A stretch of DNA of 64,000 nt, taken from positions 248,001-312,000 of the forward strand of contig VLTN01000024.1 in assembly GCA_008330645.1 (NCBI GenBank). The letters run 5' to 3'. The DNA comes from Cafeteria roenbergensis. Lineage: Eukaryota; Sar; Bigyra; Bicosoecida; Cafeteriaceae. The translations under genes were made by a program, and so were the position numbers. Position 1 is the stretch's first letter; every line of letters begins with the position of its first letter. Shown here piece by piece: positions 1 through 64,000 of the stretch. The notes beneath the pieces were generated by a model, which was not told the DNA's origin, made no database searches, and saw nothing but the letters and a program-made list of their open reading frames with translations.

Positions 1-3000
1 AGCCTGCCGTTTGCGAGCCGCTTCCGCTGCGGCAGCCGCCTCCTCTGCCTCTCGCTGTGCAGCCGCTGCCTCCCTGGCGGCCCTGCGCTCCGCCTCAACG
101 GCCGCGAGCCGCTTCGCGCGGCCCGCTTCCGCCTCGCGGCGGGTCCGCTCGACAGCGACCAAGTCCTTATAGCTGGGCTGCGAGGTCAAAGCCCCGCCGC
201 CGCTGCTGCTGCTGCTGCCAGGGAGTCCCGCCTGCTCCTTCGAAGGCGGAGGAAGGCCCGAAGACGGCGTGCGCTTCCGGACCGCCACCCCTCGTCGAAA
301 GGATTGGATGCGCACGGCTGCCCTCTCCCTTGCGGCACGGGCTGCCCCGGCCGCGGCCGGCGCGCCCTCTCTGCCCTTGTCGGCTGCGGCGGCAGGCATC
401 GGCGCGGGCTCCGCCGCACGCGTTGCCCGCGCGTCGCCTCGTCGCGGGGACCGTCCCGTTCCTGCGCCGCCGCGGGGAGTGCTTCGCTTGCGGACGATCG
501 AGCCTGCCGCCCTTCCCGCCTGAGGCTTGGCCACCAGCTTTCGCTGCACTCGCGGAGACGCCGTGGCCTGCATCGCGGGAAGGCCTCGCGACGCCGCCGC
601 GCCTTGCTGCGAGCCTTCCCAGGCAGGCCGCTGAGCGACCTTCCGCTGCGACACGGCCTCGAGGCCAGGCCGCTTCGTCGTGGCCGCCGCAGGCGTGCTC
701 GGGCCGGACCGCGGCGACGATCGCGGCGAGTCAATCGGGACGGAGGCGCTGCGCGCGTCATCGTGCTCAACGGCGGTCAGGCCAGCAAGCCCGCGACCGC
801 TCCCGTCCCCGGCAGCCTGGCGCCGCTGCCCGTGCGTTGGCTTGGAAATGCCCGCACCGGCTGCAGGGCGCACTGGAACCAGCCCCCCGTTCGGCAGAGC
901 AGCGCTGTTGGACCGATATCCGGCGCGGTGCGCCGCCCCTGCCGCGTGCCCTGGTCCCAGCGTCGACATTGCCGGACCTTCGGCGAAGCTCCTTGGCGAA
1001 GCCGCGATGGCCTCGCTGCCCGCCGTGCCTGCTGCGAGGGACCCAGCACCGGACCCAGCCCCTCCGCCACCTGGGGCTGCCGCTGCTGCACGGGGAGGCG
1101 TCGGTCCCGAGCCGACAAGCAGCTCTCTAAGGCCCTTCACAGGGCCTGACGAGAGCCCTGATCGGTGGTTTCCAGGGCTGGCCCGTGCCTGCCCGGCGGG
1201 CTGCTCGTCAACGCGCGCGAGGCCCTCCTGGGACACCGGGGCCTCTGCCAGCCCAGCCGCGGCCCAGGGCGCCTTGCCAAGCTTGGCGAGGGCCGCCGCG
1301 TCTGCTGCCCGTTTCGCATCGGTCAGGGGGTGCGGCAGGCGAGGCTTGGACGGAAAGCCTGCGGCTCCCATCAGCCCCCCAGCGTGGCCCGACCCACCGA
1401 CGGCTCCGAGCCTGGAAGACGCTGCGCCGCTCGATGACGCGAAGGAGCCTCCCGCGGTCGCGTAGCTGAGCCCTGGCGAGAGCGGGGCGGCGCCTGCGCA
1501 CATGCCTGCAGCGCTGGGGTGGCAGAGCGTGGCGCTGCTGCTGCCGCCGCCGCCCCCGCCCGCCCTCCGCGACAACGGCGTATTGCCCGAAACGGCTCTC
1601 CCAGGCGGGTCAGTGTCGCTCGGAGACAGCGACACTCTGGAACGCAGGCTGGCGGCGTGGCCAGTGCTGGATGAGCCAGGGGAGTGCACCGACCCGGTGG
1701 CCGAGGAGGCGGCCGCGCTGAGCGGCGACCCGGCAGCGCTGCCATGGCCGGCGCCGGCGCCGCCTCTTCCGGCTTGGGCGCCGGAAACGGGGGCAGCGGC
1801 AGCAGCCCCGTGGGCGTTCGATCGGGGCCCCAGACCAGCCTGTTCCAGCTCGGCCTCCGAGGCCGCGCGCCGCGAGAGGGCCTGGGCCTCCCGGCCCTGC
1901 GCCTGCCTGAGCTCGCTCACCATGTCCAGGGCTGCAGCCTCCCTCCGCGCCGCCCGGACGCGAGCAGCTGACACGGGCGACACGCCTCGGCGCCGCGACG
2001 CCTTGCGCGAGCGGCCTGCTGCCTGCGTGTCCATCGTCTTGCGCACACGGCGTAGTCGCCGGGCGACGCGCTGGTTCTCGGCGAAGATCGCGTTGGCTCT
2101 GCCGTGCGACTTGGGCACGCGGTTTCGCGAAAGCTGGAAAGCCCCTTCGGAGGACCACATCCAGCCCTTGCCGTTCCAGACGCGCACGCGCTCCGCTGCC
2201 GGGGAAGCATCGGCGCCGGCCACAGTCGTTCGCTGCGCCGCGTCGCGCAGGCGGCGCGCAAGCGCCTGGTTGTTCTCGTCGATGCGGCGCAGCTGGGCCA
2301 GTGAGAATGTGGCCTTGCCTGCCCGGGAGCGGGACGGGGCCGCCCGCAGCAGCGTGCTGGCTGCCGCCTCGGCCCGCAGCGCGGCCCCCTCGGGCGCGAA
2401 CGGGTTTTGCTTGGCAGCGAGCGCCGCGGCTGACCTGTCGTGCAGCTCGGAGGCCGCGCGGCGGCGAACCTGCCTCGGCACGCCCGGCTTGGACAAGATG
2501 TCCTTGGGGGCTGTGTCCTCGACGAGCACGTGGGTGGGGGCGCGGCGCCGCGTGGTGCGGCTGCGGGATGCGCCCGAAGCGCCGAGCGAAGGCGCGAGCG
2601 ACGACGCCCGGGTGCCCGCCGAGGCTGACAGGGGCGAGTCTGGGCCGCGGCCGGACTGCGACGAAGCAGCAGCGCTCCCCACGGCGCTTCGTGGCGAAGA
2701 CGCAGGCCCCGTGGTGCGGCGCGCGCCGAGCACCCGGCCACGAGAAAGCGACGCGGCGAGGCCGGCGCGGGTGCGAGGGGACGGCGGCGCGGGGGCTGCC
2801 TCGGCGGCGCCGAGCGCCGCCGTCACCTGAACAGCACGAACTCGGTGCCGCGGGGGCAGCCGCGTCCCGGGAGGAGCGTGCGGCAGCGACGGTGGCTGCC
2901 TGGTCGGCCGGCCAGCAACTGCCTCTCGAGTCCACATTGCTGGCCCGGCCGTGCTGCTGGCCGCGCGCTCCGCGTGGGACCCAGTCAGCGCCGCGCGCGC

Positions 3001-3153
3001 GGAAAGGCTTCCCGACGCGCTCGCAGCCAGCGCGAATCGGCGGCCCAGCGTGGGGAGCGCCGGGCTGGGCAGCTGAGGCGGGCCTCGCAGGGCAGCGGGC
3101 GATGCCGCAGACGGGTCCACTCCGAAGGGCAGTCCGCCCGTGGATGAAAGCAT
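1..3153 (-). CDS. Hemingway/CFAP97-like motif protein with C-terminal coiled coil (3' end beyond window)
   Basis: An uninterrupted minus-strand frame runs from about position 3294 to the left edge with no stop. I take the ATG at 3153; another in-frame ATG lies at 3294. About 1,050 residues are visible. Most are Ala/Ser/Gly-rich and probably disordered. Two short helices with an E-N-x-x-L/V-x-R-R-L signature lie at about residues 281-311 (2313-2221, IDENNQALARRLRDA) and 344-373 (2124-2035, IFAENQRVARRLRRV). This resembles the Hemingway/CFAP97 (KIAA1430) family motif, which is linked to cilia and sperm flagella. The last visible 60 residues (about 190-1) are a charged Ala/Arg/Glu coiled coil. 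The gene is divergent from the PH-domain gene at 3604. The reading frame is well supported; the family assignment is tentative, from motif resemblance only. Confidence 0.6.
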   Translation of the reverse strand, partial: MLSSTGGLPFGVDPSAASPAALRGPPQLPSPALPTLGRRFALAASASGSLSARAALTGSHAERAASSTAGPAMWTREAVAGRPTRQPPSLPHAPPGTRLPPRHRVRAVQVTAALGAAEAAPAPPSPRTRAGLAASLSRGRVLGARRTTGPASSPRSAVGSAAASSQSGRGPDSPLSASAGTRASSLAPSLGASGASRSRTTRRRAPTHVLVEDTAPKDILSKPGVPRQVRRRAASELHDRSAAALAAKQNPFAPEGAALRAEAAASTLLRAAPSRSRAGKATFSLAQLRRIDENNQALARRLRDAAQRTTVAGADASPAAERVRVWNGKGWMWSSEGAFQLSRNRVPKSHGRANAIFAENQRVARRLRRVRKTMDTQAAGRSRKASRRRGVSPVSAARVRAARREAAALDMVSELRQAQGREAQALSRRAASEAELEQAGLGPRSNAHGAAAAAPVSGAQAGRGGAGAGHGSAAGSPLSAAASSATGSVHSPGSSSTGHAASLRSRVSLSPSDTDPPGRAVSGNTPLSRRAGGGGGGSSSATLCHPSAAGMCAGAAPLSPGLSYATAGGSFASSSGAASSRLGAVGGSGHAGGLMGAAGFPSKPRLPHPLTDAKRAADAAALAKLGKAPWAAAGLAEAPVSQEGLARVDEQPAGQARASPGNHRSGLSSGPVKGLRELLVGSGPTPPRAAAAAPGGGGAGSGAGSLAAGTAGSEAIAASPRSFAEGPAMSTLGPGHAAGAAHRAGYRSNSAALPNGGLVPVRPAAGAGISKPTHGQRRQAAGDGSGRGLAGLTAVEHDDARSASVPIDSPRSSPRSGPSTPAAATTKRPGLEAVSQRKVAQRPAWEGSQQGAAASRGLPAMQATASPRVQRKLVAKPQAGRAAGSIVRKRSTPRGGAGTGRSPRRGDARATRAAEPAPMPAAAADKGREGAPAAAGAARAARERAAVRIQSFRRGVAVRKRTPSSGLPPPSKEQAGLPGSSSSSGGGALTSQPSYKDLVAVERTRREAEAGRAKRLAAVEAERRAAREAAAAQREAEEAAAAAEAARKRQA

Positions 3154-3603
3154 TGCGGGCCGCAGGGCCCAGCCAGAGCCCGCGTCACCGCGCAGTCCTT
3201 CCTGCGCGGGAGGCGGGGACGGGTGGCGGTGACGTTGCGGCTTGCAGCAGCGCGGCAGGCAGGCGCAGAGCGGCATAGCCAACGCAACGCTCATCGCCCG
3301 AGAGTTGCCGTCGCATTCGGAGCCTGAGTTGAGGAGCAACACCCTCTTGGCTCCGCCGAAAATCAAGCTCCACACCGTCGGCCACGCCGTGGCGCACAGA
3401 CTGAGCGGGCCCCGCCGTGCCCCGCCGCGGAGGATTCCGCCTGTGCTTCGCAACGCAGCCCGCAGCCGTGGCCGTGGTGCCAGTGCCTGGAGCTGAGCAG
3501 GGCGGCCGCCGACGCACCTCAACCAGCGCTTGCCGGGCGCACGCGCACCTCTCGCGCGCCTAAACGGGCCGCGCCGAACGGCCCGACGGACAACAGAGAG
3601 GCA
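3154..3603. promoter_or_regulatory. Divergent intergenic region, probable bidirectional promoter
   Basis: This is 450 bp between the starts of a minus-strand and a plus-strand gene. The minus-strand frame stays open through much of it, so the left gene could start as far up as 3294 and shorten the gap. I see no recognisable TATA or CCAAT element. Promoter function is inferred only from the head-to-head layout. Confidence 0.3.
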
Positions 3604-4974
3604 ATGGCAGCTAGGCCAGCGCCTGGGAACCCTTTTGCGGACCTGACTGCGCATCCTCTGGCGCCGGACGCGGGGCGCTCGCCCGAGCCGCAGCAGCCTG
3701 CGCCAAGCGCCGGGCTCGCGCCGGGGAACCCGTTTGCCAGTGCCGCCGCAGGCGCTGGGCCCGATGCTTCCAGCGCGAACGGCGAGCTTCCGGCGTCGGC
3801 ATCGGGCCGAGCGGCGCCTTCCAGCGGCGGAACTGCCACCTCGGCGGCGCCTAGAGCTCCAGGAAACCCGTTCGGCGCACCAGAGCCCGCGGCGCCCAGA
3901 GCAGGGACCCATGCCCCGCGCCAGTCTTCGGGCGGGGCGTCCGAGCCTGGAAACCCGTTCGGGGGACACACCAGCCCAGCTGCGGGCGCGGGGGCAGCTG
4001 TGACTCCTGAACGCGTGGCCTCTGGCCCGGTGGCGCGTCGACCGCCCGGAAACCCCTTTGGGGGCTCCGAGCCGGCCGCCCCGCCGGCATCCGCGCGGCA
4101 GTCAGTGGCATCGCACCCAGCCGCCGCCCCTTCCACCCCGCCGGCTGCGGGCACTGCGGGCCGGGCCAGTGAAGCTGCAGCCCCCAGCGCATCCCCGCCC
4201 GCCGGCGCTGCGCCCAGCATGGAACAGGAGGTCGTCGCGCGACTGCTCCCCGAGCTCATGGCCGCCCTGGCTATGGGCCCGGCGGGCGTGAGCGGGGCCT
4301 GCGAGAAGATGGGTGGCCGGGGCGCCTTTCTCTTCGGCAAGTCCCGCAAACCTCGCTGGTTCGTCGTGGACGCCGCCGAGCTGCGGTACTACTACACCGA
4401 GGAGGCATCTCGCGCAGGCCGCAGGTGCGCGTGGCACCCGGCCCCGGGGGGGCGGTACCCCCTTGCCGGGGCCAGGCTGGAGCCGATCGAGGCGGGCGGC
4501 TGCGCCAGCGCCTGCCGCCTGCACTGCCCCGGGCGGGGCGGCATGACTGAGGATTTCTTCTTTGCAGACAGGGACACAGCTTTGCGCTTCGAGTGCGCTG
4601 TGAAGGGCGCCGCCCAGCTGCTTGACGAGACTTCGGTTGCAAATCGGCCGTTCGGGGCGGCTGTCACGGCGCTTGCATCGTTCGGCGTTGTGGCCCACGT
4701 CAAGGGCGACCCGCGGACGCACCAGCAGCCCGTGGCGCCAGATCCAACCACGGTGCGACCGCAGCCCGCTCCGGTGGCGGCTGCCCCCCGCCACTTCGCC
4801 GCGGCTCCGTCGGTTGCAGCGCCTGCGCAGCCAGCGGCAGAGGCAGCCCGGCCCCAAGCGCAGCAGCCCGCTCGCCCCCCGCCTGCGGCGCGTGCCTACC
4901 CTCGCGTCGTGGCGTCGCCGGTGACGCCCACGGCCGTGCCGGGGCCAGGGTTCGCCTCTGCAGCCAACTGGTGA
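3604..4974 (+). CDS. PH-domain protein with five PGNPF (EH-binding) motifs
   Basis: This is a 456-residue single-exon gene. The first 200 residues are Ala/Pro/Ser-rich and disordered and carry five copies of P-G-N-P-F (Asn at residues 9, 42, 88, 117 and 150), four of them followed by A or G. NPF tripeptides are the standard ligand of EH domains (Eps15, EHD, intersectin), so a role as an endocytic adaptor or scaffold is inferred. A pleckstrin-homology fold follows at about 238-340. It begins with GGRGAFLFGK, has the basic K-P-R-W-F-V-V strand, and ends in the helix that contains FECAVKGAAQLL. PH domains usually bind phosphoinositides or proteins. The tail from 355 is Pro/Ala-rich. The ATG is the first in frame. 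The next gene follows about 115 bp downstream on the same strand. Confidence 0.8.
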   Translation: MAARPAPGNPFADLTAHPLAPDAGRSPEPQQPAPSAGLAPGNPFASAAAGAGPDASSANGELPASASGRAAPSSGGTATSAAPRAPGNPFGAPEPAAPRAGTHAPRQSSGGASEPGNPFGGHTSPAAGAGAAVTPERVASGPVARRPPGNPFGGSEPAAPPASARQSVASHPAAAPSTPPAAGTAGRASEAAAPSASPPAGAAPSMEQEVVARLLPELMAALAMGPAGVSGACEKMGGRGAFLFGKSRKPRWFVVDAAELRYYYTEEASRAGRRCAWHPAPGGRYPLAGARLEPIEAGGCASACRLHCPGRGGMTEDFFFADRDTALRFECAVKGAAQLLDETSVANRPFGAAVTALASFGVVAHVKGDPRTHQQPVAPDPTTVRPQPAPVAAAPRHFAAAPSVAAPAQPAAEAARPQAQQPARPPPAARAYPRVVASPVTPTAVPGPGFASAANW

Positions 4975-5089
4975 AGAGCGGAACGAGCGCATGCGTGCTT
5001 TCCAAGAAATTTGACAGAGCACCGGATCCAGCCGCAGCGCTGTGCAACTCGCGCACTTTTCGCCCCCAGCGAGCCCCCCCACACGATTC

Positions 5090-6361
5090 ATGGCAGCCTC
5101 CACCGCGCCCGCGTCTGTGTCCGGCGCTGCCCCGCCCAGCCGCGACCCCGTGAAGCTGGTGGACGAGGGCCGCGGCCTGGACTGCGCCTGGGTGCAGACC
5201 GTCCTCGGCCTGGACGCCGAGGTTGAGAGCGCCACCGTGACGCCCTGGGCCGACAACGGCGGCAGCAACGCGAGCATGTCGCGCGTGCTGGTGCGTGTCA
5301 AGGGCAGCGAGGCCCCGGTCAAGCTCGTCCTCAAGACGACAGCCGCTGGCGGAGAAGCTGGCAGCCGCGCTCTTGCGCTCTTCCGCGAGGGCCTCTTCTT
5401 CCAGGAGTTTGCGCCCCAGATCGCCGGCCTGGTGCACCTCCCAAGGGTCTACGTGTCGCATGCCGACCCCGAATCGGGCACGAAGGCGCTGCTCATGGAG
5501 GATCTCGGCGAGTGCATCGAGACAGGGCTGCTGTTTGGCCCGGGCACGCCTCTGAACATCGGCCGCGACCTCGAGGACGCTGTGAAGCGTTCTGGCGGAA
5601 TGACCCCGGCCCGCGTTGCCCGCGCCGCCTTCCTGTCAGCCGCACGCTTCCACGCGCGCTTCTGGCAGAAGACGGAGCTTGCCGACATCGACTGGCTCCG
5701 CGGCTCCTCGTGGTGCCGCGGCGAGGGCAAGGAGGCGTGGCAGGCGTCGCAGGACGCCGTTCGTGGCATGTGGGCGGCCGGCAAGAAGAAGATCGAGTCG
5801 GGAGAGACCCCTTGGTGGTCGCCGGAGGTGGTTGCCATGATCGACGCGTCGATCAGCCGCGCGTCGTGGGACGATCACGTGGCCAGGCTGCGGGACCAGC
5901 CGTGGACGCTGGTGCACGGCGACTTCCACCCTGCGAACATGATGATGGAGCCCGCCACTGACGCCGGCGCCGAGGAGGCTTCGCTGGCGCAGGCGGAGAG
6001 CGACGCTGCGCGACTTGTCCTGCTGGACATGGAAGTCGTCGGGCTGGGCTCCGGCCCGCAGGACCTTGGCCAGTACGCCATCTCCCACGCGTCGCCCGAG
6101 GACCGGCGCGGCTTCGAGGAGGACGCGCTGAAGCTGTACCACGAGGAGCTCGGCCGGCGCGGCGTGGACACCGCGGCATTCACGCTGGCGGAGTGCAAGC
6201 GAGAGTACGTCAACGGCGGCATGGGCCGCTGGATGTGGCTGCTTGCCTACATCGCGGGCTGCCCTCTGAACCAGCTCTGCGAGTTCTTGCACAACCAGGT
6301 GCTGGCCTTCGCCAAGGACCACGGCGTGACGGCCGAGAACGTCGGGCAGCCTCGTGCGTGA
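5090..6361 (+). CDS. APH/choline-kinase-like phosphotransferase (CHK/EcKinase type)
   Basis: This 423-residue protein has a protein-kinase-like small-molecule phosphotransferase fold. The catalytic loop H-G-D-F-H-P-A-N is at residues 276-283, with Asp278 the expected base. The metal-binding strand is at about 312-326 (LDMEVVGLGSGPQDL), where Asp313 takes the place of the DFG aspartate. The N-lobe has a Lys-bearing strand (VKLVLKTT) near residue 80 and a Glu-containing helix after it. Relatives phosphorylate alcohol groups of aminoglycosides, choline, ecdysteroids or similar molecules; the substrate here cannot be read from sequence. I chose the ATG at 5090; an in-frame ATG at 5042 would add 16 low-complexity residues. 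There is no signal peptide, so it is probably cytosolic. A TG-rich tract lies about 75 bp past the stop. Confidence 0.8.
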   Translation: MAASTAPASVSGAAPPSRDPVKLVDEGRGLDCAWVQTVLGLDAEVESATVTPWADNGGSNASMSRVLVRVKGSEAPVKLVLKTTAAGGEAGSRALALFREGLFFQEFAPQIAGLVHLPRVYVSHADPESGTKALLMEDLGECIETGLLFGPGTPLNIGRDLEDAVKRSGGMTPARVARAAFLSAARFHARFWQKTELADIDWLRGSSWCRGEGKEAWQASQDAVRGMWAAGKKKIESGETPWWSPEVVAMIDASISRASWDDHVARLRDQPWTLVHGDFHPANMMMEPATDAGAEEASLAQAESDAARLVLLDMEVVGLGSGPQDLGQYAISHASPEDRRGFEEDALKLYHEELGRRGVDTAAFTLAECKREYVNGGMGRWMWLLAYIAGCPLNQLCEFLHNQVLAFAKDHGVTAENVGQPRA

Positions 6362-6759
6362 AGCTGGCACTTGCGCTGCCAAAGCACAGCTTGCGGCGCC
6401 TGTGCAGCGCTGCAGGGCGCGCGACGACGTGCTGCAGTGTGTGTGTGTGTGCTTGTATGTGTGAATGTGTGGCTTCGAGGCCGCCATTTGACTGGCAGGC
6501 GTGGAGCATACCTTGCTCAGTTGCCCGGCGCAGCTGCTTGGGGGCCGGAGCGACCGCCTGTGTTTACCAACCTCTGCGCCGGGCTGTGCAGCGAGCCACC
6601 CTTGGCTGCCGGTGACTCTGCGCGCACGAAATTGCCCTGGTTCCCTCGTGAGCGGCTTGCTAACGGCGTTCGAATCAGCTCTGCGTCAGTCGGCGCTGCA
6701 AGGGATCCTCTGCGCGGGCGCTTGCGGCTGGCGTGCGAGGCGCACTCGGCCGCCCCGTC
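6362..6759. other. Intergenic region with TG-rich tract
   Basis: This is 398 bp between two plus-strand genes. It holds an imperfect TG microsatellite (6436-6473) and otherwise no gene I can support. The promoter of the kinase-fusion gene must lie here, but no core element is recognisable. Confidence 0.4.
6436..6473. repeat. Imperfect (TG)n microsatellite
   Basis: An alternating TG run, interrupted by C/A substitutions, lies in the 3' flank of the phosphotransferase gene. Such tracts are length-variable and can form Z-DNA. Confidence 0.85.
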
Positions 6760-9700
6760 ATGGACGGGAACCGTAGCGAGCTTGATGGGCTGCTCACGGA
6801 GATGCTCGTCACCGGGGCGGGCGGGGGCCTCGGAAACGATGACCTGAGCGTTCTGCGTCGCCACGGCAGAATGTACCGCTTGCTGGGCCTCGTCCCCACC
6901 GCGCTGGGCTCGGCCGAGGAAGTAACGGGCGCATGGAAGACGCTTGTGGAGCTGTTTCTCGCGCTCCGCCTTCGCCTCGTGCAGTCCGTGAGCAGCTGTG
7001 CCGGTGGGAGGGGGGGTTGATTCTGGTGCTGTCGCACGGCGCCTCGGCTGCGAGGCCACAAATGCCGCTCCGCTCGGGATGCTGCTCAGCGCGGCTGGTC
7101 GCAGCAGTGCCCACAGTCTGCCAGCGTCGCGTGCTGCCCGTGGTCACAGGCTGAAGAGGTGCGCCTCTCCGTGACTTTGGAGCTGGACCTCTCCGGCGTG
7201 AGAACGGCCACGACGCTCAGCCTGGCCGACCTGTGGGCGACCCTGATGCCACTGTCGTTGTGGGTGCTGCGACAGCTGGACGCCACTGCCACCGCTGCGC
7301 CTCTGCGGGCTGGAGCACCGCCCCTCGAGGGGTGCTTGGTGCTCGGCATCGCCGGCGCGGGCGGCTCTGGCAAAACCTGGACCGCAAGCGTTCTGAAGCG
7401 CCTTCTCAACGAGCTTTGCGTGCTGCCTGGCTTCCTGACCGGCGCGTCCCTGGGCGGCCCAGAGGGCGCAGCGACGGGCCCGGTGTGCGAGGCCGCTAGC
7501 ATGGACGGGTACCACTTTCCGAACTCTCGCCTCAGTGCAACCCCCGCACCTCACGGGGACGCAGAGGGCACAGGAGACGCCGCTACAATGGCGGCCTTCA
7601 AGGGCTCGCTGGACACCATCGACGCTGCGGCGCTCGCAGCCGACCTGCTGGCGGTGAAGGCGATGGAGCCGGGAGGCTTGCCCGTCCAATTGCCACTCTA
7701 CGACCGCTCCACGCACGACCCCCGCCCCTGCGCCGTCGAGGTAGCGCCCAGCCACCGCATCCTCATCTTGGAAGGCCTCTACCTCCTGCAAGGCGCTCGC
7801 GCCGATCCGCCGGAGGCGCCGGGTCCGGCCCTCCCGGCACCGGGCACTGCCGCCAGCCCTCTCGATGCCGCAACGCCCTGCCCCCTGTTCGACTCTGGCG
7901 TGAGGAACGGGCTGTGGTACCGCGTGTGGGCTACCATGGACGCCTGCCTGTTCCTGGACGTCGCCCAGGGCGTGTGCCGCGACCGGCTCGAGGCGCGCAA
8001 GGTGGCCGCCGGCAAAGACCCCGCAGCCGTCAAGCAGCACTACGACCGGGTCGACGCGCCGGTGTTTGAGAGTGTCGCGGCTCAGTGGCGTCGCGCCGAT
8101 GCCGTGCTTCGCCTCGACGGCACCCGGCTGAGCGCCTTCGGCGTGCGCGGCTCCACCAGGGGCGTTCCCTTTGCCCTCGCCCCTGCAGGGCGGCGCATTG
8201 CGCCCCGCCTGGCCAAGCCCTCGGCAGGCGCGTCCCCCCACGCAGCCGAGCGGCACAAGCCTGGCTCCGGCGCGTCCGCCCGTTCGCTCGCCGCGCCCAC
8301 GGCCGAGGAGCGCTCGCCGCCCCCCGTGGCCCTGCGGGCCCTCACTGTACCGGCCAAGGACGCACCGGGCGCCGTGGCCCCTGCCGGCGTGCCCACCCAC
8401 CTGGTATTCGTGGGGCTGAGCCCGGCCCTCCAGCGCTCCATCGTGCTTCCCGGCTCTGCCGGCCGAGCCCAAGCAGGCGCCGCAGGGGCTCAACCCTGGG
8501 CCAAGGGCGGCGTCCAGCGCGCCAGCCGCTGTGCCGTGGGCGTGGGGGGCAAAGGCCAGAACGCCGCCGCGGCCTGCGCGGCTCTGCCGGTGCCAGTGCT
8601 TGCGACGGTTGTGCAGCCCGTGGCCGGGCACGAGGGCAGGGCGCTCGTCGACGCGCAGCGGGCAGCTTCAGGGGACCGCGTGCGGCTGATGAGCTGGAAG
8701 ATGCATGACCCCGCGGCTCGCACGCGAGTCTGCTGCACGCTGGTTGACGGCAGCGGCGCCTGCGCCGAGGCTGAGGCGGTCACGGAGGTCGTGGAGCCGT
8801 CTGCGCCATTCTCGGAGCAGGATGCGGTGGGCCTGGCGTCGCTCATTCGCCAGGCGCTGGGCAGGCACGGGCCCGTGGCTTGCCGGGAGGGCGAGGATGG
8901 TCAAGACGGCGAGGGCGAGGAGGAGGTCGCGCAGAGCGCATCCGGGCCACACGGCGGCCGGGGAAGCGCACACGGCGGTGATGGCGTCGGTGCCGACGAC
9001 GACGACGACGACGACGCAGCAGCAGCAGCAGCGGAGGAGGAGGAGGAGGCTGTACCGCCGGTTTCCGGCCTGGCGCTGATGGGCAGCGTGCCGGCGGGCT
9101 TCGATGGCGCGTTTGCCCTGGCGGTCGAGCTGGCTCAGCGGCTGCGCAACCCCGGGGGCCGCACGCTCGGTGGGCTGACCGACGGCTCGCCGCCTGTGCT
9201 GCTGGATGGCTTCCGTGGCGAGGCCGTCCTGCGTGCGCTGCGAGCCGGCGGCATTCACGTGCTCAAGGTGAATGCGGAGGAGCTCCGGGAGCTTGCCGCG
9301 GCGGCCCTCACGGACGCTGCTGCTGCGACAGGGGCCGCTGAGGGCGCCGCCTCCGCCATCGACCTTCCCTCGCGTGGAGCGCATCGCTTCGAGGCGCTTG
9401 AGCGGGCTGCTGTGGCAGTGCACAGGGCCTTCGGTCTGCGCCTTGTGGCCGTGACGGACGGGCCTCGCAGCGCCCACTTGTTCGACTTCCGGCCATCCGT
9501 CGCCGTGACCATCAGCCTCCAGGCAGCCGGCACGCAGCCAGCGTTCGAGGCCAGAGTTGGGGCGTCCCCTCGGCGCCTGGCAGATCTTGGCACGCCGAGC
9601 GCTTCCCCCCGCAGCCGCGCTCCAGCGGCCGCTGCGGCTGGCATGGCGGCGCGATACCACCTGGCAGTTGCCGGGGCTTCGCGCGCCGCTGCCTCGGCGC

Positions 9701-10035
9701 CGGAGGACGCGGCGCTCTTTGGCGCCAGGGGCGGCCTGCTGTTCGCGGCCCATTCGTTCCGCTTGCCCCCGCTTCCACGCCAACCGGGTCCTGGGGGGCT
9801 TGTCAGCCCCATTGGCGCTGGTGACACCTGTTCCGGCGTGTTCCTCGCCTGCCTGGCCCGCGGCATCGTCCCGGCCGACGCGTTCGCGCACGGACTCGCC
9901 GCTGCGACAGCGTCGTGCCAGCACCTGGAAAACGCCCGCTTCTCCACTTCCGACGTCGCCGAGCGGTGGATGCCCGCGGTGGCGGTGGACACTTGGCGCG
10001 AGGTTGCCGTGGACGAGCCGACGCTTGCTGCGTGA
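6760..10035 (+). CDS. Fusion of YggC-type P-loop kinase and PfkB-family sugar kinase
   Basis: There are two exons: 6760-6987 (76 codons) and 7150-10035, with a 162-bp phase-0 intron (GTGAGC donor, cacag acceptor). The product is 1,037 residues. The N-terminal kinase has a Walker A motif GIAGAGGSGKT (about 142-152), MDGYHFPNSRL (about 194-204), a Y-D-R-x-x-H-D-P motif (about 260) and ILEGLYLL (about 281-289). This order matches the phosphoribulokinase/uridine-kinase superfamily, closest to bacterial YggC/FrcK-type kinases. The C-terminal half is a PfkB (ribokinase-like) kinase: GGKGQNAAAA (about 542), LKVNAEEL (about 705) and the catalytic signature GAGDTCSG (965-972), nearest in style to 1-phosphofructokinase or tagatose-6-phosphate kinase. 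An Asp/Ala/Glu low-complexity spacer (8995-9050) interrupts the PfkB lobe. Both active sites look intact. Substrates are unknown; sugar or sugar-phosphate is inferred. Confidence 0.85.
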
Positions 10036-10416
10036 CCGAGACAATTTCGTTCGTTTGAAACACGCGCAATCGGTCACAAGCCGTCGGGTGCCCCGCTCGC
10101 GCGCGTGCACCATGTCGCTGGGACAGCGCGAGAGGGTTGGCGCTTTGCAGTCTCAGGAAGAGGGCTGCATTGGTGCACGGTTTCGCTCAGACCTCTGCAG
10201 CAAGCGAGAACAAGGAAGCCGATAAATTGTCGGGCGGTGCATGCACGCAAAAAAAAATCGCCCACAAGCCCGCAAAATGTCGGAGTGCGAGCAAGCGTCG
10301 AGCTTGGACGTGGGGTCCATCCGCAGGGACCGTGGGCGCACAGGGCGCCACTGCTGCAGAGGATACGCGAGGATCCGCCTGCAGCTGCCCATATCAGAGT
10401 GCGAGCGTGCACGCAC
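10036..10416. other. Convergent intergenic region
   Basis: This is 381 bp between two converging genes and must carry both 3' ends. An A-run (10251-10259, a T-run for the minus gene) is the only notable tract. I see no gene. Confidence 0.5.
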
Positions 10417-11868
10417 TCAGAGCTCGTCGCGGGGCATCTGGACATCGGGGAGCACATCGGGAGGGCCGTCGCGCCCAGGGCCTGGGTGGCCGTGGCGATC
10501 GTGGTGGTGGTGCTGCGCCTGCTGGCTGACCGTCTTGATGCTGCTGCCTGGCACCACCACGCCGCGCGTGCAAATGTCCAGCACGGCCATGCCACACTCG
10601 TGGCCCAAGGATCCGGTTACCCACGTCCGCTGCTCGTGGGGGGTGGGCTCCACGCCGTGGCGCTTCTGCATCTCGATTTGCTCCCTCTGCTGAGCCTCGT
10701 GCACCTCGGCCATGGCCTCGGGGAAGGGGAAGCAATGAACGTGGCCCATGGCACACACGGGCAGCTCGTCGCCGTCCATGCACATGCTCTGGGCCATGCC
10801 GCGGGCCGCGTTCATGCACTGCACGGACTGCATGCCGTGCTGACGGCAGGTGGTGCAGGCGGGCGGCGCCGGCGGCAGCTGGCCGTGGGGGCGGTGGTCG
10901 ATTGCGAACGCCAGGTCAAAGTCCATCGCGCGGAGGACAAACTCCTCGTGCGGCTCGTCCTCCTTGGGCTCCGCATGCGGGCGCTCCACGTGGTGCAGCG
11001 CGTGGAGCCAATGGGGCATCATCACGTCGGCCCGGCGCAGCGAGCCCTTTCGCACGAGCATTTGCACGTGGGGGTCAATGTGCACCACGCGGGCGCACGA
11101 ATCCAGCGCGGTTCGCATGCAGGTGTGCAGGTCGTGGCCATCGCCGGTGTGGAAAACGTGGTCGGTGACCTCGAACTCGCACTGCATGTCGCACCAGTCC
11201 TTGGGCGGTCCGACCAGGCCCATGCGCCGGGCGGCCTCCTGCTGGGCGGCCGGGGAGACCCCTGGGCCGCAAATGTCGTTGTAGTGCGTCCGCAATGCTG
11301 CCCCGCACTCGTCCGTGATCTCGTGAAGGTCGCAGATCATGCAGTAGCGGATGTCCGGGTCGGCAAGCGACCTGTTGGACTCGACCGGCATGAAGCCGGT
11401 GACGTCCCACCTGCGGCAGACGCAGCGGTGCCAGCCAGCGACAGCACGTCAATTCGGGCGGGGCGCGCCTCGCTGCGGCGCCGACGCCCCATCCGGGCGC
11501 TCAGCCCCCCAGAACTCCATGCGCGACACGTGGATTGCGGTTGCCGTCCAGCCGGGCGTCGCTCTTGCCCCGTGGCCGCCCAAGCCCCGCTCGGGGACTG
11601 TCCCGCGACGCGTGCCAGTGCGCAGCCCGGCTGCTCAGGGCTGGTCCCCGGAGCGCCAGCGGGCGGGGCTGCCGGCCGGCGGGGAGGGGGCGACCTGGCC
11701 GGCGGGGCAGCGGGAGCAACTTGCCGGTTCGACAGAACGCCGCGAGGCTCACTCGGTGACGTCGTCGGTGGCCAGCACGTGGCCATCAGGCTTGAACATG
11801 AGGTGCGCCGCATTGGCAGCCGGCGCGGCGGCCAGGGCCGCGACGAGCGCGGCGGCGACTCCGAGCAT
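10417..11868 (-). CDS. Secreted/ER-lumenal Cys/His-rich protein with C-terminal RDEL
   Basis: There are two exons: 11868-11753 and 11410-10417. The 342-bp intron has a GTGAGC donor and a ctgccgcag acceptor and splits a Glu codon 2+1. The 369-residue product opens with a textbook signal peptide, MLGVAAALVAALAAAPAANA, with likely cleavage after residue 20. The mature part has 16 cysteines, including C-x-x-C pairs (CMIC, CTTC), an even number that suggests disulfides. It also has many His and Met residues and an HHHHDRHGHPGPG stretch near the end. The last four residues are RDEL, a known variant of the KDEL/HDEL retrieval signal, so residence in the ER lumen is inferred. I recognise no family. 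A redox, metal-binding or chaperone role is possible but unproven. It is divergent from the giant gene at 12601. Confidence 0.75.
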
Positions 11869-12600
11869 TCCGGCAGATCAGGTGCCGAGCGCTCGGGTTT
11901 TCGCGCCGTCCCGTGCAGAGCCTCACCAGCGTAGAGCTGCGCCTGGCGCCTTCCCCTCCGCCCCGCGTTGCGAAACGGCTTCCGAACATCGCAGGCGAGG
12001 CATGCCTGCTGCCGAAGCCCCTCGCCAGACACGCCCATTCGTGCGTGCGACAGGCGCGGGCAGCTCGCAGCGTTGCGCGTCCTTGCCACCCCCCATTTGC
12101 CTGCCCATACAGACGGGCTTCGCACTCCGGGAGCGCAGGAGCGCGCTCCAACACAGAGGCGAGGCCGGCCTCTGCGCGTGGCTCCGGCTTGAGCGGGAAA
12201 GGCCGTTGAATACGTCATACGGGAATCTGGCTTTGCGTCGATTCCCTCTGCTCATATTGCCAGCCAGCTCTGCAAATGTCTGTCAGGGAGCAAGCAAGTT
12301 GCAACCGCTCACGAGAACTGGGCGCGCGCCCCAGGCAGCCGCGGGCCGCGCACACGCGCTGCCACTGGGCAAGGGCGACGGGCGCACTCGCACCCTCTGT
12401 TGCCCAGCTGCAAGAAACAGCAGGCACGGCGCCGAGCAGGAGCTCGGAGGCCGCATCCGTTGCTGGACCAGTTGCGCTGGTCCTGCGGCGCGCGCGCTGA
12501 GCGAGCGGCCGCAGCGATCCGTAGGCCTGCGGACGGTACCCTGCGCAGTCGCGACTCGGCTACTCAGGCAGGTCGGCTGCGGTGGACCTTGCTGTGAACC
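11869..12600. promoter_or_regulatory. Divergent intergenic region
   Basis: This is 732 bp between the starts of the RDEL protein gene and the giant armadillo/ankyrin gene. No convincing coding exon or core-promoter box was seen. Shared promoter function is inferred from layout only. Confidence 0.3.
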
Positions 12601-15600
12601 ATGGAGGAGTCCAAGGCCTCCGAGGAGCCGTTTGGCATTGACGCTGGCGAGTTTGACAGCGAGAGGGAGGCTAAGGCAGCCGCAAAGGCGGCAGCCAAGG
12701 AAGCCAAGGCCGCGGAAAAGGCTGCCCAGCGGCGCAGCAAGGAGCTGGCCAAGGAGCGCCGCTCAGCGTTCAAGAGCTGGGCCCGGGGGCTCAAGGCCAA
12801 GGACCCGGCAGAGCTCGCTGTGGCGCTGAGGGCATGCAACCACCGAGCGTTCATGGTGGATGGTGGCGGGGTGGAGGCGCTCGTGCGTGCCCTGGGCGCC
12901 AAGTCCGCTGCCGCCTCTGGGGCGGCCATTGCGGCGCTGGCGTCGTTCCTCCAGCCCCCGGCACGCGCAGCGTGCCTGCCACTCGGCCCCGACAGAGCCC
13001 TCGCGCCCCCCAGGCTGCGGCAGGACGCGCTGCGCGTCCTCCGCGCTGCAGAGGAGGCTGGGAAGTGGGTCGGGATGGAGGTGCTTGTGGCGCGGTTCGC
13101 GGACGCGGACTCTGCCGTGGCCTCGGCGGCGCTACGGGCTTGGGCGGCGCTATGGCAGGGCATAGCCGGGATGCCCGCGGACCACCCCGAGCGGCTATCT
13201 CTGCTTGCGGGCCTGCTGGCAGGCGGGGACGCGGTCCAGGCAGCTGCCGACGTCGTCGTGGACTTCGCCGCGGACCGGGCTCACGAGGCGCGCATGGCGG
13301 CGTGCGGGCTGGAGGTCACGGGCGAAGGCGCGACTCCTGGTTCCGACGGCGCTGCCAAGAACCCCCCTCCGGCCGTTCCCTCGCCCGGACTGGCGGCAGA
13401 GGCGTTGGAGCTGGTATCGGCAGTCACCGGAGAGTGCCTGGCCGGATCCACCGCGCCCCGAGCCCGCTGGCTCACTGAGCGGGCGGGAGGGGCTGTCCGC
13501 GACGCCGCGCTTGCCGTGGCCGTGGCCGGGGCCCGGCGCCAAGCCGAGGTTGCCGCCCGCGAAAAGGTCCTCGCTCGCGCAAGGCGAGATGGTGTCGCCG
13601 TGTCGGACGCAGCGGCTGCCACGCCGGGGCGGCCGGCCGACAGACCCTCCGCAGTGCTCTCGCCCGGAGAAAAGGACGGCGGCGCTGAGGCCGACGACGA
13701 CGACGCAGAACTCGGCGCCACGGGCGAGCACCCCTCCCACGCCGACCTGGCCGCGGACGCGTACCTGGCCGGCCCCGTGGCGCTGGGAGCAGCCGCATCG
13801 TCCACCATTGGGTCCTTGTCCCAGTGGCCGGCGGGCGACAGCGAGGACGGCGCGCCGGCTGGCGGGGCTGGCCTCGCCGAGGCAACGGACAAGGGCGGCG
13901 ACGACGTCCCCGCCGATGCTGGGATTGAGCTTGCCAGTGACGAAACAGCGCCCCTGGCAGCGGCAGAGGTCGCGGGCGTGGCTGCAGCCGTGCTCGCCGC
14001 CGCGCCAACGAGCGACGACGCCAGAGTCGCGGGCGCGCTCGCCGCTCTCTGCTCCGGCCCCGGAGGCCTTGACCAGGCCGACGCGTCGCGCCTCCGGGGC
14101 GACCCCGTCGCGGCGGCAGTTGCCCTGGCCCCGCCTCACCCACTCCGCGCGTCGGTCGCCGCGAGCCTTGTCTCTGCCGGCGCCCGCGGGTACCAGGCGG
14201 CCCGACGCAGGGTGACGGCAGAGCTGCTGCTATCCGCCGCGGCGGCCAGCGCCCAGGCGCGCGCAGCGCCGTCACAGCCTGTGCCCAGCGGCTTCTTCGA
14301 GGCCGTCATCTGGTGCTCATACCACACGGCCACGCCGCGGCCGCGCCCTGACCTTGGTCCCGCGGCGCGGGCGGCGCTGAGGGCGTCTGCTGCGGCCTCG
14401 TCGGCCCGCGCCAGAGCGCTGTCATGCGCCATCCTGAGCGACCTAACCTGGTCGCCAGCGCTCCGCCGCCGAATCCTCGCGGCCGGCGGCGTGACTGCTC
14501 TCACTGCTGCCATCGACGCGCTGACGCTAGACCGCGCCCACGGCATGCGGGCGGCGGCCCAGGCAGAGGCCAGCGGCGACTCCGCCGTCTCCCAGGCCCG
14601 CCAGCGACTGGCGCTGGGTCGGGGCGATGCTGCAAGCCTGCTTGCTGGCCGGCAAACCAGCAACACTGGCGAGGACGCCGAGGAGGCGGAACAGGCGGCG
14701 GCTGCAGCCGCTGCCGCTGCCGCTGCTTCTGGCGAGGACGACACCGCCGCAGCGGCGGCAGGCTCCGGAGCGGAGGCGGAGGCCGTCTCCGCCGCCAAGG
14801 AGGCGGTGTCGACTGCTCGGAGCGTGTCGGAGCTCATCGCTGCCTCGGAGGCGCTCGCCACCGCTGAGACAGCCGCGGCCCTCGGGTACGAAGCCGGCCG
14901 CTGGTCGGAGGCACTGAGCGACGGTGCTGTCTGGGAGACGAGCGACACCCCGCGCGCCGCTGGCCCGGCCGGCGCGCCGGCCACTTCGAGCCAAGACCCG
15001 CTGGTCGCGGCGCTTCGATGCGGCGTGGCGACACAGATTGCCGAGGAGGCTGCGGCCTCGGCTGAACTGGAAGGATCAGCCGCCGCGCGCGCTGCTGGGG
15101 AGGCTGTGGAGGACGTGTGCGCGGCTCTGCTGCGGCTCTGCCACAGCCGGGACGAGCTTGAGGCCGGGTTGGCGGAGGCCGCCGCCGCTGCTGCGGCCAA
15201 CGAAAGTGGCTGGCAGGTCGAGGCGGAGGCCGCCATCGCCGCCAGGGCTGCCCGCGCGGCGGAACAGTCTGCAGCTGAGGCTGCTGGGAAGCGCTTCCGG
15301 CCCAAGCGCCCGTCGCCCGACGAGGAAGAGGCAGAAGCGGCGGCGCTGCGCTCCAGGCGGGCGGCGGCAGAGAGTCGCGCGCGCGCCGACGCTCTGGAGC
15401 GCGTGCCCTCCAACGCAGCCGGCAGAGCTATTGCCCGGTTGGCTGCGGCGCTCGCCTCAGCCATTGCGCTGCCGCTTGGCGGCGCTGCCCCCCGGCCGGG
15501 CGCCGGCGCGAGCCATCACGGTCGCGCCTCGCCTTCACCCGCGGGCGCGCCTGGCCGGGCCCAGCCAGGCAGCGCCGCCCAGGGCGCCGACAGCGACTCG

Positions 15601-18600
15601 CGGCTCCGTGCGGCGCGCTGCCTCCGCCCCCACCGGTCGGCAATGGCCCTGCTGCGGCGCCTCGTCTGGGGCGCGCCGCACGAGCAGCTTCGCATCGCGT
15701 CCGGGCCGGCGAGCCCGTGGCGAGAGGCTGCGAGGGAGGCGGCCGGCGCCGCCGGCGCAGCGGCTGCCCTTGCGGCGCTTCTTGTCGACCCAGGCGCCAA
15801 CAGCCCCACCCGCGAGGAGGCCGAGCGTACGCTCCACTGCCTGGCACTGCGCCCGGCACCCGAGGGCGCGCCCAAACCGGGTGCCACCCAGGGGGCTGGC
15901 AGCAGCCCTCGGGGCTCGACCGCCCAGTCGGTGTGGCTGAGCGCCGCCGCTGAGGGCCACCGGTGGCTCACCAGAGGCTTTGCCGGCCGCCCAGGCGGCG
16001 AGGCTGGCGACGCGGCAGCTGACGCCGCCGGGGCCGACGAGGCCGAGGCCGAGGCCGGCGCGGCCGCGGCGGCAGAGGGCGAGGCCGCGTCGCCGCGCCC
16101 GGCAGGGCTACCGGCCCTGCCAGCCGAGTGGCGCATGGAAGCCAGCTCTGCCAATGCCGGCTTTGGCCCGGGCGTGCCGGCGCCGGGACCTGTGGCGGAC
16201 CTTCCCGCTGGCCTGGCCGGCGCGAGCAAGCTGGCGCGGGAGGCGCTTGCGAAGGGCGCGGACGGTGCTGTGGGTGCTGCCCTCATGCTGTCGGGGGGCA
16301 GACACACCCCCTGCCCGCTCGTCGAGCCCACCACCGCCGGCGGGGGGCGCTGGGTGGGGGCTTCGCACCTCGTTTGCGACGGCCGTGTCCTAGCAAGAGG
16401 CTCTGGCGGCGACGCAGACGCGCTGCTGATGGAGAGGGAGGAAGCAGCGGCCGCTGGGGCGGCTGCAGTGCTGCAGCAGGCCAGGGCCGCAGCGGAGGCG
16501 GCTGAGGCGGACGCCGCTGGCGGTGGCGCCGCGGGCAAGAAGAAGGCCGCTGCGGCCAAGGACAAGGCCGCGGCCGCCAAGAAGAAGGGCGCTGCCTCTG
16601 GAAAGGACAAGAAGAAGGGCAAGGGGGGAGCTGGCGGCGGCCAGGAGGGCGAGGACGACGAGGACGAGGAGGAGGCGCGAGAGCGGCTACTGGCGGAACG
16701 GGCCGCGCTCGTGGCTGCGGCCGGCGCCGCAAGCGCCTGGCGCTCTGACGAGCTCTTCGGTGGCAGCCCCAGCGCGCTGCCCGACGGGGCGGAAGCGAGC
16801 CGAAGCGGCCAGCCGGGCAGCGGGGGAGGCTGCACATACCCCGCAGCCGGGCCGTGGCTTGCCCCCGCCGACGTCGCCCGGCTCACCACTTGCGGCGCCC
16901 CTGCAGCCGGCCGCGTGCTGGCGCTGGACCCGCAGCGGCGCTGGCGCCGCGCCGTGGTGTCGGTCGTCAGGCGCGCAGCCTTTGCCGTGCTCCTGGGCAG
17001 ACGCGGCGACGCCTGGGCCGGAGCAGCAGCGGCCGTGCTGGCCCACCCTGTGCTCGCGGCGGCCGGCCTGCCCGGGGCCGCAGCGGCCTTCCCCGGCTCG
17101 CTCGCCGGTCCCGCTGCGGCCATGGCGGCCAGTGACGACGCGCCCTCGGCACCAGCTGATGACGCCGCCGCCGCCGCCGCTGCCGCCGCCGCCGCTGCCG
17201 CCGCGTCCCCCGATGGCGGTGCCGCTTCCGGTGCGGGTGTCGCGGGCGGCGCACGCCCTCCGGCCGCCGTCGCATGGACCGCCGGCGAGGCCGGAGTGTG
17301 TCGGGACGTCGCTCGCTGGCTGCGAGGCCGGGCCTTGCAAATGGAGGAGGCGTTCGAGACGGCGCTGGCAGCGCAGGGCGCGGGAGTGCGCGCCGCCGTG
17401 GCGGCAGGTGCCGTGGCGGCGGTCGATGAGCTCATCTCAGCAGGCGCCAAGCTGGCCGTGCCTCTCCCTGGCTGGACCGCCGACGTTGTTCTTGCGTCCC
17501 CGGCAGAGACGGTTGCGGCCATCGCTGCCGCTGAGTCAGCGGCTCGGGAGGCAGAGGCTGCGGCGGCGGAAGCAGCAGCGGCAGCGGAAGAGGCCGCGGC
17601 AGCGGCGGCAGCAGGCACCAAGGGTGGCAAGGGCGGCGCCAAGAGCGGAAAGGACAAGAAGGGCTCTGCCGGCGACAAGAAGGGCGGCAAGGGGGGCAAG
17701 CGCGACGGCGCCGGCGCCGACGCTGAGGGGGCTGACGGCGCCGACGGCCGGCAGCCGGCTGCGGATGAGGGGGCAGTGGCGGCGGCGCTGGCCGTGTCGG
17801 AGGCCAGGACACACTGGCCTGCAGGGGCCGCGGCGGCGCTGGCGGCTTGGGGCGCTGGCTCTCATGCCTCCAGTGCTGGTGCTGCTGCCGGCGCCGCAGG
17901 GGCGACGCCTGGCGCCGGGGGTGGTGTCGCCGCGGATGCCGCAGCGGGCGGGGAGGCTGACGAGCCTGCCAGCCCGTGTGAGGACGCGGGCGTTCCCTCC
18001 GTCGACCCGGCTACGGGGACGCTTGCGCCGACCAGCGGCGCCGTGCTTCCCGCCGGTGGCGCCGAAGCGGGTTCGCGCTCTGCAGAGGCGGACAGCCGAC
18101 TGCGCGGAGCCAGGCTGCTTTGCCTGTGGCAGGCGGCTGAGAGCGCCGAGTCCGCGGCTGACCGAGCGGACTCCATCGCCGCGTCGGGGCTTGTTCCGGC
18201 TCTTGCTGCAGCCGTCGTCGCCGCAGCCGCCGCGGTTCGGGCCGCTGAGAGCGCGGCCCTGACGAAGGGGTTCGGCGCAGGCGGTGCCGCCGCCCACCCC
18301 GCTGATCTCGAAGGGTGCGCAACGGCTCTGCAGGCGCTGCTTCCAGCGCTCCGCGCCTCCGCGGCCGCGGTGGCCGCCGTGGCCGAGAGCGGCCCGCTCG
18401 TCAGCGACGCCCTCCTTGTGCTTGCCCTGGGCGCCGGGCACGGCCGCACGTCGCCCCTGCTTGCGGGCTGCACGCACGCCCACATTGGCCCCGGCGCGGC
18501 CACGGGAGGGTGCCGCAGGCGCTCGCTCGTGGACGTGGCGCTGCTGGCAGCCGCGGCCGCCGCGGCCGTCTGTGACGCCGCCCTGACCATGCGCGTGCCC

Positions 18601-21600
18601 GCCCCGGCCGCGGAACCGGACGCGGAAAAGGCTGGCGCTGCTGGAGATAGCGCCCCTGCCGCGGAGTCGCTTCAAGACGACCCCGACCCGCTGCGGCTGG
18701 AGGAGCGGCCTGCTGAGGCTGCGAGCACGGCTCAGCACGCTGGCTCGGCGGCGTCGTGGTCCCCTGCGCAGCGACCCGCTCTGTGGCTCGCTCGGCACGC
18801 CGTTGCCGTCGCTCGCTGCGTGGCCGACACTGCCGCTGTTGCAGCGTCGGGGCTGGGCCTCTCGGCTCGGCGGACGGCTCTGCTGCGGCTCCTGGCCTCG
18901 GCGCTTCGCGTGCCGGGAGCCCTTGAGGGCCTGGTGGCGCAGGCTGGCAGGCCCAGCGACGCCGAGTGGAGGGTGCAAGCCGCGGCTGTGGCAGCGGAGA
19001 GGGCGCAGCAGCTGGAGGCAGCGCTGGAGGCCGCGGACGCGGCGTCGGCAGCGGCTGGTGCTGCGGGCGTGGACGTGCCCGGCCTGCTCGAGGCGCTCGC
19101 GCGCGGGCACGACCCCGCTGCTCAGGGCGGCGAGCGGGACAGGGAGAGCATGGCCGGCGGGGACGACCCGGGCGCTGCCTCTGCCGCTGCCGGCGCTGCT
19201 GAGGGGTCTGCCGACGGCGACGCGGGCGCGGACGACCCCGCGGCGGCGAAGCGACGAGCGGCCACAGCCGCTCTCGTCCAGGCGCGCCGGGCCCTTGACG
19301 CGGCAAAGACGGCCGCGGCGTCGCCAGTGGTTGCTCTCGCCCCTGCGGACGCTGCCGGTGAGCGCGCGGAATCTGCGGCTGCGGCTGCGGAGGCCAACCC
19401 GCTCCCCGGCGCCATGCTGGGCAGAGCCGCGGGCCTGAGCGGGGCCAAGGCTGCCAAGGCGGCCGCATCGCAGTGGATCGGCTGGGCGGCGCTGCCGACT
19501 GGCGCCGCCGCCAGGCTTCCGGGGGCCGGGGGGGCTGCCATGGGCGTGGCGGACGCCGCAGCTGCCGAAGCAGCGCGTGCGGCTGCCGCTGCGGCTGCCG
19601 CTGAGGCGGCGGGAGGCAAGGGCGGAGGAGCGGCGGCCGCCAAGAAGAAGGCTGCTGGCGCGGCCAGGGGCGGCAAGGCCAGCAGCGGCCAGGAAGACGA
19701 CGGCGAGGGAGCCGGCCGCAGCGGCCCGCTTTGCGACGCCGAAACGCTGCGCGCACGCTGCGTCGCGGAGGCGGAGCGGAGCTGGTTCAAGCAGCTGCCG
19801 CTCGTGCCGGAAGACGATACCGACGACGCCGACGCCGCTGGCGGTGGCGCCGCGGGCAAGAAGAAGGCCGCTGCGGCCAAGGACAAGGCCGCGGCCGCCA
19901 AGAAGAAGGGCGCTGCCTCTGGAAAGGACAAGAAGAAGGGCAAGGGGGGAGCCGGCGGCGGTGGCGGCGGCGAGGACGAGGAGGACGACGGGCGTTTGCC
20001 CGTTGAGCTGGGATGCAACGGTCTATCTCCGTTCCGCCTGCCGGTGGCGTGCGTGCTTCTCGAAGAGGACGTTGACGATCGCGCAAGGGCCGCTGCTGTG
20101 GTGACGTCAGGAACCCACGCCCCCGATAGCCGCCCCTGCTGCGCCGAGGCGGTGGCTGGCCCCGCCCTGGCCCGGCCGCCCCCCGACGGACAGACGGAGG
20201 TGCCACCCAGCCGGGAGTGGCGCACTGCGGCCGGGCCCTTTGTGGAGACCGGCGATTGCACTGCCGCGTCCGCTGAGCGGCTCGAGGCGGCGCGCGCCGT
20301 GGTGCAGCGCGCGCGTGCCGCGTTCACGGCCAGCGTCTTGGCCACCCTGCTGACCCCCGCCCTCGACACGCTCTGCAGCGCCGGCGCGTCCGCCACGCAG
20401 GCGGAGGCAGCTGCTGCGGTAGAGCTGCTCATCGCCGCCAGCGTGGCTCCTCTCAGCCCCGCCGGCGCCCAGCCTCCCCTGCGGACCGCCGCCGCCGCGC
20501 ACTGCCTCCGGGCGGGCCTCTTGCCCGCGCTGCTGGCAGCCGTCACCTGCCCTCCCCCCCGGCCCGCTGCGGGCGCCGCGGCGAGCGGCGGGTCGCAGCC
20601 GCCCTCCACGCCGTCCACAGCGCCTGCGACGCCCCGCCTGCTGGTGTCGCCCAACCCCGTCCGTCCCCCCGTGCCCGCCAGGCACCCTGTGGGCGCCGCC
20701 GCGCTTCCCTCGCCGCCGGTGCAGGCCGGGCTGGCGACGGCATCGGTCGACTCGCTCGAGGGCGCGAGCACGGGCCTGGGCGGAGCGGGAACCGGCGGCG
20801 GCTTGGCGCAGCCGTCCGCTGCCGAGTCGGCGCTGGACCGCGTATTTGCCGACATGGACGCCGCTGGGGCGGCGGCTCACGCCATGACGGACGCCGCAGT
20901 TGTGGCCCAGGCGGGTGTCCGCCCGCTCAGGGCAGCGGCTGCGCTCGCAGGCGTCGCTCCCTCCGCCATGGCTGCCGCGGCCGCGGCTCTGCCCCCGCCG
21001 CCAGCCGTCATCCACGGGGCCGTTTCGGGGCTTTGCGCGGCGGGGGGCGTGTCTGGCGAGCGCTTCCGTCGCGTTCCCGTCGACTTCGAGGTGCGGGAGG
21101 TGCCCTCCGCAGGCACCGCCACGGAGCTGCTGCGGGAGGGCGAGGCAGGGCCGAGCCGCGAGGAGGAGTGCCAGGCTCTGGCGGCAGACACTGCAGCGGC
21201 CGTTGCGGCGGCTGGAGGCTACTGCCCCGGCGACGGTATGAGCTACGCGGCAGCCGGCGTGGCCACGGAGCGCGGCCGCTGGCTGGCGGCTGCTCTCGTC
21301 TGCCGCGGCCTTGCTCGCGATGCACTGGCTCGCGAGTGGTCTGTCTGGGCAGAGGCAGCCGACCCGTCTGCCGACGAAGCAGCGGACGGCAAGGCGGGAG
21401 CCAAGGGCGCAGCGGCGGCCAAGAAGGCCAAAGCAAAGAAGGCCGGCGCCAAGGACGCTGCCGCGCAGGAGGAGGCGGACGGCGGGCAGCCGCCAGCCAA
21501 GCCCGTGGCGGCCAAGCACTCGGCGGAGGTGCCTTGGGCTGCCCTCAACGGCCCGAGCGCCGCCAGCTGGCGCCCGCTGCTGCTGCCGCGCTCGCCCGCG

Positions 21601-24600
21601 TGCCGCCTGGTGGACTGTGTCGCCGACGTCGACGCCGCGGTGGCGGGCTCTGCCGGGCTGGCGTCGCTGGCCCGCGCGGCAACTGGCCCCCTGGTGCCGG
21701 GGCGCGACCACTGGCGCATTGCCCTCGCCACAGCGCTGCATGCCGCAGCCGAGGGCGGGGACGCGGCGATGTGCGCGGCGCTGGTGCAGGCAGGGGCGGA
21801 CGTCAACGCCAGGGACTCCCGCGGCCGCGTGCCTGCCATGGCTGCGTTCGACTGCGGCCACGCTGCAGTGGCGATGGAGCTGTGCCGCTCGGGCACGGAC
21901 CTCCGAGCGGTGGACGCCGTGGGCGATCCCCTGCTGAAGCACGCCGCCTGCTGCCCGGGCCCGCGCGAGCTGCAGGCGCTCGTGGCCTTTGCTGAGGCCA
22001 CCGCGGGGCCGGAGCAGGGCGCGCCTCCCGACGGCTTCGGCGCAGCCGCCCTCACTTCCGCCTCGCCGCTGCCGTTGCCCCGTGCGAGCGAGGCGGTGGC
22101 CGCGGGTCAGCCTGGCCTGCTGGCCGCCTGCTTGCAAATGGGCGCAGGTGCAAACCTCTCCCGCGGAGCCGGTCTCCCAGCCGGGCACGGCGGAGCGCCT
22201 GACAAGTGCAGCCCGGCACCGTCGTCGGACCTGGCCAACGCTGGGGATGCGGGGTCGGCAGCAGCTGCCGCCGCCAGCATCCAAGCTGCTGCTCGGGGCC
22301 GTGCGGCCAGGTCGGCGGCGGCGGTCGTGGCCGCAGCGCGGCTTCGCTGCGGCCGCCCTGCGCAGTGCGTGGCCCCCGCCTCAAGCGCCGCTCACTTCGC
22401 CGAGCTGCTGGCCATGGGGTGCGACGCCTCGCAGGCAGATGCCAGGGGCATGAGCGCGCCACACTGGGCTGCGGGCGGGGCCGTGGTCCGGTCCCGGTCG
22501 GGGTCGCTTCGCACGCGGCTCTGCTCCTTCGAGGACCCTGTCGCTGTCTGCGAGGCGCTTGCGGCGGCCGTGGAGGCAGGCGGCGACGTGGAGGCGGCCG
22601 ATGCCTCTGGGCGCACGCCGCTCATGACTGCGCTGTTCGAGGCGCAGCCGGAGGCGGCGGCGGCGCTGCTGGCCGCTGGGGCCAGCTCCAGCTGCACCGA
22701 CCGGTTCGGCACATCGGTGCTTCACTACGCATGCCTGGGCCGGGGCTGGGGCAAGGAGCGTGGCCGGGTCGCGCCGTCGTGGTCTCCGGCAAGCAGGGAA
22801 GCGGCCGGCCCCGAGCCGGAGGCGCTCGCGGTGGCGGCGGCGGAGGCTGCCGCTCGGATGGCCGCTGCCCTGGCCCCGGGAGGGCGCGCCGATCCTGCCC
22901 GCGTGCGCGACGGCCCTGCGGTCACTGCAACTGCGCTTCCGCCGCTTCGAACTTCGCTTCGCTTCAGGAGGCGCGACGCTGCGGCGACAGGAGCGGGCGC
23001 TGCGAGCGATGCTCCGCCGGCCGAGGAGGCACGGTCAGTGCCGGGGGCGCCAGAGGGTGACCGGGCATCCGAGGCGGTGGCGAGCGCAGCGGGCTCTGCC
23101 AGGACGCTTGCTCGCGGCTGGCTGGAGGCCGGCCCAGCGGGCCTGGTGCGTGCGGTGCTGCACCGGGGCGTGGGGCGGCCCATGCGGCGGGCAGTCCCGT
23201 CCGTTGCAGCGTGCCCCGGCGCCGTGGCCCCGGAGGCGGCCCTTGCGACCCCCAGGGAGCGCGCTCGCGCGCGGCTTCGCGCGCGTCTTGGCGCCAGCCT
23301 CGCCGCCGGCGCCGCTCCCCCTTCCGTGGCCGGCGCGCCGTGCTCCTTGCGCGAGCTGGTTTCGTGGCTGAGCGACGCGGGCGTTCGCCCGGGCCACGTG
23401 CTGGCCGGGGCGGGGCTGCGGGGCGGCGCGTTCGCAGCCGCTGGCGTGGGCGGCCGTGGCCACGCTGCGTGGGGGCCTGCATCGGGCTGCGGAGGGGGCT
23501 CGCGGGGGCGCAGGGGCGGCGCGTTCAGGGAGGCGCCCCCCGGGTCCCGGGAGGTGTTCTGGGCCCTGGAGCCGGCGCCTGGTGACGGCGTCACGGAGGC
23601 CACCGCCTCTGCCTCCCTGCGCCGTGCCGCTGCGGAGGTTGAGGCGCGCCAGAAGCTGCTCCTGGCGTTGGATGAGGCCCTCGCCGCCGCCCCCGCTGCC
23701 GCCGCCTCCGGCGCGGCGCCGGCCCCCGAAGAGCGGGCGATCGGCGCGTGGCGAGGTTCGTGCGGCGTGTCCGTGGTCCACGGGTGGGCCGCGGGGCTGC
23801 TCCTTCCGGTGGAGCTCGCCGCCCCCGCCGCCGCCTTTGCCCCGACAGAGCCTCAGGCAGGGGACCCGTGTGGCGGCGGAGGCCGCGCGAGCCCTGGCCT
23901 GGAGCCCGACAATGCGTCAGTGGGCTCCGGAAGCGCCGGCCGGCGCTCTCCCTCCCCGACCGCCTTCTCGTCAGCCGACGCCCACTCGCCCCTCCGCCGG
24001 CGCCTGCCGGGCGGTAGCAGGGCCTCACCAACGTCCTCTTCGCCGCCGCCTCCGGCTGCGCTTCCCCGCAGCCCGCGCGACGCGGCGCCCATCCTTGGCG
24101 GAGACGCGTCCTCGTGGCCGCCTCGCATCCCCACCGCGTCGGTCGCCTCGGCGGCGCTGGGAGCCTGTCTGCGCGAGGCGTGCTCGGTCACGCAGTACAT
24201 CCGGGCGGCTGCGTCTCTGCTCAGCGACCTGGTGCGGTCCGCGGGTGGGCCTGCAGAGGCTGGCGGCGTCGACTCGCAGTCCCTTGTGGGCAGCGGCGGC
24301 AGGCGCTTTGGCCCGGCTCACTACGCAGCGGCGGTGGTTTCGGGCGCGGCAACGCCTTGGTCCAGGCCCGCGCCAGGCAGGCTGGAGGCCGACGCTGCGG
24401 CTGGGCTGTCGAGCCGCGAGGTCGGCCTGTGGGCGCTGCTGGCGGCCGGCGTGGCCGTGGCGCCTCCCACGTGCAACCCACCCGTCTCGCACATCGCCGC
24501 GGCCGCCGGCGTGTCGCCGCGGCTGTTTGAGTGCCTGGTGAGCGCGGCGGCAGCCGAGGCTGAGGCCGCAGAGGCGTCGGTAGCGGAGCGGCGGGCGCAG

Positions 24601-25761
24601 GTCGAAGCTCAGCGGGACGCGCTGGCGGTCACCTCCGGCTCTGCTGCACACGTGCTGTCGGCCGCGGCGTCCCCAGCAGCCTCCAGGCTGGCCTCGCCTG
24701 CGCGCCCCGTGGCAACCTGGGCCCTCCCCGACGCCACGGGCCTGGCCGGCCCCCCCGGAATCGGCGAGCGGCGGTTCGCGGGCACAGCCCTCATGGAGGC
24801 GGCCGAGGCCGGCCGGGAGGCACTGGTCCGTTGGATCCTCGAGACGGCCCCCCGCGCCGCAGGCAGCCTCGATGCCGGGGGGAGCGGCTCGGTGGAGTCG
24901 GGTCCCTTCCTCCCGTCCCCTCAGCGGCGAGGGGCTGCTGTGCCCGAGCAGCGCGTCGACCTGGCCCCCACCGGAGGCGCTCGTGGAGTGGACGTCAACG
25001 CTGCACGTCCTCACAGCGGCCGCACAGCCCTTCACTTGGCGGCGTTCAACGGCCACGCTGGCGTGGTGAAGCTGCTGCTGCGCGCGGGCGCAGACGTTGG
25101 CGCGGAGGACCACCGAGGCGAGGCGCCGCTCATGTCTGCGGTTAAGGGCAACCAACCGGCCGCCGTGAAGGCGCTGCTTCTCTCGGGCGCGGCCGCGCCG
25201 GCGTCGGAGGTGCTGCGGCCGTCCGCGGACGGCGAGACCCCGCTTCGGGTTGCCGAGCGGATCAATGTTTGGGCGTGGACGGGGCTTGGTGGGGACGCTA
25301 GGGACGCCGCCGCGGCAGGACGGGGCCCAGGGGCAGCTTCAGGAGCGGAAAGGACTGCTTCGCCGCCCCAAGCGACCGACGCCTCCTCGGCTGCGCTGCT
25401 GGTCGAGGCGGAGCCGGACCCACTTGGCGCCTCGGAGTCGCTGCGAGCTGTTCGAGCCGGCCTTGGCAAGGCACCCACGCAGGCAGCAGCCGCGGCAAGC
25501 GACCAGGTGGTGCTCACATTGCTGCGGGTTGCAGCCATGGCGGGCGGAGCGCCCGAGGGCGACCACCTCCACGAATGCTTCCGCCGAGGCCTCACCTACG
25601 GCGAGCGCGCCGCAGCTGCTGCCGGTGGCATGACGCGTGTCAAGGTGCTGCGTGACGCCGTCCTCAAGGGCACGGACGGGTTTCCGTCGCTGGCAGTTCG
25701 TGAGCGCCGCTCCAGCCTCGGGGACGGCCCGAGCCAGACTGGGGTCAAGTTTGCTGTGTGA
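12601..25761 (+). CDS. Giant armadillo/ankyrin-repeat protein, single exon
   Basis: This is 4,386 residues in one uninterrupted 13.2-kb exon. The ATG follows a clean context (gaaccATGGAGG). The N-terminus has an Ala/Lys/Glu helix (about 20-65). A long Ala-rich alpha-helical region follows that looks like degenerate armadillo/HEAT repeats, for example VEALVRALGAKSAAASGAAI at about 91-110. Lys/Gly/Ala-rich basic linkers occur near residues 1305, 1675, 2337, 2410 and 2930. Ankyrin repeats appear at about 3040-3120, 3260-3380 and 4130-4220 (GRTALHLAAFNGHAGVVKLL). One IQ-like motif, SIQAAARGRAARSAA, lies at about 3223. Arm plus ankyrin plus IQ suggests a large scaffold, possibly cytoskeletal; that is inference. 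Composition is extremely Ala-rich (many poly-Ala runs). Frame integrity over 13 kb argues the gene is functional. Function is not known. Confidence 0.85.
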   Translation: MEESKASEEPFGIDAGEFDSEREAKAAAKAAAKEAKAAEKAAQRRSKELAKERRSAFKSWARGLKAKDPAELAVALRACNHRAFMVDGGGVEALVRALGAKSAAASGAAIAALASFLQPPARAACLPLGPDRALAPPRLRQDALRVLRAAEEAGKWVGMEVLVARFADADSAVASAALRAWAALWQGIAGMPADHPERLSLLAGLLAGGDAVQAAADVVVDFAADRAHEARMAACGLEVTGEGATPGSDGAAKNPPPAVPSPGLAAEALELVSAVTGECLAGSTAPRARWLTERAGGAVRDAALAVAVAGARRQAEVAAREKVLARARRDGVAVSDAAAATPGRPADRPSAVLSPGEKDGGAEADDDDAELGATGEHPSHADLAADAYLAGPVALGAAASSTIGSLSQWPAGDSEDGAPAGGAGLAEATDKGGDDVPADAGIELASDETAPLAAAEVAGVAAAVLAAAPTSDDARVAGALAALCSGPGGLDQADASRLRGDPVAAAVALAPPHPLRASVAASLVSAGARGYQAARRRVTAELLLSAAAASAQARAAPSQPVPSGFFEAVIWCSYHTATPRPRPDLGPAARAALRASAAASSARARALSCAILSDLTWSPALRRRILAAGGVTALTAAIDALTLDRAHGMRAAAQAEASGDSAVSQARQRLALGRGDAASLLAGRQTSNTGEDAEEAEQAAAAAAAAAAASGEDDTAAAAAGSGAEAEAVSAAKEAVSTARSVSELIAASEALATAETAAALGYEAGRWSEALSDGAVWETSDTPRAAGPAGAPATSSQDPLVAALRCGVATQIAEEAAASAELEGSAAARAAGEAVEDVCAALLRLCHSRDELEAGLAEAAAAAAANESGWQVEAEAAIAARAARAAEQSAAEAAGKRFRPKRPSPDEEEAEAAALRSRRAAAESRARADALERVPSNAAGRAIARLAAALASAIALPLGGAAPRPGAGASHHGRASPSPAGAPGRAQPGSAAQGADSDSRLRAARCLRPHRSAMALLRRLVWGAPHEQLRIASGPASPWREAAREAAGAAGAAAALAALLVDPGANSPTREEAERTLHCLALRPAPEGAPKPGATQGAGSSPRGSTAQSVWLSAAAEGHRWLTRGFAGRPGGEAGDAAADAAGADEAEAEAGAAAAAEGEAASPRPAGLPALPAEWRMEASSANAGFGPGVPAPGPVADLPAGLAGASKLAREALAKGADGAVGAALMLSGGRHTPCPLVEPTTAGGGRWVGASHLVCDGRVLARGSGGDADALLMEREEAAAAGAAAVLQQARAAAEAAEADAAGGGAAGKKKAAAAKDKAAAAKKKGAASGKDKKKGKGGAGGGQEGEDDEDEEEARERLLAERAALVAAAGAASAWRSDELFGGSPSALPDGAEASRSGQPGSGGGCTYPAAGPWLAPADVARLTTCGAPAAGRVLALDPQRRWRRAVVSVVRRAAFAVLLGRRGDAWAGAAAAVLAHPVLAAAGLPGAAAAFPGSLAGPAAAMAASDDAPSAPADDAAAAAAAAAAAAAASPDGGAASGAGVAGGARPPAAVAWTAGEAGVCRDVARWLRGRALQMEEAFETALAAQGAGVRAAVAAGAVAAVDELISAGAKLAVPLPGWTADVVLASPAETVAAIAAAESAAREAEAAAAEAAAAAEEAAAAAAAGTKGGKGGAKSGKDKKGSAGDKKGGKGGKRDGAGADAEGADGADGRQPAADEGAVAAALAVSEARTHWPAGAAAALAAWGAGSHASSAGAAAGAAGATPGAGGGVAADAAAGGEADEPASPCEDAGVPSVDPATGTLAPTSGAVLPAGGAEAGSRSAEADSRLRGARLLCLWQAAESAESAADRADSIAASGLVPALAAAVVAAAAAVRAAESAALTKGFGAGGAAAHPADLEGCATALQALLPALRASAAAVAAVAESGPLVSDALLVLALGAGHGRTSPLLAGCTHAHIGPGAATGGCRRRSLVDVALLAAAAAAAVCDAALTMRVPAPAAEPDAEKAGAAGDSAPAAESLQDDPDPLRLEERPAEAASTAQHAGSAASWSPAQRPALWLARHAVAVARCVADTAAVAASGLGLSARRTALLRLLASALRVPGALEGLVAQAGRPSDAEWRVQAAAVAAERAQQLEAALEAADAASAAAGAAGVDVPGLLEALARGHDPAAQGGERDRESMAGGDDPGAASAAAGAAEGSADGDAGADDPAAAKRRAATAALVQARRALDAAKTAAASPVVALAPADAAGERAESAAAAAEANPLPGAMLGRAAGLSGAKAAKAAASQWIGWAALPTGAAARLPGAGGAAMGVADAAAAEAARAAAAAAAAEAAGGKGGGAAAAKKKAAGAARGGKASSGQEDDGEGAGRSGPLCDAETLRARCVAEAERSWFKQLPLVPEDDTDDADAAGGGAAGKKKAAAAKDKAAAAKKKGAASGKDKKKGKGGAGGGGGGEDEEDDGRLPVELGCNGLSPFRLPVACVLLEEDVDDRARAAAVVTSGTHAPDSRPCCAEAVAGPALARPPPDGQTEVPPSREWRTAAGPFVETGDCTAASAERLEAARAVVQRARAAFTASVLATLLTPALDTLCSAGASATQAEAAAAVELLIAASVAPLSPAGAQPPLRTAAAAHCLRAGLLPALLAAVTCPPPRPAAGAAASGGSQPPSTPSTAPATPRLLVSPNPVRPPVPARHPVGAAALPSPPVQAGLATASVDSLEGASTGLGGAGTGGGLAQPSAAESALDRVFADMDAAGAAAHAMTDAAVVAQAGVRPLRAAAALAGVAPSAMAAAAAALPPPPAVIHGAVSGLCAAGGVSGERFRRVPVDFEVREVPSAGTATELLREGEAGPSREEECQALAADTAAAVAAAGGYCPGDGMSYAAAGVATERGRWLAAALVCRGLARDALAREWSVWAEAADPSADEAADGKAGAKGAAAAKKAKAKKAGAKDAAAQEEADGGQPPAKPVAAKHSAEVPWAALNGPSAASWRPLLLPRSPACRLVDCVADVDAAVAGSAGLASLARAATGPLVPGRDHWRIALATALHAAAEGGDAAMCAALVQAGADVNARDSRGRVPAMAAFDCGHAAVAMELCRSGTDLRAVDAVGDPLLKHAACCPGPRELQALVAFAEATAGPEQGAPPDGFGAAALTSASPLPLPRASEAVAAGQPGLLAACLQMGAGANLSRGAGLPAGHGGAPDKCSPAPSSDLANAGDAGSAAAAAASIQAAARGRAARSAAAVVAAARLRCGRPAQCVAPASSAAHFAELLAMGCDASQADARGMSAPHWAAGGAVVRSRSGSLRTRLCSFEDPVAVCEALAAAVEAGGDVEAADASGRTPLMTALFEAQPEAAAALLAAGASSSCTDRFGTSVLHYACLGRGWGKERGRVAPSWSPASREAAGPEPEALAVAAAEAAARMAAALAPGGRADPARVRDGPAVTATALPPLRTSLRFRRRDAAATGAGAASDAPPAEEARSVPGAPEGDRASEAVASAAGSARTLARGWLEAGPAGLVRAVLHRGVGRPMRRAVPSVAACPGAVAPEAALATPRERARARLRARLGASLAAGAAPPSVAGAPCSLRELVSWLSDAGVRPGHVLAGAGLRGGAFAAAGVGGRGHAAWGPASGCGGGSRGRRGGAFREAPPGSREVFWALEPAPGDGVTEATASASLRRAAAEVEARQKLLLALDEALAAAPAAAASGAAPAPEERAIGAWRGSCGVSVVHGWAAGLLLPVELAAPAAAFAPTEPQAGDPCGGGGRASPGLEPDNASVGSGSAGRRSPSPTAFSSADAHSPLRRRLPGGSRASPTSSSPPPPAALPRSPRDAAPILGGDASSWPPRIPTASVASAALGACLREACSVTQYIRAAASLLSDLVRSAGGPAEAGGVDSQSLVGSGGRRFGPAHYAAAVVSGAATPWSRPAPGRLEADAAAGLSSREVGLWALLAAGVAVAPPTCNPPVSHIAAAAGVSPRLFECLVSAAAAEAEAAEASVAERRAQVEAQRDALAVTSGSAAHVLSAAASPAASRLASPARPVATWALPDATGLAGPPGIGERRFAGTALMEAAEAGREALVRWILETAPRAAGSLDAGGSGSVESGPFLPSPQRRGAAVPEQRVDLAPTGGARGVDVNAARPHSGRTALHLAAFNGHAGVVKLLLRAGADVGAEDHRGEAPLMSAVKGNQPAAVKALLLSGAAAPASEVLRPSADGETPLRVAERINVWAWTGLGGDARDAAAAGRGPGAASGAERTASPPQATDASSAALLVEAEPDPLGASESLRAVRAGLGKAPTQAAAAASDQVVLTLLRVAAMAGGAPEGDHLHECFRRGLTYGERAAAAAGGMTRVKVLRDAVLKGTDGFPSLAVRERRSSLGDGPSQTGVKFAV
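16510..16631 (+). repeat. 122-bp intragenic repeat, copy 1
   Basis: This copy is identical over 122 bp to 19831-19952 and encodes a Lys/Ala-rich linker (GKKKAAAAKDKAAAAKKK). Identity continues about 9 bp further after one mismatch. Perfect third-position identity points to recent duplication or gene conversion. Confidence 0.9.
19831..19952 (+). repeat. 122-bp intragenic repeat, copy 2
   Basis: This is the second copy of the Lys/Ala-rich linker segment, in the same reading frame as copy 1 at 16510-16631 and about 3.3 kb away within the same exon. Confidence 0.9.
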
Positions 25762-26016
25762 TGCTGCTGCTGCTGCTGCGAGTGCTGCGGGTCTCGCGAT
25801 TGCTTGAGCACCCTCGGGAAAACGGAGAGAGGAGGTGACAGCGTCGCGCGTCGGGCGGCCTTACGAATGCGTGAGTGGGGACTTGAGCGCGCCCCTGCTC
25901 ACGCGCGGAGCCATCACGCAGCTCAAATAATCGCCTGTCGCACTGCCTGTGAAGCCGTCGCCCAGCAATCGGCTGACCGCTGCCATCCTCAGCAGGCGAC
26001 GGTAGTGTGTGCCACG
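25762..26016. other. Convergent intergenic region with CTG run
   Basis: This short spacer separates the giant gene and the ankyrin exon gene. It begins with a (CTG)5-like run just after the TGA stop of the giant gene. No gene was seen. Confidence 0.5.
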
Positions 26017-29000
26017 TCACGAGTGCCACATGGCCAGGTGGCGGCGGCGGTGCCACCGCTGGATGCGCTCGGCGTCCTGTAAGACCAACTTGCAAGTCTG
26101 CGCGCTGCACAACGCAGCCGCACCGCGGCCATCCTGCGCGCCAGAGCAGCAACAGCAGTCGACGAAGCTCAGAGAAGAGTCAGTCCGTGCCACAACGCAG
26201 CGGAAGCATGCTTCGCCATGAGCCCAGAGTGGCCGGTCTCCAACTGACTGTGCTCGTGGCTCCGGCGTCGGCACCGCGAATCAGCAGCTGACGCGCGACT
26301 TCCGCCCTGCCGAGCTGTGCAGCCCACAGCAGTGCAGTCATGCCGGCCTGTGCAGGTTGTGTATGGAAGGGGGGGGGGGGGAAGGGGGCGTGGCGCGACG
26401 GTGTCGGCGAAATGCATCCGTGGAAGCACGCCGCGTGCGCCGGGAGGGGCCGTCCTCGGGTAAACAACGAAACGGGCAAGCCTCAACCGAGCGAGCCGTG
26501 GAGCATTTTGTGCAACCGTTGGCAAATCGTGCTCTCGAGGCCGCAGCGTTGACTGACGTCGTCTTCAGCCTCTAGGCTGGCGCCGCAGTCCAGGAGCAGC
26601 GACGCCACCTCGCCAGCCCGGCTTTGAGACGCCCACATCAAGGGCGTCCTCCCGGTCTGCGTCGGCCATAAAGCGAGCAAGGCAGAAAGACTTCGCTCCC
26701 AGCTGGCTCAGAATGAGTGCAACTGCAGCAGAGGAACAAATCCACCAGACGCGCAGGTTCCCACCACATGCCGTCTCTGTGCAACCGCATGCCCCGAGCG
26801 GCTAAGGGAGGCGAGACGTACAGAATCCTTCGCCTGCGGGTCGCTTCCCCACTGAAGAAGCACTGCGGCCACCATGACACTGCCCCTGCCTGCCGCTTTG
26901 ATAAGCGGCGTCTTGCCATGCTGCGCCGGAACGCGGCAGGCCTTGCTGGGGGGAAGGGGATCAAGATCCGATTCAACGCTTGCATATGAAGCTGAGACGG
27001 ATGCCCTCGGGCCTTTCGCGAGCGCGACCAAAGCCCTTGCATCGTTTCTGGCACCCCCTTCCTGTTCAAGTCACCTCGCGCTGCTGGCTTGCAAGCTGGC
27101 TTGAAGCCGTGTCGCACACGATCCTTGGCCTCCACGTCCGCACCCCGCTGCAGCAGCAACCTAGCAGCATTGGCCTTGCCCTCCGTTGAGGCCAAAGCCA
27201 GAGCTGTCTGGCCATCCTGTGACAATGAAGGAGATCAAGCAACCTCATCTCGGTTGTTCAGGCGCACGTTGGTGAACATCGCAACTTGTCTTTGACCCTG
27301 CACTTTGGTATTGGCAACGGTGAAGTGTTGATGCCCAGCAGAGAGCAAGTCCAGAGGGAAGTGTCCCAGAGGTCCCCCTCGCGACCAGGCCCGGTCCGCC
27401 CCCCCCCTGCCGACCGCAAGCGCAAGACGAACATCATCCATGCCCCCCACGTCCGCGCCAGCATCGAGCAGGAGCTCCATAATCCTGGAGTGGCCGTTTC
27501 GAGATGCCCAAATCAGAGGGGTCCCGCCATTCTGCGCGGGTCGATGCGCGTCACCGATTCCGATTTTGCGTCCACAACGCAATGCTCCAAATCCTGCAGC
27601 GTGTGCTTCACAGCATCGGCTGGCTGGCACTCGCACCCCAAGCTCGACAGGGCTCCTGAACAGTCAGAGACTGCCGAGTTGCGTTCCCGGGGAGTCTGCG
27701 CCAGATCAGTTGGTTGCCTACCCGCGACCTGGCCTCCAAGCATGCGCCGCGATTGATCAGAGCGCAAGCCACCTCGGCATGCCCATGCACGGCAGCCCAG
27801 ATGAGCGCTGTCTTGCCTTCCTGCGACGACTCTGAAAAGCGGCGCCGGCGTCGCTGCTGGCTGTGAAAGCCGCTGCGATGGGCAGCCAATCATGCCGCCT
27901 GCCCAGCTGGGTACAACTCTCGGAAACCCGCCCGGTCCGCCGGCTGCCACTCAGCCCCGCTGGTCAGTTCGTGCTTGCCCACATTCTGCAGGCAAACTGA
28001 CGCAGCACTTGGCCTCCAGGTCGGCACCGTATCCAAGCAACAGGTCTGCCGTTGGTCCGTGCCCTCCGCTGGCGGCCCATACGAGTGCCGACATGCCACC
28101 CTGTGCGCCTCAACTCAAGGGTGAGCAGGGGGGCAAGTAAGCCAACGGGGATGGATGCGCCAATAGCCATTCCGCCAGGGCAAGTTTGGCAAACGCCGCA
28201 TGCATGCATGCAGCATCAGTTCCCCGCGCCTGCGCCAGCGGCGTCTCCCGCCAGGGCCGAAGCTGGCGCCTTCTCGGCTACCCGCACTCCCGCATCTCAG
28301 CCGGGGAAGCAGCCCCGCAGCCACACCCTCGTGCGTAGGCCAGCGCAGCGGTCCGCGGGCTGACGCTGCTCGTGGCCGTCAAGTCGGCGCCGCAGTCCAG
28401 AAGCAGCCTTGCGACGTCACTGTGGCCACACCAAGCTGCCCACATGAGCGCGGTCTTGCCATCCTGCGGCTCTCAACCAGGGCGCGGCAGCAGTCGTGCA
28501 TGAGTCAGCCTCGGTCGTGCTGCACCACTGCAACTGTCGCTGACCGACTCGCCAGGTCCTACGCTGCTCTTGGCCTTGACGTTGGCTCCCCGGCCCAGAA
28601 GCATGTCTACAACCGCGGCTTGGCCTGCGCTAGCAGCCCAAATAAGGGCCGTCCGTCCGAACTGCATCCCGGTCGGCGAAGCAGATGCGTCGCGCAGCAC
28701 GGTCGGTGGACCAGGCGCACGAAACGCAGACCCTCGCACCCCAAGCCGACTGCCGCTCTTGCTGGCAAGCACTTGGCTCCTGAGCCGGTGGCTGCTGCGC
28801 GCTCTCGGCCGCGCGGCTGACGTAGCTCTTGCCCTCAATGTCAGCTCCGCGGTCCAGAAGAATTGCCGCAGTGTCCGCGTGACCACGTTGCGCCGCCCAA
28901 ATGGCGGCGGTCATGCCATTCTGCGAACTCGCAGCCGTCCGCAAAGCTCGCGGCATCGATGCGCGCGGCACAGCCGGCCAGCGGGCGCCGACCCGCCAGC

Positions 29001-29169
29001 CGCTTGTCGCGGAATTTGCAGCAGCTTGAAGCCGGTCGCTCACACCGTGCTTCGATTCGACCGCTGCGCCTTGGTCCAGCAGCTGGGCCACCCTGGCCGT
29101 GTCGCCCCGCCCTGCAGCGTAGAGGAGTGCCGTCCCCAGGTGCTCGGGGCCTGCAACGGCCGCAGCCAT
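26017..29169 (-). CDS. Ankyrin-repeat protein encoded as one 99-bp exon per repeat
   Basis: There are twelve exons: 29169-29044, 28920-28822, 28661-28563, 28463-28365, 28100-28002, 27820-27722, 27531-27433, 27216-27118, 26920-26822, 26656-26558, 26347-26249 and 26133-26017. Together they encode 410 residues. Exon 1 is MAAAVAGPE plus one repeat. Exons 2-11 are each exactly 33 codons, phase 0 at both ends, and encode one ankyrin repeat starting x-G-x-T/S-A/P-L and ending just past G-A-x-x-x-A-K. Exon 12 gives a basic tail (ERIQRWHRRRHLAMWHS) and the stop. Introns are 99-264 bp. Eleven of the twelve acceptor-side boundaries read cag or gag before the exon. Donors are GT but varied (GTCAG five times, GTAGG twice). 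Ankyrin repeats bind proteins; the partner is unknown. Exact periodicity makes the model strong. Confidence 0.85.
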
Positions 29170-29697
29170 CGCCCTCGCGCCGCAGCGGCTCGTGTGCTGG
29201 CTGCGCTTGCTGTTGCTGTGCCAGGGGCTGCTGCAACTCTGCCGACGCTGTGCGACGCGCCCCGCGGCGAGCGTCAAAGCGTGGGCAAGTCGCCGCTGTC
29301 CCTGCAGTGCCGCGATTCCTGTGCGCGGACTCGGCGCACGGGTGCCGTGTCCGCGGTGCCTGGGGCAGAAGCGGCCGCGCGGCAGCGAAACAACGGGCGG
29401 AAGTACAGGGACGGAGAGAGTTCGAGGCCGCTTTGGGGTCGCAGCTGTCGCGACTTGGCGTGGCGCTCCCAGCGTCGTCGCGGCGGCCCGCAGGCGTGCG
29501 AATCGAGTGAGGCTTGTGATTCAGGATCGTCTTTGCCTCTGCGAGGTGCCTGCGAAGCGGGCAGCCAGCGCCTCTGCGCCCCGCCTTTTGGGCTTTGCGG
29601 CCGCTCGAGTCTGGGGTCGCCATAGTTGATTCCGGCCCAAGATTTGACGGGTCCCGGCTCGTGCCGCAAAGCAGCACCCGCCCCGCGGACAAGCAAC
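29170..29697. promoter_or_regulatory. Divergent intergenic region
   Basis: This is 528 bp between the ankyrin gene and the WW-PH gene. I found no convincing extra exon or promoter motif. An additional 5' exon of the ankyrin gene cannot be excluded. Confidence 0.3.
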
Positions 29698-31465
29698 ATG
29701 GCCACGGAGGCCGAGGCCCGCTGGCTCGTTGCCGTCGACCGGGACACGGGGGACATGTACTACTTCAACCAGGCCACGGACGAGACGCTGTGGGAGCTCC
29801 CCGCGGGGGTGTACCCGAGCGGGCTGGCGGTGCTTCGAGGCGAGATGGACGACGAGCTGGTGGACGAGGGAGAGCCCCGCGAGCGCGTGTTCGCGCGGGA
29901 GGGGTTCCTCATGAAGGCGCCGGTGGGAACAGGCAAGTGGCGCAAGCGCTGGCTCGTGGCGGACCGCGTGACGAGGACGATGACCTGGTGAGCTTGGTTG
30001 GCGAGCAATCCCCAGTTGCACACCGCGGCGCGATTGCCTGCGCCCCCTCTCCGCTGGAGCCGCGCCCCCGCCCCCCGGCGGCCGGGCACTTGCCCCCCAG
30101 CTCCCCCCCTCGCTTGCTCCAGCGGAGGCCTGGGGCAGGCGAGGCTTTGCCCCGCGGGGGCGTTGCGGGCCTTGGCGAGAGCTTCGATCTCCTTGTTCCC
30201 CCCCGCGTGCCTCTGGTCCCGCTGATGCCGCGCTCAGGTACGCCGCGAACCCCCGGCAGTCGATGGCGCGGCTCAAGGTCAGCGAGCCTGTCAAGGGCAG
30301 CCTGTCTCTGGTGGGAGCGCGCCTTTGCCGCACCCGCGCGGAACTGCCAGCCGGGACCTCCGTGAACTCGTCGCCTCCGCACGCGCACGAGCTCTTCGTC
30401 GTGACCACCGGGCGCACTCTGCACCTTTGCGGGCCGAGCGCGTCGGACATTGCTGGCTGGTGCTCCTACCTGGAGCGCGCCATCGAGGGCCGGTCGTCGC
30501 ACACGGGCGCCAAGGTTCGCGAGGTGGCTGCGCGCGCAGGCGGCCCGCCCCGCGGCACCATCGCGGCGGCAACCATGTCGGAGGCCATCGTGCCCCGTGT
30601 ACTGCCGTCCGCCGTGTCCGTCAGCGCGTGGGTCCACAAGCTCAACCCGGACGGGCACAGCTGGGACAGCCGCTGGGCCACGCTCAAGCCGGACGCGCTC
30701 ACGTTTTCGTACTACGTGGGCCCTGAGAAGGGCGACCGCTGCTGCCGCGTGGTGGACCTCACGTACGCCACGCTGCAGGGTGGCTGCGCGAGCCCGGCGG
30801 ACCCCACCGCGGATGCCACGCTGCGCCGCAGCCCCGGGTTCCGGCTCGCCGTGCACGCCACCGCAGGCTCGCGCGACCCCGAGCGCACGCTCGTCTTCGT
30901 CTGCCCCAGCTTCGCCGAGGCCCAGACCTGGGTCGACGCCATCCACACGGCCATGGAGCTGGGCGTGCCGGAGCGGGAGGGCGTGTTCAAGCGGCAGGCC
31001 AGCGCGGGTAAGGCAGCCACGCCGACCCCGCGCCCCCCCGGAGCTGCTGCCCCGACTCGTCGCGTGCCGCGCCTGAGCGAGCTGCCCGTGCTGCAGACCA
31101 CGCTCTTCAAGTCCAACCCCGCCGGCACCAAGTGGGGCGCGCGCACGCTCGTGCTGGTGCCGCACGCCAGCAAGGCCTCCTTCGCCCCGGGGGTCGCGCC
31201 CACCGAATGCCCCTGCATCGCCTACTACAAGGGGAGCGACTCTGCCAGCGGGCCCAAAGGCATCATTAACCTGGCAGAGGTGGTGGGCGTGGCCGCCTCG
31301 GCCCCTCAGGCGGTGCGCCGCAGCGCCCCCGGCGCTTACATCCTCACCATCAGCACGGACGACCGCGCGTACTACGTCAGCGCCAAGAACGAGGCGGAGC
31401 TGGTGCGCTGGCGGGACGCCATTTTCGAAGTGGCCGAGGCGTGGAACAACACGCCGGACGAGTGA
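29698..31465 (+). CDS. WW-PH-PH-PH adaptor protein
   Basis: There are two exons: 29698-29987 and 30238-31465. The 250-bp intron has a GTGAGC donor and a cgctcag acceptor and splits a Trp codon 2+1. The product is 505 residues. A WW domain lies at about 7-38, with Trp9, the aromatic Y-Y-F at 21-23, Trp32 and Pro35. WW domains bind PPxY-type proline motifs. The first PH domain (about 69-175) is itself interrupted by the intron; splicing restores its strand order from KWRKRWLV to the final helix GWCSYLERAI. Second and third PH domains lie at about 224-338 and 380-498, each ending in the expected Trp-bearing helix (TWVDAIHTAM, RWRDAIFEVA). The role is inferred as a membrane-recruited adaptor. The convergent neighbour VPS37 carries six PPAY motifs, possible WW ligands. 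Confidence 0.85.
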
Positions 31466-32025
31466 CAAGGCGCAAGGCGCGCGAGCCTTGTCCGGAGGCG
31501 CCCATCCTGTGGCACGTGAACCCCCCCCCCCCCCCCCCCCCCCGGAAGGTGGCGCGTCGGGGCCTCTGAGCCCCAGGGTGGCGTCGGCTGTGAGGTCCAA
31601 ACCGGAGGCAGGCGCTGCGTCGCTGTGCCCGAAGTGGTAGCGATTGGGCCACCGCGCAGCTCTGCTGACTGCGAGTGCGATGAAGTGGGTGTCTGCCTTG
31701 CTTTGACTGCGTGTGTGCTTTGTTTCGGGCGGCCGCGATTGCCGAGATAGGGAGTTGAGCGCTGTGGAGACATCGGTGCATTGTAGTGGTCCCCCTCGCC
31801 CTCCAGTGTTTCACTGGCACACGCGTTTCTGCTGCCGCCGCGCATGGGGCAGCCCTCTCCAGCCGCGCCTCCGCTGTCTACCGGAGGGAGGCGTGCCAGG
31901 CGGCTTGCGAATAAAGCCGACAAACGATATTGGAGGGCGACGAGACCGCGCCGAACGCAAACGCAAGTGGGCAGGCCCTCGGCCGCGTGGAGCACATGCT
32001 CCCGGGACACAAACAGGCACGCGGA
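31466..32025. other. Convergent intergenic region with poly-C tract
   Basis: This is 560 bp between two gene ends. It contains a C23 homopolymer (31521-31543) and an AATAAA at 31910-31915. The latter is far (about 445 bp) from the plus-strand stop, so its use as a poly(A) signal is doubtful. No gene was seen. Confidence 0.5.
31521..31543 (+). repeat. Poly-C homopolymer (about 23 C)
   Basis: An uninterrupted run of C lies about 55 bp after the stop of the WW-PH gene, so it probably sits in its 3' UTR. The exact length may be affected by sequencing. Confidence 0.85.
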
Positions 32026-33774
32026 TCAGAGCATGGTGGTGGAGGGCGTGCTCTCGTGCGACGTGCCAGCGACGCCGCAGGTCCGAGCAATGGCCGCCCG
32101 GGCAGCGAGCGAGTGGTGGCGAGCGCGCAGCCTCGCGAACTCCCCGACGATCGACCGGAACCAGGCGCGGCGCTCGGCGCTGTCCGTGCCGCCCTCGGGT
32201 CGGCCCTCTCCACGGATGATGCGGTCGCGGAAGGTGTTGCTCTCGTCGTCAACGGTGGAGGCAGCGTCCTCCAGCTTGGCCGCCAGCGCCTGGCTGCTGA
32301 GCGCGGCGGACACCCGTCGCGCGCGGGTGATGCGCTTCTGAAGCTCCTCCTCTGCGTCTCTGCGCTGCACCAGCAGCACGGCAATGCGGCTGGCAGTGTC
32401 CTCGGCCCGCTTCTCGCCGCCCGGCGTTTCCGTGAGGCTCATGGCAGCATCGCGGTTGGCCTTGAGCGTGGCCAGGACGCTGCTGCGGAGCATGCGAAGG
32501 GCCTCCACGTTCTGCTTCAGGAAGGACCTCCGCTCGGAGGCGTCGGCCTCCATGACGCGGAGCACTGCCGTGTCCATTGATTCGAGCTGCGGGAAGGAGG
32601 CCGGGATGGCCGGGCGCTTCGGGCTCCGAGAGTGCATGCTGGGCCGGCCGGAGGAGGCAGAGCCAGCGGACGCCGCGGCGCCACCCGAGGGGTAGGCCGG
32701 CGGGGCCCCACCCGAGGGGTAGGCCGGCGGGGCCCCACCCGAGGGGTAGGCCGGCGGGGCCCCACCCGAGGGGTAGGCCGGCGGGGCCCCACCCGAGGGG
32801 TAGGCCGGCGGGGCCCCACCCGATGGGTAGGCCGGCGGGGCGCCGCCGGACGGGAAACCGCCGGAAGTCGGGTAGCCCGGGGAGGCTGGGCCGGGGCGCG
32901 CAGAAGCGGCCGAACTGGGGTAACCCGTTCCGGGGTAGCCCGTTCCGGGGTAGGCTGGCGAGCCGCCACCTGGGGCCCCGCGGGGCACGCCGCCAGGGAT
33001 AGGCACGCTGCTTCTGCCGGACCCAGCCCCGCCCGACACTAGCGTGGGCGGGTTCTGCCGAAAGATGTTCATCGCTGCCTGCAGGACACCGCCCAGGGGC
33101 TTGGAGGGCACCCAGGAGGCCAGCTCGGGCAGACCAACCACCTCTCCGGCATCGTTGACCAGCCGGTGCCGGATCTCGGTCCCTGGGTAGCTGGCATTGG
33201 TCAGGACCATGGAAGGGCGGGCCCTGGGGAAGCCGTGGGGCATGATCCTGCGCCAAGGGTGCGAAGGGCGGACAGGCGGGTGTCAAGGGCGGTGGGGGCA
33301 CGTGGCCGCAGTGCTCTGGTTTGGGCTTGAGTCCGCCAGAAAGCCATGCGGGACGGGGGGGCGGCGGCGCCACGCGCGCCTTGCTGCAGGCCAAGCTCCT
33401 TGTACTCACACTCGCACCCCGAGCACCCGCCTATCAAGGAGCTGAAGGCCGACGGTGAAGGTCTGGCCGCCAGGCGCGGATTCCAGCTTGCCCATGCTGT
33501 ACGCCTCCCGCAGCGACCGGGTGTGGAAGTCCACCCTGCGAATGGCACCGCCCAGGGCAGATAAACGAGAGTCGCGAGCCGCGAGTCGCGGCTCGGCGGC
33601 AGAGGGCGCGGGCCCAGGCGGCTGCGGGTGCCGAGAGTGCGTGCCGAGAAGGTTCCGCGGAGGCAATCGTCCCGCGCGCGGGCCCAGCGTTGGCTGTGTC
33701 CGCGTGGCCTGGACTCACGAGTCAGAGCCCGCGGCCGTGGCGGGCGTCCGCGCCTGCATGAACGGGTATGCCAT
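32026..33774 (-). CDS. VPS37: ESCRT-I subunit VPS37 with N-terminal UEV-like domain and PPAY repeats
   Basis: There are three exons: 33774-33719, 33535-33410 and 33247-32026. Both introns begin GTGAGT and end cgcag, and phases agree, giving 467 residues. Residues about 18-110 align in style with the UEV-like domain of VPS37A: TFTVGLQLL, then V-R-V-I-M-P-H-G-F-P, then I-R-H-R-L-V-N-D-A-G, then M-N-I-F-R-Q-N-P-P-T-L. A Pro/Gly/Tyr-rich linker includes six tandem GGAPPAYPS units. The C-terminal Mod(r)/VPS37 coiled coil runs from about 285 to 400, with D-A-E-E-E-L-Q-K-R-I. ESCRT-I sorts ubiquitinated cargo into endosomal vesicles and acts in cytokinesis. The first two exons were placed by splice phase and domain fit. 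The start is about 180 bp from the divergent hydrolase gene. Confidence 0.8.
32691..32852 (-). repeat. 27-bp coding minisatellite, six units (GGAPPAYPS)
   Basis: Six head-to-tail 27-bp units, at a strict spacing of 27 (32691, 32718, 32745, 32772, 32799, 32826), encode GGAPPAYPS in VPS37. Units are nearly identical, with the most gene-proximal one differing slightly. Each contains a PPxY motif (PPAY). Confidence 0.9.
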
Positions 33775-33952
33775 CCCGGGCAGGGAGAGGGGGCGCACCG
33801 AGTGCTGCTGCTCGGCTTGGGTCGCGCTCGCCCTGCACTCCGACTGCGCTCTGCATTTTGCTGGAGCTTGAACGGCGGCGCCACACGCCACAGAGCCGCG
33901 GGTGGCGCCGCGTCCCTGCGACACACAGTGCTCTGTGGGCAATTTGCCGCGA
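33775..33952. promoter_or_regulatory. Short divergent promoter between VPS37 and hydrolase
   Basis: Only about 180 bp separate the two predicted start codons, so a bidirectional promoter is inferred. No core motif was recognised. Confidence 0.35.
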
Positions 33953-35131
33953 ATGGCAGCCGCAGCGAGACGGTCCTCCGCCTGGGAGACGACGTGGGGG
34001 CCGCCGACGCACACTTGCCTGCCGGCTCGCCCGGCGCCCGCCTTCGTTTCCAGGCGCACTGCCGGCGGCCACGAACACCGGATTGCGTACTTTCTGTACG
34101 AGCCCAGCGCGGACGTGCCACGGAAGCGCCCTGTGGTGTGCGGCCACGGGCTGACCCGCAACTCGTTCGACTTTCACTGGCTCGCCACCCGCCTCGCGGA
34201 GCTTGGCCACCCCGTCGCGTGCTACGACGCGCCGGGGCGGGCTGCGTCAGAGCCTCTTGCCGATGCTTCCGAGTACACGTACGCCGAGTACGGTCCGAGC
34301 GTCAAGGCCGTCGCCGCCGCGCTGGGTTGGACGTCTTGCCACTGGGTTGGCACCTCGATGGGGGGCATTCTTGGTATGCTCGTGGCGGCCGATCCGCCCA
34401 AGGCCGCGCCCTCCAGCAGCGCGGAGGATCTGCCCCCTAGCAGCGGCAGCGGCCACGGGTCGCTCGCACCGGGCGCCTCTCCCGGCGCCAGCTCCGCATC
34501 CGCCGCGCCGTCCATTGGCGCCCTTGTCCTCGTGGATATCGGGCCAGAGGTGCCCCAGCCAGCGCTGCGTCGCATCGTCGAGTATGTCGGAGCGCCCCTC
34601 AAGGGCGGCGAGCTCGGCGGGATCGAGGGGGCAGAGAGTTACGTGTCGGAGACGTTTCCTGGAATGCTCCCTGTCCCCACCGAGCTGCGCCGGAGACAGT
34701 GCGCCGCCTTTCTGACCCGGCCAGTCGCAGGGACAGTGTCCGAGGCGGTGCCCAGCAAGTCCCCGTTCGCCGCAACCCCGGCAGACGTCGACGACGCCGC
34801 GCCCCGCTGCCCTGCGTACGACGCCCGCATGCGCCAGGCGCTCCCCGCCCCCGACGCCGTGCAAGCCATGGCCATGTGGCCGCTCTGGGCCGCGCTGCGC
34901 TGCCGCTCCCTCACGGTGCTGCGTGGCGCCGAGTCTGCCGTCTTTCCCGCTGCGTGCGCCGCGCGCATGGTTGCCGAGCCGCCCGAGGGCGTCGCCACGG
35001 GGAGGGTGGACCTGGTAACGCTGGAGGGGGTGGGGCACGCGCCGACGCTCTGGTCGCCAGAGCAGGCCGACACCGTCGTCACCGCCATCACCGAGGCCGA
35101 GAGCGCGTGGCCAGCGGGCGGCGCCGAGTGA
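33953..35131 (+). CDS. Alpha/beta-hydrolase fold protein
   Basis: This is a 392-residue single-exon gene. The oxyanion-side motif is V-C-G-H-G-L-T-R-N (His65-Gly66). The nucleophile elbow G-T-S-M-G-G is at 133-138 (Ser135), and the likely catalytic His is His362 in GVGHAPTLW. This is the standard alpha/beta-hydrolase order. It resembles bacterial-type hydrolases that start with a D/E-G-H-x-I-A-Y strand, here GGHEHRIAYFLYEP at about 37-50. A Ser/Ala-rich insert (about 155-190) interrupts the cap region. Substrate is unknown: ester, lactone or similar. No signal peptide is visible. The ATG at 33953 is the first in frame, but the first 35 residues are low complexity and the true start could be nearer the domain. 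Confidence 0.8.
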   Translation: MAAAARRSSAWETTWGPPTHTCLPARPAPAFVSRRTAGGHEHRIAYFLYEPSADVPRKRPVVCGHGLTRNSFDFHWLATRLAELGHPVACYDAPGRAASEPLADASEYTYAEYGPSVKAVAAALGWTSCHWVGTSMGGILGMLVAADPPKAAPSSSAEDLPPSSGSGHGSLAPGASPGASSASAAPSIGALVLVDIGPEVPQPALRRIVEYVGAPLKGGELGGIEGAESYVSETFPGMLPVPTELRRRQCAAFLTRPVAGTVSEAVPSKSPFAATPADVDDAAPRCPAYDARMRQALPAPDAVQAMAMWPLWAALRCRSLTVLRGAESAVFPAACAARMVAEPPEGVATGRVDLVTLEGVGHAPTLWSPEQADTVVTAITEAESAWPAGGAE

Positions 35132-35668
35132 CCCTTGCCCCCCTGGGGCGGAGCAGGGATGCGGGCCGCCTGGCATCTGTGGTCCAGCGGGAGTGCTGTG
35201 TGCACGCCAATCTAGGCCCTCGGACGGGGCTGGGGACAGGCGGCGGCGGACCAGGAGCCGGCGCGAGGCCCGTGCCCGCCGGAGCCTCGCGCCGGTTGTT
35301 CTGCAAGCCAGCTTGCGGCCGCACAACCCCGTCCGCCCCAGCGCGCGGGAAGGGAGGGCTGCGCGGCGCAAAGTGCCGATGCGTGCATCGTGTGGGTCGA
35401 AGTGTGGCGGCAAGCGGCCCTCAGCTGGGCCGCACGCGCGCGGCACACGCCTTTGCGGCGTGCAACCCTGCCGCCGTGGCTTCGCTGGCCAGCGGTGCGG
35501 CTGCCATCGCGACAGGCTGCGCAATGCTCCTGGTGCTGGCCGAGGGGGCTGCAGCGTGCTCGAACAGCGCCAAGTTGCTCGCAATCGGGAGTGCGGTCCG
35601 CAATCGGTTCGGCCGCGGCGGGGGGCACTGGCACTCAGACTCGCGCCAACTCCCGCCAGCAACGCGCG
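35132..35668. other. Convergent intergenic region
   Basis: This is 537 bp between the hydrolase and Nudix stops. I see no gene, repeat or clear poly(A) signal. Confidence 0.45.
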
Positions 35669-36787
35669 TCATGCTAGCGCCGAGGCAATGGCGTGCCAGG
35701 CAGCAGCGCCGCAGGCGCCTGCCGAGCCCAAGGCCGCTGCAGCGACTGCGGGGCCCCTCCAGCTCCACCGTCCGCCCGTGCCTGGGCCCTTGCCCAGCAG
35801 CGAGAGGGTCGCCGCGGCGAGCTCGGACGCGCCCGCGTACGCCGTCACGGCAACGCTGGAGAGGAGGTCGGTGCCCGCCGCTGGGGGCCAGTCCGCCCTC
35901 GCGTGCTCCAGAACTGTGTCGCCGAGAGGGCTGGCGCTGGCTGACGCCCTGGCGAAGTCTTCCACAATCCCCAAGGTCATGCCCCAGAGGAGCCAGCGGG
36001 GACCCAGTTCGCGGGACACGTCTTCTCCCGCCGCGACGCCGTCGTCGTCGTCGTCGTCGTCGTCGTCAACGTTGGCAACCCCAACTCCTCCAGCCGCAGT
36101 GGGGACTGCCGCTCTTGCAGCAATGGCCGACGGCAGCAGCGCGCTCGGGTCCGCCACGCCCGCTGCCAAGGCGACCGGGCTTGCACTGCAGAGCCGCACG
36201 GCCGGGCAGGACGCTAGCAGGCCCGCGCCGAGCCGGAGCTCGCGCCGGGAGGCAGCGCCGGGCCAGCGAAGGTTCGAGAGGGGGACCCAGCAGGCGGCGT
36301 CAATCTCCCCTGGCTGCGGCCGGAGACGGATGAGCGCCACCGCCTCTGGCGGCACCGCCAAGACGAAGCAGGACACCACCATCAGGCGACTCAGGGGCCG
36401 GACAAGAGCGGCGACGGGGCCGCCGGCAAAGCGGTCGTCGATGCGCCCCAGCAGCTCCAGCGGAACCGCGACTCCGTCGCCAGCAGAGGACGCGCTCGCG
36501 TCGCGCGCGAGGCGAAAGTTGACGCCGGTCTCCTCGAACGCCTCCCTCACGGCAGCCTGAAGCGGAGTCTCCCCGGCCTCAACCTTGCCCCCGGGGAGGC
36601 ACACATGGCCCGACCACACGTCCCTGTCCGAGGAGGCCCGGACAAGAAACAGCGCCTCCGGCCCCGAGTGTGGGGGGCCGTCACGCAAAATGAGCGCCAC
36701 CGCCGCCCGCTTTCCCGCCGAGGCGGCCACGAAAGGCACTGGCGCGGCCGCCAAGGCGCGCCGGATCGCACCCACGGAGCTTGCCAT
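35669..36787 (-). CDS. Nudix hydrolase, CoA-pyrophosphatase-like, with C-terminal hydrophobic tail
   Basis: This is a 372-residue single-exon gene. The Nudix box runs from residue 67 to 89: Gly67, Glu73, Arg81, Glu82, Glu85, Glu86 and Gly88, so all key G-x5-E-x7-R-E-U-x-E-E-x-G-U positions are present. The segment just before it (LFLVRASSDRDVWSGHVCLP) resembles the motif that marks NUDT7/NUDT8-type CoA pyrophosphatases. W-G-M-T-L-G-I-V-E-D-F at about 273 fits the family's C-terminal helix. A run of nine Asp is encoded by nine GAC codons. The final 25 residues are hydrophobic and Ala-rich, a possible membrane tail, which is unusual. It hydrolyses a nucleoside diphosphate linked to another group; CoA is inferred. 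It is divergent from the small gene at 37002. Confidence 0.8.
   Translation of the reverse strand: MASSVGAIRRALAAAPVPFVAASAGKRAAVALILRDGPPHSGPEALFLVRASSDRDVWSGHVCLPGGKVEAGETPLQAAVREAFEETGVNFRLARDASASSAGDGVAVPLELLGRIDDRFAGGPVAALVRPLSRLMVVSCFVLAVPPEAVALIRLRPQPGEIDAACWVPLSNLRWPGAASRRELRLGAGLLASCPAVRLCSASPVALAAGVADPSALLPSAIAARAAVPTAAGGVGVANVDDDDDDDDDGVAAGEDVSRELGPRWLLWGMTLGIVEDFARASASASPLGDTVLEHARADWPPAAGTDLLSSVAVTAYAGASELAAATLSLLGKGPGTGGRWSWRGPAVAAAALGSAGACGAAAWHAIASALA
36041..36067 (-). repeat. (GAC)9 trinucleotide repeat coding poly-Asp
   Basis: Nine perfect GTC units on the plus strand are GAC on the coding strand and encode nine consecutive Asp residues in the Nudix protein. Pure codon repetition suggests replication slippage. 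Confidence 0.9.
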
Positions 36788-37001
36788 CTAACGCATGCCC
36801 CGCTCGCGGCGCCTGGCCGCGTGTGCGCCCGGCGGCGGGCCGCAGCGCTGCTGGTGCACCGGAATGTTTCCGATTGGTCAAAGATTGCGCCGCGCCTGCG
36901 ATCGAGCAAGGGCTTGCTGCTGCTCGACGCAGCGGCTGACCAAGTGCTGCGTGTGCCGAGCCACTCGCCCCTCCCCTCCGAGAAGGTCGACGCCAAGAAC
37001 C
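36788..37001. promoter_or_regulatory. Divergent promoter with inverted CCAAT box
   Basis: This is 214 bp between the Nudix and the small membrane-protein starts. ATTGG at 36872-36876 is an inverted CCAAT box, about 130 bp before the plus-strand ATG and 85 bp before the minus-strand ATG. Its use is inferred from placement only. Confidence 0.35.
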
Positions 37002-37423
37002 ATGTCCGGTGCCGCCCGCCGCTTCATGCGCGCCGTCCACGTCTTCGACGCCGCTCCCCAGAAGCACACCCCCGTCATTGCCAGCGCCGCCGCCATCGTC
37101 TCCGCCAGCGCGCTCGGCCTCTGGTACGCCGTGCGCATCGACCACTGTGAGCCCCCGCCCGGCGCTGCCCTCGCGCTTGGAAGCCGCGCGTGCGCGGGGC
37201 CGCCCCCGCGGGGAGGTCCCCGCCGGCGCAGGCTCGCGCTGTCGCGGCGCTCGCGATCGGCTGCTCTTCACGCCACGGCCGATTTCGCGCCTCAGCGACA
37301 TTGCCCCCTCGCGACCGTTCCGCCGCCTCCTTGCCCCCGCCTGCCCGCGCAGACAAGAGCGACTTCGCGCACATCCCCATGGACTACAAGATCCCCGAGG
37401 AGTTCGCCAACAAGCGCGACTGA
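37002..37423 (+). CDS. 71-residue single-pass membrane protein, possibly mitochondrial
   Basis: There are two exons: 37002-37146 and 37353-37423. The 206-bp intron has a GTGAGC donor and a cgcgcag acceptor and splits a Tyr codon 1+2. The 71-residue product has a basic N-terminus (MSGAARRFMR), one transmembrane helix at about 24-44 and a short charged tail with KIPEEFANKRD. Size, topology and composition resemble supernumerary subunits of mitochondrial respiratory complexes. I cannot name the subunit, so this is inference. Both exons would be missed by single-frame gene finding. It is convergent with the acyl-CoA synthetase. Confidence 0.65.
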
Positions 37424-38009
37424 GCGCGCCTCCCCGCCGGACGTCGCCGATGGCAAACCTGAGCGGTCAGGGAAGCATCTCCTGCCGCTGATGCCGCCAC
37501 CGGTCCCCTGCCGCGCGCCCCAGCTGGCGCACGGGCTTCGGGGGGGCACTGATCTTTTCTTCTGAGGCGACCTGCACGGCCAGCGCCTCGCAGGGCCAGG
37601 GCCTGATGCGGCTCGGACTCGATGTGCCAGGCGTTCGACCGCAGGCGGCCGGTTGTGCGTGACTGCCGCGCCCCCGCCGGCCCCAATTGCCCCCGGTCAA
37701 TGCTCGTGTCTGCCGCGCTGCCTGCACGCACGGGCCGCTGCTCCTGGGCAGGTTGGGGACGCGTCGGCTGACCGCGGTGCGAAAGCTAAGCCACTCGAGC
37801 GAAGCCCTGTTTGCGGCTGGCGCTGGATTCGGGGGCTGTGGCGGCAGCGAGTGCAGTGCGTGCCGCAGGCGAGTCGATTGCGCGAGGCTCTAGCACGTAC
37901 TTCGAGGGGGAGGCGGGGAGAAAGGAGGGTCGGGCCACGACGCGAGTGGGCACAGAGGCGCGCGCGCCACGCAGGGCCTTTCGGCTCTCGACTGAGCAAG
38001 CGCAACTGA
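37424..38009. other. Convergent intergenic region
   Basis: This is 586 bp between two gene ends. No gene, repeat or RNA could be supported. Confidence 0.45.
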
Positions 38010-41000
38010 TCAAAGGTGGGCAGGCAGGTCCGTGGACAGCTCCTCCGCGGGGTCGTCCGCGCGGATGCCGTACATGAAGTCGAACGCGGCCTTGTAGTAG
38101 TCGGTGGCCTTCTTGCGCTGGATCTTCATCGAGGCGGTCACGAGGCCGGAGTCCGGCAGCCAGTAGGTGGTGCCCACGACGTAGACGCGGCCGACGGTCT
38201 CGCCCTTGTTCTTGGACTTGCCAACCATGGCCTCGCGGATGCGCGCGAGCACGTACTCGGCCACGGCCTTGTTCCCGACGTAGGCCTTCTCGCCGTCGAA
38301 GCGGAGCTCCTCCGGGAGGGCGGTGGGGTCGACGATGACGCAGGCCACGGAGAAGTCCCTGGTGGAGTCGCCGTAGCACAGGGCGTTCTGCACGCAGGTC
38401 ACGGTCGTGTAGATGGCCTCCATCTTGCCGAGGCTGATGTACTCGCCGCCCGAGAGCTTGACAAGGTCCTTCTTCCGGTCGATGATGCGAAGGGTGCCGT
38501 CCGCCTCCATGAGGCCGACGTCGCCGGTGTGGAACCAGATGCGGCCGTCCTCCTCCACGAAGGACTCGGCCGTCTTCTCGGGCTCCTCGTAGTAGCCCTT
38601 GGTGACGTTGCCGCCGCAGATGCAGATCTCGCCGCGCGGGGGCGTGGAGGTGCTGGAGTAGCCTCCCTCCTCCCAGTCCACGAGCTTGATGTCGTTGGAG
38701 AGGATGGGCGGGCCCACGTTGGCGAGCTGGTGGTCGTCGGCCCACTGCAGCGTGCCGCCGCCGCAGGTCTCGGTGAGTCCGTAGCCCTGGCGAAGCGGGC
38801 AGCGCATCACCACGCTCATCCACAGCTGGGCGTCGCGGGTGAGGGGGCCGCCGCCGGAGGCCATCATGCGCACGCGGCCGCCGAGGACCTCGGTGCGGAT
38901 CTTGTCGAGCACCAGGCCCTCGAGGAGCGGGGCGGACTTGCGCTCCGCGTGAAGGCGGGTGCCCTCCTTGATGGCGTAGTTCACGAGCCACTTCTTCACG
39001 CCGCCGCCGCGGTTCACCTTGCCGAGCACGCCCTTCTGGATGCGGGTCACCACGGCAGGCACCGCTGCCAGAATCGTGGGCTTGAGGGCGAAGGCGTCGC
39101 CGTGAACCACGCCGCCCACGGGCGCGACCTTGCTGGCGTAGCCGTCGTCAGAGGGCTGGGGCACCATGGGCGAGGCGGCAGTGAGCGAGAAGACGGAGCC
39201 GTAGCCGACGCTGGCGCCGCGGCACAGGCAGCAGAGCTCAGCGGCCAGCTCGAGGATCTGCGGAGAGGCAAGGGGGCGGGGGTGGAAACGGGAGACGCTT
39301 GGGGAGAGGGGGGCACGCAGCCGGAAGGCGTGCGGGCAAAACAGCAAGCGAGCGGGCGGGCGGGCGACACATGCCAAGCTCGGAGAGCGGGCGCGCGCGC
39401 GCGATGCCACGGCGGCTCACGTGAGAGAGCGGCAGGTAGGCCATGTAGCAGTCGCCGGGGGCAACGGATGGGAGGCAGGCGCCGAGGCCGCCAGCGCAGG
39501 CCACGAGGTTGCGGTGGAGCACCTCCACGCCCTTGGGGAGGCCAGTGGAGCCGGAGGTGAACATGATGACGGCGGTGTCCTCGGGAGAGGGGGCGACGGG
39601 CTCGTCGTCGATCTTGGCTGCCGCGATGGCCTCGTCCATGGACATCACCTGGATGGGGCCGCCGGCCTCGTCGCCGCGGGTGCGGAGGGCCTGGACGGCC
39701 TGGGCGGGGGTCTTCACAACGGTGGGGGGCGTGCCAGCCGCAGCGGATGCGGCGGGGACGCTGTCGAGAGAGATGACGCACTTGAGGGCGGAAAGGTCGG
39801 CAGCGATCATGATGGGCTTGCCGTCGCTGTCGAGCTTGCCGGAGTCAATGTCCATGCCGTTCATGACCTGGGCGAGGGTGACGAGGGTGACGTCCTCCAC
39901 GATGAGCACGGAGACGCGGGTCTTGAACACGGCGTAGGCGAGGCCGTCCGGGCCGAGGGTGTTGTACACGGTGGCGAGGGGGATGCCGGCGCGGAAGCAG
40001 GCCTGGGCGGTGAGCTGCCAGCCGCGGCGGGTGGCGGCGAAGATGCCGGCGTGGCCGGGGAAGTCGCCCTTGTGGTCCGCCATGAGCTTGGTGAGGCTGC
40101 GGCTGTAGTTGACCACGCGCGTGTTGGCGTCGGCAAAGGACCAGAAGTCGAACGAGGGGTTCATCACCTTGCGAAGGAAGGGCTTGGTGGTCTTCTTGCC
40201 CTCGGGGGTGCGCACCTCCACAGCTTGGGTGTAGGTGGAGTGCACGCCGCGCTCCCCAAGGGACGACTGGGGGCCGAATGCGTCCACGGCGTTCTCCCAG
40301 AGCTCGCGCAGGGTGGTGGCGGGCTTGTCGCGGGCGGTCATGGTCTCGACAAGCTCGACCGTGCGCGTGGAGCGGTAGGGGAGCGTGCAGTCCGCGGTGG
40401 TGGCCCCCTCGACGGCGCGAGGCAGGGCGCGGGGGAGCGTGCACGGCTTGGGCTGGGCCGGGGTGTGGCAGCAGGGCAGCGCGATGGAGAGGACGAGCGC
40501 GATGATGATGCACAGCACCAGGAACCCAGCAGAGAAGTCGCCGCTCGTGTCCACGGCAAACGCGACCACGCACACGACGAGGAGGACGATGAAGAGCACG
40601 GTGCCAGCCAGGCACGACCCCAGCTTGTCCAGGGTGCCGCGGGGGGTCACGCGCTGCGACAAGTTCAAGTAGCAAACCAACGACGGCGGCGGGCGGGGGC
40701 ATCGAGTCGCGACGAGAGGCGGGGCAGCACGCCAGGGCGGAGCGGCTGGCACAGCAAGCCAGCCCATGCCTGGCTGGTATGGGCCGGTGCTGCGCAAGGT
40801 CGCAGAGGAGCCGGCGAGCGAGCAGTTCGGGGCGGCGCCAAGTCTCACAGTGAACTCTTCGGTCACCCTGTCCCACTCGGCGTTCACCTGCGCGACCTGC
40901 GCGGCCTGCGGACCGTTGGCGGAGGAAGTCACACGCAACACAACAAGGGGAGGGCTCGTGGCGGGGCTCCGACAGGGGCTGCGAAGGGGCGGGAGGCAGC

Positions 41001-41499
41001 GCAGCGGCGGCTCGAGAGGCACGCGCCAATCCAACCGCAGTTGGCGGGAGCGCAGGCTCCCGCCCCCGGCCTGGCCCACGGGGCGCGCTGGGCGCCCCCA
41101 GCCCCGCTGAGCGCAGGCCCCAAGGCAGCAGCCGCTTGCTTGCCGAGCTGCGGCCGGGGCCCGTCCGCCCTCGAGCCGCGGCCCGCGTAGTTGCCGTGGC
41201 GAGAGCTTCCAGTTGGCAGCACGCGCCAGCCGGCGCTGGGCGAGCCACGCTCACGGTCCAGGGGACGCCGGGGAGTCGCGAGCCGCCGCCGCCAACCTGC
41301 GACAACAGACACAACTCAGCAGCACGCGCGTAGGGAAAGTCTCTCGTGGAGGGGGGGCTCTGGAGCGCGCAGGCGGGAGCCGCCGTTCCATCTTGGAGCC
41401 AAGCTGGCAAGCCGCCTCGAGGCCACGCTGGCACCCAGCCGCCCGTGGCGGGCCGCGCCGCGCCGCAGTGCTCACGGTGACGGCCACATCCTTGGTCAT
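38010..41499 (-). CDS. Long-chain acyl-CoA synthetase with N-terminal membrane hairpin
   Basis: The modelled exons are 41499-41476, 40905-40849, 40653-39421 and 39257-38010. All junctions are phase 0 and all donors are GTGAG; the product is 853 residues. The last two exons are secure; the first two (27 residues) are my best splice fit. Two hydrophobic helices lie at about 42-61 and 69-87. The adenylation enzyme follows: P-loop IMFTSGSTGLPKGV (about 391-404), GYGLTETCGGG (about 594), WFHTGD (about 679) and the hinge DRKKDLVKLSGGEYISL (about 694-711). This order is diagnostic of ACSL-type enzymes, which activate fatty acids with ATP and CoA. The C-terminus is -AHL, a tripeptide that fits the loose PTS1 consensus. 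The size exceeds typical 650-720 residues because of the N-terminal extension and inserts. Confidence 0.85.
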
Positions 41500-42014
41500 G
41501 GCTGCCGTTGCGAAAGAAGCAGCGCTGTGCTGCGAGTTCCGGGAGGAGTGGGCACGGGGTTGAGTTTCCAGCTCGTCGGCCGATTATTGATTTCGGGGCA
41601 GACGTCGGCAGAGTTGGGAACAGCGCCTGCCTTTGCGAGGCGCTCCGTGTCCCCGCGTCGGCGAAGCAGCCTGCGGGCGGCTTGGCAGTTCGCGTAACCA
41701 GTCAATGGTGGGCCTGTCCGGCCGGCGCGGCACGGCGCGCGCCTCGGAGGGGCGCGCTGACGACGGCGGGCAGCGCTGCTTTGGCAGCACGCTTTGCCGT
41801 CTCTTCAACTGCCAAACGAGAGTGCCAGCAGCAGCGGCTCGCTGCCGGTTGCCACGGCACGGACGCGCCGGTTCATGCAGGGCCTTCAGACCGCTCTCCA
41901 GCCACACCAAACGTCACGCGCCCGCCTGCTTCACGTCGTCGTCGGCAAAGGCCTGGCGCGCGGAGGCGGTGCCACGCACCGGGGTGCGGTATTGAGACAG
42001 AATCACGCCCTTCC
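41500..42014. other. Intergenic region between two minus-strand genes
   Basis: This is 515 bp upstream of the acyl-CoA synthetase. It should hold that gene's promoter. A short open frame here has no recognisable domain and is not called. Confidence 0.4.
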
Positions 42015-44393
42015 TCAGGCCACGCACGCCCTCAAGACGTCGAGCACCGGCTCCAGGGAGCGCAGGTTCTCCTCCAGCGGAACAACGCTTGCCTCATCGT
42101 CCGCAACCAAGTCCGCGGCCAGGGCCTCCTCGAAGTCAGCAGCTGTTTGCGCAGACCAGCAGACCCCGCGGCGCACCACTCGCAACAGAAGCCTCACCAT
42201 GACGCGATCCTGCGGGAGGAGCTCCGACCGGGCGCTGGCGAGGGCCAGCCGCATGTCGTCGACCACTCGCAGCGTGGCTTGGAGCCGTCCCAGCCGCTCG
42301 AGCGCGGCCTCGGCGCGAAGCCCTTGCAGGCCCACGGGCGCGACTGACCCGAGCGGCCGATCCAGCGCCCGGACGCGAGCCTCGCGGCGCTGCTCCCTCT
42401 CCACGGCCAGCACCATCGCGTCTCTCTCCGCGGCTTCGGCAGCGCGCTCCGTCACCGTCGCCAGCCCAGCGCGCCACGCCGCAGCCGGCTGCGCGGAGGC
42501 CGGCCTCGTTCGCACCCTCGGAGATGCAGCTTTCGCGGCAGGGTGCGAGCCCTCTCTCGCAGCAGACGCGCTCTTCGGCCGGCCTTGCCATGCGACTCGC
42601 TTGGGCGATGCCGCTGGCCGCGCGGGCCCGTCGTCTGTCCGTGGGTCCTGCAGCTGCGTCCGGCGCGCCCCGGGGAGAGCGTGCGGCGCCCGCCTTCTGG
42701 AAGCAGGCGACTGCACAGTCTCACGGCGACGCGCTCCACGGCTACGGGGAACACCCGCACGAAGAGCGGCCGTTGGCGAGGTGGGCGCCGCAGCGGCCAG
42801 CTCGGCTGACGACGACACCGCCGCCTCTTCTTTTGTCATCTCAAGCCTTCGGCGGGCTGTCGGGTCCAGCGAGCGGCCGCCCGGCTTGCCCTGCTGCTGT
42901 GCCGCTGCGGATGCTCGCAAGGGCGATGCAAGGGTCGCGCGCGTCCACGGCGACAAGCTTGCAGTCTGCGGCAGCGCGCTGGCTGGCCGCGCCCGCTGCG
43001 CCCTTGCAGGCGACTCCGGCACAGCAATCGGCCGGGCGCTGGCTGGCCTGGACACGCTTGCTCCGGCTGGCTGGCTGGCCGGCCGGTGCCGCCGCGGCTG
43101 CCGCTGCTGGCCCTGGTGGTCCCAAAGGCGCGCCCAGCTGCTCGCCTCCAAGCTCAAGTCTCCGCCAGGCGCCCCGGGGTCGCGCCGCGCACACGCTCTG
43201 GCGTCGCCCTCAGAGCGAGCCGCATGCACAGCAGCCTCGGCTGCGGCGGTCACCGCTGCTCCAGACGCCCACCGTTCGGCCTGCGGAACGCGCGCTCGAC
43301 AGTCGCGCCCAGCACTCGCCGCGCCGCCCTGACTGTCCGATGCGCCGTCGTCGAGCGCGCCTCCAGCGCGGTGCCGCCCTTCGACGCCCGGCGGCGGAGA
43401 GTGGGCCTCCTCGTGCGCCCGCGAGGCGAGGTCGCCCCACGACCACCGCTCGGCCTGTGCGGCCCGGCGCTTCGGTGGAGCGGTGGAGCGCAGGCCAAGC
43501 GCGTCCTTGGCGTCACGCAGCTGCTCCTCCTGCATGTTCCATGCTGCCCGGGAAGGCGCGGCAGCCGGGGGGTCCGCAGCGCTCCCGGCGGCTGCCCGCG
43601 GCGCCTCCTCGTCGTGCGCGGCGCTCGAGCTGCGCGACGCCGGGCGGGAGGCCTCGATGCCGCGCGCCCCGCCCGCTGCCTTGGTCTGCTTGGAGCCAAA
43701 GCGCTGCGACCAGGCCTGTTCCATCCTGGTCTCTGCCACGCGGCGCGCGCGGGACTGCGCGACGCTGGCAACAGGGTAGCGCACTGCCGTCACGACGCCA
43801 GCTCGGGCCACCATTGTCCCAGGGACCTCGCCAGAGTCGAGGTAGGCACGCGCAAGGGCGGCGGGCATCGTCCGCGACTCGGGGAGCTCCGGCTCCGGCT
43901 CGGGCGCCGGCTGATTGCCGGCTCGCCGCCGGCGAAACTGACCCAGCTCCGGCACCAGCGTGCGCCCGATCACATCGCTGACCCACTCGGTCGAAGCTTG
44001 TGCGGCCACGACCACCGTCTTGGACGAGTCGCGCTCCGACGCCACCTCGCGCATGGCCGTGTCGAGCGAGGGAGCGTCACTCGCAGCCCTGTCGCCGCGA
44101 GGCCGCGAGCGCTCGCCATTGGCGCCCGGGTGCCTCGGCCCCGGCGCCCGGGGAGCATCCTCCCGGGTGGGGTGTGCCGCCTGCCGCGTCTGCTCGACCG
44201 CAGGGCTCGCAGCGGGGCGGTGGGGCGCGAACCACGGGGACCGCCGCGGCCCGGCGTCGCCTGGGCGAGCGTGCGCTGCGCCGGCGCGCGCCCGCAGGAG
44301 CGCTCTGTTGGAGTCAGCCAGGTCACTTGAGAGGCCTGCCGATTGCTTGGCACGCGGGCGGCCGCCCCGCGCACCAGGGGCGCGCCCTGCCAT
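42015..44393 (-). CDS. Disordered basic protein with repeated RPAS motifs and C-terminal coiled coil
   Basis: This is a 792-residue single-exon gene. I chose the in-frame ATG at 44393 because upstream sequence loses protein-like character; an ATG at 44054 (residue 114) is the alternative. A conserved-looking block lies at about 120-225 (STEWVSDVIGRTLVPELGQ and AYLDSGEVPGTMVARAGVV). A long Arg/Ala/Ser/Pro-rich segment follows, with recurrent R-P-A/K-S elements (RPASRS, RPASQP, RPASARP, RPASALP, RPKSAS, RPASAQP). The last 130 residues form helices rich in Glu/Arg/Leu, ending LRSLEPVLDVLRACVA. Such proteins are common among cytoskeletal and ciliary factors, but I do not recognise this one. It lies downstream of the polycystin-like gene on the same strand. 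Confidence 0.7.
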   Translation of the reverse strand: MAGRAPGARGGRPRAKQSAGLSSDLADSNRALLRARAGAAHARPGDAGPRRSPWFAPHRPAASPAVEQTRQAAHPTREDAPRAPGPRHPGANGERSRPRGDRAASDAPSLDTAMREVASERDSSKTVVVAAQASTEWVSDVIGRTLVPELGQFRRRRAGNQPAPEPEPELPESRTMPAALARAYLDSGEVPGTMVARAGVVTAVRYPVASVAQSRARRVAETRMEQAWSQRFGSKQTKAAGGARGIEASRPASRSSSAAHDEEAPRAAAGSAADPPAAAPSRAAWNMQEEQLRDAKDALGLRSTAPPKRRAAQAERWSWGDLASRAHEEAHSPPPGVEGRHRAGGALDDGASDSQGGAASAGRDCRARVPQAERWASGAAVTAAAEAAVHAARSEGDARACARRDPGAPGGDLSLEASSWARLWDHQGQQRQPRRHRPASQPAGASVSRPASARPIAVPESPARAQRARPASALPQTASLSPWTRATLASPLRASAAAQQQGKPGGRSLDPTARRRLEMTKEEAAVSSSAELAAAAPTSPTAALRAGVPRSRGARRRETVQSPASRRRAPHALPGARRTQLQDPRTDDGPARPAASPKRVAWQGRPKSASAAREGSHPAAKAASPRVRTRPASAQPAAAWRAGLATVTERAAEAAERDAMVLAVEREQRREARVRALDRPLGSVAPVGLQGLRAEAALERLGRLQATLRVVDDMRLALASARSELLPQDRVMVRLLLRVVRRGVCWSAQTAADFEEALAADLVADDEASVVPLEENLRSLEPVLDVLRACVA

Positions 44394-44826
44394 CGGCAAG
44401 TGCCAGCCGCAGCCGTGGACGCAGCAGTCGCCGTTTGCAGAGCCCGCGTGTGATGCAAGCGCTGGGGCAACCAATGCGGGCCAGCGAGCGCCTCCAAATA
44501 AGCGTCGTTGCCAGACAAGCCGCCACATCGTGCGCTGCCTCGGCGCGCCCGAGCACATGTCGGGGCACACACAGCAGAACAAGCTTAGAGGGGTTGCTGT
44601 GACCACTCCGCCAAAATCTGCCGCGCCGCCCGTCAACTCAGGCCTAATCATGCACGAGCAAGCCACATAGTCCGAACGCAAACATTCACAAACAGCAGCA
44701 TCTCGCTGGGCACGCTCGGGATGCCACGCGGTGGGCGCGGACCCTGGCGCACTCCCTGTGGAGGAGCCCCGTCGCTCCCCCCCGCTCCCCGTCGCCGTCC
44801 CGCTCCCAAGGGCCCGCTGCGCGACA
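44394..44826. other. Intergenic region between two minus-strand genes
   Basis: This is 433 bp between the polycystin-like stop and the RPAS-protein start. The frame of the RPAS protein stays open here, but the translation looks random. No other feature was seen. Confidence 0.4.
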
Positions 44827-47800
44827 TCACATGCCAAACCACGGGGTAGACGAGGGCAGGAAGTTGGGGCTGAGGTTGTGGCAGAAGACCGTGTCGCGGC
44901 CGCAGGCGCGGAGCCCGATGAGCACCAGCGCGTTGATGAGGATGGCAATGGGCTCCTGCACCGCAGCGTCGATCAGGAACGCCACGAGGGTGGTCAAGAC
45001 AAACGCGCGCGCTTGCTCCGGCGCAAACACGACGCCAAACACGAGGCAGACGAAGGAGCTGCCGAGCATCAGCAGCAGGAGCGATGCGTACACCAGGGTG
45101 ACCACTGCCTGCCGCTCGCAGTGCATGCCCTCCCAGACCCGCAGCTCCTGCAGCCGCATAGCGAGGCGGCGGGCGGCGAAGCCGCGCCAAGCCGACTGGA
45201 TCGTGCGTGCGGCCTTGTCACGCTGGCGCTTGGCGCGCTGCTTGGCCAGCATGGCAGCGGCCGAGGCTGACGACGGGTCCGCTGCGAAGGACATGCGGCC
45301 GCGCTGGACCGTCGCGGCCCCACGCGTGCCTGACTCGTCGTCCTTGGCCCGGTGCCGCTGCGGAGGGGACGGCGGGGCCGGGACTGGCTTGGAATCGAAC
45401 CGCGCGGCACTCTCGTCTGCTGGGCGCGCTCGGGTCCGGGTGGCCGGAGAGGTTTGGTCGGGGCTGGGCGTGTCGCCCCGAGCGCCGCCACTGCCGCTGC
45501 CGCTGCCGTTGCCGTTGCCGGCGTCGCCCAGAGCGCCGTCCATCAGGGGCGCCGCCGGCTCGTCGCCGATGTCCGAGTCTGACTGCGTGCTGTCGCTGGA
45601 GCTCGGGCTGGTCTCCCAGGCAACGGAAGCGCGCATCACTCGCTGGGACTTGGCCATGGGGGGCCGCCCGGCTCTCGGCTGCAGCGCGGGCAGCTTTGGC
45701 GGCGCCCGCAGCACCGAGTAGATGCCCCCGCCCCAGGTATCCTTTTCGGTGGCGTGCTCCCCGCCCTCAAGCTGCAGCACTCTGCGCTCGGCGCGGAGAA
45801 TGTCGCCCGCGGGGGCGCTCCCTCTGCGCTCGCGCGGGGCAGCAGGAGTGCTTGCATCCTCGCTCGGGGCTCGCTGGCGCGAGGCTGTGCTCGCCCCGCT
45901 CGCGCGCCGAAGCCTCTCGATGCCGCTCGCGATGCTGAACCGGCTTCCGGCGGCGCTCGAGCGCCGCGACACGCTGCGACGCCGCGTCGCCTTGCGCACC
46001 TCCTCGAACACCTGCTCGCGCAAGCGGTGCGCCGCCTGCAGCCGCTCCTCCTGGGCCTCCCTGGCCGTGACCAAGGCGGCCCGCGCGGCGCAGTGCAGGG
46101 AGCCAAGCACAACAAGGAGCACCAGAAGCATCACTCCCTCGAGCGAGGCCATCACGACAAAGGCCTCCCACGCAAGGGGGGTCTTCAAGACCAGCACCAG
46201 CAGCGCCGCAAGCAGCCCCTGCATGATGATGGCAAGCAACAGCAGCACGACCGACAGCGATGTCCAGCGTCCCCCAAGGCAGCCGCAGAACCCGGCCTGC
46301 TCCTGGGCCACGTCCACCGACGCGACGGCCGCGGCCACCAGGTCCTCGATGGCCACGAGGCCCTCCGCCCGGCGCACCTGCGAGTTGTGGCGGGCGGTGG
46401 AGCCCCCCGGCGAGGTCTCGCCCTCGCCAGTGACCTCGGTCTCGTCTGACAGCATGGGCGGCTTCTGCAGCGCAAACGCAACGCCAGGCTTGCCCTTCTT
46501 GGTGGGCGCAGCGGGGGAGCCGCCGCCCCGCTTCGATTCGTCACCATCCGGATCGGCCGGCGCGACCGCGTCCTCGCCACCCTGCTTGGCGTCAGCTGCG
46601 TCGCCGGGCGCCTGCTGCGAGTCGGAGTCGCCGGAACGACCAGCCCGCTCGCGCCGTCCCGTCACCAGCTTGACCTCGGAGCGAGCGGCCGTGCGTAAGA
46701 AGAAGCCGTGCGCCAGGGCGCTGGCCGCTTCCGCCTGCCTCCTGGCAGCAGTGTTGGAGCACATCGCAATGACAGACAGCAGGATGACTCCGATGCCAAC
46801 GCCGAGCACGAGGAGCGGCGTCGTGGCCGACCCAGGGTGGCTGCCGTCCACTGCCACGGCCAGCAGCGCGGCCGCGCAGCACAGCGTCACGCCACACCAC
46901 CCGATGAACAGCGTGGCAACTCTCACAGACGAGCCGCACACGTCGGGGGCGCCCCGGAAAAACGGCGAGAACTCCACCACCACGGCCGCGTGCTTCATGG
47001 AGAGCAGCGACGCCCGGCCCGCCTTGGCCCGGCGGATAGGAGATGCGGCGCTCAGCCGCCGCGAGGCGCCTTCAAGCGGCACGTCGCCGTTCTCAGTTGG
47101 CGGCGCGTGGGACACCACGCTGCTCTCGTCGGCTGTGGCGTGGTGGACTCGGAGCAGCGGGCCGTCGGCTGAGCCACCAGCGGGCTGCGCGGATTGCACT
47201 GCCAGCTCCAGTTGGCGACGCTCGCGCGCCTCAGGCATGGTCCCGCTCGGCCGAGGCGGCGGAGGAGGGCGACGGCGGGGGACGGTCCCGGGGTCGTCCT
47301 GCCGGCCGAAGGAGCTGCTGCTTCCGACCCCCACCGCTCCACCAAGCTTGCTCGCGTCGGCCAGCGCGTCCAGCTGGCGGCCGACTGTGTTGCGGTTGTC
47401 ATCAAGCTCGTCGTCGAGCTCGCCGCCCACGCTGGAGAAGGACGGCCGCGAATCCCGATGCAGCGGGCCCTGCTCTGCCGGCAGTTGGGGCTCCTTGCCC
47501 CGGCTGCCCAACTCCGCCGTGCTGGCGGGCCGCGGGGGCGGAGGGGGAGCTGCAGGGCCCGATCGGCGAGCCACGCCGCGCACCACTTCGCGAGGCGCGC
47601 CGGAGCCGTCGATGCCGCCGCGAGTCCGGGGGGCCTCCGCAGAGTGTGCCACGGGGAGCCCGCCGCTGGGGTGCCCAGTCGACGCGCCAGCGGCGGCCTG
47701 CTGGCGGCCGACTTCGAAACGGCCGTCGCGAGGCGTTCGCGTTGCCTCGGTCACATCGCGGAGGTCGGTCGTATCCGGAGCACCGTCGCTTCTGCTCGGG

Positions 47801-50800
47801 GGAGTGCTGCTGGCGACGACGACGCCGATGGCCTGCTGGGTGAACGCTTGTGACGTCGGCGTGATTACAGAGCCCGAGTCACGCTGCGAGAAGCCGTGAA
47901 TGTGCCTCTCCGAAATATCCAGCCCTGAAGCGGCGTCGCTGGCCGTCTCGATGCTGTCGTGCACCCACCGACCGGGCGCCTGCGAGGCTCCCTGTGCGGC
48001 GGAGCTGCTTCTCCCGGCAACGGCTCCGACGCCGACGCTGACCCCGACCGCGACGCCGCCACCGCTGCAGTGGGACCCTGTGGTGGCGTCGGCGGGCTGC
48101 ACAGAGCTCTTCAGAGCCACGGGCATCGGGGCCACCTGCGCCGTCCGGCCTGACAGGGCCTTCTCGTCGGTCTCGCGGACCATGCGGGCGGCGTGGACGG
48201 CGCGGTACCACGCCTGCACTGTCGGCACCGGCTCTCCGCGCTTTGACCGCGACACGATGGTGGCTGCGCGGCGGAACGCGGTGGGGAAGATGACGGCCGC
48301 CGGCAGCACAGCCAGCGCGCTGAGCAGCCCGACGCCCAGCCGGACCTCGACCAGGAACGGCTGGCGCCCGAAGAACACTGCAGACACAGCCATGGACGTG
48401 AGCCACTCTGCCCCCAGCACCGCGACGCGCTGCGCCCGGGAGTAGATGACCAGCGCCTCGTGCGGTGCGCACAGGAACGCGAAGGGGTGGTGCGTGCGGA
48501 ACTGCTCCACGTACACGCTGCAGACGAAGGCAATGGACCGCCCCTGGACGCTCTGCCCGCAAGACTGGCAGGGCCCGCTCCAGCTGCCGTCCATGTGGCC
48601 GCCGCCGCCGAAGCCAACGCCTGACGTGGACGCGGAGTTGAAGCTGGAGTCCAGCAGCGAGCGCCGCCGCATCGGCCCGCCTTCGGAAAAGGACCCGCCG
48701 GTGCCGGACGTCTCCACGGACCCGCTCGACGCCAGGCTGTTCGGAGACTTGCTGCCGCGAATGGAGGAGAACGGCGCGTTGACCACGCCTCTGGGGGCCA
48801 CGACAGGGCCGCTGCCGACGGTGCCCTGGCTGCGAGACGACGAGCCGATGGGGATGCCGCCGCCGCCGCCGCTCGCGCTGGCCAGGCCGCCGCTGCGCAT
48901 CGATTCGGCGCCGCGCGGGCTAATGGTGGACTGCCCGGCAAGCACCCCCGCGTTGCCGCTACGGTTGGCAGGCGACATCCCCAAGGCGCCCCAGAGCGAG
49001 GAGCCCGACGCAGAGGCTCCTGTGCTGCCACCCTGGAGGAGCTTGCCCCCGCTTGCCTGCCGGCGCTGCCTGCGCCTGGAGTCGTGCAGGCTGCGTCGCC
49101 GCCGAATGGTGTGCAGCTTTCGGATCTCGTAGTCGCTCCGCACGGCGGCCAGCTTGCGCCGCTGCAGAACGCGCTCTGGCGCGGACACAGAGGTCGTTCC
49201 CCACACCAGCAGCAGCGCCCGGCGAGCGGCTTCCATCCTGGCACCCTGCTCCTCGCCGGCATCGTGACACACGGACGTGATCCAGCCCGACGCAAAGATG
49301 ACCACGATGCCCAGCACAACGCTGATGGGGAGGACGTTCTCCGGCCGGCTGTACAGCAGCAGCTTGCCAGCGTCGCGGAAGCTGGGGAGGGGACGGGCAC
49401 TGTCGAAGACCTGCTTCACCACGGCGCTGAAAGCCGTCAAGTGCGTCGTGGCCACCACCGCGGCGCCCGAGGGGTCGATGTCCACGACGATGGTGCCGGC
49501 TGTCGACCACCCCTGCTCCACCCCGCCAAACCACACCGGGACGAAGGACGACGCGTTGGTGCCTGGCGCGAGGGCGAAGCGCAAGACGAGCGGGTCAGAC
49601 AGGCAAGTGACCGGCACCCGGCGTAGGGCGTTTCCAGCGTTGGAGGGCACGATGGCGGTGTGGGACGCGTTGCCGCACGAGCCGAGCAGCGTCCACGGGG
49701 AGCCGGCCTTGGCCATGACGCTCACTTCGGTAACCTCGGTGGTCAGCTCTGGGAAGGACTCGATGCCCAGGCCCGCATCGCCGCTGGCGTTGGCGATACC
49801 TGCCGCTCGGGCTGCCAGCGCCGCAGCCGCGAACGGTGACGCGTCGCTGGCCAGCCAGCGCGTCGTGGTGATGACAGCTCCGTTGGCGGTGGCGTCATCG
49901 CGAAGGCGGCTTCCCGCCCCCTCCGCGATGGCAACGCCCGTGCCGGCCGCGACTGTGCCAGAGCCATCCAACGGCGTGGCCTGCACGCTGGCGAGCTGCC
50001 CCGAGTAGCTCGTGCCGGCCATCACGTAGCCGAGAACCGCGCTGGACTCGAGGGAGGCGGCCGAGCGGAAGGCAAGCTCCGCGGCCGTCTTGGCCTCGGA
50101 GGCGTCCGACGCTTGGAGGATCCTCCGGGCTCTGCCGCGGCGCTGCAGCTGCGCCTCGCCAGCGCGGCTGGCAGTCAATACGGCCGCCAGCAGGACGTTC
50201 TCCGAAGCCTCCGCCACGGGCGCGGCCACCGTCACGGGCACTGCCGTGGGTGGGGCACTCGGGAGCGGCGAGGGCGCCGCGGCCCCTGCGGCGCCCACGA
50301 TGGCCGAGGATATCAGCCCCTCCAGCGCGCCCGTCAGCGACGTGGCGGCACCTATGTCGGCAGTCTCTGGGTCCCCGAGCGCCGAGCCCACAGCTTCCGC
50401 CGCAGACGTCAGGGCCGCAGTGTCCTGCGGGTCGATGTTCTGAATCGACTCCTCCAGCGCCGAAGCGAGGATGCCCTTGGCGCTCACCAGCGCCTTCCAG
50501 GCAAGGGTCTTTGCGCCACACCCGGAACCGGCCCAGCCCGTGTCGCAGCGGCAGCGGAATGCGCACCCGGCGTTTGTCACGGCCGCAGCTCCGGCCGCAG
50601 CGGCTGCCTCGCGGAGCGCCTGCGACGCGGCTGCGTTGGCGGTGACCCTTGCCGAGCGAACGATTCCGTCGCACGCCGCCGGGACGTTTCGAGTCTGACC
50701 GCGGGGTCCCGTGAGCCTGCAGTAGCCGTTCCCGTAGCAGGCGTGGTGCGGACCCGCGGGCCAGGGGCCAGCTGCGATGACCTCTTCTCCGCACGACGCG

Positions 50801-53800
50801 GCCGCAGTGGTCTGCGCGGACTCTGCCTCGGAGGCGAGCGCGGCGAGCGCGGCGACAGTCGCGGTGGACGTGTCGGAGTCTCCGGCCAGCGCGGCAGGCT
50901 GGAGGATGGTCACGGACGCATTGTTGATCACCTCGGCAACGGCGGTGGCAACCGCCGATACGTTCCGAGAAATCACCGGGTCGGCGGGGTTCAGGCGGGG
51001 CACATGGGCTGGTTCCCACGGCACGGCTGTCGCAGCTTGCAGAACGAGCCCAACGGGGTCAGCAGGTACGCTGCCGGGTGCAACGGCGAGCCGCCTCGCC
51101 GAGCCCGCTTCTTGGAGGGCGCGTGCGCGCTGCCCGTGAGGCTCCCCCTGCTGCTTGCTCTGGCCGCGAAGGCCGGCGCGCGGCGGCGTGCCTGCAGCAG
51201 GCCCGGCGCTCAGCCGGCGCGACCCTCCGGAGCTGGCTGTTGCGCCCGGGTGCGGCGTGAGGCCGACCGTGAGCGCCCCCGAGGCTGACTGCACCACCGC
51301 AGCGATGGTGAGAACGCGGCCTGCGCCCACTCCCGCAGGAAGCACCGCCCCGACTGTGCGGAGCGCGGAGGCAGCCTCGGCGGAGCGCGCGACGACGGAG
51401 CGGCTGCCGAGCAGCATCGCCTCCACCATGGACTCGCTGGCGGTGACGCCGCTTCCGGTGGCGCTCAGGGGCGGCGCTGCAGCGAAGATGAGGTGACTGA
51501 CGGGCTCAGACCACCCTGACGACGCCAGCTCCGCGGTGCCTCGCTTCACCGACTCGACCTGGGCAAGGGCGCCCGACGATGTGGCCGCTTGCGCCCCGGA
51601 AGCCCGGAACAGGAGCAGCTGGCCGCCCTTGGGCGAGGGCGGCGGCACCAGCCGCAGCATGCCGCGCGCAACAGCGGACGCCCCGGCAGAGGGCCTAGCC
51701 GTGACGATGACGTCGTACATGGACCCTGCCGCCAGCGCGCAGGCAGGCACCTCCTTGGTCAGCGTCGCGACCCAGCGCGACGCCGCCTCGCGCTTGAGCT
51801 GCACGTTGTCCCACGGCTGCGGAGCCACGCCGCCGTCGCCGTTGGGCGCGCCAAGCACCCACCCCAGGGGCAGCGCGGGCGGCAGATCGGCGTCCGTGTT
51901 CCGAATGCCCACTGTGACGCGGTCGAGCTGCTCCACGCTAGCCTCGGCCGTCTCGGCGGCGATCACGGCGCGCGCGACGCTGACGAAGGTGCCTGCGGGC
52001 GACGGTGGCCAGGGCGTGGCGCTCGCAGCGCCGAGCCCCGCCAGTCGCCGCCCGGGCTGCAACGGCCGTGCGCGCACAGATGCCATTGCCACTTCGGCTT
52101 CCTCCGCCGCGCGCTGCGCCGCGTCGGCCCCGGAGCAGGCGTCGCGGCGGGCGGCAGGAGACAGTGCGGCCCGCGGCTGCGCCAGCCGTCCGTGGAAGGG
52201 GCAGCCGCCGCGTTCCGCCATCGCACGCGCCGCCGTGCGCAGCCGGGCAATGAGGCTAGCCAGTGTCGCGCTGGCGCTTGGGCCCTCGCCGCCGGCCGCA
52301 GCGGAGAGGAGACGCGAGCCCCCCGACGACGCGTTGGCTGCCGCCACAGCCTCCCTCAGCGACACAGGGACCGAGTCAAACACGGGCGCGCCCACCGCCA
52401 TGGCGCAGCGCAGCGACCAGTCGGGTCCAACCGGTGTCCAGGAGTCCGTGCTGCCGGAGCGGCGCATTGCCCACTCGACTCGCAAGTTGCGAGGGACAGA
52501 CGGGGCCGCAGTCAGCTTCACGGTCAGCCGGCCTCCTGCGTGAGCAAGCATGGCCAGGGCCGGCACGCCATCGCTTGGCGAAGGCGCGGCCGAAGTGCTG
52601 CCGGACGAGAACGCAAAGAAGGCTTGAGGCAGAACTCCTGCCGAGGCCTCATGGCGAAGCTCGATGACGCTTGCCGACGTGCTTGTGCGAGCTGGCCAGC
52701 CGGAAGTCTGGGAGGTAGCCACAGCCGCGATGATGGCCGAGCCGCGCTCGATTCCGCTGGCTGACGCGACGATGCGGGCGGTGGCGCCGGACGACATGGC
52801 AGCAGAGCTGAGGTCCATACCGATGCCGCCCGAAGAGGAGCCTGGGAAGGCCATCGCCGGGCTCGAGACAAGGGTGCAGTCGCGAGCGCCATGGAGCTGT
52901 CGGGCGTGCCGGAGCATGGTCACAGCGTCGCCAGGCGCGAACGCCAGCGTCTCGTCCGCCATCGCGTTGGGCACGAAGAGGCAAGTCCAGTTGAGCGACG
53001 CCCTCGACGGCGAGCCAGCCTCGTCCGCGCCAGCGCCGTCCATGTCCTCGAGCGTCAACCTGAAGCTGGCCGATGTGCTCCGCGACAGCGACACCGGGGC
53101 GTGGGCGGGGGCCAGCACGGAGAGCCGGGTGCGGAGGCCGGCAGAGAGGGGAACCGCCACCGTGAAGATGCCAGAGGCGTTGACGCGCTCCTCCTCCGGC
53201 CCCAGAGAGGTTCCCACTGCCGGGCCCACTCCAACAGCGGTGACCTTGAGCAGGTACTTGTAGCCCGGCCGGAACAGGCCAGCGGCGATACGCCATGTTC
53301 CCGGAGTCGACTGCTGGGCCGCCCGGATGCCGGCTCGGACCAGCTCAAGCTCGCTCGGCGGCGGGGGTGGCGCCGAGGCGTTCAGCGACGCGGCGGAGTC
53401 CAGCTCGCAGCGCCAGGAGCTCGCGGGCGCCGGGCCCGGGGTCGAGCACGCCGAGTCCGAGGCGGCAGCCTTGGCGGACACCGTGACGGCGTCCAGGCCC
53501 GAAATTGTCGTGGCGGAGCCGGCACCGCCGGCGCCGAGAATTACCTGCACCCGGCGCCCCCGGGATGCCGAAAGGCTTGACTGGACGGTGAGGGTGGCAA
53601 CCCCCGTCGAGGCGCGGCCAATGGAGTTGTCCACGATCATGTGGGCGCGGATGACCGCGTCACTGGCGCCCGGCCCCACGTGGCTAGACAGCAGCTCCTG
53701 CGGAATCGAGAGCGTGCCGGGCGCCGAGCCCGCGCGCTGCGCCCAGGCGAGCATAGACGGGGTAGCCCGCCCGAGGGCGTCCGACCCCGACATGAAGGTC

Positions 53801-56800
53801 GTGGCGCTGGCGGCGGGGAGGTCCGCGCGCATGGCCAGCAGCCCGCTCCTGGTTGTGGCCAGGACGGCCCTGATCGAGCGGCAAGCCTCGCTGTCGGCCG
53901 TGGCGGAATCGCAAGCAGCGTCGCCCAGCGCGGTTGCGTTGAACGTGGCCCCGCCCGGCGCCAGCAGACTGGCCAGCTCGGACTGGCTGGTGGCCGGGCC
54001 CACGGCGCCGGCAAGCAGGGCCTGCTGCAGGCTCCACATGGCGGCCGCGTCAGAGGCAAGCGCCGGGGCGGACGCGCCGCTCACGGCCTCGAAGATCACA
54101 GCGATCAGGTTCAGCGGAGCAGCCTGGGACGCTGGAATGGTGGCCAGCACCTCGTCCGGCACTGGCAGGGACGCCGACAGCGCGTCGACCACCACATCGC
54201 TGCAGGCGAAGCAGCTCGCGGAGATCGTCTCGGCAGGCGCCTGCGCGGGGGGAAGCGTGCCGGCTCCCGGAAGCAGCTTCACGGCCGGCCCGTAGTCGCC
54301 CACAGGAAGCGCCGGAGACGGCGTGGGCATGGCCGAGGGGGTGGTGCTTGCCGTGACGCTGGGAGAGGCGCCAGGGCTGAGCGACGACGTCGGCGTGGGC
54401 GACGCTGTCACGGACGCCGTTGGTGTCACCGACGACGTTGGCGTCTGCGTGGGTGTGGGCGTCCCGGTCGGCGATGCGGTCACGGACGGCGTCGGGGTGT
54501 TCGTTGGCGTGGGACTGGCTGTCATGGTCGTCGACGGGGTCGGGCTGGCGGTCTTGGTCGTCGACGGGGTCGGGCTGGCGGTCTTGGTCGTCGACGGGGT
54601 CGGGCTGGCGGTCTTGGTCGTCGACGGGGTCGGGCTGGCGGTCTTGGTCGTCGACGGGGTCGGCGTCGGCGTTCGCGTCGGGGTCGGGGACGGGGAGACG
54701 CCGACCGCAACGGTCAGCCGGGGGGCGTCGCGGTACAGTGTGGAGCCGACGAGCCCCGCGTAGCTTGCGTCTGCCGACCCGACGACGTCAGCTCGCACCG
54801 TGTCCGGGTAGAGGCCGGGCACGGAGGACGCGTTGCGCCAGAGGCTGAACACGACGCCGGACGATGCCAGCGAGGGGGGCACGTCAACGGACAGGCTGCC
54901 GTCCACGTCGGAAACGTTGGCCGCAGGCTGCCCCGCCTCGGTGCCCCCAAGCAGCTGCTTGGACGCAAGCAGAGGGGAGGACACCCGCAGGCGCACCGGG
55001 CTGCTGGGCACGGTGGCGAGGCGCACGGTCCAAGCCTGCGTGCCCGAGTCCTTGAGCGTGAAGGAGCTCCCTTGGCACCCGGAGGTGGACCCGAGGATGC
55101 CTGCGTGAGGGCCTCGCAGGAGTCGAAGAACTCCCGCAAGCTGGGACGTTACCGGGTCGCCGCGCACCATGGGCAGTCGCATTTGGTGCGCCACGCTGTG
55201 AGGGTCATCCATCGAGTAGGGGTCGATGCTGCCCAGCGGCGAAGTCCCACGCACGACCTCCAGGGCGACCGTGGCGTTGCGGTGGCCCCAGGCGGAGGCC
55301 TGGGATGCGGGCAGGGAGATGACCAGCGGGACCGCGGTGCTGCTGTTCGCAGCTGAGAACTCGACGAAGCTGGGCGAAACCGTCGGCTGGTCCCCGGGCA
55401 GGGCGACTGCGGCCCCCGCCGCATCGTCCCACGCGAAGAGGCGAACGCTAAAGTCGAGCTTTGCAGACACGAGCGGGGCCACCGGCAGCTTGACCATCAC
55501 CGTGGCGTTGCTGCCTGCGTCAAGCCGAGTGACGTCAGGAATGAAGATGCTCCCGGCCGACGACAGCGACGGAAGGACAGCGAGCGACGGGTCCCGCTGC
55601 AGCAGCATTTCCCCAGCGTTGGGCTGACTGCAGGTCGCCGAGCCGGAGCGGGTCGTGCGGTCGTCGACCCTCAGGAGCGGCCCCGTGTAGTCCGGGCTCT
55701 GCAGCACGATGCTGTCGTGGATGCGGAAGCGGGGCAGCTCTTCTGACCACCCCACCAGCGTGAGGGCGACCGAGCCTGTCTCGGCGGCGATGCTGTCGCC
55801 GGCAACGGAGACCTTGACCACGCGCGCCGACCCTGTGGCGTTGTCTCCGGTGAGCGCAAACACCCCCGCTGGCTCCACTGACGCGCGCTGCCAGGGGGAG
55901 GTGAGCCCTGAGGAGAGGGATTCGTTGACGCGAACCTCTACGGACAGGTGCCCCGTGACCGGCAGCTCAGACACGACGATTCGCACCTTGCTGGACTGAG
56001 ATTCTGCGACGAGCGCTGACCCGACGGACGTCAGGGTGGCCGAGGCGGTGGAGTTGTCGGCGACCGCCACGAACTCGGTCGGCCCGAGGCGGGCGCTCCG
56101 GCCAGCCGCGTCAGCGCACCAGCCTGCCCCACCAGCACTGGCCCAGCAAAGGCCCGCGCCGCACGCAGCGGGGGCGCCGCTCGCGTCGTAGTCGCCCGCG
56201 AGCTCGGTGGTCGCGCCGCGCGCCTCTGCCGAGGCGGAGCCGCCATCGGGGCTGGTCTCGGAAGCAACGATGCGCACGCCAACTGGCACATTGTCCGGCA
56301 AGGTCCGCTCGTCGACGAGCGCCGCCACACGAACCCGGACAGGCGTCGAGAAGTTGGCAGCGTCGAACACGGGCCAGTCGTTGCTGCCGCGGACCAGGGC
56401 CAGCGACGCTGCCTGGGCCCACGAGGGAGGGTCCGCGACTGCTGAAAGGCGCACCACTCGGCCGGGCGCGGGCGCCGTCGCAAGCTGCACGTCCCACTCA
56501 GCCGAGTCCACGCCAGCGGCGCCCACCGTCCACGGGCCGCTGGAGCCTCCCACGCCTCGCGACTCGCGGAGGACAGGGAGCGCAGCCGCGTGCCCAGGCA
56601 CGACGGCAGTGGCGCCGGACCACGCCCGTGGCGTCACCGCCACTTGTGGCAGGGCATCCACGCGCACGCTGAAGGAGGCGGACGAGCCGGTGCAGCCGGC
56701 GCAGGCAGCCGAGGCGTTTCCGACCACGGTTGCGGTCACGGTCGCAACGGCTGGCGCCGAGCAGGCGCCCGACGGGACCGCAGCCAGCCACGCCGCTCGG

Positions 56801-57991
56801 CGGCCAGGGAAGATGGTCACCGTCAGGGTGTGATTGGGGCCCACAGACCCGGCGCTGGTGGGCGGCGCCACGGAGCCATTGACAAGCACAGTGGCGGGGG
56901 TGCTGGGCGGGAAGGGCTGTCCGGATGCCGCAGCGCCGACCACAGACCATGCGTCCACCGCAAGGAGGGCGCACCTGGGGCCGCCGCCCCCGGGCGCCGC
57001 GACAGTGACCTGCACAGTCACCGCGGCGAGCGGGCGCACGGCGGCACTGCCGGCGCCGCAGCTGTCTTCGGCCAGGCTGAGCGCGAACACGGGGCTCCCG
57101 GCCATGGGGCAGTCCGGGCGGATGCGGACGTCGGTCTGCGGGCCGCACAGTCGGGCCGTCGGCGGGGCCTCTGCAAGGCGGCGGCCGCCGCGCGTTGGCA
57201 CCGACAGCAGGAGCGTTGCGGTGACTGGCGTGTCGTCGGCAGTTTCAGAAATCCTCGCGCGGACCAGGAGCTCTTTGCCGAAGCAAAGCCAAGGCCGCCG
57301 GGCCTCTCCGAGAGGGACAGCGCGCGCCCCGGAGCCGCTCAGTCGCTCGACCACGGGCGCGGCGAAGCAGCCAGGGAAGTGCCAGGACACCTCGGCAGCT
57401 GCGCCCTCGTCCAGCCAAGCTCGCAGCTGGCCGGAAGCCAGGAGCTCAACCTCGAGCGTCGCCGAAGGCCACCGCACCAGGCCGCGGCTGCCTGTGGAAA
57501 CTGTGAGGGCCACAGGCACATCCTGCGGGGGAAGCCAGCAGGCGGCGGCGCGAGGCAGAGGCATCACGGTTGCGTGACGCAGCTGAAGCGCAAGGACAAC
57601 CGGCGCCCTGCCGCCGGGGCCGCGCAAGCGCGGGCTCTCAAGCCAGCGAGGAGGCCGCTGCTTGCTCGTGGGCGGGGGCAGGCGTGGCCGCGAGCTGCCT
57701 GCGAGCGCGGGGCCGCGCCTGCAAGCTGGCAGGTGCGGTCCGATGACCCTCGAGCGGAAACGCCCTCTCTCTCACGGTCGGGTCGGCCGCCTGGCAAGTC
57801 TCCCAGCGCGAGGGGTCGCTCCCGCCCCGGGCGAGCCCGTCCCTTGTCAACACATGCGCCTCGTCCAGGGCGTGGGGCGCGCACCAAGCGGCTGCCGTCC
57901 GCGGCTGCCCGCCAGCCGGCGGGGAAGCGGCCGCACAGAGGACGGCTAAGGCGGCGGCAGCAAAGAGGCCGTCTGCGCGGGGCAGGAGCAT
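44827..57991 (-). CDS. Giant polycystin-like adhesion receptor with GPS motif
   Basis: There are two exons: 57991-57776 (72 codons) and 57582-44827. The 193-bp phase-0 intron has a GTGAGA donor and a gcgcttcag acceptor. The product is about 4,323 residues. Exon 1 supplies a signal peptide (MLLPRADGLFAAAALAVLCA). The ectodomain (about 25-2810) has beta-rich repeats, a Thr/Ser/Pro mucin-like stretch (about 1025-1170) and a Cys-rich EGF-like segment (about 2337-2430, CRCDTGWAGSGCG). A GPS-like motif T-H-L-T-A-F (about 2785) lies about 30 residues before the first membrane helix (about 2815-2840). Eight or more further helices follow, with long Ser-rich cytoplasmic loops and an IQ motif (TIQSAWRGFAARR). 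The last helices (VAFLIDAAVQEPIAILINAL) resemble the polycystin-1 family membrane signature, and the protein stops soon after. It is an inferred surface mechano- or adhesion receptor. Confidence 0.75.
54526..54662 (-). repeat. 30-bp coding tandem repeat (SPTPSTTKTA)
   Basis: There are about five 30-bp units, four of them essentially identical. They encode SPTPSTTKTA in the mucin-like stretch of the polycystin-like receptor, and the last unit reads TTMTA. Thr/Ser/Pro content suggests O-glycosylation. Confidence 0.9.
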
Positions 57992-58760
57992 CGCGGGAGG
58001 CACAGACGACGCCGGTGGGCGCGAGAGCGCCAAGCCATGCGCACGGACCGCGATTCCGGAGGCGCGGCGGCGCTGCACTCCCTTGGGCGGGCGCCCCAGG
58101 GCGGGACAGGCAGTCTGGCAGGCGGGCTCTCGAGCGGGCTCCAGGCCCCTCACCGCTGAACCCGGAGCGCGGCATCGAGCAACGGGCCTGAAACTCGTGC
58201 CCCAACGGCGGCTGCTCGCGCGCGGGTCTGCGCCAGCGGCACCAAGGGGCGTGTGCTCGTGCGCCGGAGCGAGAGATTTTCTGCCGGCCACCCGCACACT
58301 GTCGACCCGAGCAGAGCGCGGCCGTGCTTGTGTCGCTAGAACCAGCAGGCGCGCCCCCCGCCCCAACGCACACCTCGCTGGCCTCCGCGCGCGTGCTTGC
58401 CTTGCGAGCTGGGGCGGGCCGCGGCCGACCACAGATCGCTCTCCGCAGCGCGCAGCGTTGCCGCCCAAACAACCCAATCCACTTCCGATTGCGAAGGCCC
58501 CGGCCAGCAGCCAAGGTCATCGCTCGCGGCGGCGGCGGCCGGTCCGCCAAACTCTTGGCCTGAGCCCACGCAGCTGTGCTGAGGGTGCAGTCAGCGTTGG
58601 CCTTGGCACGCTTTTCGTGCTCAGCGCGTGCGAGGTGGTCGCGAGCGACGGGGCCGGGTCAAGCTGTGCGGAGGCGCGCATGACCTGGCGCGCTCGTTGA
58701 AGTCGGAGTCGGCGGGGGGCGCTGCATGCCACGCACATGCAGACTGCACACGGCAGAGTC
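57992..58760. other. Intergenic region
   Basis: This is 769 bp between the start of the polycystin-like gene and the end of the 6PGL gene, both minus strand. It should hold the receptor's promoter. The open frames here show no domain or signal sequence. Confidence 0.4.
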
Positions 58761-59644
58761 TCAAACCGCAAGTGTGGATCCCGCAGCGGGCGCATCCAGG
58801 AACCACGTGGCGTCAGGCACGCGTGCAGACGGCAGCGAGTCGGGGTCGGAGGCGCCGCCCTTGAGGGTTGCATGCACAGAAGCAAACGCCTCAGCCTTTG
58901 AGCCGCCAGTGCACACGAAGGCAGATGCCCTGGCAGCGCGCAGCACGGGCAGGGTCAAGGTCACCCGGCGCGGCGGCGGCTTGGGGCTGTCCTCAATCGC
59001 CGCGACAGCCGCGGCCGCCTCGCTCAGCAAGGCGTGCCCTGGAAACAGGGAAGCGGTGTGGCCGTCTGGCCCCATGCCCAGGAGCACCAGGTCCAGGACC
59101 GGGACGGCTGGGGCCGCAGATCCAGTGATGCGGCGAAGCTCCGCCTCGTAGCGTTCCGCGCACTGGGCGGCGCTCGTGGACGACGGGTCGATGGGCACAG
59201 TCGTCGCGCCTTCGAGCGGGGCGCCTGCGCCAGTGAGCGTGTCCAGAACGGCCTTGTGGTTCGAGTCGGGGTCGTCCAGAGGCACGACGCGCTCGTCCGC
59301 GTACACAATGGTCCACGCCGACGCGTCGGCGAGCCCCTCGGCGCCCTTTGCGGCAACAAGAGCAGCGGCAAGATTCTGCGAAACCCATTAAGTAGCAAGC
59401 CAGAGAGGCGCAGTCGTCGGGCGCGGCGCAGCGCACGCGTGGCCCGTGCCGTGCCGCGCCGCAGACGGGCCTCGTCAAAGGGAGCCCTCACCTTGGGAAG
59501 GGAGCCGCCGGACACGGCCACCACGAACTTGCCGCGCGCACTTATCGCTTCGGCTGCCTTGGCGGCCACGTAGGCACCGAGCGGGCCGGCCATTGCGGCG
59601 GCGTCGGCGAACACTCGGAACTGGCCAGCGTCTGCAGCTGCCAT
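58761..59644 (-). CDS. PGLS: 6-phosphogluconolactonase
   Basis: There are two exons: 59644-59492 and 59375-58761. The 116-bp phase-0 intron has a GTGAGG donor and a tttcgcag acceptor. The 255-residue length is normal for the family. Diagnostic motifs are VAVSGGSLPK (42-51), Y-A-D-E-R-V-V-P-L-D-D-P-D-S-N (76-90) and the signature GMGPDGHTASLFP (151-163). The enzyme hydrolyses 6-phosphoglucono-lactone in the oxidative pentose phosphate pathway, giving 6-phosphogluconate and supporting NADPH supply. The ATG at 59644 gives a cytosolic protein. The frame stays open upstream and includes a hydrophobic stretch (SALVACALACSAAFLW) that would need an ATG near 59977; that longer, targeted form is possible but weaker. 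Confidence 0.9.
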
Positions 59645-60023
59645 GGGGCGATTGGCCTGATTCCAGAGGAAGGCGGCGCTGCACGCGAGCGCACAGGCGA
59701 CGAGTGCAGATCGGGTGGCCGTCGGCGCGGCACTCTGACCGCCGCCGGCCGTGATCGGCGACGGGCGCGGTGGCCTGTCGCGGTTGCAGAGCCCCCCGCG
59801 CGCGAGTGACGTCCGCAGTCGAGGACTGGTCTGCCGCGTCGCCCCTCTGCTTGCGAGCAAAGAGCCCCCGATTCCGGTGGTGCTTTCGCGACTGTGTGAC
59901 GCAGGGCGCTCGGCCGCAGGGTGCGAATGAGAGCGCCGGCCACGAATCGTGCTGCTCACAACCTTGCAACGCAACATCGCAATCCCAGCAACCGCAGGCA
60001 CGCGAACGACGGGGGGAAGGGGC
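59645..60023. other. Intergenic region upstream of 6PGL
   Basis: This is 379 bp between two minus-strand genes. It is the likely 6PGL promoter, or part of an N-terminal extension of 6PGL if the upstream ATG is used. Nothing else was seen. Confidence 0.4.
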
Positions 60024-63000
60024 TCACCCGAGCCCCGCGAACGGGTCGTCCGGGTCGTCAGACACACCCATGCCTGCAGGCACCGGTGTTGCCGCGGCGG
60101 ACGCGACCGTGGCCGCTTGCGTGGGCGCGGGCGCTGCTGGCTCCGCGGGGCTTCCGAACAGTCCCGCCAGATCCGCCTCTCCCGCCGCAGGCTTGGCTGC
60201 CTTGCGCGAGGCCGCCGCGGCCGGTGGCGCGCCCCGCTTCCTCACGTCTGTCTGCGTCGCGCCGGGCAGTCCGAACCAGTTTCCAGTGGGAGCCTTCTTC
60301 TCGCCTGGAGCGGAGGCGCCATCTCCAGACAAATCCGCGGCGAAGCTGTCGTCCTCACGCAGCGCGGCCGCGCCGGCGCCGGCCACGTCCGCAAACGCGT
60401 CAGCGGCCGCGGAGCCCGCGCCCAGGAAGTCGTCCACCGCTGGGGTTGTGGGCTCTGCCGCCTCCCCTCCGCCCGCCTGCGCGGCCAACCGCGCGCGGCG
60501 CGCCTCCGCCTCGGCAGCCGCGCTCGCGTTGGCGGCCGCATCTCGAATCCGCTCCGCGTCCGACGGCGCAAGCACGCGCGGCCCGTCCGCCTCCGTCGTC
60601 GCCTGCCGCGTGAGGGCAAGGAGGAGCGCCAGGGACGCCGCCGGCGGGGGCGCCGCGCCGCCCAGGGCGAGCGACAGCTCCGTGAGGTACTGGGGCCCGC
60701 CCAGGGAGACCACTCGGTCGCGCCACGGCTGGGGCAGCGAGAGGAACGCCGCCCGCGTGGCTGCCGGGAGCGCGTCCAGGGGAACCGCCGAGCTTGCTCC
60801 AGCGGCGAGCTGCTTCTCGCTGTCCGCCTCGGCCTTGGCGGCGTCAAAGTATGTCAGCACCAGCGGGGACGCGCTCATCACGCCCCCGTCGCCTACACGG
60901 GCGCCGAAGAGGTGCGTGGCCGGGATGTCCAGCTTGAACGCGAAGCCAAGCAGCGAAGCGAAGTACACCACGCGACGCGGGGTCACAACCAGCCGGCCCG
61001 AGCGGGACGACGTGGACGCCGTGACGCCAGCCAGCACTGCCTCGCCGCGCACGCCGAACGTGTCCCGAAGCAGGCGGTAGTCTGCCGCGCGCTCCGCGGC
61101 CAGGGCTGCCGTCCTTTCGTCAACGCCGGAGCTCGCTGCAGAGGTGCCCATCGCCAGAACAAGCATGCCCGTGTCCTGGCCGTCGTTCACGGCCGCCTGC
61201 AGCGCGCGAATCACCGCGACGACCGACTCGAGCGCGGCGGCCCTCCTGAGCGCACAGTGGCGCAGCCGGGCCGCCAGCTGGGAGCGCTCCTCCCTTGCCC
61301 AGCGCCGCAGCTCCCTCGCCACAGTGCACGCCAGCGAGGCGCCGCTGATGCGAGCCTTGGTGAGGGCCCGGGCGTACACGTCAGCTGCGAGCTCCTCTGT
61401 CACCGTCAACCCGCCCGGCTCGTCCCCTGCAGGCGCCGACGCGCCGGAGGCAGCGCGGGCTCTCGCCGCCTCGCCCGTGGACGCTGCGCCCAGATCAGCG
61501 GCCGAGGTCACGTCCGTGCCACGCTCGGCCGACTCCAGCTTGCGAAGCAGCGCCTCGGACGCTGTGGCCGCGGCATCGGCCTGGCCGTCCGCGGCGTCGA
61601 GCGCGGCCTCCACGACCGGCATCACCATGGCGGCGCCAGGGGCGGCCGAGGCGCGGTCCGCTGCGGCTGCAGCCGCGCGAGCGTCGGGAGCGCTCCTCTG
61701 GGCCTCGATCACCGCGATCTCGTCGTCGAGGTCCATCTCAGGCAGCGAGGCAAGAGCGGGAGCCTGGGTCGAGGCTGGGGCGGCCACGCCCGCGCCCTTG
61801 AAGGCGGGCAGGAGCAGGCGGCGCAGCTGTGTCGCAATCCACTCGTCCCGACGGGCCGCGGCATCGGCGCATGCCACGCGCCGCAGCACGCGGTCCGCAC
61901 CTCCACGCTCGACGGCCTCGCGGATCGCTGCGCGCGCGGCGGCGCTCGGCTCAAGCAGCGGCGTTGCGGCGACGGCTGCGTCCTCGGGCGCTGGCTCTTC
62001 GCCCCGAGACGACGCCAGGTCGGCTTTGGACGACGACACCGCGTCGCGCCACGCTCCCTCGGCAAGCACGCAGCGGTCGGCGCCGGCGCCGGCAGCGGCC
62101 GCAGCCGCACCGGGCTGGGCAGCGGCAGCCGCCTCGCTGGCGCTAGCGTCGGCGGCTCCGCTGAGCTCCGCCGCAGTCAGCCGCACCGGGGCCCTGGCCG
62201 ACGCCACGAGGGCGATGGCAAGCTGGGCGGTTTCGTCGTCTACGCGGACGAGCGGGCGGCCGGTGGCGCCGGCGCGCAGCGACACCGCCGACGGGAAGCC
62301 GTCAGCTGCCCAGGAGGCGGCATCGAGCTGCGGCCGCCCGCTGACGTCCACCGGCACGGGGCGGGCAAGGCACGCACGCACGGCGGTCCAGGCAGGGAGG
62401 CCGAGGCCGCCGAGGCTGGTCACGCCGGCGGCGTCGACGACCGGCCACGCGGCCTCGTCCCCGCCCTTGGGGGCCGCGACGTGCTGCGGGACCGGGCCCG
62501 CCCGGCGCAGGCTGAAGCCGGGAAGCGGAGGCACGGCCGCAAAGGCGATGCCTGCGGCCGCCGAGAGGTCGCTGCTGGAGTCGCCCGCGGCGCCGTAGAC
62601 GTCGTCGCCGCCGCCTGCGCCAGAGCCGGGCGCGCCGAGCACCCTGCCGCCAGGCCTGGACTTGCGAAGCAGCGGCCCGAAGCTGCGCTCAGTGGCAGGG
62701 TCGTCCTCCTTGGCGTCCGAGGGCAGGAGGTAGCGTGCCGTCACAAGCAGGGCCACCGGCCGGCCGGCGGGGTCCACGCCCAGGAGCGCCGTGACGCTGT
62801 TCACGTAGGTGGTGAAGGTCCAGGACCGCGGCGCGGCCTCCGCCTCCGCGCGGTCGGCAGCCTCCCGCGCCTCGGCCTGCGAGTCGCTCACGACCCCGAG
62901 AGGGGCGGGCGCCTCGTCCTGGCGCCCGCTGCCCGCCCCGCCCCCTGGGATGGGCGTCACGGCGGGGACCTGCACGGGCAAGTCGTCCCCCGGCGGCAGC

Positions 63001-64000
63001 GCGTCGGCCCAGCTCCGGGCGAGCCGGAGCGCGGCCTCCGCCTTCGGGTCGGCCTTGCTCGCCCCGCCCGCCTGCGACGCCTTGGCGGCCAGCTCTGCCG
63101 TCTGGCCCACGGCTTCGAAGCGGCGCTGCATCTCCGACCAGGTGCCTGAGGGAACCAGAACGCGCTGCTGCATCACCAGCACGGCCCTGGCCGCGTTGGC
63201 GCCGGCATCCGCTCCAGCCCAGGCCTCGGCGGTCACGGCGAGGGACTGCGCCGCGGCGGCTTGGCGGAGGGCGCGGACCACGGCCAGCGGAGGCGTCTCC
63301 GGGCGGAGCGGGACCTCCCAGGCGCGCTTGGGCCCCACCACCGTGCGGCTGCGGTAGGGGAGGAGGCCAGCCGCGGTGCGGAGGGCGCCCCTGGATGCCG
63401 CGTCGCGCCGCCAGCCCTCCGCCGCCTTGGCGACGGCCGCGGCAGCCGCTGTGTCCTCCGTGCTTGCGCGCACTGCGGCCGTGAAGAGCAGCCCCGTTGC
63501 GCGGGTGGCCATGTCCGCCTGCGTGGGCGTGAGGGCCGTCCAGCAGTCGCGCACGAACTGCAGCCCGACCTCCCGAACGCTGGGCGCGGCCGCGCCGGCA
63601 GGGAGCAGTCGGCAGAGCCTGGGGGACGGGGACAGCGGAACGGGCATGCGCGCCACGCGGGCGCCCTTGCGCAGGCCCTCGTAGGCAGCGAGGTCTGCGG
63701 CGGCGGCGCCCGAGCGGGCGGCGGCCAGCTGCTTCACGTGCTCCGATTCGCGCGGCTTGTCCGCCCCGAACCCCGTCACCTCCCAGGCGTCGAGCTTGTC
63801 CATGGCGCCAGGGCCGCGCGTTACTTCCGCGCCCATGCGCGTGCCGGTGCGGATGCCGTCGCGGGCGAGGCCCTTGGCCGCGGTTTGCACCGCGAGCTCC
63901 ACAAAGTCGGACTTTTCCACGCAGCCCCGCACGTCCACCCGCTTCTTCTTCAGGTACGCCCGGACGAGCTTCAGCGGCCAGCCTCGCACTGTTGTCGGGA
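60024..64000 (-). CDS. GRAM-domain protein with SAP-like N-terminal motif (5' end beyond window)
   Basis: A minus-strand frame is open from the right edge to a stop at 60024, giving about 1,325 visible residues. No ATG is visible before the first motif, so the start lies outside the window. At the visible N-terminus, L-K-x-x-R-A-Y-L-K-K-K-R-V-D-V then G-C-V-E-K-S-D-F-V-E-L resembles the small SAP-like helix pair seen in ARMET/MANF-type and other eukaryotic proteins. The middle is Ala-rich and helical. A GRAM/PH-like strand set lies at about 61040-60860 (GRLVVTPRRVVYFASLLGF, then KLDIPATHL), a probable membrane-lipid module. The tail is disordered, with LAGLFGSP and an acidic end, DDPDDPFAGLG, that looks like DPF-type clathrin-adaptor ligands. 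A membrane-traffic role is inferred. Confidence 0.7.
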   Translation of the reverse strand, partial: PTTVRGWPLKLVRAYLKKKRVDVRGCVEKSDFVELAVQTAAKGLARDGIRTGTRMGAEVTRGPGAMDKLDAWEVTGFGADKPRESEHVKQLAAARSGAAAADLAAYEGLRKGARVARMPVPLSPSPRLCRLLPAGAAAPSVREVGLQFVRDCWTALTPTQADMATRATGLLFTAAVRASTEDTAAAAAVAKAAEGWRRDAASRGALRTAAGLLPYRSRTVVGPKRAWEVPLRPETPPLAVVRALRQAAAAQSLAVTAEAWAGADAGANAARAVLVMQQRVLVPSGTWSEMQRRFEAVGQTAELAAKASQAGGASKADPKAEAALRLARSWADALPPGDDLPVQVPAVTPIPGGGAGSGRQDEAPAPLGVVSDSQAEAREAADRAEAEAAPRSWTFTTYVNSVTALLGVDPAGRPVALLVTARYLLPSDAKEDDPATERSFGPLLRKSRPGGRVLGAPGSGAGGGDDVYGAAGDSSSDLSAAAGIAFAAVPPLPGFSLRRAGPVPQHVAAPKGGDEAAWPVVDAAGVTSLGGLGLPAWTAVRACLARPVPVDVSGRPQLDAASWAADGFPSAVSLRAGATGRPLVRVDDETAQLAIALVASARAPVRLTAAELSGAADASASEAAAAAQPGAAAAAAGAGADRCVLAEGAWRDAVSSSKADLASSRGEEPAPEDAAVAATPLLEPSAAARAAIREAVERGGADRVLRRVACADAAARRDEWIATQLRRLLLPAFKGAGVAAPASTQAPALASLPEMDLDDEIAVIEAQRSAPDARAAAAAADRASAAPGAAMVMPVVEAALDAADGQADAAATASEALLRKLESAERGTDVTSAADLGAASTGEAARARAASGASAPAGDEPGGLTVTEELAADVYARALTKARISGASLACTVARELRRWAREERSQLAARLRHCALRRAAALESVVAVIRALQAAVNDGQDTGMLVLAMGTSAASSGVDERTAALAAERAADYRLLRDTFGVRGEAVLAGVTASTSSRSGRLVVTPRRVVYFASLLGFAFKLDIPATHLFGARVGDGGVMSASPLVLTYFDAAKAEADSEKQLAAGASSAVPLDALPAATRAAFLSLPQPWRDRVVSLGGPQYLTELSLALGGAAPPPAASLALLLALTRQATTEADGPRVLAPSDAERIRDAAANASAAAEAEARRARLAAQAGGGEAAEPTTPAVDDFLGAGSAAADAFADVAGAGAAALREDDSFAADLSGDGASAPGEKKAPTGNWFGLPGATQTDVRKRGAPPAAAASRKAAKPAAGEADLAGLFGSPAEPAAPAPTQAATVASAAATPVPAGMGVSDDPDDPFAGLG

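Follow-up and report, generated by a model that had tools for sequence, protein, structure and literature searches.

A predicted family of ankyrin-repeat genes in Cafeteria roenbergensis with one repeat per 99-bp exon

We analysed a 64,000-nucleotide stretch of a Cafeteria roenbergensis contig (the window) and found on its minus strand a predicted gene in which ankyrin repeats are encoded one to an exon. The initial annotation had presented this as a single odd gene; the genome searches instead place it in a family of, by estimate, about 100 genes. The best overall explanation of these genes is a cassette family of ankyrin-type binders, to which we assign a probability of roughly 0.7. Its parts differ in strength. 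The gene structure together with duplication of the cassettes is close to certain as far as sequence can take it, and a role as a recognition repertoire, in which binding is predicted from homology only, is a tentative proposal at slightly under even odds.

RESULTS

Structure of the window gene

Reading the minus strand of 25400–29900 gave a frame of 410 codons, running from 29169 to 26017 in 12 exons: exon 1 has 126 bp, each of the ten ankyrin exons that follow has exactly 99, and the terminal exon has 117. Exon 1 (29169–29044, minus strand) carries nine leader codons including the ATG, followed by a degenerate first ankyrin unit (an N-cap), and ends in phase 0; a first exon resembling it can be read upstream of the array at another family locus, L017. 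In the gene model each of the 99-bp exons on the minus strand is one ankyrin unit: exon 2 (28822–28920), exon 3 (28563–28661), exon 4 (28365–28463), exon 5 (28002–28100), exon 6 (27722–27820), exon 7 (27433–27531), exon 8 (27118–27216), exon 9 (26822–26920), exon 10 (26558–26656) and exon 11 (26249–26347). Exon 12 (26017–26133, minus strand), supported by the gene model and by genome-wide matches, encodes a degenerate half-ankyrin and a conserved basic, tryptophan-containing tail, AERIQRWHRRRxLxxW, and ends with the stop codon.

This model bears out the initial annotation's eleven ankyrin units on eleven exons (29169–26249, with canonical GT/CAG introns) and its statement that ten of them are exactly 99 bp with phase 0 at both ends (10/10, exons 2–11); the first exon is, as described there, an ankyrin unit with nine extra codons including the ATG. 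The eleven-unit plan of the earlier description therefore stands, but it had neither named the strand, which is minus, nor counted the twelfth, terminal exon at 26133–26017.

The eleven introns are all in phase 0 and 99–264 nt long, and all (11/11) have a GTNNG donor (GT, with G at +5) and a CAG acceptor. There is no internal stop in the 410-codon frame, and there are 10 when the 11 introns are read on in frame. A scan of the window introns for a branch-point motif gave nothing consistent. We infer from sequence that the eleven introns are spliced. The spliced product matches the Pfam families Ank_2 (E 5e-82) and Ank (E 8.4e-70), in keeping with tandem 33-residue ankyrin units, and no non-ankyrin Pfam family at E ≤ 0.001. 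Its best PDB sequence matches are chains of ankyrin-1/-2, and DARPins are among the best. From repeat to repeat, dN was 0.57 and dS 1.34 (usable values from 28 of 55 pairs).

The neighbourhood holds other long open frames. Adjoining the window gene on the plus strand is one of 4386 codons (12601–25761) with ankyrin repeats near its C-terminus, inside which ARAGORN places a tRNA-Ser (gga) at 23091–23172; another giant open frame, of 4245 codons, lies on the minus strand at 44827–57564. The GC content of the window in 2-kb steps was 63–78%.

Splice-site edges of the ankyrin units

We located ankyrin units at other loci by scoring 33-codon windows with a position matrix derived from the eleven units of the window gene. 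An AG directly before and a GT directly after were found at 191/281 units in a first set of loci, some of which overlap; when the offset was moved by 1–6 bases either way (12 shifts), both dinucleotides were present at 0/281. The AG/GT edges are thus not chance. Once three loci had been added and duplicate coordinates removed from the control, 227 of 240 units in the family loci and the window had both edges, compared with none of 54 in intronless ankyrin arrays (L001–L008). A Pfam model spanning about three repeats was used to retrieve the control loci, which are hence contiguous by choice (those on C126 and C162 being near-copies), and all that this comparison shows is that neither ankyrin sequence nor the matrix generates the edges by itself. 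Family loci were picked by similarity to the window gene and not by their edges, and their units are not independent, since L013/L014, L011/L027 and L025/L026 are pairs of close copies. The 13 unedged units comprise three from the adjoining giant frame on the window's plus strand, two on the minus strand of L023 with a donor and no acceptor, and eight others in which the donor is GC or the edge or frame is displaced. At L024 the unit at 3318 has a GC donor (GCGAGT) instead of GT.

One repeat per exon is not supported as a habit of the whole genome. The Pfam ankyrin matches listed for the genome fall mostly in long open frames, intronless ankyrin arrays exist, and many LRR matches also lie in long open frames, as found with a model that covers more than a single repeat and is thus biased towards contiguous ones. 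A second, intronless ankyrin expansion was seen at L001 (C20:267 kb) and L003 (C28:64 kb), with units of ~34 residues and the C-terminal motif WERR.QLLAWR. One further intronless ankyrin frame, of 602 codons on contig C77 (L028, C77:113400-116100), ends in the family tail LQRWxRRRxLxxW (LQRWFRRRHLVFW), which is an independent sign that the tail is translated together with ankyrin repeats. The C77 gene is possibly an ancestor, a retrocopy or a tail fusion.

Family size and the terminal exon

The genome searched comprised 36,303,456 bases on 167 contigs, and all match counts are lower bounds. A search of it for the light-harvesting family PF00504 yielded no match. With the terminal exon as a protein query there were 109 matches at E ≤ 1, itself included, on 55 contigs (109/109 candidates scored); E was below 0.01 for 102 of the 109. 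Our figure of about 100 genes is only an estimate from these matches, because at least one of them is the intronless gene on C77. A single window ankyrin exon as the query gave 917 first-look candidates, of which 150 were scored, with 150 matches listed at E ≤ 0.01. Neighbour spacings among these 150 listed units were below 600 bp in 47/96 cases, and none of the 47 was 90–110 bp, the smallest being 265; ankyrin units among the 150 are thus separated by intron-sized gaps. Exon 1 as a query gave 95 matches at E ≤ 0.1, all weak (best 0.0012) except the window's own, and the family count leaves these out.

In a motif scan of the fetched loci and the window, 15 of 16 tails followed a chain of 1–15 AG/GT-edged ankyrin exons; the sixteenth (L023, minus strand) had no preceding chain of edged ankyrin exons. 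On this pattern of matches the conserved basic/Trp terminal tail is the signature of the cassette-exon family. A known C-terminal domain for the tail was considered and rejected: in five tails the Pfam matches were weak (DUF6798, Elicitin and ABATE) and all below the cut-off. A SOCS box gave no match at E ≤ 10 in five terminal exons, in a search where the HMMER filters drop most weak matches and a remote one could escape.

Duplication of exon–intron cassettes

Within young members of the family the introns closely resemble one another. Lengths recur from intron to intron, 242 nt being the value in L010, L012 and L023, 209 the prevailing one in L022 and 191–192 in L016, and the introns within a gene average 94–97% identity in L010, L012, L016, L020 and L022. 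This near-constant length and identity indicate that the duplicating unit is the exon plus its intron. Intron subfamilies are also common to genes on different contigs, such as L010 and L012 (mean 93.8%). One array, in the region L020–L021 (C40:278000-291500), has 18 chained cassettes in L020, introns of 379–396 nt averaging 95% identity, and further units in L021.

A change of one unit can be read from L013 and L014, the 5′ flanks of which are 99.0% identical over 2.2 kb. Units 1, 2 and 4–10 of L013 have partners in the same order in L014 at 99–100%, while the third unit of L013 corresponds to two consecutive L014 units (97 and 98%), bracketed by units at 100%. For unit 11 of L013 identity drops to 90%, and the L013 sequence past the array finds no counterpart in L014. 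Judged from these alignments, the two copies differ by one cassette and would be either alleles or recent duplicates. L014 lies near the end of C5 and L013 near the start of C90, and the two may be alleles that the assembler could not join.

Many family members lie near contig ends. A subtelomeric location was rejected: the terminal 120 nt of four contigs, inspected by eye, had no telomere-like repeat. Contig C10 (the end of L024) stops 13 nt into an apparent further cassette exon; arrays may break the assembly, and breaks of this kind explain the contig-end positions as well.

The introns of the window gene are dissimilar to one another (mean identity 0.68 in forced global alignment). Its 17 non-self DNA matches, from a search that skips very common words, centre on exons 4, 5 and 12 (14/17 on exon 4) and extend no more than 17 nt into an intron. 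With the introns diverged and the matches centred on exons, the duplications in the window gene would be old, as judged from its relatives. By its sequence the gene is an old, diverged member of the family, in which the intron similarity would have decayed and the frame been kept. Growth by exon duplication, one of the two origins offered in the initial annotation, is accordingly seen in the relatives, with their 94–97% identical introns, and is no longer visible in the window gene; regular independent placement of introns, the other, is disfavoured by the exon-centred position of all 17 matches.

Distribution of residue variation

As the contact set we used seven positions (1, 3, 11, 12, 24, 31 and 33 in exon numbering) that we take to be those randomised in designed ankyrins. 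The set was written down after the variation had been seen, and the test is not blind. Mean residue diversity over 19 arrays was 0.552 in the contact set versus 0.259 elsewhere, and the contact value was the higher in 19/19 arrays, some of which are close copies; against random sets of seven positions p was ~0.0004, or 0.0006 without the window. Variability was just as high at two positions that do not belong to the contact set, 7 and 8 (0.62 and 0.65), and contact position 24 was low (0.24).

Exon and intron diversity were compared over all pairs within an array, with the first unit dropped. Exon diversity exceeded intron diversity in five arrays (L012, L016, L019, L020 and L022) and fell below it in six older arrays (L013, L014, L015, L024, L025 and L026) and in the window gene. 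Only in L020 and L022, among those five, did no other 99-column window of the unit surpass the exon in diversity; the exon's rank among such windows was 31/341 in L012, 65/290 in L016 and 61/313 in L019. The diversity of contact codons exceeded that of introns in 12/12 arrays, the window gene being a near tie (0.598 versus 0.591). The excess was about 4–8-fold in L012 (0.277/0.064), L016 (0.242/0.063), L020 (0.228/0.051) and L022 (0.274/0.033), and only 1.5-fold in L019 (0.186/0.125).

In close pairs of units from 15 arrays, contact codons had a nonsynonymous rate of 0.235 and a synonymous rate of 0.249, so that dN/dS is ~1 and not above it; the other codons gave 0.090 versus 0.150 and the introns 0.028, a rate lowered by the choice of the close pairs by intron similarity. 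The contact nonsynonymous rate beat the mean synonymous rate in 9/15 arrays. We do not claim dN/dS > 1 at the contact positions, where the two rates are about equal. In the young arrays diversity at third codon positions, too, is above that of introns, which suggests that introns may have been homogenised by exchange while exon differences were kept. Homogenisation of this kind has been argued for MHC genes. Since exon silent sites are more diverged than introns, some of the contrast between contact codons and introns could come from homogenised or constrained introns. On these rates the contact positions appear to evolve fast, at about the rate of exon silent sites, and diversifying selection and relaxed constraint both fit.

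DISCUSSION

We propose that the unit of evolution in this family is a cassette, namely one 99-bp phase-0 ankyrin exon and its intron. The sequences of the young relatives show cassettes copied in tandem within genes, with repeat number shifting by whole exon–intron units and a conserved terminal exon, with its basic tail, at the end of the gene. Gain and loss of cassettes may occur by unequal crossing-over or gene conversion, given that near-identical introns provide long homology and that phase-0 exons hold the products in frame. Since the exons are symmetric, any gain or loss of a cassette, or any predicted skipping of an exon, would be frame-neutral. The proteins would then be ankyrin-type binders with diversified contact positions, forming a putative germ-line recognition repertoire directed at prey, virus or self/non-self, and the conserved tail may link them to a common partner. 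Because the contact positions were picked with the variation already in view, we grade the recognition role below even odds. The fullest version of the proposal, in which some 100 germ-line DARPin-like binders are built from in-frame cassettes that are swapped in the genome and, by exon skipping, in the transcript, is speculative and rather unlikely.

The main competitor accepts the turnover of cassettes by unequal crossing-over but makes it neutral; the variable residues would be the least constrained surface positions and have no role in recognition. About equal nonsynonymous and synonymous rates at contact codons (0.235 versus 0.249), alongside other codons that look constrained (0.090 versus 0.150), are what relaxed constraint would produce; some units carry edge or frame changes, and the variability of positions 7 and 8 matches that of the contact set. 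Against it, contact codons are ~4–8 times as diverse as introns in four young arrays (1.5 times in L019), which is above neutral if the introns are neutral. We consider neutral turnover a serious possibility that nonetheless falls well short of an even chance.

Two other explanations, each very improbable, concern the exon–intron structure itself. An introner-like mobile intron might repeatedly have invaded an intronless ankyrin gene, each time at the border between repeats; intronless ankyrin genes do exist, one of them (L028) with a related C-terminal tail, and the published genome has few introns per gene (PMC6972860). Yet insertion of a mobile intron agrees poorly with the matches of the window gene, 0/17 of which centre on an intron, or with a similarity of introns that, among the family introns fetched for comparison, was found only between some members, and in this family the exons duplicate together with their introns. 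The exons might otherwise be an unspliced relic, either what is left of a dead gene or fragments that resemble ankyrin by chance, and some relatives indeed carry altered units. The intact 410-codon frame over 12 exons, the 11/11 canonical introns, the terminal exon matched in ~100 places and the excess of dS over dN between repeats of the window gene (1.34 versus 0.57) argue strongly against a relic. We favour the cassette family of ankyrin-type binders.

Genes with one repeat per exon are known from other protists and algae, the nearest published parallels being Tetrahymena LRR genes and brown-algal ROCO genes. Tetrahymena LRR genes are described as having exons of exactly 90 bp in phase 2, with ectopic recombination proposed, and most of the 90-bp-exon genes are reported to be under purifying selection (account in PMC6564038). 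On that account the Cafeteria family shares with them a single-celled host, exons of one length, introns of uniform phase, a division into age groups, and tandem arrays that vary in length; it differs in having ankyrin rather than LRR units, 99 rather than 90 bp, phase 0 rather than phase 2, and ~100 genes rather than tens of thousands of exons. Brown-algal ROCO (LRR-ROC-COR) genes, according to the relevant passages of PMC11378527, have 72-bp phase-2 exons, exon shuffling and alternative splicing of the repeat exons, with diversifying selection reported, and are proposed immune receptors. The stramenopile lineage and the use of one repeat per exon are common to both systems as so described, but ROCO genes fuse LRR exons to a ROC-COR GTPase, whereas the window gene has only ankyrin Pfam families at the threshold given above. 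As for the features of such one-repeat-per-exon classes, exact exon length and phase are found in the window gene (10/10) and tandem cassette copies in its relatives; the mark of an introner, a non-self match centred on an intron, was not found in the window gene.

Two comparisons concern ankyrin repeats themselves. Animal ankyrin genes, which are few and conserved, also have 99-bp repeat exons; the Cafeteria genes differ in being a family with recent tandem cassette copies. No paper on 99-bp ankyrin exons was found in a search of the open-licence literature. Designed ankyrin repeat proteins likewise combine a fixed framework with most variable residues at the same positions, but the Cafeteria units are natural, genomic and encoded one repeat per exon, and vary at positions 7 and 8 too and little at 24.

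The published assemblies of C. roenbergensis (now C. burkhardae) are given as having 1.67–1.89 introns per gene, and the CrBVI assembly as 170 contigs, 36,327,047 bp and 70.1% GC (PMC6972860, in the sections concerned). The word 'ankyrin' is absent from the searched text of that genome paper and from the main text of PMC8547959. An InterPro ankyrin entry appears in a growth-phase enrichment table for C. burkhardae, by its placement in the stationary-phase part, and the table entry does not single out the cassette family (PMC7852580). No description of an ankyrin family with one repeat per exon, in Cafeteria or another protist, was found in the open-licence literature searched.

The protist and algal one-repeat-per-exon families that we found described are LRR-based (ciliate and brown alga), and an ankyrin version would be independent of them. 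Its occurrence in a heterotrophic flagellate would suggest that one-repeat cassette exons recur for fast-evolving binding proteins. Such a family may be mishandled by gene predictors set up for some two introns per gene, and its near-identical cassettes by assemblers. If the genome is that of Cafeteria burkhardae, assemblies of four strains are published and RNA reads are available (strain E4-10, ENA PRJEB36247; PMC7852580), making cassette turnover, repeat number among alleles, skipping of exons and any tie to prey or virus testable. If the recognition reading is true, a unicellular bacterivore and giant-virus host would have a recognition logic comparable to those proposed for brown algae and Tetrahymena, built on an ankyrin scaffold.
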